A stretch of DNA of 35,057 nt from a virus, in IMG/VR virus record IMGVR_UViG_3300045738_001277, positions 1 to 35,057 of that record. One strand, 5' to 3'. The notes under the pieces are model-generated. The model ran no database searches, was not told the DNA's origin, and saw nothing but the letters and a program-made list of their open reading frames with translations. The position numbers and the translations under genes were made by a program. This document shows positions 1 to 35,057 of this stretch, piece after piece (position 1 is the stretch's first letter; the number at the start of each line of letters is the position of its first letter).

Positions 1-158
1 GCGAGTGACGGATTCTTTTTCCACGCCATATACGGCTCGTGGTACTCCTTCTCTAGCCGCATATCAGGCAACGTAGCAGGATTTAATGCGCGTAGTGGCG
101 CTGCCTGCTTAGTAAGCCCTGCGAGAACACTATTTTTAATCGTCATCGATGGTCCCAT
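1..158 (-). CDS. Unrecognised protein, N-terminal part only (runs off left edge)
   Basis: The reading frame opens with ATG at 158 (a second in-frame ATG lies at 146) and stays open to the left edge of the window, giving about 52 codons. The readable N-terminus contains TIKNSVLAGLTKQAAPLRA, then a charged stretch (MRLEKEYHEPYMAW). No family is recognised. It starts 10 bp after the stop of the methyltransferase gene, so it belongs to the same operon. A GGGA sequence before the ATG at 146 makes that start slightly more attractive than 158. The LTKQAAP segment matches the K-x-A motif that recurs in the head-region proteins of this locus. The 3' end is outside the window. Confidence 0.55.
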   Translation of the reverse strand, partial: MGPSMTIKNSVLAGLTKQAAPLRALNPATLPDMRLEKEYHEPYMAWKKNPSL

Positions 159-168
159 CTATATGTTG

Positions 169-753
169 TTACCAACCGCCCATATACTTGCGCGCGCGTG
201 GTAGGTTTATTTGCGCTTCGCCGTCACTTTTAGCCGTCAAAGAAACTCTTCTACCATGTTCCCAACTAGTTCTAGTTACGTCGGTAAACCCTGTCATTTC
301 TAACAACTTAACAAGCATCGGATAATTTGGGTTGAACCAATTAGTACTTCGTTGGTTGCCTTCAAAAAGACGAAAAGTTGGCTTACCTTTAAGGTCAAAA
401 CACTCTGATTCCAAATACAATTTGCTCTTACATTTTGCACGCAACCTATGAAACAGGCCAACTGGATCATGTACATGATAAATCACACCGAAACAAGAAA
501 CGTGATCTGCGGCAGGAACCTGTAAAAATGAATCTGAAAGTACATCTAACTGCATAAAATTGATGTCATGCATTTTCGATGCCCTAACAGCATCAACACC
601 CATAGCGGATTTTGCACCTTTTTGAAGCGCTGTTTTTACAAATCCCCCAGACCAGCATCCTACATCCATATAAGACTTATCAACCATATCAGCTGGAAGT
701 CCATATTTTTTCCATCTCTTAGCGCATTCCTCCAAATCAAATGATAATTGCAT
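169..753 (-). CDS. Class I SAM-dependent methyltransferase, CmoB-like
   Basis: This 194-residue protein has a Rossmann-type methyltransferase core. Motif I is MDVGCWSGGF (residues 29-38), the acidic ribose-binding residue is D54 in GVDA, and motif IV is CFGVIYHV (87-94). The region after it (DPVGLFHRL, then LYLES) resembles the CmoB/DUF1698 group, which modifies wobble uridine in tRNA, but the protein lacks CmoB's long N-terminal extension. The true substrate is unknown; in phages such enzymes may also modify DNA, sugars or proteins. ATG at 753 is preceded by AAAGGT at suitable spacing and lies 9 bp after the baseplate-hub candidate. Together with the glycosyltransferase at 17870-19231 it is one of two enzyme genes lodged among virion genes. 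Confidence 0.75.
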   Translation of the reverse strand: MQLSFDLEECAKRWKKYGLPADMVDKSYMDVGCWSGGFVKTALQKGAKSAMGVDAVRASKMHDINFMQLDVLSDSFLQVPAADHVSCFGVIYHVHDPVGLFHRLRAKCKSKLYLESECFDLKGKPTFRLFEGNQRSTNWFNPNYPMLVKLLEMTGFTDVTRTSWEHGRRVSLTAKSDGEAQINLPRARKYMGGW

Positions 754-762
754 TGGTTACCT

Positions 763-2418
763 TTAAATCCCACCAACGCCCGGTACGGGAGCGTCTACTA
801 ATGATGTTCCACGCCAACTATCCTTCCACAGTGGAGGACGATCTACGCTAAATCCATCCACATTATTTTCAGATTCATTTCTAAGATGAGCTATCTGAAA
901 CGAAGTCCCAGCACTAGCTTGTTGCGCATTCATATTTATTGTAACACTTATAACCGTTCCGAGAATATTCTGAGAAGTTGCGTCTGCCCGGGTTCCTATA
1001 CCCCCACCTTCTGAAGTTCCCTCAATTAACACAGTAGATCCCGGAGCAATATCCAACCGAAGTTTGCCGGAAATGGAACCGCGCCGTCCCTGTAATATTT
1101 CGTACACATATACTGATTCAGCGTATCGATTCATAAGTCCCATTTGTGTCCCGCGCAAAGCAGACGGAACTGGCGTTGTGGGAGCACTCCCGCTACCGGG
1201 ACTTGTTGAACTACCAGTAGTTCCGCCGTACGCATATGACCCTTGAGAATACGAGGACGGAACAATCATGCTGCTCATCCACGACGGCGCCTGCTTAAAC
1301 ATGATCAAACCGTCATCAATATGCGGTGGAGAATAGTACCCGCCGAGAGAAGTAACCTGTGGTTCTCCAAAGTTCTGTTCAAAACTAGTTAATGTTGAGC
1401 GAGAACCTACGATACCAACTGCACGTAGTAAACGATCCATTTGCGCACTGGTATCCATAGCTACGTATTCTGTTGCTCTAATGACCTGCCACGGATCGCG
1501 TAAGCCTGGGATATACGGAACGGCATACGCATTTTTAACCCGGGGACAAATAGCAAACATGAAGTTCGGACAAAAGTCTCCAACAAGCTTATTCCACATG
1601 GTACTCGTGGCAAATGATTGAAACGTTTGTTTTGCAAATGCCATGGATATACCGCGGCCAACAGCTTCAAGCTGGATATCGACATCTAGGCGTAGTGGTA
1701 CGTACTTATACCCGCCTGTCATTCGTGCAAGTGCTTTACGTACTGACTTATTATTAGTGTCACGCGACGTCACCATAGTGCCAGTTGCACTTCTAATTCT
1801 GTGTAAGTTTAGATAGTCTTCCTGAGCCATTTTGAGAAACCACTCATGAAGACCAAGTACCCAAAAATCTCTTATCAGATCGTCATCAGTTACATCGTCG
1901 TGGATCCACGAGGGCATAAACGAGGGATCCCCGTTACCACTACCTGCACCAGGTTGATTACACGGCATCAGCCAGTCATAGGGATTACCTGGATGACTGT
2001 TTGCGCTTAAACAAGATCCATATGCAAGATCTGATAACCAATGCCGCGCTTGTATCATGAGATGAATTTGTTGTCGTGTCTTTTGAAAAGTTAATCCAGT
2101 GACGTATCCCTCAAAAATACATATGGCTGCGGTGGGCCACCGTTCTCCATCTGGGTGAGCGGGCGCGTCATTTATTTCCATATAGATAAAGACTTTTGAT
2201 TCATCAGAGCCTGTTACTTCAAAGTTTCTGACTAATCTATGCGCAGTAGCCGGAACATTTGTTCCTGCAAGACGCCCTAGTGGCATAGTAAATTGCGCAA
2301 AAGGAATACCGCTTAACTCATACGTAACGCTACACGAAACAAGCTCATGCTGTTCCCGGCTATTGCCAAACGTTGCAAAAGCGCGCACCTGGTGCGTGGA
2401 TACGTTACGAATAACCAT
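763..2418 (-). CDS. Candidate baseplate hub protein (gp27/VgrG-hub-like)
   Basis: A 551-residue protein. The segment AICIFEGYVTGLTFQKT followed by QIHLMIQARHWLSDL, around residues 98-130, has the pattern of hub proteins of contractile tails, in which beta-barrel domains form the ring that holds the spike. Near the C-terminus, PGSTVLIEG and then a strand pair (GTVISVTINMN, then TSFQIAHLRN) look like a second barrel. A Gly/Ser/Thr/Pro-rich linker lies around residues 395-420. The position, three genes after the tape measure, is where hub proteins usually sit. The start ATG at 2418 lies 4 bp after the previous stop (TAAGTAATG), with only a weak ribosome site, suggesting translational coupling. 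The assignment rests on pattern and context, not a clear signature. Confidence 0.5.
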   Translation of the reverse strand: MVIRNVSTHQVRAFATFGNSREQHELVSCSVTYELSGIPFAQFTMPLGRLAGTNVPATAHRLVRNFEVTGSDESKVFIYMEINDAPAHPDGERWPTAAICIFEGYVTGLTFQKTRQQIHLMIQARHWLSDLAYGSCLSANSHPGNPYDWLMPCNQPGAGSGNGDPSFMPSWIHDDVTDDDLIRDFWVLGLHEWFLKMAQEDYLNLHRIRSATGTMVTSRDTNNKSVRKALARMTGGYKYVPLRLDVDIQLEAVGRGISMAFAKQTFQSFATSTMWNKLVGDFCPNFMFAICPRVKNAYAVPYIPGLRDPWQVIRATEYVAMDTSAQMDRLLRAVGIVGSRSTLTSFEQNFGEPQVTSLGGYYSPPHIDDGLIMFKQAPSWMSSMIVPSSYSQGSYAYGGTTGSSTSPGSGSAPTTPVPSALRGTQMGLMNRYAESVYVYEILQGRRGSISGKLRLDIAPGSTVLIEGTSEGGGIGTRADATSQNILGTVISVTINMNAQQASAGTSFQIAHLRNESENNVDGFSVDRPPLWKDSWRGTSLVDAPVPGVGGI

Positions 2419-2421
2419 TAC

Positions 2422-3216
2422 TTACACTGCTACTCCTGTTCTAAGTTCGTCCAAGTGATGCGCAAGCGCTAAGATAAGCCCACCAAATTTGTAAGCAAGC
2501 TGGTCGTGATCAAACCAAAGATTGGAAAATGTCTTGAACGGTTCACTTGTTCTGTAAAACAATTCAGCCTGTGTCTCTGCACCCATCCCTGTACGTAATT
2601 GCTCTGCAACTGCAGCTAGATCATGCTGGGGTCGTTTCAGGGACTTAACTAGATAACTATCTCCTGATGAAGGATTCTCTAGTCGAATGAGCAGGTTCGA
2701 TCCCTGTAGCAAGATCCCTTCAGATAAACCACCTGTAAGTGTGAATGAACCTGTAGTAGTAGAAATTGGCTTTGAATTTCTTCGGATCGTAAAGGTACTG
2801 CCTGCGCCAACTGTTACATGCCATTCTTCATAAAGCTGCCCGCTAACAGACTCTTGAACGATTTCCTGAATAGTCGCATAAGACCCGGCCGTGGAGTGTT
2901 CTGGTACCACAGTTACCCCAAACGCCGCATCGAAAATACCGCGCTTTGTTGGCGGCCAATATGTAACTCGTGGGTCAAACTCTAGTACAAACTCTTCCAG
3001 TTCGGTGGTATGGAGCATCGTCATAATTTCAGCTAAGCGGTAATTCATCATCCATCGGTCAGCCGCGGGCCCAAATACAATCTTACGAACGCGATCAAAT
3101 TTGCTGGGTATGGAAAGCTGCCCGTACCCCTCGGGCACAAATTCATCCCCGACGTAATGACTGCTTACACCCGGCAAAGCAGGGTTAAGAAGTAGTGTTC
3201 TAACGTGATTAATCAT
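2422..3216 (-). CDS. Unrecognised tail/baseplate-region protein
   Basis: 264 residues with no recognised motif. A central segment of alternating beta-type residues (YEEWHVTVGAGSTFTIRRN, then TTGSFTLTGGLSEGILLQG) suggests a beta-sandwich inserted between helical ends, and the C-terminus (LAYKFGGLILALAHHLDELR) is an amphipathic helix. It lies between the 164-residue protein and the hub candidate, downstream of the tape measure, so a baseplate or tail-tip role is likely by context only. The gap to the upstream gene is 15 bp. The start at 3216 has a poor Shine-Dalgarno (AGGTT about 10 bases upstream). Confidence 0.55.
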   Translation of the reverse strand: MINHVRTLLLNPALPGVSSHYVGDEFVPEGYGQLSIPSKFDRVRKIVFGPAADRWMMNYRLAEIMTMLHTTELEEFVLEFDPRVTYWPPTKRGIFDAAFGVTVVPEHSTAGSYATIQEIVQESVSGQLYEEWHVTVGAGSTFTIRRNSKPISTTTGSFTLTGGLSEGILLQGSNLLIRLENPSSGDSYLVKSLKRPQHDLAAVAEQLRTGMGAETQAELFYRTSEPFKTFSNLWFDHDQLAYKFGGLILALAHHLDELRTGVAV

Positions 3217-3231
3217 GATCTCAGCTAACCT

Positions 3232-3726
3232 TTAAGTGTGCGGCGGAACATGGAAGTTAATCGAAAAATCAGCAAGATTCTTCTGTTCTTGCGCGCGTAA
3301 GGCAACCTGCATACCGGTTAGATATGCATGAAATGCTCGCCCTGATGCACCGCCAATTGCAAATTGCATTGCCTGTCCGTGTCGAGAAAGCCGAAACTCA
3401 TCGTAGTAATTGATGAGCTGCTCGGGACCTGTCATTGCATGCCCTTGTGGGCACGTATCTGCAAAAGCAAGTCCAGACATGGTTGCTGCGGCAATGCCTT
3501 CTCCAAATGAATATACATATATGAAGTCGCGTAGTGTGTGAAGAAACTGTTGCTGTCCCTGGAATTGCACAGTGAATCCCGTAATGATAGCTTTCATAAA
3601 GAGCGGCGCGGGACCGCTGCTCCACGGACCCGGAGCAACACGTATTTGTACCGGTAGAAAACCCGCCACATCCTTAGGCGGAATCAAAGCAACTCTTCCG
3701 GGTATATTAGGGAATACTAATGCCAT
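3232..3726 (-). CDS. Unrecognised small tail/baseplate protein, possibly tube-fold
   Basis: 164 residues, predicted mostly beta with hydrophobic strands (FMKAIITGFTVQFQG; FIYVYSF) and a C-terminal strand pattern, RAFHAYLTGMQVALRAQEQ then ADFSINFHV. That last pattern resembles the closing strands of tail-tube-like folds found in tube initiator and baseplate proteins, but the resemblance is loose. ATG at 3726 has AGGAA six bases upstream. It is the first gene after the tape measure and is followed 15 bp later by the 264-residue protein. Role in tail tip or baseplate is inferred from position. Confidence 0.55.
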   Translation of the reverse strand: MALVFPNIPGRVALIPPKDVAGFLPVQIRVAPGPWSSGPAPLFMKAIITGFTVQFQGQQQFLHTLRDFIYVYSFGEGIAAATMSGLAFADTCPQGHAMTGPEQLINYYDEFRLSRHGQAMQFAIGGASGRAFHAYLTGMQVALRAQEQKNLADFSINFHVPPHT

Positions 3727-3747
3727 AACTAATTCCTATCAGCCAAG

Positions 3748-6700
3748 CTAAGGCGTGGAGTCTGCACTATTGTCAGGCGCAACTTCGCCGCCGCCGTCAC
3801 CAAGTATCGTTAATTTCATCGCGTTGATTGTAAAATTATCCGCAATCCGCTTGATTGCTTTAATTAGCGGCGCATCTTCACCAGCCGCTTCTTCATCAAC
3901 ATATGCGTCGTCTCTATCGAATTCATCTATTAAAGTTCTATCAACCTCTCCTGCCGTGCCCTCGTCACCTAAATCTTCAAACCGAGTGCCGCCGGCAGCT
4001 TTTAATTGATCCAGCTCCTTCTGTTCTGCTTCAGTGAGTGCGTCGCCCCCAGCGACTTTCGTCTCTAGTTCTCGCCGACGTTTCTCGCGTGTGGCTTCCC
4101 GCTCAATCTCTGCGAGATCTGCCCCGCTACCCAGCCTCGCAACTAGGTCCTCGTCACCTTTAAGATCCTCGACATCAATTCCAGCCAACTCCGCTAACGT
4201 CTCTAATACTTTTTCCCTTCGTTTTTCCGGGGCCTCTCGCGCCTGCTCTTGGCGTGCTTTAACACGCTCTTCTTCTTCTTTCGTCATCTTTCCACCGGTT
4301 CCCTTGCCGATTTCTCCTGTAGCCCCGGCTTCTTGATAGCGCCTGTCAATCTCTGCAGCTCTAGTATTCATGCTGGTTAACAACGCATCAACTTTACCAG
4401 GCTCCGCTTTTCTTGCTTCCGCTAAACTTCCGTGCTCTTTGATTAATCGTTCGAGCTCGCCTTTGTCTGCTTCCAAGCCTTCAACTAAATCAACACCACC
4501 TTTGCCCAACTGCTTCATTGAATTGAGATTACCAAGGAACTTATTAGTAAGTGATCCAGCTTCTTTAAATGCAGCCTTTTGCGCCCGATCAACTTTCTTT
4601 GCGTAGTCAGGAGAGGTTGCGTCTCCCCCTATTGCGTCTTGCAGTTTCTGCATCCGCGTCGCAGTTGCCGCGGTTTCTTTTGCGTCCACTGTCGTTGCTA
4701 GGTACGCATCGCCCTGCTTGTCCAGGATCTTATTAGCAGCGTCTGCTGCTTTCCCAATACTGGCTACGGCCTTAGCACGCTCACCTTTACCGAAGTCAGT
4801 TAGTTTCCCAGAAGAGTCTCGCCACTTACCGCTTCTATCTTCATCAATCAGCTCCATTTTTTCTCGGTTTTTTCTAATTGCCTCCATTGCACCTACCATA
4901 GCGTCTTGAACATCGCCTGCGGGAATCCCCCCTAGTATCCTCCCCACTGCGTCTTTAATGCTTGTATCACCCCCCTGCACAATGTCCATAAGCTCGCGCA
5001 ACGGCCCCCGACTTGTTAACGGGGCAAGTGCGCCACGGATCGCCGCGTCCTGTCGCGCCGTTGCCGTAACACGTTGTCGTTGCTTTAGAGTCTGCCCGCC
5101 CATTGTTTGCAGGGCCACGTCGAAGTTATCGTACCCCTGGTCCTGGGCTGCGCGGTTACCCTCGGCTTCGATGCCGGCTGCCAGGCTCGGCAGCATGTTA
5201 TCGATTTGCGCATCCGAAAGACCCATCGCCTTTAACCTTGGTCGTGCCTTTTGATCAACAAACTTCTGCCAAGACTCGGTGTCCCTTCGATCGTCAGCGG
5301 TAGCCTCTTCCCAGATCTCCTGAGCTAACGGACCGGTAACAGCGGCTGAAACCTTCGCACGTTGTTCCGCATTAAGACTAGTCCCACCCCTTAACGCGCG
5401 ATTGAGGGCGATTCCTGTGGCCCGGCCAGCAACTCGACCACCCATCTCCTGCATCTGCATCGTTTCAATCGCGTCGACAATCTCCGGGTTCTCTGCTATG
5501 TACTTTTGATTACCGGCTGGGTCGGTAATAAAGTCCTGGTACATGTCAGCTTCGAGGTCAGACAGCCCGCTGGATTTAAAGATCTCCCGCATCTTGTTGG
5601 GGTTGGTCATGAGGTCGAGCATCGACTGGCCTTCAAACTCGGCGTCGCCGCGTTTAATAGCCTTCATCAATTTTTCAGCACGACTTCCTGCCTTAAAGCT
5701 GCCGCCAGCAATTTGATCTTCCATCCGGAATATCGCAGCTGTACTCATACCGGCCTGGCTTGCCATGCCCTGCTCAGTAGACTTTGTGATCATTGCTGCC
5801 GCTTCATCTGAACTCACGGTGCCAAACACACCAGCCCAGCCCATGTCAGCAACTGCTCGTCCGCCAATTGCGCCGCGCTGCCCAGCGACAACCGCTAAGC
5901 TTCTGTGGAGTCCGAGCTGGTCTCCAATCGATGCCGCGGCAGACGTCAATGCCATGATGGAATCGATGCCCATTCCGGTGTTATCTGAGATCGCCTTAGT
6001 CATACGGACCATACGCTCTAGTTCTGCGGCGGGCATGCTAGCAATCCCGCCCTGCGTCAGCTGATTAAGCCCCTCGATGATCTGTGACATAGGTGCATTT
6101 GGGTTACCTAGATCACCAAAGATCTCACGCATGGCGTCTACAGCGCCTGCAAGGCCCTCCATGCGGCTCTTAACGCGTTTAGCGTCAAACTGCCTTAGTT
6201 TGGTCCTGAAAGCCTCCTCGCCACCAGGGCCGGCGTCCTTGGATGCTTTAACGTCAGCTACCGAAATTCCTTCATCTTCAGCGAGAGCCTCATATTGATC
6301 TTCACGACTCATCGTACCTATACTGCGCACACCAAGCATTCCACGCTTAGTCATCTCTTCATACATCAGCCCGGCCTGCCCCATACTGATGCCGTGCTGA
6401 CTGAACTCACTGTCAGGGTCATCAAGAGCATCTTTAAACGCGTCCACCATTTCTTTTACTGAAGACTGTGCGCCATCAGCATCAGCCGATCCACCTAAAC
6501 CGCGCATCCCAGTCACAGGATCAACGGCGTAGCGGCCGCCTTCCATTAACCCCCTAGCAAGCACAGCAGCGCTACCTTTACGACCGTGCAATTTATCAAG
6601 AAGATCAGGCATCATTTGCGCCATGATCGGCGTAAATTGTGCCATGTGCCCCGCCATGGACGCAGCAGTAGCCTGCTGATCCAGGCCCATATCCATGCCC

Positions 6701-7059
6701 ATCATTTGACCCGAGCCAATGAGGAACCTCGTCATGGCCGGGCGATCTGCCTGGGCGCCAGCGCCAACCGCCTCCTGCATCTCTTTTTGACGTTGCTCAA
6801 TCCTGTATTGATCGTAGAGGTTTTGCGTCCCCATAAACTGGCCGGGAACTAAACCCTGATTACCCATGAACCCATGAATCATGGGCTGGGTTATCATATT
6901 GAGCATACCGAGGCCGGGAATGTTTCCCGCAGGGTTTCCGCCGCCCATTTGATAACCAGAGAATAGGCTATTACCGCCGCCTTGCGCGACGCTATTCATG
7001 AACACACTACCGCCCATCGCCGGTTGTGGTCCGAACATGCCTCCGCCTGGAAATCCCAT
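3748..7059 (-). CDS. Tape measure protein
   Basis: At 1103 residues this is the longest gene in the window. It lies directly after two overlapping chaperone-like genes, the standard place for a tape measure. The N-terminus (about residues 1-75) is rich in Gly, Met, Pro and Gln; the rest is almost all helical. Highly charged coiled-coil segments occur near residues 710-1000 (for example KMTKEEEERVKARQEQAREA). The C-terminus is acidic and ends near a hydrophobic helix. No peptidoglycan hydrolase motif is visible. With the usual relation of about 0.15 nm of tail per residue, the tail would be around 165 nm long; this is inference. ATG at 7059 has AAGGA about ten bases upstream. Many long plus-strand frames overlap it and are shadows of its codon bias. 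Confidence 0.85.
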   Translation of the reverse strand: MGFPGGGMFGPQPAMGGSVFMNSVAQGGGNSLFSGYQMGGGNPAGNIPGLGMLNMITQPMIHGFMGNQGLVPGQFMGTQNLYDQYRIEQRQKEMQEAVGAGAQADRPAMTRFLIGSGQMMGMDMGLDQQATAASMAGHMAQFTPIMAQMMPDLLDKLHGRKGSAAVLARGLMEGGRYAVDPVTGMRGLGGSADADGAQSSVKEMVDAFKDALDDPDSEFSQHGISMGQAGLMYEEMTKRGMLGVRSIGTMSREDQYEALAEDEGISVADVKASKDAGPGGEEAFRTKLRQFDAKRVKSRMEGLAGAVDAMREIFGDLGNPNAPMSQIIEGLNQLTQGGIASMPAAELERMVRMTKAISDNTGMGIDSIMALTSAAASIGDQLGLHRSLAVVAGQRGAIGGRAVADMGWAGVFGTVSSDEAAAMITKSTEQGMASQAGMSTAAIFRMEDQIAGGSFKAGSRAEKLMKAIKRGDAEFEGQSMLDLMTNPNKMREIFKSSGLSDLEADMYQDFITDPAGNQKYIAENPEIVDAIETMQMQEMGGRVAGRATGIALNRALRGGTSLNAEQRAKVSAAVTGPLAQEIWEEATADDRRDTESWQKFVDQKARPRLKAMGLSDAQIDNMLPSLAAGIEAEGNRAAQDQGYDNFDVALQTMGGQTLKQRQRVTATARQDAAIRGALAPLTSRGPLRELMDIVQGGDTSIKDAVGRILGGIPAGDVQDAMVGAMEAIRKNREKMELIDEDRSGKWRDSSGKLTDFGKGERAKAVASIGKAADAANKILDKQGDAYLATTVDAKETAATATRMQKLQDAIGGDATSPDYAKKVDRAQKAAFKEAGSLTNKFLGNLNSMKQLGKGGVDLVEGLEADKGELERLIKEHGSLAEARKAEPGKVDALLTSMNTRAAEIDRRYQEAGATGEIGKGTGGKMTKEEEERVKARQEQAREAPEKRREKVLETLAELAGIDVEDLKGDEDLVARLGSGADLAEIEREATREKRRRELETKVAGGDALTEAEQKELDQLKAAGGTRFEDLGDEGTAGEVDRTLIDEFDRDDAYVDEEAAGEDAPLIKAIKRIADNFTINAMKLTILGDGGGEVAPDNSADSTP

Positions 7060-7077
7060 ATATCACGCATCCTTGCG

Positions 7078-7521
7078 TTAATTACTAGGCTCGTCTGACT
7101 CCGTCAACCAACGAGACATTGCGTCAATTTGCGCCTTAATCATTGGGTCGTCGGGATCGCCAAATGCATTTGCCCAGGACTCTTTTAGTCCTGCATATTT
7201 ACTCTTTTCTTTGTTAGCCGCAGTTTCTTCTTTCCCCTTTAACCAGGGTAAATCTAGATCACGACTTTTGTCATAAATAGTGTTTGCGGCTTCCCACACA
7301 TTATGTAACGATTCTTGCCCAAGATTTGCATTGCTTAACTGTGAAACTACTTGTCTATGTAACATGTCGTAGAGACGTAGTTCATTTTGCTTCTGCATCT
7401 CTGTTATCAATAACCGAATCTTAAACCTGTCACGATCCTTTCGGGTATCTATGCGGCTAAAATCAATTAACCCGCGCGCCGCTGCTTGTAGTATCAGGGC
7501 ACCGACTCGATTCCCTTCCAA
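7078..7521 (-). CDS. Tail assembly chaperone, downstream frame (gpT-like)
   Basis: A 147-codon frame lying in the -1 frame relative to the preceding gene and overlapping its end by 28 bp. Its only upstream start is a TTG at 7521 inside that overlap, with no good ribosome site; the first ATG is at residue 38. This is the arrangement of lambda G/GT and equivalent gene pairs in many myoviruses, where the second frame is translated mainly as an extension of the first after a -1 frameshift. The product is charged and helical (DTRKDRDRFKIRLLITEMQ; then GLKESWANAFGDPDDP). It ends 18 bp before the tape measure start, which these chaperones bind. If expressed alone it would need the TTG or an internal ATG. 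Confidence 0.65.
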   Translation of the reverse strand: MEGNRVGALILQAAARGLIDFSRIDTRKDRDRFKIRLLITEMQKQNELRLYDMLHRQVVSQLSNANLGQESLHNVWEAANTIYDKSRDLDLPWLKGKEETAANKEKSKYAGLKESWANAFGDPDDPMIKAQIDAMSRWLTESDEPSN

Positions 7522-8549
7522 AAATCCGAGTCATCTACTCTCGCCTCCAACTTTTCTACCAGTCTTTGAAAGCGCTGATGCTCCATACCAACGACGCGCC
7601 GCATAGACTCACTAGAAAGTACGTTGTCGTGTAACCACGTCTCCAATACAGGCAAAGCTGTTTGCGCATCCTCACCTATAGCCGGGGCATCCCACTCGAT
7701 ATCCGCAATGACAGGAACCAGATTCATTGCTGATGGCGTTGAAATCTTTTCAATCGACATAGCTAGTCGGTAGTTAGTGAAGACACGGTAAAACTCCCCC
7801 TGGTCCGGAACTTTACCATCACGAAAATCGTAGGCTGTTTGTTGTAGTGCAATATCAGCTTCCTCTGTGAGGAGCGTACGATATTGAACCGTAACCCTGT
7901 CTCCAAAGAGATGCACATCCTTGTAAAAACGTGTGCCCCCTAAAATAGACATCAAAAAATCTTGCTTATCCCTGTTAGTAACATCCGGGGTTTCTTTAAT
8001 GTTCGTGTCCCATCCACAGTGGGAACATAGATTACTCGGTTTTTGTTTAATGCCGATAGGATCGTCATCCGCATCCACCGGTGACGCTTCGATCGCCTGT
8101 GACGGGTCATCTACGACATCTAAGCCCCCCTCCTGAGACGCAACCTCGATAGCCTCGGCAACGCCCGGAGCAACCATCTCTGGTGTTACAGGTTGTACTG
8201 GTTGCGCGGCTTGCGCTTCCCGCAGCTCTTCAAATGCTTGCGTAAGCTCCTCCTGTTTTTCTGGCGGCAGGTCATCAAAATTTACTGTCTCTGGAGCTGT
8301 TGGCGTTGCGCCGCTTGTCTCTAAATCAGAAACAGCTTGCGCCTGCTCTTCTGCAACCGCTGCCATAAAAGCTTTCAAGTCTGGAACAGGATCACCTTCT
8401 TTCCACCCCGCGCTCTTCAAAAATTCAATCTCCTCGGGCATAAGCTTCATCTTTTTCCCGGGAGGAAACGGTAATTGATTCACCGGCACAGCAGCTGCTT
8501 CTTGTGCAGATGGCGCCGCCTTCTTTCTAAGGTCAAGTTTTTTAGCCAT
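7494..8549 (-). CDS. Tail assembly chaperone, upstream frame (gpG-like)
   Basis: 351 residues. Residues 1-160 are low-complexity and rich in Ala, Pro, Glu and Gln. A folded region begins at the CSHCGWD motif near residue 174, a single CxxC pair, and runs through RTLLTEEADIALQQTAYDF to the C-terminus (DFWKGIESVP). Its place before the tape measure and its overlap with a second gene in the -1 frame mark it as the first half of a tail assembly chaperone pair. It is longer than lambda gpG, as is common in large myoviruses. ATG at 8549 follows GGAGA about 11 bases upstream. A shift at the T run 7520-7524 would give a fusion of about 490 residues. Confidence 0.65.
   Translation of the reverse strand: MAKKLDLRKKAAPSAQEAAAVPVNQLPFPPGKKMKLMPEEIEFLKSAGWKEGDPVPDLKAFMAAVAEEQAQAVSDLETSGATPTAPETVNFDDLPPEKQEELTQAFEELREAQAAQPVQPVTPEMVAPGVAEAIEVASQEGGLDVVDDPSQAIEASPVDADDDPIGIKQKPSNLCSHCGWDTNIKETPDVTNRDKQDFLMSILGGTRFYKDVHLFGDRVTVQYRTLLTEEADIALQQTAYDFRDGKVPDQGEFYRVFTNYRLAMSIEKISTPSAMNLVPVIADIEWDAPAIGEDAQTALPVLETWLHDNVLSSESMRRVVGMEHQRFQRLVEKLEARVDDSDFWKGIESVP
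7518..7524 (-). promoter_or_regulatory. Candidate -1 ribosomal frameshift site
   Basis: On the minus strand the heptamer T_TTT_TGG sits in the zero frame of the upstream chaperone gene. A -1 slip lets the Phe codon TTT re-pair perfectly and continues in the frame of the 147-codon gene. The A-site codon TGG would not re-pair well, so this is not the canonical X_XXY_YYZ form; single-tRNA slippage at the P site is the plausible mechanism. No downstream pseudoknot could be judged by eye. Confidence 0.4.
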
Positions 8550-8585
8550 ATCTAATAATCTCCATAACGTGCCACATAAAACAAA

Positions 8586-11500
8586 TTAAAGACCGGGATC
8601 AAAATCACCAGGCGGCGACGGGGGCATTTGAACAAAGGGGTTCTCAAGACCCCCCGTAGGAGCTTCGCCTCCTTTTTCACTCGGAATAATCACACGATAA
8701 GTACCATCTAATTTCTTAACATGATCCAACTTCGTAATAGGTAAGAAAGCCCACGGTTCTTTCTCATCATCTAGGGTTCCCCTGTACGGGTCACCTGCCC
8801 GAATCTCGCCCTTGCAGTCGGTAAAGCGGCTAACGGGTGCAGTAAATAAACTGCCCTCATCTCCGCCCCCTGTGGTGGCGCCGACAAACCCCAAATCCAT
8901 TTGAATTAAAGTATCATCATCTTTCCACGGCTTCTTACCTGGATAAGGATAAGTGACGCGGCCTTCTTCGGGATCTTCCGTGGCAGTAATAGGAACAGGT
9001 GCCTCCACCCACGTCCCTACTGTCCCCTCACTTGCTGACACAGCGATCCGCGACAACTGCTGCCACCGGTCTTCAAAAAGAACGAACTCTTCTGTCAGAT
9101 ACTGCTTGGAATCTCTCAGACTCACGCCAATATCTTTAATCGTCTTATTATCACCCGGCCGTTTATCTGTATACCACCACAATTCAAACTGCGCCTCGTA
9201 TTGATCTGCACCAATATCAGCCAAAAGATCCTGCCGTTCTTCAGTAGCCTCTTGTATGAAGGTCAGTGTTTTTTCCAATGGCTCCCCGTCGAGACACCAT
9301 ACGAACTGACCCATCGGCTGGCAGGCTGTCGTTGAGGCGTAATGTCCGTCAACAACAAGATCCCAGCCCTTGTTTGCTTTATGTCCATTTATAGCGAGGT
9401 GCCCATTAATCCCACAAGAACCACCAACACTGCACCAAGTAGGTAAAAACTCGTACGAGGAGATGATCTTACCAACAGTCTCTCCGACGCCCTCGGCAAA
9501 CCACCACCAGATACCGTGCCGAATAAAGTGTTCTTGGTATGACGCATTTGTTTTATAGATGCCGCGGCCCTGGTTGCAATCTAAAGTAATATCCCCAAGT
9601 TGTGTCTCGTCTAGACCTGCGCGCACATAAACACTCGGGCCCAGTATAACCGCGGGAGCCTCTGACGATTTAATAACGACTCCGCCAGAAATAACATCCT
9701 CACCAAGATTTGGTGCGAACTCGTAATTCTCCATACCGCGTGATTCAATAAGAATCCCGCCTACCTTACTTGTGCTATTACCTGCAAGCAGCTGCATGTT
9801 CTTTTCAGACTTAATACGCACATCTTTATCACTTGCCGTTATGTCGATGGAGTTCTTTGCTTTAATAATCGTATCTTGCCCGGACCACACATTGGTATTG
9901 CGCCCGGATTTCATCCAGATATCACCGGGGGCCGAGAGAAAAATTTGACCCCCCGTCATACGAATTTCAGCACCAAACCCATCAGAAATAACTACACCAC
10001 CATCTTCTAAAAGGTCGATGGAAGAGGAGTTTGGGTAGTAACCCCCTACAGGCTTACCTGTAGTTGATTCCGCTTCATCATAACGGTGATCAATCTTCGG
10101 GCCGACCGTGTCCCAATCTGTTATTGCTTCCGGTGGTTCTATGTATTGCTTGTTCGCAAGGGCCTGGAAGTTGTAAGCACACTGAAAAGTCCCCGAGATA
10201 GGCGTCTCCAGCTCTTGGTGCAAAGTCCAATCATTTGCGTGATAAAAATACGCGTGATTTGATTCCATGTTAAAAGTAAACGCATGTGAATCCAGCACGC
10301 CCGCAGCTCGAATTAGGAATACCGGGGCACCAAACGGTGACCGCTCAAATTGAACCGGCCCCTCCCAGGTACCGGACTCTGCCAACTCATCCCGGATAGC
10401 GTGTACATTAGGCGTCAACTCAATTTTCGGCGCGCAGACTATCGACTTTGCACCGCATGCGACTTTACAACAGTCGACACTACTATCCGTACAATCCACT
10501 GGATTAGAGAAGCTAGCTACTCCAGCAAATCTGTACTCAGATTCCGAGTCCGCTCCGCTGTGAACCGTTTTAATAGTCTCCGGACGCGTTGCTCGCTTAG
10601 GGTTTACAATCGGAATGCGCTTTGCGATTGAAATAGCTTTAGCGCTGCGCAGGTTGTAGCGGCCCGACAGTAAAATATCTTCAGAAAAGACACCAGCTTC
10701 TGGCCCCGACGAATATTGACGAAGGGTGCCAGCACCAGATGGTCCTGCAGCGAAATGAACCGGGCCGGTTGCAGTGGAAGCGGATTCACCAGGCGGCGTA
10801 CCGGCCGCGCCATCAACATAACCCGGGAGTTGAATCCGGCGCTGCCCGCCCTGCCCAAGGTATCCTTGCGTATGCAAGACTCTATGAAATGCTAGTTGAT
10901 CATCGACCGCAGGCTCTCGTTCAGCATACCACGGCTGCGTTACTTGAGATTGCTCAGCAGTAAACTCACGACTTGGATCCCCTCTTTCATATAATCCCAG
11001 GTTCTCCCAGGGATATGGAGTAAAGCCTTCGTGATAAGTAAACTCACCCTGATCATTCAAGGCTTCCAGTTCTGAACCCGCCGTACGAATTTGCAGATTA
11101 TGCCCTGCTAGTCGGAGCATGTTATCGAACAGGAATGCAAAAACTCCGCAAGCTTCATTGACAGCCATTTGCGCCATAAATGGATCAAGAAAGAATCGCA
11201 AGCCCGTCTCTGTAATCTGCCCCCATTCACCTGCGGCCGTACCATCCATAGGACGATCGGTATTAAAATCGATTACGCCGGATCCGCCGGCCATGGTAGA
11301 CGGAAATTTGTGTGCGTCGTCTACCACGCGGCTTACTAAGGTGACAAAATCCGGTATCTTTTTACGTGCGTCTACCGAGACATCAGGTTCACACCCAATG
11401 ATTGATGCGTATTCCATCTGCGGATGATCAAGTAACCATACTCGCGCACCAGGGGGGACAGAAGAAAGAGACCGCGCGCCCGAGAAACCACAGGTTTCCA

Positions 11501-11780
11501 TTAAAGAACAGCAGCTCTTAATAGGGCCGCCATGATCGGGCTGGACTTTATAGAAATGAGATCCCGCGAGACTATCTACTACAATCCCTGTGGTAATCTT
11601 AGTAGTATTACCGAGATCTTGTGTAAACAGCGCGGCGCGGCCAAGCAAACCAGAATCAACTTCAGATTCAGCTTTGGCCGGGGGCGTTTTTTGCCCGTCT
11701 CTTATCTGGCGTTCACGAGAAACCTTATGCAGGGAGTCCTGCATGTTCTTAATAAGGTAGATCGCTTGTGCAGGATTCAT
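8586..11780 (-). CDS. Baseplate/tail spike protein with OB fold and beta-helix (gp5/VgrG-like)
   Basis: 1064 residues. Residues about 50-130 look like the OB fold of gp5/VgrG spikes (FYKVQPDHGGPIKSC, then PPGARVWLLDHP and ASIIGCEPD). Residues about 595-680 carry short alternating beta repeats of the spike beta-helix type (GAEIRMTGGQIFLSAPGDIW, NSIDITASDKDVRIKSEKN). A Cys-rich loop (DCTDSSVDCCKVACGAK) lies near residue 430, and the C-terminal 350 residues form an unrecognised domain ending in a Pro-rich tail. The protein would form the membrane-piercing tip under the tube. It sits between the tube and chaperone genes. ATG at 11780 has AAGGTGG eight bases upstream, partly inside a small palindrome. 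No lysozyme domain is visible. Confidence 0.65.
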   Translation of the reverse strand: MNPAQAIYLIKNMQDSLHKVSRERQIRDGQKTPPAKAESEVDSGLLGRAALFTQDLGNTTKITTGIVVDSLAGSHFYKVQPDHGGPIKSCCSLMETCGFSGARSLSSVPPGARVWLLDHPQMEYASIIGCEPDVSVDARKKIPDFVTLVSRVVDDAHKFPSTMAGGSGVIDFNTDRPMDGTAAGEWGQITETGLRFFLDPFMAQMAVNEACGVFAFLFDNMLRLAGHNLQIRTAGSELEALNDQGEFTYHEGFTPYPWENLGLYERGDPSREFTAEQSQVTQPWYAEREPAVDDQLAFHRVLHTQGYLGQGGQRRIQLPGYVDGAAGTPPGESASTATGPVHFAAGPSGAGTLRQYSSGPEAGVFSEDILLSGRYNLRSAKAISIAKRIPIVNPKRATRPETIKTVHSGADSESEYRFAGVASFSNPVDCTDSSVDCCKVACGAKSIVCAPKIELTPNVHAIRDELAESGTWEGPVQFERSPFGAPVFLIRAAGVLDSHAFTFNMESNHAYFYHANDWTLHQELETPISGTFQCAYNFQALANKQYIEPPEAITDWDTVGPKIDHRYDEAESTTGKPVGGYYPNSSSIDLLEDGGVVISDGFGAEIRMTGGQIFLSAPGDIWMKSGRNTNVWSGQDTIIKAKNSIDITASDKDVRIKSEKNMQLLAGNSTSKVGGILIESRGMENYEFAPNLGEDVISGGVVIKSSEAPAVILGPSVYVRAGLDETQLGDITLDCNQGRGIYKTNASYQEHFIRHGIWWWFAEGVGETVGKIISSYEFLPTWCSVGGSCGINGHLAINGHKANKGWDLVVDGHYASTTACQPMGQFVWCLDGEPLEKTLTFIQEATEERQDLLADIGADQYEAQFELWWYTDKRPGDNKTIKDIGVSLRDSKQYLTEEFVLFEDRWQQLSRIAVSASEGTVGTWVEAPVPITATEDPEEGRVTYPYPGKKPWKDDDTLIQMDLGFVGATTGGGDEGSLFTAPVSRFTDCKGEIRAGDPYRGTLDDEKEPWAFLPITKLDHVKKLDGTYRVIIPSEKGGEAPTGGLENPFVQMPPSPPGDFDPGL

Positions 11781-11789
11781 ATATTTTCC

Positions 11790-11804
11790 ACCTTACGGTA
11801 AGGT
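11790..11804 (-). promoter_or_regulatory. Palindrome overlapping the spike gene ribosome site
   Basis: A 7-bp inverted repeat (ACCTTAC-G-GTAAGGT) includes most of the AAGGTGG Shine-Dalgarno of the spike gene. When folded it would hide the ribosome site, a simple way to keep spike output low compared with the tube made just upstream. The loop is tiny, so the fold may be weaker than the base count suggests. Confidence 0.35.
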
Positions 11805-11822
11805 TATGGGCATAAAGCCCCA

Positions 11823-11852
11823 GTATCGGGGGCGTACGTACACCCCCGATAC
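11823..11852 (-). terminator. Intercistronic hairpin after tail tube gene
   Basis: A perfect 10-bp stem (GTATCGGGGG paired with CCCCCGATAC) with a 10-base loop lies 38 bp after the tube stop. It is GC-rich like a terminator, but no T run follows on the minus strand; a second small hairpin (GGGC-TTTAT-GCCC) comes next. It may be a partial terminator or a 3' stabiliser for the tube mRNA. Confidence 0.5.
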
Positions 11853-11889
11853 CAGAATACCGTTAAACGAGTTATCCACTAAAGAATTT

Positions 11890-12375
11890 TTACGAAGCGT
11901 AGGACAGGGCCACGAACATCAACTGCACTTGCTCGTTGATAATCATGTCCTGAGCCTGCACAGTAAATCCCATCGACGTGATAACTGCGTTATGGATAGT
12001 AAAACCAGCTTTTGCATAGTCTGCCTGTGCTCCGCTAGCACAACCGGCTTCCAACGAGAAGTTAATAGTATTGTCTGCAGCCTTACAGACATCACCAAAC
12101 TTCTGATAAAAACCGAGCTGCAATGCTCGCGGACCAAAGACACGCCCAAGCGTGGCTTGTCCCTGTGTTCTCCCACCTACATAGTAAGTGTTCTGAGAAC
12201 CAATTTCATATAATCGCGTAATTTGCTGCGTGTAATTAACAGACAAGTTTTGCGTCAGAAGACCAACGCCCCCGGCCTGCAAATCACCACCACCAGCAAA
12301 CACAACTTTTGCGGAGTCAGCTGCGAACGAACCCTTGAAATCATGGCCGCCGCGTGAAAATACGTCAGTAGGCAT
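11890..12375 (-). CDS. Tail tube protein
   Basis: 161 residues, directly after the sheath, as in other contractile-tail phages. The pattern fits a tube-fold protein: early loop VFSRGGHDFKGSF, the strand LLTQNLSVNYTQQITRLYEIG, then QGQATLGRVFGP and a closing strand GFTVQAQDMIINEQVQLMFV. The hexameric rings of this protein form the inner conduit for DNA. The ATG at 12375 carries the strong CACGGAGG leader shared with capsid and sheath genes, as expected for an abundant protein. It is flanked by hairpins on both sides, so its message level could be set separately from its neighbours. Confidence 0.85.
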   Translation of the reverse strand: MPTDVFSRGGHDFKGSFAADSAKVVFAGGGDLQAGGVGLLTQNLSVNYTQQITRLYEIGSQNTYYVGGRTQGQATLGRVFGPRALQLGFYQKFGDVCKAADNTINFSLEAGCASGAQADYAKAGFTIHNAVITSMGFTVQAQDMIINEQVQLMFVALSYAS

Positions 12376-12447
12376 AGTAAAAACCTCCGTGTTTTAAAGT
12401 GCAAATCGCCAATCTTGCACCAGGTTATCGGCATTAAAACCAGCAAA

Positions 12448-12471
12448 GATGGCCACCCGAAGGTGACCATC
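12448..12471 (-). terminator. Hairpin with C(UUCG)G loop between sheath and tube
   Basis: On the minus strand a 10-bp stem (GATGGTCACC with GGTGGCCATC, one T-G pair) closes on a TTCG tetraloop flanked by C and G, the very stable UUCG form. It lies 15 bp after the sheath stop and is followed by TTTGCTGGTTTTA rather than a clean T run. It may act as a weak terminator, an attenuator or an mRNA stabiliser. Confidence 0.55.
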
Positions 12472-12485
12472 CCGGCACCAAATTG

Positions 12486-15215
12486 TCAGACTACCAAATG
12501 AATCTCAATGTTGTTCATTGGGTATGGAATTTCCAAGTTAAGCACAATCACGACACGATCTTTCAACAAGGCATGTTGCCTTAGTTGGGTGATCTCGCCA
12601 TCAATAAGCTGTCCACCAAGAGTATCCGTATACCCGTTAGCTTTCAGGAAATCGATGGAGGCAGTCACCTCTACAGAGAGAATGTCCAACGCAGACGGTG
12701 TCACGTTAGAACGCCCAATGTATGGCGACAGCCGGTTCAAGAACAAGTAAGACATCGAGTCCACGTTACGAACGACCTGCTCTTCTCTACGATTCAGGTC
12801 AACCGAATCCGTAGTCAATGCGTGACGTGTAATGATGTTGCCCTCATCGTCCTGAGTAACAATCCAAACGCCGCTATTCGCCATGACGTTCAGTTGATCC
12901 CCATTAAAGAGGTCCCGCGAACGGGATGCATCATCAAAGCCAGACACCTGGATATTTGTCAGGCCCTGGTGCGGCACAACACCGCTCGAAAGACCAGCCA
13001 AAGCAGCTGCCAAGTAAAACCCATCCGCCAGCTCTCCGCCCTGGTTGATGTTATCAGGCCATACTGCGCGAACTCGGCGGTTGCCCCATGCGCCCGCATT
13101 CAACGCGATCGCTGCGGCCAACTCATCCTTGTCACGAGTATGGTGAATCTCAATCCTCTCAGCATCCGTAATCGTGCTGTCGTGAGCTGTCGTAAGGATT
13201 AAAGAATCGTCACCGAGAACACTGTCAACGACAAACTCAGTATAAGTCTCGTTACCGTGTCCGTCTTCGTCGAAGAGATACCGAACGATATCTCCCGGCT
13301 CCGTACGGTTCGCGGCGCTGTCGAGGTCGACATTAGCCGTGGTAACCACAAGCTTAGAGTACTGAGTTCCGACAGTAGCCGGGTCATCAATTAACGTCGC
13401 CTTTACCACCTCGCTATCAGATGAGGTAGCTTCTCCAGCAACTTCAATGACGTCATCCGCATCAGCAACAGTCCACATAACACGCCAGCGACCAGCTGTT
13501 GGGCTGGATTGACTGTTTACGTGGCCTTCAAACAAGTCCAAGACGGTCTTGTCATGCGTAAGCGGAACCAAACCATAAACGTCATCACGACCAACACCCA
13601 GCTTCAAAGCTTCTACCCACTCGTCATCGTCACTAGGATCTGAAACTGCAGTGTACTTGACCCAAGTTCCATTAGAGTTGGACAGCGCTTTATAGATACC
13701 CCACTTCATTGGATTGTCCGGGTCTAATGGCCCGTCCAATAAATCAATGTCCGCGGTATCTTGCAAAGCTGCGATTGCGCCGACTTTAACCGACAACCAT
13801 TCGCGATACTCCACAAAAACATCACCCTGCGTAACAACCAGCTCTTCCAGATCACCACCGCTGGTTACCCAGTCAGCATCATAAGCGTCGATTGCGCTAT
13901 TGATAGTGATCTGAGAAGCGGTTGTGGACCAGTTATCCACACTGGAGGCACTAAGGCGATTAAATGGAACCTCAATGTCCTTCTTAATGGAGAGCCAGAG
14001 GTCCACATTAGTGGAGGCCGCAAGCGTGGCATTCATTGAATGCGCCATCTCCAGGATATTAAAGTCACCATCTGCCGCAGCAGTAGCTGCAAAGCGGAAC
14101 TTATCGCCCTTATACAGGCCGCTCCCGTTGTCAAATTCGATAGTAAGACCAAAGCTTCCAATTGAAACAGGTGTCGCCGTTAACAACACCGCGGTCGGAC
14201 CCGAGGCATCAACACCGTTGGTGGTTGTCACCTGGATCTTAGCGTTAACGCCATACACAGCACCTTCAACTACCTCAACAATGTAGGTAGTATCTTTCGT
14301 GCCGGTATACGTCCCAGCAGCCGTGCCGTTATTAGCACTGGTCGCCTGGTCAATCGTCCAAGTAAAAACATCTCCAACTTCTAGGTCATCGTTTGCGCCG
14401 GAGACGTTGTCGACCTGAACAGTGAGCCCGCGAACACCAAATTCTTTGGCCACGCCATCAAGGGCGGGAACAAAGTTAAGGTTATCGTCATCGCCGGAAC
14501 CAGAAACGATATCCACAATAGCCGTGGAAAAATCCTCGCCCGTTGACCCTTGGGTAACGGTAAGGGTGTACGTATCTGTTTGCACACCGGTCTCAAAGAT
14601 CTTATAGCTGCTCTCATCTACCGCTAAGGTTGACGAGGTGACGTTACTACCGCCTGCAGCGCCCGCCGTTGTTGCCGACCCTCCAAACGTGCCGACATTA
14701 GCAGCATCTTCTGTGGCGTTTGTCACAATAGATGCGCCAACCTGGGTTGCGAGAATATTCTTAACGTAGGTGTTAAGAGTTTCTCCCGCACCTTTTACTT
14801 TGACACGGTCCCCGGCCTTCACGTCGCGCAAAAGCGCAGCCGTTCTGGCGTAGGAAACACCGTTATCTTTAAAGTTGGTTGCGCTAGATGAAATGCGATT
14901 AGCATAACTAGCGACCGGCGCAACTGTCGCGGCACCCTCAAGCTCTGCATGGAACTGCAGATAAGCGTCGTCAATAAAGACTTTGACGTAGCTAATATCT
15001 ATGACAGATCCCGTAGCTTTATCCGGCCAATTGTAAGCCGTATTCGAGTCTTTGTCGTAAGCGCCGACATCAATATCTAGTTTCTCGTCAGCGTCCGCAT
15101 ATCGATGGAGATCTGCATGTCCCCCAATAATAAACGCACGCAGTGGATTTGTCAGTTCAGCTGGTATCAGATTAAATTCCTGAAAAACCAGTACTTGTGG
15201 TATTACGTAAGCCAT
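12486..15215 (-). CDS. Tail sheath protein
   Basis: 909 residues, long for a sheath. The N-terminus (LVFQEFNLIPAELTNPLRAF) and the C-terminal third are typical: VPHQGLTNIQVSGFDD, then GDQLNVMANSGVWIVTQ, then QVVRNVDSMSYLF near residue 815 and a final domain ending LNLEIPYPMNNIEIHLVV. These are the conserved parts that wrap the tube and interlock subunits. The large middle region contains two tandem beta-sandwich-like repeats (roughly 14345-14585 and 14085-14305) that likely project outward. The ATG at 15215 has the CACGGAGG leader. The presence of this gene shows the phage has a contractile tail. Confidence 0.92.
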   Translation of the reverse strand: MAYVIPQVLVFQEFNLIPAELTNPLRAFIIGGHADLHRYADADEKLDIDVGAYDKDSNTAYNWPDKATGSVIDISYVKVFIDDAYLQFHAELEGAATVAPVASYANRISSSATNFKDNGVSYARTAALLRDVKAGDRVKVKGAGETLNTYVKNILATQVGASIVTNATEDAANVGTFGGSATTAGAAGGSNVTSSTLAVDESSYKIFETGVQTDTYTLTVTQGSTGEDFSTAIVDIVSGSGDDDNLNFVPALDGVAKEFGVRGLTVQVDNVSGANDDLEVGDVFTWTIDQATSANNGTAAGTYTGTKDTTYIVEVVEGAVYGVNAKIQVTTTNGVDASGPTAVLLTATPVSIGSFGLTIEFDNGSGLYKGDKFRFAATAAADGDFNILEMAHSMNATLAASTNVDLWLSIKKDIEVPFNRLSASSVDNWSTTASQITINSAIDAYDADWVTSGGDLEELVVTQGDVFVEYREWLSVKVGAIAALQDTADIDLLDGPLDPDNPMKWGIYKALSNSNGTWVKYTAVSDPSDDDEWVEALKLGVGRDDVYGLVPLTHDKTVLDLFEGHVNSQSSPTAGRWRVMWTVADADDVIEVAGEATSSDSEVVKATLIDDPATVGTQYSKLVVTTANVDLDSAANRTEPGDIVRYLFDEDGHGNETYTEFVVDSVLGDDSLILTTAHDSTITDAERIEIHHTRDKDELAAAIALNAGAWGNRRVRAVWPDNINQGGELADGFYLAAALAGLSSGVVPHQGLTNIQVSGFDDASRSRDLFNGDQLNVMANSGVWIVTQDDEGNIITRHALTTDSVDLNRREEQVVRNVDSMSYLFLNRLSPYIGRSNVTPSALDILSVEVTASIDFLKANGYTDTLGGQLIDGEITQLRQHALLKDRVVIVLNLEIPYPMNNIEIHLVV

Positions 15216-15248
15216 TTTTATGCCTCCGTGCTAAAGCTTAATATGTGA

Positions 15249-15875
15249 TCATGGTTCGAATGTTTGTAACACTACACGTTTGAGCTTAGGAGCATGTGGT
15301 TTAATCGTCCATGTCTCCTCATGGGCGTAACTAATTGTTACCGGAACAGCGTAATGTGTCACTGATTCCTCTAACCCACTAAGTGGCCCAATCTCGGCTA
15401 CGGCGAACCGATGTAAGTCGAGCTCCCGGCGGATGTATGAGGAAAAAGACACTAGGTGCCTGTAGACCTCAGCCGCCAACTTCTCACATTCTGCTCCTGC
15501 CCGCGCTAGACAGAATATCGTGTGAGAACCAGACATAAACGTGGCATAGTGATCATACCCATCAGGAGAAGGGATCCCCATGATTTGATCGTTAATTCCA
15601 CGTCGTTCTACTCGCCATCCGTTACGCTTAATAATTAGCGCTGGACGGGAACCCGCTTGGTCTGGGTTCCACCGAGTAATGCTTTCAATCAGGATGCTAC
15701 TATCAGCACCTGACGTCCAAAGGTAATCTTCAAGACTACGATCCTCAATCTGATCTTTTTCGGCAAAGTGTTCCATGAACAATTGCCTTAAAAATCCCGT
15801 CATAAGAAGTGGGCGCATTCCCAACGAACAAAGAGAGCTTGCGCGCTCAACTCTAACTTCCGGAGATGTCGGCAT
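15249..15875 (-). CDS. Candidate tail terminator / gp15-like protein
   Basis: 208 residues from the ATG at 15875, which has GGAGG five bases upstream. An in-frame start at 15956 would overlap the previous gene by 104 bp without a better ribosome site. The pattern ALIIKRNGWRVERRG, then YATFMSGSHTIFCLARAGAEC, then a helix (EKLAAEVYRHLVSF) and final strands (YAVPVTISYAHEETWTI) fits the alpha/beta terminator fold that caps tail tubes and joins them to the neck. It lies immediately before the sheath, where terminator genes usually sit. It overlaps the preceding small gene by 23 bp. Function is inferred from pattern and order. Confidence 0.5.
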   Translation of the reverse strand: MPTSPEVRVERASSLCSLGMRPLLMTGFLRQLFMEHFAEKDQIEDRSLEDYLWTSGADSSILIESITRWNPDQAGSRPALIIKRNGWRVERRGINDQIMGIPSPDGYDHYATFMSGSHTIFCLARAGAECEKLAAEVYRHLVSFSSYIRRELDLHRFAVAEIGPLSGLEESVTHYAVPVTISYAHEETWTIKPHAPKLKRVVLQTFEP

Positions 15876-16113
15876 CCGTGCCTCCACGAGGAATCTCAGT
15901 AATCTCAACGTTACCTGGTTGCTTAGTAAACCTGACAACATCGTCGTCAGGTTCATCGTGCAAGGAAACTGTGCTCCTCATACGTATTTTAGGTAACAGG
16001 CTCGGCAAGGTGTCTTCTTGCCCTGGTTTTTTCTGTTTCGGAACCACGGGTTTATTTCGCCGGGGCTCTTGGTGCGGTAATTCCGCCTCTAAATCATCAG
16101 GTATCCATGGCAT
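15853..16113 (-). CDS. Small unrecognised neck-region protein
   Basis: 86 residues from the ATG at 16113, which has AGGTG five bases upstream. Earlier in-frame starts exist at 16131 (ATG) and 16164 (GTG), but both have weak ribosome sites. The protein is rich in Pro, Lys, Asp and Glu (PRRNKPVVPKQKKPGQED) and probably largely disordered. Its end overlaps the next gene by 23 bp, so the two are likely translationally coupled. No function can be read from the sequence; position suggests neck or tail completion. Confidence 0.5.
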   Translation of the reverse strand: MPWIPDDLEAELPHQEPRRNKPVVPKQKKPGQEDTLPSLLPKIRMRSTVSLHDEPDDDVVRFTKQPGNVEITEIPRGGTDADISGS

Positions 16114-16173
16114 CTTTACACCTAGCCTCATCTCTAAGGATACTACGTCATACCGGTTGTTCACAACCTATTT

Positions 16174-16986
16174 TTATGTAATTGTTACTTCGTAAATGGG
16201 ATCGTTAAATGCGGCCGGGCGTAATTCCACGTTTACAATGATAGGAACACCCCGGATCTCCGCTGCATGCTGCACAGAATGTATAAAATAACGCCTATCA
16301 GATGTGGCATCCACCCACACATCCTTCGTGTTTAGTTGCGGAAATGCAACTGTACGCCCAGATATTCGAATATCGTTAATGGTACCACGGTTTTGTAAGT
16401 CTGTCTTAATATGATTCGTTTCAGGAGCAAGATCCATAAACATAGCTAGCGGACTGTAATAACCACCAACTTTAGATGTGCCTTTACCATCTGTATTAAT
16501 TGTTTTGACAACTTCACCAGTCAACGGATCCACAACTTGGTGATCGTCAATTGTTGTACCCTCTTGCCATTTACGCTTTAGAAAAAACCCATTCGGCGCC
16601 GCCTTCTTCTCGAGTCGCAAAAGTTCTTTCCGAATAATCGACTTAGCAAGTAACCAATCTCGCTGCGATAGCAACCCATATGTTGCTGCAGGCTGAGACA
16701 AATACGTGCCGCCAGACGTGGTCAGCTTAACCCGATAATGCGTCGTCAACCGCTTACCATACACTCGCTTTGTATTATCAACAGCAAAAAAAGTGTCTAC
16801 AATTGCCGCGCCTTCGTCAGCCCAATCATCCGCCGTACTAACACCTGTGACCCCTACTTGTAACTGAAAGGTATGCGGGGTCGCGTCAGTAAAGGTTTTC
16901 TGAAGCTCCCAGGATATCCGGGAACCGCCGCCTACGAGATGGTCGACGCTAACACGCTTAAAAACTGCGTCTCTAGTAGTTGGCAT
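16174..16986 (-). CDS. Unrecognised neck/head-tail joining protein
   Basis: 270 residues. The first 110 residues read as a fibronectin/Ig-like beta domain (ISWELQKTFTDATPHTFQLQV, then THYRVKLTTSGGTYLSQPA), followed by a basic helix (AKSIIRKELLRLEKKAAPNG) and a second beta region with VWVDATSDRRYFIHSVQHAA and VPIIVNVELRPAA. It lies between the connector-like gene (3 bp gap) and the tail terminator candidate, so a neck role is likely. The start ATG at 16986 follows GGAGG about ten bases upstream. The family is not recognised. Confidence 0.55.
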   Translation of the reverse strand: MPTTRDAVFKRVSVDHLVGGGSRISWELQKTFTDATPHTFQLQVGVTGVSTADDWADEGAAIVDTFFAVDNTKRVYGKRLTTHYRVKLTTSGGTYLSQPAATYGLLSQRDWLLAKSIIRKELLRLEKKAAPNGFFLKRKWQEGTTIDDHQVVDPLTGEVVKTINTDGKGTSKVGGYYSPLAMFMDLAPETNHIKTDLQNRGTINDIRISGRTVAFPQLNTKDVWVDATSDRRYFIHSVQHAAEIRGVPIIVNVELRPAAFNDPIYEVTIT

Positions 16987-16989
16987 ATA

Positions 16990-17850
16990 CTACCGTCCTC
17001 CATAGTTATAGGTAGAGCCCAGCGCGCTATACCCTGCACTCAGATTCAACGACACCTTCTTTGTGCGTGCAAACTGTTCCCACTCTTGCTTCATTTGCGC
17101 AGCCTTTTGCTCATAATCGTTGGCTTTGTTTTTATCGTCAATCTGCATGCCGCCGGCGCTGTATTGAAGACGATTACGCCTGTAGTGCTCAGCAGCTATG
17201 GAGAATAAGTTTGCGCAAATTGCAATTAACCAGTGATACCGCCAAGGGAAGTTCTGCGATGAGTATGTTCGGTTTAATGGCGGTAGGATTTCATTCCAAA
17301 AGCGAACAGGCAGGGTAATAGCTGCTGCTATCTCACTCATGTCAAAATCCACTGTATCCAGTAATTCGTTCTCCTGTGAGAAGTCTCGGAGGAACAAACG
17401 TATCTCAGCCATCGAAGGAGGGCCTACGGAGTCGTTTAACGAGCCAAACAGCCCTTCGTCGACTACGATCCATAATGTATTAGAGAACAGCATGCGGTCA
17501 CTGGCGTCCAGGACGGCAAACTCGCCTATGTAAATACCAGGTATATTCTTAACGACGGCCGGTATTTCACATCGAATCTCACCGTCTGCTGCTGTTGTAA
17601 CCGTACAGTCTGCCTCAGGCACGCTTGCCGCGCTGGTGATTGTCACCGCATCTTTGAACTTAGCTTTAACAGTAGTCGATGAGTAATCAGCGTGGCTAAG
17701 ATCAACCGGATTTCCGTCATTATCGTGCAGCGTAACATCTGCAAAAGCATACTGTCCGGACTTCGTAGCGATAACACGCCGTTTAAGGGGGACAGCGCCG
17801 CCGCCGAAGTGGTCAACACCTCCCTGGTCTGCAATATCGTTAAGGGCCAT
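16990..17850 (-). CDS. Candidate head-tail connector with N-terminal Ig-like domain
   Basis: 286 residues in two parts. Residues 15-130 form a beta domain with the pattern ADVTLHDNDGNPVDLSHA, then IPGIYIGEFAVLDASDRMLF, similar to the N-terminal domain of baseplate BppU-type proteins. Residues 145-260 are helical (AEIRLFLRDFSQENELLDTV, then WLIAICANLFSIAAEHYRRN), the pattern of gp6-like head-tail connector adaptors that stack beneath the portal. The gene follows the glycosyltransferase by 19 bp and starts the neck block. ATG at 17850 has AAGGAGG upstream. The connector call is from helix pattern and order; the fusion of the two parts is unusual. Confidence 0.5.
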   Translation of the reverse strand: MALNDIADQGGVDHFGGGAVPLKRRVIATKSGQYAFADVTLHDNDGNPVDLSHADYSSTTVKAKFKDAVTITSAASVPEADCTVTTAADGEIRCEIPAVVKNIPGIYIGEFAVLDASDRMLFSNTLWIVVDEGLFGSLNDSVGPPSMAEIRLFLRDFSQENELLDTVDFDMSEIAAAITLPVRFWNEILPPLNRTYSSQNFPWRYHWLIAICANLFSIAAEHYRRNRLQYSAGGMQIDDKNKANDYEQKAAQMKQEWEQFARTKKVSLNLSAGYSALGSTYNYGGR

Positions 17851-17869
17851 CCGTGGTCCTCCTTAGGTA

Positions 17870-19231
17870 TTATCGAAGAAGCGGCGATCCCGCAATTCTT
17901 CGTTTGTCCTTAATAGCTATTAAATCTGTATTTGAATACAACATGTTTGAACTAGCATGCAATGCATCGGGGTGCTCATCCCAACGGCGAGCTGTGTGAA
18001 AACATGCAGTGTAGTCCTTTTCTCCAACAGGGGCCGCTGTGTCTGCGTTCTCAAAAAGCAAAAAAGAGTTGATGTTCCAAAAACTTTTGTACGTAGGGAC
18101 CTGAAAAGCCGCGCGTCCATCTGTGCTAGGCGCAGACAAGGATAACCAACCCCCCGGTGCTAGCTTTTTCCACACTGTATTAATCCAAGAAAACACGTCT
18201 TCTCCCGCTATATGCTGAAGCACATCCTTTGCGCGTACCCAACCTATTGAATTATCGACCAGGTCCTTAACATCTAAATAATGTGACACCCCCTCCGCTT
18301 CGCCATTAGCAACAACTAAAACCGGTAACCCGCGCCTTCGACAATCTTCACTAACGATAGCATGTGTTCTTTGATGCGCTATCTCTCCTTCAATTTTTTG
18401 TATCTCCTTATTCATCGCTACAACACTTCTACTACCGCTCCACTGACGATAGAGATACAGGCATTTATCAATGTGATGAAACTCGACTCCAGCTAAATAT
18501 GTTCTGCTTATTAAATCAAAGTCATCACATACGCAGTATTTGGGGTCGTGCCCGCCAACTTTATTGTACGCTTCTTTACTCCATACCCGAATGTGGTTCG
18601 GGGTTGTAAATATTCTGTGTAAGGAATCTGCGGTTGGCGGGAACGCCCGGCTTGCTAAAAATTGTTTCCCGTTAAGAATTACAGGGTAGCTCTCCCACCC
18701 ATTTTTTTCTGGGTAAGTAATAGACGACCCATCTTCTCTGAAGGTCGCAAAATTTGAATACAAGAACCCAGCGCCAGTCTTTTTGTATGCCTTAACAACT
18801 TCAAAAAGCGCATCATTTGATAGTATATCATCGTGGTCGAGCTCAACATATAACTGACCACTGCACTGATAAGCGGCAAACTTTTTCAAACTACCGATAC
18901 TGACATTAGCACCGTCATCAATAGGGAAATACGCTACTTTTACACGGGGATCTTTACGAATTACCGCTGGTATGTCCGTGACCTTTGTTAACGCCCCGTT
19001 GGGAACAAGCACCCACTCCCAATTAGAATACACCTGGACACGAAGAGACTCGTAGCATTCTGCCAGGTACTTGATGTTATCCGTAGGCGTAAAAACACTC
19101 ACAAGCAAATCTTTCTTCTTGCTTGTAGGCGTTCTTTTCTTTACCGCCTTGGTTGGTTTCTTTGTCGCCTTCCTGGCTGGTTTCTTTGTCGCCTTCCTGG
19201 CTACCTTCTTCTTCTTCGGGGTAGCTGCCAC
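17870..19231 (-). CDS. Family 2 glycosyltransferase with histone-like tail and methyltransferase-like C-terminus
   Basis: 453 residues from a GTG at 19231 with AGGAG eight bases upstream. Residues 6-40 are Lys/Ala/Pro-rich, with an 8-residue repeat (KKPARKAT) like histone H1 tails. Residues 41-250 are a GT-A glycosyltransferase: LLVSVFTPTDN, then YVELDHDDILS with the DxD-type metal site at D132-D135, and later GGHDPKYCVCDDFDL. Residues about 325-440 resemble the second half of a SAM methyltransferase (VRAKDVLQHI, LAPGGWLSLSAPS), but no motif I precedes them. Substrate is unknown; it could glycosylate virion proteins, DNA or a host glycan. The gene sits alone between a terminator and the neck genes, which suggests an inserted cargo gene. 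Confidence 0.8.
   Translation of the reverse strand: MAATPKKKKVARKATKKPARKATKKPTKAVKKRTPTSKKKDLLVSVFTPTDNIKYLAECYESLRVQVYSNWEWVLVPNGALTKVTDIPAVIRKDPRVKVAYFPIDDGANVSIGSLKKFAAYQCSGQLYVELDHDDILSNDALFEVVKAYKKTGAGFLYSNFATFREDGSSITYPEKNGWESYPVILNGKQFLASRAFPPTADSLHRIFTTPNHIRVWSKEAYNKVGGHDPKYCVCDDFDLISRTYLAGVEFHHIDKCLYLYRQWSGSRSVVAMNKEIQKIEGEIAHQRTHAIVSEDCRRRGLPVLVVANGEAEGVSHYLDVKDLVDNSIGWVRAKDVLQHIAGEDVFSWINTVWKKLAPGGWLSLSAPSTDGRAAFQVPTYKSFWNINSFLLFENADTAAPVGEKDYTACFHTARRWDEHPDALHASSNMLYSNTDLIAIKDKRRIAGSPLLR
19155..19202 (-). repeat. Two exact 24-bp tandem repeats in the basic tail
   Basis: Two identical 24-bp units (19155-19178 and 19179-19202) encode the repeated KKPARKAT octapeptide of the glycosyltransferase tail. 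Exact identity at all codon positions points to a recent slippage duplication. Confidence 0.85.
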
Positions 19232-19244
19232 TCGCTTTGCTCCT

Positions 19245-19284
19245 AAATAAAAACAGGCTGGTACACATGTAGTATACCAGCCTG
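19245..19284 (-). terminator. Rho-independent terminator between head and neck genes
   Basis: On the minus strand a perfect 10-bp stem (CAGGCTGGTA / TACCAGCCTG, 19254-19263 with 19275-19284) with an 11-base loop is followed directly by TTTTTATTT. It lies 34 bp after the 111-residue gene and ends about 14 bp before the GTG of the glycosyltransferase gene. It is the best terminator in the window. Confidence 0.85.
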
Positions 19285-19317
19285 CTTAGAAATTCAAGTA
19301 TTATCAAGCACCGCTAA

Positions 19318-19653
19318 TTAAGCATGCCCGGCGACAGTGTCATACTCACCCCAATCAGGATGCGCAACGCCAAACAAATCATTGTCGGGTACGACGTGCC
19401 GGACATTCTTAGTGGTATCATCCAGATGGACCGGCAACGGATCAGTAATGATCACGAGCTGGTCAGTATCGAGCGCATTGTTCAAAGCCTTCTCTTTACG
19501 AGCATTGCCCGCAACAAGTGACTTCAAATCACCGACGAACGAATAGTATTCGTCATCGGTCAATGAAACGCCATGTGGCCCTAAGAAACCAAAAAACAAT
19601 TCACCGCCTGAGGTGTTTCGAACCTTAGTACGAATTGATGCAAGATCTGCCAT
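19318..19653 (-). CDS. Small unrecognised head-region protein
   Basis: 111 residues, no family recognised. It has a short beta-rich start (SGGELFFGFLGPHGVSLTDD) followed by a helix and a strand (DQLVIITDPLPVHLDD) and an acidic C-terminus. ATG at 19653 has CGGAGGT upstream, a strong site close to the shared leader of the abundant virion genes, so it may be made in high amounts. It is the last gene before the strong terminator and lies 16 bp after the 133-residue gene. A head accessory or head-completion role is possible from position. Confidence 0.55.
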   Translation of the reverse strand: MADLASIRTKVRNTSGGELFFGFLGPHGVSLTDDEYYSFVGDLKSLVAGNARKEKALNNALDTDQLVIITDPLPVHLDDTTKNVRHVVPDNDLFGVAHPDWGEYDTVAGHA

Positions 19654-19669
19654 AGTATATTACCTCCGA

Positions 19670-20071
19670 TTACTGTTGCTGGATCTGGTCAACCAATATG
19701 TTGGCCGCGACAGCATCCTGATATGTTAACGACGCTTCCTTCAAAAGAGGATCGCTTGCCATTTCATAAATGGCGCTCTGCAGAGAAGAATTTGACTGTA
19801 CATTTTCTCCATAAACAGCACGATCCAGCTCGTGTCCGGCTGCGTCTAAAAATTCATTCCGTTGCCCCGCAGACTTGGTTTGTTCCTGCCCCTGCGCAAC
19901 TCTCAGCTTATCGCTCAAGTCCAACAGTTGCTGAGCTTCTTGCTCATTTTGCGGAACAACACCGTAGTCTTCGGCCAGCTTATTAAAGAAGACCGGCGCA
20001 TGAACATTCTCGAACAGGACATTATGGGCCTGCTCGGGTGTCAAATCCGGTACTTGCTGACTTTGCGACAT
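19670..20071 (-). CDS. Small helical head-region protein
   Basis: 133 residues, almost entirely helical and rich in Gln, Glu and Ala (LTPEQAHNVLFENVHAPVFF, then EQEAQQLLDLSDKLRVAQGQ). No family recognised. It follows the major capsid gene after a hairpin. ATG at 20071 has GGGAG upstream. Candidates are a head-completion or connector accessory protein, by position only. Confidence 0.55.
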   Translation of the reverse strand: MSQSQQVPDLTPEQAHNVLFENVHAPVFFNKLAEDYGVVPQNEQEAQQLLDLSDKLRVAQGQEQTKSAGQRNEFLDAAGHELDRAVYGENVQSNSSLQSAIYEMASDPLLKEASLTYQDAVAANILVDQIQQQ

Positions 20072-20110
20072 AGTGAGTATCTCCCAAATTTGTAACGCAT
20101 AACAGGATTA

Positions 20111-20136
20111 AGCGGAGCCCGTGATCGGGCCCCGCT
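20111..20136 (-). terminator. Hairpin after major capsid gene
   Basis: An 11-bp GC-rich stem with one G-T pair (AGCGGGGCCCG / CGGGCTCCGCT) and a 4-base loop lies 14 bp after the capsid stop. It is followed by TTAATCC, not a T run, so it is a weak terminator or an mRNA 3' stabiliser for the capsid message. Confidence 0.55.
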
Positions 20137-20149
20137 CGCTCTCTGTTTC

Positions 20150-21082
20150 TTACGTGAAGTTAGCGCGAGCAAGCCCACTGGTATGACCAATGGTTCCGCC
20201 AGCAGTTTCATAGGCGAAGAACTCAAGCATGTAAGCTTCCCGCTTGATGTACATAGTTGTATCTTCAAGCAGATAGTTCTTACCAATGAACTTGGGATCC
20301 GCGAACTGATAAATGGTGTCGTCAGCAACAAAACCGGCTCCGCGCTTGATCGTGATGATCCAGCGACAGTTCAGCAGTTCAGCTTCCGACCAACCATTCT
20401 TCAGGGTGTCTTGACTGAAATCACCACCAGCCTCGTCACGACCCCACTTCATGATCTCTTTGATCGTCACGTTGTTGACCAGAATCGTGTTAACTTCCAG
20501 GTGACTGGGAGTTGACGGCATGATCTTCAACGATTCGACAACCGTGTCACGAGTGATACCACCAACAATATTCTTATGCTGGATAGTACCTGACGTGGGA
20601 GTCGTAGAACCTACGGTACCAATCGCCGTGTTGACAGCTGCGAGGAACTTGGAGTCCTCTTCAGCCAGCATGTCCTTGATAGCGTTGTCGCTAAGGACCT
20701 GCCGAATGTCCATGACGTAGGTACGCAGTTCATCAACATCCTTGGTGAAGCGCGGGGTCACGATACGATCGAACATAACCCGGTAGCGCGGTCCGCGGAT
20801 GTACAAGTTAATCGGCAAGGTTGCAAACGGGATCGAGATGGCCGCAGGGCTATCAGGTTCCTTGTCCACAATCTTGACCGGCTTGTCGGTGTCAACCTGG
20901 CGATCCAGTTCGTCGTTGCTAATCTGCAGCGGCGGAAGGATGCGTCGGTAGAACCCGTCTTCCCGCATCTTCGTACGAGTAAAATCATTCACCGCGTCGA
21001 TCGCGGTTTTCTCCATTCCTGGAGTCGAGAGCTGCTCAAACAGAGTCTCGTTGAGCAGTTGAGCTTCTGACTTATTAGTCAT
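20150..21082 (-). CDS. Major capsid protein (HK97 fold)
   Basis: 310 residues. The sequence has the features of an HK97-type capsid protein of large myoviruses: an N-terminal arm, a long spine-helix region (DELRTYVMDIRQVLSDNAIK), a domain with LEVNTILVNNVTIKEIMKWG, and closing strands (MYIKREAYMLEFFAYE). Its place after protease, scaffold-like and decoration-like genes is the usual head order. Residues 23-27 (MEKTA) match a motif recurring in nearby proteins and could be where the N-terminal arm is trimmed; this is inference. ATG at 21082 has the CACGGAGG leader, nearly identical to that of the decoration gene, consistent with very high expression. Confidence 0.88.
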   Translation of the reverse strand: MTNKSEAQLLNETLFEQLSTPGMEKTAIDAVNDFTRTKMREDGFYRRILPPLQISNDELDRQVDTDKPVKIVDKEPDSPAAISIPFATLPINLYIRGPRYRVMFDRIVTPRFTKDVDELRTYVMDIRQVLSDNAIKDMLAEEDSKFLAAVNTAIGTVGSTTPTSGTIQHKNIVGGITRDTVVESLKIMPSTPSHLEVNTILVNNVTIKEIMKWGRDEAGGDFSQDTLKNGWSEAELLNCRWIITIKRGAGFVADDTIYQFADPKFIGKNYLLEDTTMYIKREAYMLEFFAYETAGGTIGHTSGLARANFT

Positions 21083-21101
21083 GGTTTATTAACCTCCGTG
21101 T
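21083..21101 (-). promoter_or_regulatory. Shared strong translation leader, capsid gene
   Basis: The ribosome-binding leader of the capsid gene (ACACGGAGG followed by TTAATAAACC) is identical over the whole stretch to the start codon with the leader of the decoration gene at 21716-21734. The core CACGGAGG also precedes the sheath, tube and 133-residue head gene (22174-22195). Confidence 0.8.
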
Positions 21102-21139
21102 TCAATTTCATTTTAAAAGTAACATGCTCAACAGGGAGT

Positions 21140-21715
21140 TTAGCTTTGTCCCGGAAGATACACAGGCCAGAATCGCAGCACGCTAACACCGTGCGAGTTC
21201 TCATTCGTACCAGTAGAAACAACACCGCAAACCGCCTGGTCAGTACCACCAGCGCTTGCTGAATCAAGTTCCCACGGCACTGACAGAGCCGTACCAGCAT
21301 CATCCTCGTTATTGAGGAACCCACCAATAGTCGCACTAGCGTTAGATACCGCAGCGCCAAGCAAATTGCCAGGAACATAAGTCTGGGTGATGAACTCAGA
21401 CGATTCCAGTTCATACGCGCCAGTAGCAACCAAACCGGACATTGCACCTGTAGGAGCAACCGCGGTCCAGTAATCACCGCCAGGGTTAGCGACATCGGCA
21501 TCGTCACTGCTATTCAGCAGGAAGATTGCCATACCAGTATTGCTGACGCCCGATTCATATTCGCCGTCACTATTAAGATGAACAACACGACCCTGTTCGT
21601 ACGGGTCAACGGTCACGTTAGCAGAAAGTTTAGCTGAATGATCAAGCGCTGCTTCGTGGAACCAACCCTTGCATGCATCCAACGTGTGATCAAACATTTG
21701 ACTAGGATTAGCCAT
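21140..21715 (-). CDS. Capsid decoration (cement) protein candidate
   Basis: 191 residues, beta-rich. The pattern (LSANVTVDPYEQGRVVHLN, then GMAIFLLNSSDDADV, then GLVATGAYELESSEFITQTY, then PGNLLGAAV) matches small head-stabilising proteins encoded between scaffold and capsid genes in many phages, which bind the outside of the shell after expansion. ATG at 21715 has the same leader as the capsid gene, suggesting near-equal amounts of the two proteins, as expected for a decoration protein. Family membership is judged from pattern and place. Confidence 0.65.
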   Translation of the reverse strand: MANPSQMFDHTLDACKGWFHEAALDHSAKLSANVTVDPYEQGRVVHLNSDGEYESGVSNTGMAIFLLNSSDDADVANPGGDYWTAVAPTGAMSGLVATGAYELESSEFITQTYVPGNLLGAAVSNASATIGGFLNNEDDAGTALSVPWELDSASAGGTDQAVCGVVSTGTNENSHGVSVLRFWPVYLPGQS

Positions 21716-21734
21716 GGTTTATTAACCTCCGTGT
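21716..21734 (-). promoter_or_regulatory. Shared strong translation leader, decoration gene
   Basis: Same ACACGGAGG...TTAATAAACC leader as upstream of the capsid gene, unchanged up to the ATG, while the sequence further upstream differs. The GGTT/AACC ends can pair into a 4-bp hairpin. Confidence 0.8.
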
Positions 21735-21762
21735 TTCGGAATTTTAATTTCGTAATAAAGTA

Positions 21763-21779
21763 GCTACTACGTTAGTAGC
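21763..21779 (-). terminator. Small hairpin overlapping the stop of the 133-residue gene
   Basis: A 7-bp stem (GCTACTA / TAGTAGC) with a 3-base loop covers the stop codon at 21772-21774 and is followed by TACTTTATT. It is too AT-rich and short to be a strong terminator; it may mark an RNA processing or stabilising element ahead of the decoration gene. Confidence 0.35.
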
Positions 21780-22173
21780 CTAAAAGGGCCTCACGATATC
21801 GACGATCAGACTCTTTTTCGCTAGAAGTCGGAACGCCTGCAAACGGGCTAGTAAGACTGTTATATGATGCAGTCTTAACATTACCCGTTGGAGTACCCAA
21901 CTGGCCGGCTTCCGCACCTACGCGGTGTTCGGCAACTTTTTCAAGGATTTCTAGCGCCTTGACCGGATCCCGGAGCATATCAGCCGCTGCTGACTTTTCA
22001 TGCTCGTCAATTCGCTCATTGCGCGCCAGTGCGTCAACTACAGCAGGGATTAACTCAGCGTACTTCTGCTGCACAGCCTGCTTCTCAGCTAGAACTGTTT
22101 CTGCTTTATCAAGCGCAGCAGAAGACCAAGCAATCTGCTCGATGACCTTCTGTTGAAGAGTTTTATTGGACAT
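21772..22173 (-). CDS. Small helical protein of head module
   Basis: 133 residues starting at ATG 22173, which has GGAGG eight bases upstream within the shared CACGGAGG leader; an upstream TTG at 22182 lies within that leader and is unlikely. The protein is helical and rich in Ala, Glu and Lys (KVIEQIAWSSAALDKAETVL, then HEKSAAADMLRDPVKALEIL). Its place between scaffold-like and decoration genes and its strong leader suggest an abundant head protein, possibly an internal or scaffold partner. No family recognised. Confidence 0.6.
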   Translation of the reverse strand: MSNKTLQQKVIEQIAWSSAALDKAETVLAEKQAVQQKYAELIPAVVDALARNERIDEHEKSAAADMLRDPVKALEILEKVAEHRVGAEAGQLGTPTGNVKTASYNSLTSPFAGVPTSSEKESDRRYREALLGY

Positions 22174-22208
22174 AAGTGTCAACCTCCGTGGTCAGTGTAA
22201 ATACCTAC

Positions 22209-23552
22209 TTACCCAACAAGCTCAAGAACGTGAGCTTTCATTAGGTCTCGAATTTTTCTTTCGCGGCCATTCGTAGCTTCCTTAAATTGAAACTTGCCAG
22301 ACCGTTTAAACGACTTCAATGCTGAAGCCAACTTAGCGCCCTCTGCGCCGGCTGCCCCCAACTCATCACCCGGAACACCTGATTCCTGCAAAGCCATTGC
22401 TAGCTGTGCTAACAACTCTTCATCAGAAACAGGTTCTGGGCCAGATTCAACAAGTTGCTGAATAGCGTCTGCAATAGCAGCGTCATCGACTCCCTCGTCT
22501 CCACCGAGTTCTCCGCCAAGTCCTCCGCCGAGTTCTCCGCCGAGTCCTCCACCGAGTCCTCCACCGAGTTCTTCACCGAGTCCTCCACCGAGTTCTCCAC
22601 CGAGGTCTCCGCCGCCTTCACCGGCCATCTGAGCAAGCAGTGCAGCTTCGTCACCACCTTCTTCCATGCCGGATGCTTCGTCGCCAAATCCATCATGATC
22701 TTCACCTTCAGCTTCACCGCCAAAAGCAGGATCTTCAAGTGGATGCTCGGCCATCTTTTCAGCTTCGTGCGCCAACGTATGCAAATAACTTCCCACCAAA
22801 TCCGCATCGTATGATGCATCTTTGATAGTCTGTTCAATGGTGGCTGCCGATCTCTCTTCTTCGGACAGCTTTTCCATTCCAAGCACAGAAGCCAACTGAT
22901 ATCCCGCGTCAGCAGCTTGCTGTGCTACGGGGGCGGGAGCTACTGCGGCCTGCTTATAAGCAGAGGGCGCCACTTGCTGATAATACTGAGAGGCTTCAAC
23001 TAGCGGCGCCTGGGCTTTTTTTTGGATGTGTACCTCGCCAAAACCATAACCATTTGCGAAGTCAGCCAAAATATCGTTGCCTAGGTTTAGAGCAGCCGTT
23101 TTAGCTTGCCAGAAATTCGCACCTGTGCACGCTCTTTCCAATGAGCCAAACTTTTCACCATCTTTGGTGTCAGCAGGATGCGTTGTACCCGGATCATCTT
23201 TGTCACCCTTAAAGTCATTCTCGACCGAGGGGTCTTCTCCGGTGGCACTTTGCTGCGTACCCATATTGAGCTGCCGGTCATCTTGAGCCGGGCCCGCATC
23301 GCCTTCGCTAATATCATCTGGTGATTTACCGGGAATTTCGCCTTTAACATCAGCTGAATTCTCAGCAGACCGAGCTCCTTCCGAAGCATCAGAAGTACTG
23401 TCATCTACGTTAGCGGATGGGTGCGAAGACTTTCCCACATACCCGCCAGCTTCTGTATTAGAATGTGCAGCTGTTTTTTCAGCTGCAACTTCTTTCATAA
23501 AATCATTCAGTTGCTCAAAATATTGAGCTGTATGGACTGAAGAACTGGACAT
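22209..23552 (-). CDS. Acidic scaffold-like head protein with glycine repeat
   Basis: 447 residues. Residues 15-130 are acidic, Ser/Asp/Gly-rich and likely disordered. Residues about 150-270 are Ala/Gln-rich helix. Residues about 280-350 are acidic, with a run of GGEL/GGGL tetrapeptides encoded by a 12-bp tandem repeat. The C-terminus is basic and helical (KSFKRSGKFQFKEATNGRER, then a final helix). An acidic, low-complexity protein with a basic C-terminal helix placed between the protease and capsid genes is typical of scaffolds, where the C-terminus docks on the capsid protein. K-x-A motifs (EKTAAHS, AKTAALN, KKAQAP) may be protease sites. ATG at 23552 has AAGGAG upstream. Confidence 0.6.
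   Translation of the reverse strand: MSSSSVHTAQYFEQLNDFMKEVAAEKTAAHSNTEAGGYVGKSSHPSANVDDSTSDASEGARSAENSADVKGEIPGKSPDDISEGDAGPAQDDRQLNMGTQQSATGEDPSVENDFKGDKDDPGTTHPADTKDGEKFGSLERACTGANFWQAKTAALNLGNDILADFANGYGFGEVHIQKKAQAPLVEASQYYQQVAPSAYKQAAVAPAPVAQQAADAGYQLASVLGMEKLSEEERSAATIEQTIKDASYDADLVGSYLHTLAHEAEKMAEHPLEDPAFGGEAEGEDHDGFGDEASGMEEGGDEAALLAQMAGEGGGDLGGELGGGLGEELGGGLGGGLGGELGGGLGGELGGDEGVDDAAIADAIQQLVESGPEPVSDEELLAQLAMALQESGVPGDELGAAGAEGAKLASALKSFKRSGKFQFKEATNGRERKIRDLMKAHVLELVG
22504..22611 (-). repeat. 12-bp tandem repeat, nine units
   Basis: Nine consecutive 12-bp units, plus-strand consensus ccgagtyctccr, encode the GGEL/GGGL tetrapeptide run of the scaffold-like protein. Units differ by one to three bases. 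Copy number is likely to vary between relatives. Confidence 0.9.
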
Positions 23553-23599
23553 ATTTAGTCACTCCTTTGACGGCAAATTGCTTGTGCCCTGTGCTATAT

Positions 23600-25042
23600 C
23601 TAATTTTGCAGGATACTAAGCGTTAATGTCAACGATAATTCCGCACTTTGCGGTTCCATTTGAGTAAATGCAGCAACTTTATACAACGCGTACTGTCGTG
23701 CAAGTTCCTCACCAGGGCCAGTAAAAGCAGCAGCCTTTTCCACACCCGGCAAAGGATTAACTCCTCTAAGTGTTGCCTTACGTATTCTACTCTCTATATG
23801 GTTTAATTTCAAAGAGTAGTCTGCTGCCAACGTACTAGCAAGCTTACGGTACTCTCCCATGTGTGTGTTTTCGGTGCTAATGAACGGATTGTTGCGAGCT
23901 GCTGTTTCAAAACTACCATCCGACAACATGCGATCATAAACACCAAAAAGATGTTGCTTAACTTGTGGTGCAACCGAAGCAGCCTTTTCTGTATCTCCTT
24001 GTACCATAACAAGAAATTCTTCCACAGGTAATACAATTCCCTGTTCTGCCAATGCACGAGTCATTTGAGCAACTTTAGTTGTTGTTACAAATTGCGCACC
24101 AGGGATATTCACTGAAGACCGTACTTCTGGTGAAAATGCTACAGATTTGTGCGCCCATTCTGCAACACGCCCTTCTGCATCACTTAATTGCTGCGCCAGT
24201 TTAAGTTGCGCAATTACAGCAGAAGAAAGTTTCCCGTCAAGAGAAAAATCTAACGGCGTAGACAACTGCATATTCTCAGCAAGTTCTGCTCCAGAGATAG
24301 TTATCCCTACCGAAGCCGCTTTCTCTAATTGTCCCATTGTATAGGCAATACGATCAGCTGGTCTAAATACTTTGGAAATATCAAAAAATGTTGGGTCGGG
24401 ATTATCTGCGTGAAGAATGTGCCCACTCTCTAACACCGTACCAATTTTAGATGCAAGTCCGCCGTGCTTACAAAGAGCGCCCGTACAATACTCACTACGG
24501 TTGCGCGCTTTATTACCACAGCCACTACAAACATCGAACGGTACGCGACAAGCCATGCTAACAGCAATATCATCACCGTTAGCAAGTTTTTCCATCTCCT
24601 CGTCTGCAAGCAATCCGCCATTTCGTTTCGCCGCTTCCTTAGTGCTGTTAAGAGCAACAAGAAGCTCAATCCTCTTCATATCCGGATTGTAGTTTGAAGC
24701 TTTAATAAGCCCGAAGCTTTTGTCCGGATTCTTATTCTTATGGTTTCGATACCACCGCGCATGCTTTACGAACGTGTCATGATCGCGCTTACACGTTGCT
24801 TCTTTAAATCCGTCACCATTACGGTTCGGACCATAGAATTCCGTGGAGCCAACCGCGATGAGGTGAACAGGAACATCTCCCTCATCTAACTTGACGTTCT
24901 GGATCTCATCAGCGAACCGGTGACCTGCTCGTTTAATAAACGAACTCAAGTCACTGCCTTTGAGACCCCGGCTGGAAACTTTGATTATTTGCGCAATAGG
25001 TTCGTCAAATGACCATGATCCAGGTGTGATGATTTTTAACAT
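23600..25042 (-). CDS. Head maturation protease with zinc-finger insert
   Basis: 480 residues. The N-terminal 200 residues match phage prohead proteases of the assemblin-like serine class: VGSTEFYGPNRNGDGF (residues 64-79), the likely catalytic His in WYRNHKNKNPDKSFG (H101), and the likely catalytic Ser in VSMACRVPF (S162). Directly after it comes a Cys cluster, CSGCGNKARNRSEYC and then CKH (C172, C175, C186, C191), a probable zinc site. The C-terminal 280 residues are helical and contain three near-copies of EKAA (LEKAASV, TEKAASV, VEKAAAF), possible self-cleavage sites. It starts the head module and would process scaffold and capsid during shell maturation. Start ATG 25042 has AGGGGT upstream at long spacing. 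Confidence 0.8.
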   Translation of the reverse strand: MLKIITPGSWSFDEPIAQIIKVSSRGLKGSDLSSFIKRAGHRFADEIQNVKLDEGDVPVHLIAVGSTEFYGPNRNGDGFKEATCKRDHDTFVKHARWYRNHKNKNPDKSFGLIKASNYNPDMKRIELLVALNSTKEAAKRNGGLLADEEMEKLANGDDIAVSMACRVPFDVCSGCGNKARNRSEYCTGALCKHGGLASKIGTVLESGHILHADNPDPTFFDISKVFRPADRIAYTMGQLEKAASVGITISGAELAENMQLSTPLDFSLDGKLSSAVIAQLKLAQQLSDAEGRVAEWAHKSVAFSPEVRSSVNIPGAQFVTTTKVAQMTRALAEQGIVLPVEEFLVMVQGDTEKAASVAPQVKQHLFGVYDRMLSDGSFETAARNNPFISTENTHMGEYRKLASTLAADYSLKLNHIESRIRKATLRGVNPLPGVEKAAAFTGPGEELARQYALYKVAAFTQMEPQSAELSLTLTLSILQN

Positions 25043-25073
25043 GTTTATTTTTACCCCTGCTGTCTGCCCATTT

Positions 25074-26561
25074 CTAATCCCTGACCCCCTGATGCCTGCC
25101 CATTTCTATTGCCTGCATTATCATACCAATCACCCAAGGTGCGTGTGCAACAGTGCGCGTCACCGGACTACGACCAAACTTCCCGCGCCACGACTTTTGC
25201 GGGACATCAATGCCCCTGTCGCCACGGGACCCCAGCCGGGCATTCACATCGAGTGTAACACCGGGCGGAACATTCCTACCTCCAGGAAGCTTACGCCGGA
25301 GATTCTTTACCCACTCGGGCTGCCAGCTGGCCATTGGACGAGTACCAGTCAGATTCTCAAGCGTATCCGGTTGGAACTGGTGGCCGCCGGGGACAGGTTT
25401 AATTGTGGATTCACCTGTCATTTCCATGAGGTCCTTGTAGGTAAATGGCCGGTTATTAATCTGTACAGTCCCGCCATCAATCAACCTTTGTAATTCCTTT
25501 GGATTAGCGTTCGGGATCCACTCCTGTACCTGCTGCAGTCTTAGTTGAGCCGGGCTGGACGGGATGTTCTTGGCCGGAGTGCCCGGTATCTCCGCCGTGG
25601 CTGGCTTGTATTTGATTTCGACGGCTCCATGTCTCTTAACGACCATCCGCGGCGTGCCGTCCGCGTTCACCCCACCCTGCGGGTGTGGCTTATATGTGGT
25701 CGGTCGAGCGGCCCTGTACGGGACTTCCTTAACGGCCGGTATAGTCTTTACCTCTGCGATCTGCTCAATCATGTCGATCGGCTTCGCAGCTACGTGAGTT
25801 CTAATCGCTTCAGGCAGCGCATTTCTTAGTGACTTAACTTCATTCCTAATCACGGGACGTGCCGCATTACGGAGATCGGCTTTGTTACCAAAGTGTTCAC
25901 TGGTGGATGCCCCGCCGTGAAGTAGCGTTGAGGTAGCGGCGCCCGCGGCGAATGGTGAGTTTGCCAGACCCGGAGCAATATTCAAACCGCTTTCACCAAT
26001 AGTACGATCAAGCAATTCCCCTCCCGGCATTACCGCCATATTTGCAAGGCTTTCTGTTGTTCGGAAGGCCTGCTCGATCAGGCCAGGCGGCTTTTTCGCG
26101 TCTTTGGCGTCAGAGTTTGTTCGCTTCGTGAGTTTATCCTGCTCATCGGTCGGCGCTCCTGCTCCGTGCGGTTCTTCCTTGCCTTTTGCTTTGTTCAGTA
26201 GCTCGGAAACTCCGCCCGGGCCTATCTGCTTATTCGCATAAGCGCCCCCAGCACCTAGTCCACCACCGGTTAACGCTCCCCACAGGATATTCGAATAGTT
26301 CCGATGCTTCTTCTTTTTTCGTTCTTCATTAAGTGCTGCAAGAAGACCGCCAGTACCCGCGCCAGCAAGACCGTAGGCCAATGGACTCGATGTTGTGAGA
26401 CCTGTTTTAAAATCTTTCCAACTGTAAGCTTGCTTAGCAAAAGCAGTGTTCAATGTATTTACCAACGTTGGCGACGCCTTACGCATTGCACGAATCTGAT
26501 AAATGTATGCAGTAGCTTCTTTCGGCGTACCGAGAAGTACTTGCGCAGGAATATTACTCAT
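25074..26561 (-). CDS. Unrecognised virion-region protein with glycine-rich hydrophobic hairpin
   Basis: 495 residues from ATG 26561 (AGGAA eight bases upstream; a GTG immediately before it is also possible). Residues about 55-115 hold two Gly/Ala-rich hydrophobic segments (LAYGLAGAGTGGLLAAL and NILWGALTGGGLGAGGAYA) joined by a basic linker (NEERKKKKHRN), likely a transmembrane hairpin. The rest is polar and Pro-rich (KEVPYRAARPTTYKPHPQGG). The same two-segment layout recurs in the next protein upstream. Its place just before the protease suggests a virion protein, perhaps one ejected with DNA to cross the host membrane; that is speculation. It starts 12 bp after the stop of its neighbour. 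Confidence 0.55.
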   Translation of the reverse strand: MSNIPAQVLLGTPKEATAYIYQIRAMRKASPTLVNTLNTAFAKQAYSWKDFKTGLTTSSPLAYGLAGAGTGGLLAALNEERKKKKHRNYSNILWGALTGGGLGAGGAYANKQIGPGGVSELLNKAKGKEEPHGAGAPTDEQDKLTKRTNSDAKDAKKPPGLIEQAFRTTESLANMAVMPGGELLDRTIGESGLNIAPGLANSPFAAGAATSTLLHGGASTSEHFGNKADLRNAARPVIRNEVKSLRNALPEAIRTHVAAKPIDMIEQIAEVKTIPAVKEVPYRAARPTTYKPHPQGGVNADGTPRMVVKRHGAVEIKYKPATAEIPGTPAKNIPSSPAQLRLQQVQEWIPNANPKELQRLIDGGTVQINNRPFTYKDLMEMTGESTIKPVPGGHQFQPDTLENLTGTRPMASWQPEWVKNLRRKLPGGRNVPPGVTLDVNARLGSRGDRGIDVPQKSWRGKFGRSPVTRTVAHAPWVIGMIMQAIEMGRHQGVRD

Positions 26562-26573
26562 CACCGCAGTTCC

Positions 26574-29378
26574 TTATCTATTTTGTTTGTCACGAAGTTC
26601 CCTGGACTGGCTATCCCAACGTTGTTGCTGCAGAGCCCGCTCCGGTCCCTTCGGGGCACCAGGACTGAAGATCGAGCCCCCGCCCTCAGCTGTAGCCATC
26701 TCTTTCAACTTGCTACCCGTTGCCTTCCCAAGGCCAACACCTTTACCAATCACATTACCGGCGGCCTGCCCAACACCAGTAATACGTTTACTAGCGTCAC
26801 TCAAATTAGACCTAAGACTTCCTTCTTCTTGCGCCTGTAATGCATCTCGTCCTTGATTCATGTTGCGCGAACCAGCGGCGAGCCCGGGTGCGTGAATACT
26901 CTTTTCATCAAACTTAGCAGCATCTGCAAGATCTTTTTCATTTCCTATGATATTTGCACCAATATCACGTGGATCCATAATCCCGCCACCGCCTTCCACT
27001 CCTGCCAGATGCTGTCTAATCAAATTGCGCATCAATAGGGGAGAGTCTGCAGCGCGAGGAGCTAACTGAACAATCTCATTGTAAGCTTCCGTAACCATGT
27101 TCGGATCTTCTTGGCTAATGATGGGATCATTTGCCATCATGTTCTCAAGCTGTGCCCGTACGACAATCCGCTTCAGCTCTTCTTGATGAGCGGGGTCGTC
27201 TAGTTCTTCTATGTAATCGTTGACTGCTTCTTCCTGAGCACTGTGGCCGGCCTCGGCACCGCTTTGAACGCCCTTAAGTAGATGACTCAGTGCAAAAATG
27301 CTGGCTGCGCCTGCTTGCTTCTCGTGAACACTATTCTGCTTCTGCATTTCCGGGAGCTGCCATTGTGAATTGTGATCACCTATCGGATTGCCCGCGTCAT
27401 CAGTGCGGAAGAACTCTTGGTTGTCTTGTGGCCGATACTCCATAGTCATCATACCGCCCGGCCCGACCCGTTTCTCGTGATGATATCGCTTCATCTTAAG
27501 CCAATCCTCGTACTTCAAGGGTCCCAGGTCTGAGGACTGGGCTACTCCCGGGGAGTTCTGGATATCAACATATTGTTGGTACTGCCCTTTAGGATCTGTT
27601 GGAGCTTTAGGACCAACGCTGAATCCCGGGTCTGTCTCAGGCTGCGCATCCTGGTGCTGACCATGTTCCGTCAGCCACTCTTCATCACTCAAATCCGGGG
27701 ATGAAGGTTTAAACTCCGGGGCCGGACCGTACGGGGGCCGCGCGAGAGCATCCCGGAGCGGTCCTATCTCAGTCTCGCCCGGCCGCGAGAGAGCATCCCG
27801 GGGCGGGTCCGGAGCATCCTGGGACGCTGCAGGCGGGGTATCGAGAACCCCCGATGCACGCGCTTCCTCAGTTAACTGTCCTTCGTAATCGATCAGCTCG
27901 GGACCTGCTGGCGGCGCATCAGGCGGAGGATCTCGCTCGACAATGCCTTGAGCCTCCAATAATGCCGCTTGGTCCTTATCTACTCCTGCATAATCCCCGG
28001 TCGTTGGAGGAACTACTGGCTTCTTGTAGGGCTTGTTGTCAGGGGTGGGTTTGACATCGGGGCCGTAATGCGTGGTCTTTGTAGTTACTGATGGCTCAGG
28101 CTTCCCTTTCCCGATGCCCGCCGCGCCTGCGTCATATGCGACCCCGCCACCTAGGCCTACGGCGCCGCCCAACGCAAGATCCCCTAGTAAACTAGACCGC
28201 TCATCTTCTTCCTTATCCTTGTTCTTGAGATAGTGGAGCGCCCCGCCAGCCGCTAAACCTGCGCCTGCGCCATACAACGGCGCCATTGATGCCTTCTTCT
28301 CCAAAGAAGCCTTCCATTCCTCGTGCTTCATGCCGGGATGAACTTTGTTGCAGTCATGGCGTGGTGTCTGATCAGCAGGTTGCGCGGCCTCCGCCTGCTT
28401 CTCATTAGTCGTCGGCAAGGGTAGATCCAATACAGATCGTCCTTGCCTCGGGGAAAAAGGGCGGATTCGGTCCTCCGCCTTCTTGGTGACATGCTGAGCA
28501 AGCTCATGAAGAGTGCGCTGCTTATCGTGTATGTCAGCAGCGAGTTTGATGCTCTCGCGAATCCATTTCCAAGGCGCCTGGTTCGGCTGCACCTCCACAA
28601 GACCGGCGCTCTTCTCCTGCCGCTTCTTTTTCTTATCCTCCATCCACTGCTCGTGCGTGGAGCTGGGGTGGATGGCAGAACAATTATGCTTAGCCTCTTT
28701 ACTGAATTGCGGCACGGTTCGAGAAAGCTGGTTAAGAATAGCGCGCCCCATACCCCCGTGTTGAATCTCTACAGCATCACAAGCATCGTCAAAAGACACG
28801 CCGCCCGGAGTACGGAAGTAATTACTAAGCTTCTCAAAGTTACTTGTAAGTAGGTCCTTGGCGCGAGCAACCTCTCGCCGACACTCTTCGAACCGACGCT
28901 TATCGAACTCAACGGAGTGGATCGCTTTCTTGATCGCCGTGTACGACTCTCCCGCATAGGGCTCCGGCGGCGTATCAACCATTTTCCAGTCGATCTTACG
29001 CGCGGCTACGTGAGCTGCTTCTTTACGCTGCGCAAATACAGGAGCATGCGCGTACTCATCATCAACGATCGTCTCGTCACGCTTTTGCGCAGCGGACTTA
29101 ACATTCGTCGGATACAGCCGACCCATAATGTCCTGTTGATCTGCCAGCTCAAACGTTGCAGCCTTATCAAACGGACTTTCCGCTGCCATACGCTGCTTAC
29201 CCGTACGCCCGGTGTTATATGCAGACACCATCAAGTTGATATGTCCCGCAGGGATATCATGCTCCGAGGCGGCCTTCACGATGGCATCATTAGGGCTTGT
29301 ACCCTCGTTGACGGCATCCGCAACCGATTCCAGGGCAGTCAGAACTCTACTTTCAGCTTCCTTGCTCAGTTTTTTCAT
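26574..29378 (-). CDS. Large unrecognised virion-region protein with duplicated Cys/His motif
   Basis: 934 residues. The N-terminal 360 residues are helical and charged, and contain two copies of a C-x3-HP-x3-HE-x-W motif (CSAIHPSSTHEQW and CNKVHPGMKHEEW). Two Gly/Ala-rich hydrophobic segments follow (YGAGAGLAAGGALHYLKN, LALGGAVGLGGGVAYDAGAA) around an acidic/basic linker. Residues about 430-620 are Pro/Asp-rich and probably disordered; the rest is helical with a second Gly-rich patch near the C-terminus. The start ATG overlaps the end of the HTH gene by 26 bp with little ribosome site, so it is probably coupled. Role unknown; internal or ejected virion protein is possible. Several EK-x-A motifs are present. 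Confidence 0.55.
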   Translation of the reverse strand: MKKLSKEAESRVLTALESVADAVNEGTSPNDAIVKAASEHDIPAGHINLMVSAYNTGRTGKQRMAAESPFDKAATFELADQQDIMGRLYPTNVKSAAQKRDETIVDDEYAHAPVFAQRKEAAHVAARKIDWKMVDTPPEPYAGESYTAIKKAIHSVEFDKRRFEECRREVARAKDLLTSNFEKLSNYFRTPGGVSFDDACDAVEIQHGGMGRAILNQLSRTVPQFSKEAKHNCSAIHPSSTHEQWMEDKKKKRQEKSAGLVEVQPNQAPWKWIRESIKLAADIHDKQRTLHELAQHVTKKAEDRIRPFSPRQGRSVLDLPLPTTNEKQAEAAQPADQTPRHDCNKVHPGMKHEEWKASLEKKASMAPLYGAGAGLAAGGALHYLKNKDKEEDERSSLLGDLALGGAVGLGGGVAYDAGAAGIGKGKPEPSVTTKTTHYGPDVKPTPDNKPYKKPVVPPTTGDYAGVDKDQAALLEAQGIVERDPPPDAPPAGPELIDYEGQLTEEARASGVLDTPPAASQDAPDPPRDALSRPGETEIGPLRDALARPPYGPAPEFKPSSPDLSDEEWLTEHGQHQDAQPETDPGFSVGPKAPTDPKGQYQQYVDIQNSPGVAQSSDLGPLKYEDWLKMKRYHHEKRVGPGGMMTMEYRPQDNQEFFRTDDAGNPIGDHNSQWQLPEMQKQNSVHEKQAGAASIFALSHLLKGVQSGAEAGHSAQEEAVNDYIEELDDPAHQEELKRIVVRAQLENMMANDPIISQEDPNMVTEAYNEIVQLAPRAADSPLLMRNLIRQHLAGVEGGGGIMDPRDIGANIIGNEKDLADAAKFDEKSIHAPGLAAGSRNMNQGRDALQAQEEGSLRSNLSDASKRITGVGQAAGNVIGKGVGLGKATGSKLKEMATAEGGGSIFSPGAPKGPERALQQQRWDSQSRELRDKQNR

Positions 29379-30321
29379 GGGACGTCATTTCTGGAAATGA
29401 TAGGGAATTAAGAGTCTCTTCTAAACCAGGTGGTACTTCACCAGTGGCGATCATTAGTAACTCATGTGTTCGTAATTCGTGCCCCGGCTTATCGAAAGCG
29501 GCCAGGGCCGGAAAATCTTCGTCGTTTACGCGTTTACCAACAAGCATCTTCGGTGCTAGGTCAAGTAACGCCTCCACATTAGCAAGAAGCGCACTGCTAC
29601 CAGCGCCACTCGCTTCTGCAGACTTTTCTATCTCAACAAACTTGGTCCAAATATGTAGTAGGTCGGCCTGCGTAAAACTGTTAACGGGCATCGTTCGAGC
29701 TGCGATGGCTTGCTTCCTTATAATCGAGCCCATCCCGTCATCTTTCCACGCGGCCTTTACCTGGTTCTGATTCTCTGGCACAGTCACATCAATAGCCTGA
29801 CCAATCAACGAATCCAACATTATGGAACCATATGCATAAGCATACCACTTCCATAGTTTATCGTATTCCCGCTCCGTAAATCCACGGTGCATTTCACGGC
29901 CAATCGCCGTGTGATAAACATAACCAGGTGTATCTAGCTTGTCCTCTACATTATAGAACAATTTTTCGTACACTTGCACGGTTCCAGGTTCAACCCCTAA
30001 CCGCCGTGAGATGCCCTGGGAATCATCTCGCGACAACAAACGCGCCTCTAGTTCACTCTTATACGGGTTACCTTCGTCCTGATATATGTCGTGCGCCCAG
30101 TACAGGTCCGCGGAATTATTCATTAACGATCTACGGTCTGCATCGTCATCACAAGTATCTAATTGCCGTTTAAACGAAGCCGCCTGACGTACCCACTCAT
30201 CATCAATTCGACGATTAAACGAAAGATGCTCTGTTGCAGGCGTTCCCTCAGACAATAGACAGGCACGTTGCCAGCGCCAATCCGTTGGTCGTCTCGGGTT
30301 GTTAGGAGCAATTTCAAGCAT
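29353..30321 (-). CDS. Protein with helix-turn-helix-like segment
   Basis: 322 residues from ATG 30321, which overlaps the previous stop (TGATG); a TTG start five codons earlier is less likely. The segment ELEARLLSRDDSQGISRRLG, then VEPGTVQVYEKLFYNVEDKL (residues about 90-130) has the shape of a helix-turn-helix that may bind DNA, of a type seen in other phage and bacterial proteins. The rest is helical, with no enzyme motif. Possible roles include a small terminase-like packaging protein or a regulator; neither can be shown here. It sits between three small beta proteins and the large Gly-rich proteins, all on one operon. Confidence 0.55.
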   Translation of the reverse strand: MLEIAPNNPRRPTDWRWQRACLLSEGTPATEHLSFNRRIDDEWVRQAASFKRQLDTCDDDADRRSLMNNSADLYWAHDIYQDEGNPYKSELEARLLSRDDSQGISRRLGVEPGTVQVYEKLFYNVEDKLDTPGYVYHTAIGREMHRGFTEREYDKLWKWYAYAYGSIMLDSLIGQAIDVTVPENQNQVKAAWKDDGMGSIIRKQAIAARTMPVNSFTQADLLHIWTKFVEIEKSAEASGAGSSALLANVEALLDLAPKMLVGKRVNDEDFPALAAFDKPGHELRTHELLMIATGEVPPGLEETLNSLSFPEMTSHEKTEQGS

Positions 30322-30620
30322 CAAATAAGCATCCAATGAACTTGGTGACCAGCTGAGGGGGCAACCACATATAACTCATCCGCCCGCAGCGTAGGGATCA
30401 CAACCGTTGCGCCAGCTGCGATAGGGTATCCATCAGTAGCGTCAACCGTACCTGGAGTAATGGCGTTTGACTCTCCAACATAAACAGCGGCGGTATTACC
30501 AGAGTCAGCCGTGATCTGTATTCCGCGCTGCCCCTCTGCGTCAACTGTCGTAAGCTGGAGCGGTGTTGTAGAAATACTGCCCTTACCCCCGGTGCGGATA
30601 GGAAATTGTCTAATTGGCAT
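30321..30620 (-). CDS. Small beta-rich virion protein
   Basis: 99 residues, all-beta pattern (IRTGGKGSISTTPLQLTTVD, then GIQITADSGNTAAVYVGESN, then AGATVVIPTLRADELYVVA). Small proteins of this kind are common in phage virion clusters as head appendages or decorations; the exact role is unknown. ATG at 30620 has AAGGA eight bases upstream, inside the 3' end of the preceding gene, and it ends in a TGATG overlap with the HTH gene, so the three genes are tightly coupled. Confidence 0.6.
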   Translation of the reverse strand: MPIRQFPIRTGGKGSISTTPLQLTTVDAEGQRGIQITADSGNTAAVYVGESNAITPGTVDATDGYPIAAGATVVIPTLRADELYVVAPSAGHQVHWMLI

Positions 30621-30622
30621 AT

Positions 30623-31219
30623 TTAAATCCTTACCTTCGGAGGTACGTCAATGTCCCCGATTAAGCTAAATGAAGTCCCCATCGCGCCGCCTGGGACAAG
30701 ACTAAAAGATTGAGTGTTTGTTACTTCAGCTACTACCACGTCAGGGCAAGCAAAGTGTGCGTCATAAACCCTGGTTTCAGTCCCCATAGTCATGCCATCG
30801 GTTGCCGTGATTACAAGTGTTAGATCTGCATAACCACCAGTACTTATGTCATCTGCTTCCGAAGGATCGCCATCCAAATCCATCGTGTAATCGGTGATAG
30901 TATCATCGATACTAAAATCCTCATCCATGATAGAGGTACTACCGTCTTTGAGCTCTACATTAAGAGTGACGGGGTTCGACATGGAATCCGGGGTTGCCGC
31001 GCGCACTACAACTGAATGTCCAGTACCAACGGCAGGATCTGTCACACCACTTAAACTAAACGTAATGGGTTCGGCTGTCCCCATAGAATCATCTGTCACG
31101 GTTATGTAATCCGTGTTACTAACGGAAGCATCATCTATCAGATCAAACAGATCACTACCGCTACTGGCTGTCCAGTTTCCCACGGATGTATCATCGTCTG
31201 GTCTTGCGTATTGAACCAT
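30623..31219 (-). CDS. Ig-like beta-sandwich virion protein
   Basis: 198 residues, acidic and beta-rich. The pattern PITFSLSGVTDPAVGTGHSV, then NPVTLNVELKDGSTSIMDE, then GYADLTLVITATDG is that of a beta-sandwich module found in phage structural and marine bacterial surface proteins, possibly sugar-binding. It lies 3 bp before the 99-residue gene and 8 bp after the 132-residue gene; the three form a block of small beta proteins. AGGT precedes ATG at 31219. A head fibre or decoration role is plausible. Confidence 0.55.
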   Translation of the reverse strand: MVQYARPDDDTSVGNWTASSGSDLFDLIDDASVSNTDYITVTDDSMGTAEPITFSLSGVTDPAVGTGHSVVVRAATPDSMSNPVTLNVELKDGSTSIMDEDFSIDDTITDYTMDLDGDPSEADDISTGGYADLTLVITATDGMTMGTETRVYDAHFACPDVVVAEVTNTQSFSLVPGGAMGTSFSLIGDIDVPPKVRI

Positions 31220-31227
31220 CTATTTAC

Positions 31228-31626
31228 CTATCCAACTGACTGGCCAACAACTTCTCCAGCTAATGCGACATCCCAGGTCTCGTCACCTACGGCTGCCGCT
31301 GTATTTAACTGAAGATAGATCTTGTGTATGGGAATGGTTGGCGTTCCTTCCATGTTCTTATAAAGCCACCGCCCCTGGAACAATCCAACAGCATCTCCCG
31401 CCAAAGCATTCTGCTCAGGAATCACAATGAATTTAACTTTTGCATCCGCCGTCGCCGCAGAGATATCGCTGTTGTACAACACAGCATCGTAGGCAATATC
31501 TGTGCCCGCGGTCTGCTGTATCGTCAACTTGCTAATCACGACTTCATGCGGGAAGTCCAGCGCAAACACTTCGTCTGTTTCAGTCGCCGTACTGGTGAGG
31601 GCGTAATGCTTTTCATAAACTTTCAC
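31228..31626 (-). CDS. Small beta-rich protein
   Basis: 132 residues starting at GTG 31626 with AAGGAG nine bases upstream; no ATG start is available. The pattern ALDFPHEVVISKLTIQQTAG, then YDAVLYNSDI, then IHKIYLQLNTAAAVGDETWD suggests a jelly-roll or Ig-like fold. No family recognised. First of the three small beta proteins after the 791-residue gene (13 bp gap). Confidence 0.55.
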   Translation of the reverse strand: MKVYEKHYALTSTATETDEVFALDFPHEVVISKLTIQQTAGTDIAYDAVLYNSDISAATADAKVKFIVIPEQNALAGDAVGLFQGRWLYKNMEGTPTIPIHKIYLQLNTAAAVGDETWDVALAGEVVGQSVG

Positions 31627-31639
31627 GAATTATTTCTCC

Positions 31640-34015
31640 TTATGTTCCCGCAATCGGGCCGAGGTCGACTCCGAGCGATCCTTCTTCTGGATAAGGGTCG
31701 ACACTCTTCTGCTTAAGGAAGAGCACCAAGTCACCCATAGATTCAAATGTATTACGCAAGCTATCCTCTAGCTCAGGCATATCAGCTTTACCGTAACGAT
31801 CGCCAAAGTCATCCTGGTGGAAGTAGAACATGAAGAGAATACGACCCACGCGGTCCATTCCCTTCATCAAGTCGCCAAGGTACTTATCTACCATGGAATC
31901 CTGGCGAACCGCCTTCAACATCGACCCGATCATGGCGGTATCAAAGACGTCCTTCTGGCCAAGCTGCGCTGCTTGCTGTGCGCCCTGCATCGCCATCGGA
32001 TCGGGTACTAACGTCGGATCATACTGAGAGGGATCCCCGCGGTACATATCCGCGACTGGCTGCTCCGTGCTCATAGGAAACTGCGCAGGAACCTGCCCGC
32101 CAATCACATCCGTTGTACCCATCTGCGGTCCCGGGAAGCCCGGCGCCGTCGGACCTGGCTGCAAGAATGGATCTTGCGCCTGCTTCACATATTCTGCGTA
32201 CTTCACACGGTAACGAGCTTTGTGCTTCTGCTCGGCCTCGCGCAACATCTCACGCGCCTGCTTCTCGCGAAACCCGTGATCTTTGATCAATGCGATAAAC
32301 GCCTGCTTCGGCTCCATGCGCAGCTTGTTAAGCTCTACTTCATAACCATTGTGATAGATAGTCAGCTCGGCCGTCTTGGCCATGATCATCATCTCAGCGT
32401 CAGCAATATTACCTGGAGCTAGCGGCTCTTTACGATCTGAATCAAAATCATCCGCTGGCTTAGCTACCGGAATGGCATAAAAATCTTCCGGAACAAATAC
32501 ATCACCCTGAGAAGCAACTAACTTGGAACCACCTTTACCCTTAAGATGAATTCGCTGTCCATCTCTATAAGGACTGTATTCGTCATCCCCCGAGAACGGG
32601 ATTACTCGATGGCCGGCCTCGTAAACAGCACGACCGCGTTCGGCGTGAGTGTGGAAGTTAACGTTGTAAACAATTTTCCCGTCCGCATCACCGATAGTAC
32701 CCTCAACACGGAAAGGAACGGTGCACTCACCTGTGCGCCCGCACAGCATATAAGTGCTTCCTTTACTAAGGCTATCAGGAACCGATAACCCCTCGAGCCA
32801 GTCGTTGTACTCGTCGCCCTCTACCTTGGAGACCGCCCATACTCGCGTGGGGTGTACGTTGATCCAATCTTTCTTACCGCCGCCTTCCACACGAACGAGC
32901 GTAGCGAACTTAAACCGCCCATTCGGCCCCATCGGAGCGAGTACGATAAAACAGCGCTCAATATCGCCAGTATTTGTCAGGACTTCGTACAAGCCGGATT
33001 CAGCTGGATTGAACAACCTCTTCTCTACCTGCGTCTTATAAGCAACGCTGACCTCGTCTCCCGCGCGCTCATCCTTGATTAAAACACCATCACGCAGCAG
33101 CTTTTCTTGGTCTTCTTCATCAGGACCCTCGGGAAGCGTTTCTGACCTCGTGTGGTCCATCGTGATGATCTCTAGCGCACCCGTTTTAATTGGATGCGGG
33201 ATAGTTGTATCGATCACAGGACCGGTACGAGATATGCGCTTATTCGTCGGTTGTGCCGGCGTTAACACGTTGGAAGCTTTCTTGTGTAGTTCACAAGCTT
33301 CCTTGAGTGCGCCAGAAAGCTTATCGCCATATAGCTCAGTCGCCGCTTTAAACACCGATGGATAACGATTAGCGACCTCGTACATAAACTTCACAGAGTT
33401 CCCACCCTCAGCAGCAAGCATCTCCGGGAAAGTTCGCATATTTGCAAACTTTTCTTGCTCAGAGGTTGGCGTTGTCGCCATGTATGCCCAGACGGGGAGG
33501 AAGTCCTCTACCCATGCAGGATACGCAGAACTACTCTTCACCCTATTATTCGATAATTGCTGCAAACTCGGACTCATCACACCGAGTTGATGCGTATCCT
33601 TATTTGTCCCGTCACCGAGAATGTTAGGTTTGCGACTAAGGAGATAATTTAACCAGTTCTCCTTGAGGGGCACGAATACATCCTGATCCTTGATGTACAA
33701 GAGCTCGTGGCCTTTGAGCTCTCCGCGCAGGAAAAAGATGGGCACATACAGCCACATCGAACCGACCTTGAAGCCTACAACTCCTACAGCCTTAGTATTT
33801 TCCTGGTTGCGCTCCAGGAGCTGAAACCCAACTTCAAAATCAAGCAGACTGGGCGCCTTATCTCGCAAGTATGCATGAGCAAGATTACTCAGCGCCTGTT
33901 CAAACGGAATATCCTGTCCGTCTCCGCCGAGTTCAGCTTGCTTGGCCCATCCGCGCTGTTGATTATCCAGGGCCAGTAGACTTTTTTGTGTACTGTGAGA
34001 TAGTTGCAAGACCAT
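31640..34015 (-). CDS. Large unrecognised protein next to polymerase gene
   Basis: 791 residues from the ATG at 34015, which has GGAG eight bases upstream; an ATG six codons earlier (34033) has only a weak site. Residues about 75-130 include a conserved-looking hydrophobic block (VGVVGFKVGSMWLYVPIFFL, then ELLYIKDQDVFVPLKENW). The middle is mixed alpha/beta, residues about 630-690 are a Pro/Gly/Met-rich linker, and the C-terminal 100 residues are helical (MDRVGRILFMFYFHQDDFG, then MGDLVLFLKQKS). It has no portal-like pattern I can defend. K-x-A motifs occur four times (AKQAELG, KKASNVL, AKTAELT, VKQAQDP). It is the gene following the beta' subunit. Confidence 0.55.
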   Translation of the reverse strand: MVLQLSHSTQKSLLALDNQQRGWAKQAELGGDGQDIPFEQALSNLAHAYLRDKAPSLLDFEVGFQLLERNQENTKAVGVVGFKVGSMWLYVPIFFLRGELKGHELLYIKDQDVFVPLKENWLNYLLSRKPNILGDGTNKDTHQLGVMSPSLQQLSNNRVKSSSAYPAWVEDFLPVWAYMATTPTSEQEKFANMRTFPEMLAAEGGNSVKFMYEVANRYPSVFKAATELYGDKLSGALKEACELHKKASNVLTPAQPTNKRISRTGPVIDTTIPHPIKTGALEIITMDHTRSETLPEGPDEEDQEKLLRDGVLIKDERAGDEVSVAYKTQVEKRLFNPAESGLYEVLTNTGDIERCFIVLAPMGPNGRFKFATLVRVEGGGKKDWINVHPTRVWAVSKVEGDEYNDWLEGLSVPDSLSKGSTYMLCGRTGECTVPFRVEGTIGDADGKIVYNVNFHTHAERGRAVYEAGHRVIPFSGDDEYSPYRDGQRIHLKGKGGSKLVASQGDVFVPEDFYAIPVAKPADDFDSDRKEPLAPGNIADAEMMIMAKTAELTIYHNGYEVELNKLRMEPKQAFIALIKDHGFREKQAREMLREAEQKHKARYRVKYAEYVKQAQDPFLQPGPTAPGFPGPQMGTTDVIGGQVPAQFPMSTEQPVADMYRGDPSQYDPTLVPDPMAMQGAQQAAQLGQKDVFDTAMIGSMLKAVRQDSMVDKYLGDLMKGMDRVGRILFMFYFHQDDFGDRYGKADMPELEDSLRNTFESMGDLVLFLKQKSVDPYPEEGSLGVDLGPIAGT

Positions 34016-34112
34016 GCTTTTGACTCCGTCCATGGAAGTTACCGCCCTACATAAAGGGCCGCATTCTCATACTAACAATTCTAATAAACTGAATATACCT
34101 TTTACCCGATAT

Positions 34113-35057
34113 CTATTTCCAACCTTTACTCAAACCAGAACGACCAAAGGTCTCACCAGACATCAAGGAAGGAACATAACTCGTTCCTTCCGTATCGCTT
34201 ACATCTCCACGGTGAAGCCCTGCAAGTAAACTACCCTGCCCACGTTTCTGACCGGCGCCCATCATCCTAGCCGCCCAATCAGGATCATACTCCAATGCTT
34301 TTTCTGCTGGGCGCATTTCCGGCTGAAATGGCGGAGGCTCGTCATGAACTTCCAGTCTATCAACCCCGAACTGCTTGAAATCTTTCAACATGTTCGGACG
34401 AATCTTTGTACCAATAGTATAATGCAAGACGGGTCTCTCCAGATACTTTCCTTTTGCCTGGCGATAATCAATTACCCGACTTCCTGGCCGCGCTTGGTAC
34501 TGACTAACAAAGGCACTATACGGAATTATGTCACCCGGCACATAGTTGCCGACCTCTTCATCTATCCGAACGTGATCTATCAACCCCCGCGATACCAACT
34601 CAATGTTGCGCCTATGTACGTTAATTCCCGCATCAGCGTAGGCAGCGCTTAGGCTCGCCACAAGGTACCTGCGCCCTTCTCCAATGCCCTTATGTTGCAC
34701 AATTTCTGCCGGATTGGGGACGCCTGCAGAAAGCACATCGCCGGCCTCTACCGTGTCGCCCGGCTTAACATTTACTTGGAGGCCTGGTTTCACATAGTGT
34801 TGCTCGCTCTGGATCGTTATGTAACTACCACCTTGAGGAGCCACCTCTACCTTTTGTACTTTTCCATCAACTTGAGCGTGCGCCGCGCCGTGCTTAAATG
34901 TTTTGGGAACGTTAACCAGCTGGTTAATCAGCGCAAAACCACTGACGCCTGCGGCAGCTCCCGCCACACCACCAGAATGCTTTGACGAAATTTGCGCCTG
35001 GGTAAGCGGCTCAGAAACAGCTTGCGCCGCAGCCATTCCTACATAATCACCAATAGG
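34113..35057 (-). CDS. Phage-encoded RNA polymerase beta' subunit, C-terminal part with trigger loop (gene continues past right edge)
   Basis: The frame is open from the right edge to a stop at 34113 (314 codons). The first 30 residues align with the bacterial beta' trigger loop without gaps: VGMAAAQAVSEPLTQ for VGVIAAQSIGEPGTQ, then an 8-residue loop ending in His, then GGVAGAA as in Thermus. His at E. coli position 936 is kept; Arg933 is replaced by Ser. Residues about 100-165 (34563-34760) match the next conserved block: GDTVEAGDVLS, NPAEIVQHKGI, YLVASLSAAYADAGINVHRR, NIELVSRGLIDHVRI. The usual terminal block (around TKASLATESFISAASFQ) is missing; an unrelated tail ends in GETFGRSGLSKGWK. 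The ATG at 35036 lies inside the trigger loop, so it is not the start. By analogy with phiKZ-type phages it may be a virion-carried or late polymerase; which one cannot be told here. Confidence 0.85.
   Translation of the reverse strand, partial: PIGDYVGMAAAQAVSEPLTQAQISSKHSGGVAGAAAGVSGFALINQLVNVPKTFKHGAAHAQVDGKVQKVEVAPQGGSYITIQSEQHYVKPGLQVNVKPGDTVEAGDVLSAGVPNPAEIVQHKGIGEGRRYLVASLSAAYADAGINVHRRNIELVSRGLIDHVRIDEEVGNYVPGDIIPYSAFVSQYQARPGSRVIDYRQAKGKYLERPVLHYTIGTKIRPNMLKDFKQFGVDRLEVHDEPPPFQPEMRPAEKALEYDPDWAARMMGAGQKRGQGSLLAGLHRGDVSDTEGTSYVPSLMSGETFGRSGLSKGWK

Follow-up and report, generated by a model that had tools for sequence, protein, structure and literature searches.

A conserved U_UUU slip site followed by a three-way-junction RNA points to programmed −1 frameshifting between two putative tail chaperone genes in large uncultured phages

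Two overlapping genes located directly upstream of a probable tape measure gene, here called A and B, are very probably joined by a programmed −1 ribosomal frameshift, as judged from sequence comparison. They were analysed in a 35-kb virus fragment (IMGVR_UViG_3300045738_001277; "the window" designates this whole stretch of 35,057 nucleotides), in which both genes and the signal are on the minus strand. Most ribosomes would translate gene A to its own stop, while a minority would pause at an RNA three-way junction lying 5–6 nt downstream of TTT. The tRNA-Phe on UUU, after any codon ending in U, would then move back by one base to pair with the overlapping UUU, after which frame B would be translated to yield a 490-aa A-B fusion. 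The slippage, which we infer together with its rate, is supported by four kinds of comparison: the frame relation, the slip site, the switch of coding frame and the RNA found in relatives. The features of the locus are as follows:

8549..7494, minus strand: gene A, 351 aa, ATG start; short product, putative tail assembly chaperone, with homologues in 41 records
7530..7078 (stop at 7078), minus strand: B frame, −1 relative to A; predicted C-terminal part of the A-B fusion
7521-7519, minus strand: TTG, first usable start of B, though more plausibly a Leu codon inside the fusion, read after the frameshift
7518..7524, minus strand: slippery site T_TTT_TGG; A frame GAT TTT TGG, and ..TTT TTG GAA after the predicted −1 slip
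7494..7496, minus strand: gene A stop TGA, eight codons past TTT TGG
7443..7515, minus strand: downstream RNA structure, a three-way junction made of two hairpins closed off by the outer stem GGG(A)AUC/GAU(A)CCC
3748..7059, minus strand: gene of 1103 aa that follows B directly; probable tape measure

At the site, the A frame reads GAT (7526-7524), TTT (7523-7521) and TGG (7520-7518), while the homology of B begins at the TTT codon 7524-7522 (FLE..R..A). The first-pass annotation of this DNA had proposed an overlap of 28 bp in the −1 frame, and this is the distance found from the TTG to the gene A stop, with both reading frames open over the extents listed above. The run of five T that it described on the minus strand is present at 7524-7520, and its estimate of about 490 residues for the fusion agrees with the predicted length (343 + 147 = 490 aa), the predicted junction peptide in the window being ...VDDSDF/LEGNR. 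It had also stated that the second gene lacks a good start; indeed, the TTG at 7521 has a Shine-Dalgarno match that is both weak and badly placed (−3.5 kcal, about 14 nt away), while a good one precedes most of the window's genes. The N-terminal half of gene A is of low complexity and a CxxCGW motif is conserved; the C-terminal half is conserved and ends at the slip site with ...DDSDFW. In most relatives, the gene A stop is a TAG located six codons past TTT, and in four others (L107, L108, L113 and L121) the stop follows TGG directly (TTT TGG TGA).

The family to which this locus belongs was reached through the capsid protein. Scans of viral and genome collections with the A, B, tube, spike-like and tape-measure proteins gave at most one relative. 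One close relative (L002) was found via B; its A and B are 69% and 61–65% identical to those of the window, respectively, and both GGATTTTTGG and the −1 overlap are kept. The scan with the capsid protein led to 49 loci from 47 records, and profile searches identified adjacent A and B genes in 40 of these 47 records. The 40 records with both genes, together with L002 and the window, constitute the 42 loci considered below, and 34 representatives (less than 95% identity) were used. Several of the relatives' records are about 205 kb long, and the lineage is therefore one of large phages. No match to A, B or the long downstream protein was found among phage records, and the A-B DNA had no match in plasmids. 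Shared head and sheath-like genes occur in Vibrio phage D69 and Salmonella phage Arash. The region 34113-35057 of the window matches RNA polymerase Rpb1 domain 5 and is near proteins of the same two phages, as for a phage with a multi-subunit RNA polymerase.

The slip site is strictly conserved. The A frame reads NNT_TTT_TGG, the B frame is −1 and B homology starts from TTT in 42 out of 42 loci, in all of which TTTTTGG is invariant. The check suggested in the first-pass annotation, namely that homologues keep the T run and the frame relation, thus has a clear outcome, as 41 of the 41 homologous loci keep NNT_TTT_TGG and −1. The codon before TTT among the 34 representatives is AGT (22), GAT (5), AAT (5) or TCT (2). 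On the tree, this codon changes six times, with five amino-acid changes and no change of the third base; the codon preference in the genes analysed is for C, by about 2:1 over T for Asp and Asn, and for AGC over AGT. The slip-site TTT itself undergoes no change on the tree, and a conserved Phe located 16 codons upstream shows nine switches between TTT and TTC. Since the preceding codon varies while its final T is fixed, the conserved element is best described as T_TTT, on which a single tRNA-Phe would slip, and not as a tandem heptamer. Expressed as a Z_ZZN tetramer with re-pairing of the cognate tRNA, T_TTT is found in 42/42 loci, and the preceding codon is free except for its final T. This is exactly the element put forward from the window, T_TTT_TGG with the Phe tRNA re-pairing on TTT. 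Three identical P-site bases, as required by the canonical X_XXY_YYZ, are not conserved, the P-site codon being GAT, AGT, AAT or TCT. In the 11,093 codons of the window genes, G_GAT_TTT occurs in frame 5 times and there are 14 instances of a canonical X_XXY_YYZ (A/T, last base not G); the chance of finding either within a 12-codon overlap is about 2% according to these counts. Chance is removed as an explanation by the conservation of the slip site in 42/42 loci.

Upstream of the slip site, a conserved Shine-Dalgarno-like stimulator of the dnaX type was not found generally among the relatives. A GGAGG in this region was considered as a Shine-Dalgarno stimulator and rejected, as it is present in the window and L002 but is not general in the relatives. 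The motif is located at window positions 7548-7532 and is followed, nine bases on, by an out-of-frame ATG that opens about 23 codons of the third frame; the GGAGG is kept in L002, and this stretch shows the best synonymous conservation within gene A between the window and L002.

The switch of coding frame was followed using codon pairs differing by one base, which were scored as synonymous or not in each frame. In the 23 codons upstream of the site, 79% are synonymous in frame A and 5% in frame B, while in codons 3-9 of B it is frame B that reaches 81%, with 19% for frame A. Codons 3-9 all precede any in-frame ATG, and several of them lie past the gene A stop in many relatives; in most, the TAG falls ahead of the last of these codons. 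A B protein begun at the codon-10 ATG would leave this stretch untranslated in the B frame. Because these codons, located before the ATG at codon 10, vary synonymously in frame B, B appears to be translated from the slip site onward.

Immediately downstream, the relatives share a three-way-junction RNA that shows conservation and covariation, whereas the window has a degenerate form; the RNA probably acts as the frameshift stimulator. In most relatives, GGGATCG lies 6 nt after TTT and pairs, about 60 nt further on, with CGATCCC; between them are two hairpins. The structure starts 5 nt past the tetramer in the window and 6 nt past it in the relatives, both within the 5–8 nt range for stimulators. 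When the pairs are named one by one, 86.6% of the cells are paired, compared with 31–47% in slid controls. The number of doubly changed cells (46 vs 19.5 in shuffles) and the covariation score (0.180 vs 0.098 shuffled) were each reached by 0 of 500 shuffles; neither pair types nor pairs showing a double change were more numerous than in the shuffles. The outer stem hardly varies and is thus supported by conservation, while it is the two hairpins that supply the covariation. The region folds more stably than its synonymous recodings, with a mean z of −2.8 at the site and of −0.5 to −1.2 elsewhere in B. RNAalifold alone retained only the outer stem, which is due to the inner hairpins pairing in 89% and 74% of the cells; these hairpins were revealed by counting pairs and folding single sequences. 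A structure analysis with two sequences was suggestive (consensus z of about −1.5), and the structure was resolved only with 34 sequences. A covariance model matches the A/B junction in 42/42 gene-holding records, all other matches being marginal (E 0.05 or worse), which reflects specificity more than sensitivity because most of these records supplied sequences to the model. The model had no match in Vibrio phage D69 or Salmonella phage Arash, which are more distant, and no Rfam match was obtained at the gathering score for the window and three relatives. The RNA of the window is an odd member of this family: its outer stem is one register out, GGG-A-AUC (7515-7509) pairing with GAU-A-CCC (7449-7443), and hairpin 1 is rearranged. 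Its fold is weak against synonymous recodings (z of −0.6, and −0.8 to −1.0 in a second run), and the consensus fold applied to it gives −0.6 kcal, which is nearly worthless. The first-pass annotation included neither this RNA nor U_UUU as a documented bacterial tetramer.

The same fusion would also result if two tRNAs slipped in tandem on G_GAT_TTT, a heptamer, as they do in pea enation mosaic virus, and only the tRNA mechanics would differ from those of a one-tRNA slip. Such a mechanism is suggested by GGATTTTTGG, which in the window and L002 consists of the same ten bases as the site of that virus (PMC5009743), and re-pairing on GGA in the P site is partly possible. The P-site codon is however AGT in most relatives, and AAT or TCT in others, so P-site re-pairing is not what selection keeps. 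This variation rules out G_GAT_TTT as a conserved tandem heptamer, and we consider tandem slippage unlikely. Transcriptional slippage, in which the RNA polymerase would slip on the T run and produce mixed mRNAs, has a negligible probability: a T run is present, but it consists of only five T, whereas longer runs are usually required, and a conserved downstream RNA at ribosome spacing would not be needed.

The other alternatives concern the start of B. If B were a separate gene starting at TTG 7521, with no frameshift, the presence of this TTG in all homologues and the start of B homology beside it would be accounted for, although the TTG is in any case contained in TTT TGG. Such a start would however not need a T before TTT, and yet this third base is fixed while the codon changes. 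A proper Shine-Dalgarno sequence is lacking at this position in the window and in the relatives, where the mean is −1.8 kcal compared with −8.2 at the best-scoring A start, and the conserved RNA fold right behind the start would be expected to hinder initiation. Considering the TTG without Shine-Dalgarno in the relatives and the conserved T before TTT, entry by frameshift is far likelier than initiation, and a separate gene starting at TTG is very improbable. The second ORF thus has no start signals of its own, and the conserved slip site is apparently where it is joined to the first. Termination-reinitiation near the A stop would make use of the ATG at B codon 10, which is in frame and near the gene A stop in 32 of the 34 representatives, with a classic TAATG overlap in L002 (ATG at 5037-5039) and others. 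Codon 10 is however ATA in the window and CTC in G002, the synonymous variation of codons 3-9 indicates that they are translated as B ahead of this ATG, and the conserved T run would be left unexplained. That reinitiation replaces the frameshift is therefore extremely improbable, but it could act in addition to it, and a separately made B from the codon-10 ATG is possible in relatives.

An overlapping-ORF tail chaperone frameshift before the tape measure is also the layout of E/E+E' in phage P2. Low-level −1 frameshifting between two genes preceding the tape measure is widespread in long-tailed phages, where it yields G and G-T (PMC5009743), and 6–7% frameshifting has been measured for HK97-like chaperones (PMC3711429). 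As for lambda G/GT, the overlapping ORF pair studied here is located before the presumed tape measure, with the second ORF in −1 without its own start signals and the slip near the end of the first (PMC5009743). Unlike in lambda and P2, the A and B proteins are unrelated by sequence to any family searched, and a conserved three-way-junction RNA follows the slip site. The lambda site is the tandem heptamer G_GGA_AAG (PMC7618472), whereas the one considered here is the one-tRNA tetramer U_UUU.

U_UUU is a working tetramer in E. coli that is used in insertion sequences, with a stimulator usually starting 5–8 nt downstream; in E. coli it is only a moderate slip motif, and it requires this stimulator (PMC4066793). 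The phage signal resembles that of the IS3 family (IS3, IS911), which also has Z_ZZN tetramers, with U_UUU among the predominant ones, and a structured stimulator 5–8 nt downstream (PMC4066793, PMC5009743); the IS911 stimulator is itself a three-way junction (PMC5009743). The genes and the RNA sequence are nevertheless different from those of IS3/IS911. Furthermore, the Shine-Dalgarno stimulator located upstream in IS911 has no conserved counterpart in this phage lineage, and U_UUU was tested in the IS work with the IS3 pseudoknot. Given the combination of U_UUU and a stimulator as in IS elements, and the position before a tape-measure-like long gene, the most likely reading is, by analogy, that an IS-like cassette drives the frameshift of a tail chaperone. 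The similarity to the pea enation mosaic virus site G_GAU_UUU_UGG extends to ten bases (GGAUUUUUGG, identical in the window and L002) and to a structure 5 nt downstream (PMC5009743, PMC4737148), and the UUU UGG UAG layout of this virus is resembled by the four relatives with a stop right after UGG. It is however a eukaryotic RNA virus, the P-site codon varies within the phage lineage, and no homology is implied.

The proteins themselves gave no naming match in Pfam, PHROG or PDB, for A, B and their neighbours as sequences and for A and B also as alignments, and the AlphaFold models (pLDDT 40 and 49) and the fold search were of too low a quality to be informative. Known tail chaperones share little sequence (PMC5009743). 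The long gene after B had no match to a known tail family; it is homologous among the relatives, where it occupies the same place and encodes 721–1636 aa. This variation in length combined with homology is as expected of a tape measure, and the 1103-aa gene of the window probably has this role, based on its position and on the length variation. The two overlapping ORFs, the second in the −1 frame, are directly upstream of it. Their position before a long gene of variable length suggests that A and A-B would serve this long protein as tail assembly chaperones, in the manner of the G / GT pair.

On the other side of gene A, the product of window 8586-11780 has a weak DUF2345 match, which suggests a VgrG-like spike protein, unusually placed between a putative tube gene and the chaperone genes. 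Identity to IMGVR_UViG_3300010883_000022 is 89–98% for most genes at 11890-21715 and falls to 58–69% at or below 11780. This drop, at window 8586-11890, points to mosaicism or recombination, with the boundary lying where the spike-like gene meets the putative tube gene. Inside the head and tail gene block, a glycosyltransferase family 2 domain is found at 17870-19231, and a methyltransferase-like protein is encoded at 169-753.

Frameshifting of tail chaperones is of a known kind, while open-access text gives a weak indication that the protein families, the lineage and the combination of U_UUU with a covarying three-way-junction signal have not been described. A more extensive proposal, which we put forward tentatively and regard as rather doubtful, is that undescribed TTTTTGG + three-way-junction cassettes set the product ratio for a novel class of tail chaperone found in uncultured phages of about 200 kb, with a stand-alone B made in addition by reinitiation at the codon-10 ATG. 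Three products (A, A-B and B) would then be made, and the phage of the window would have lost this ATG and much of the fold. The lineage offers 34 distinct natural versions of a one-tRNA slip site combined with a three-way-junction stimulator, which would be useful for testing how RNA structure affects the frameshift rate, and suggests that sites of this kind would escape frameshift finders that look only for heptamers. The frameshift would also provide functional candidates for protein families without a match in any library searched, and would give this large uncultured phage lineage a fused tail protein liable to be overlooked in automatic annotation.
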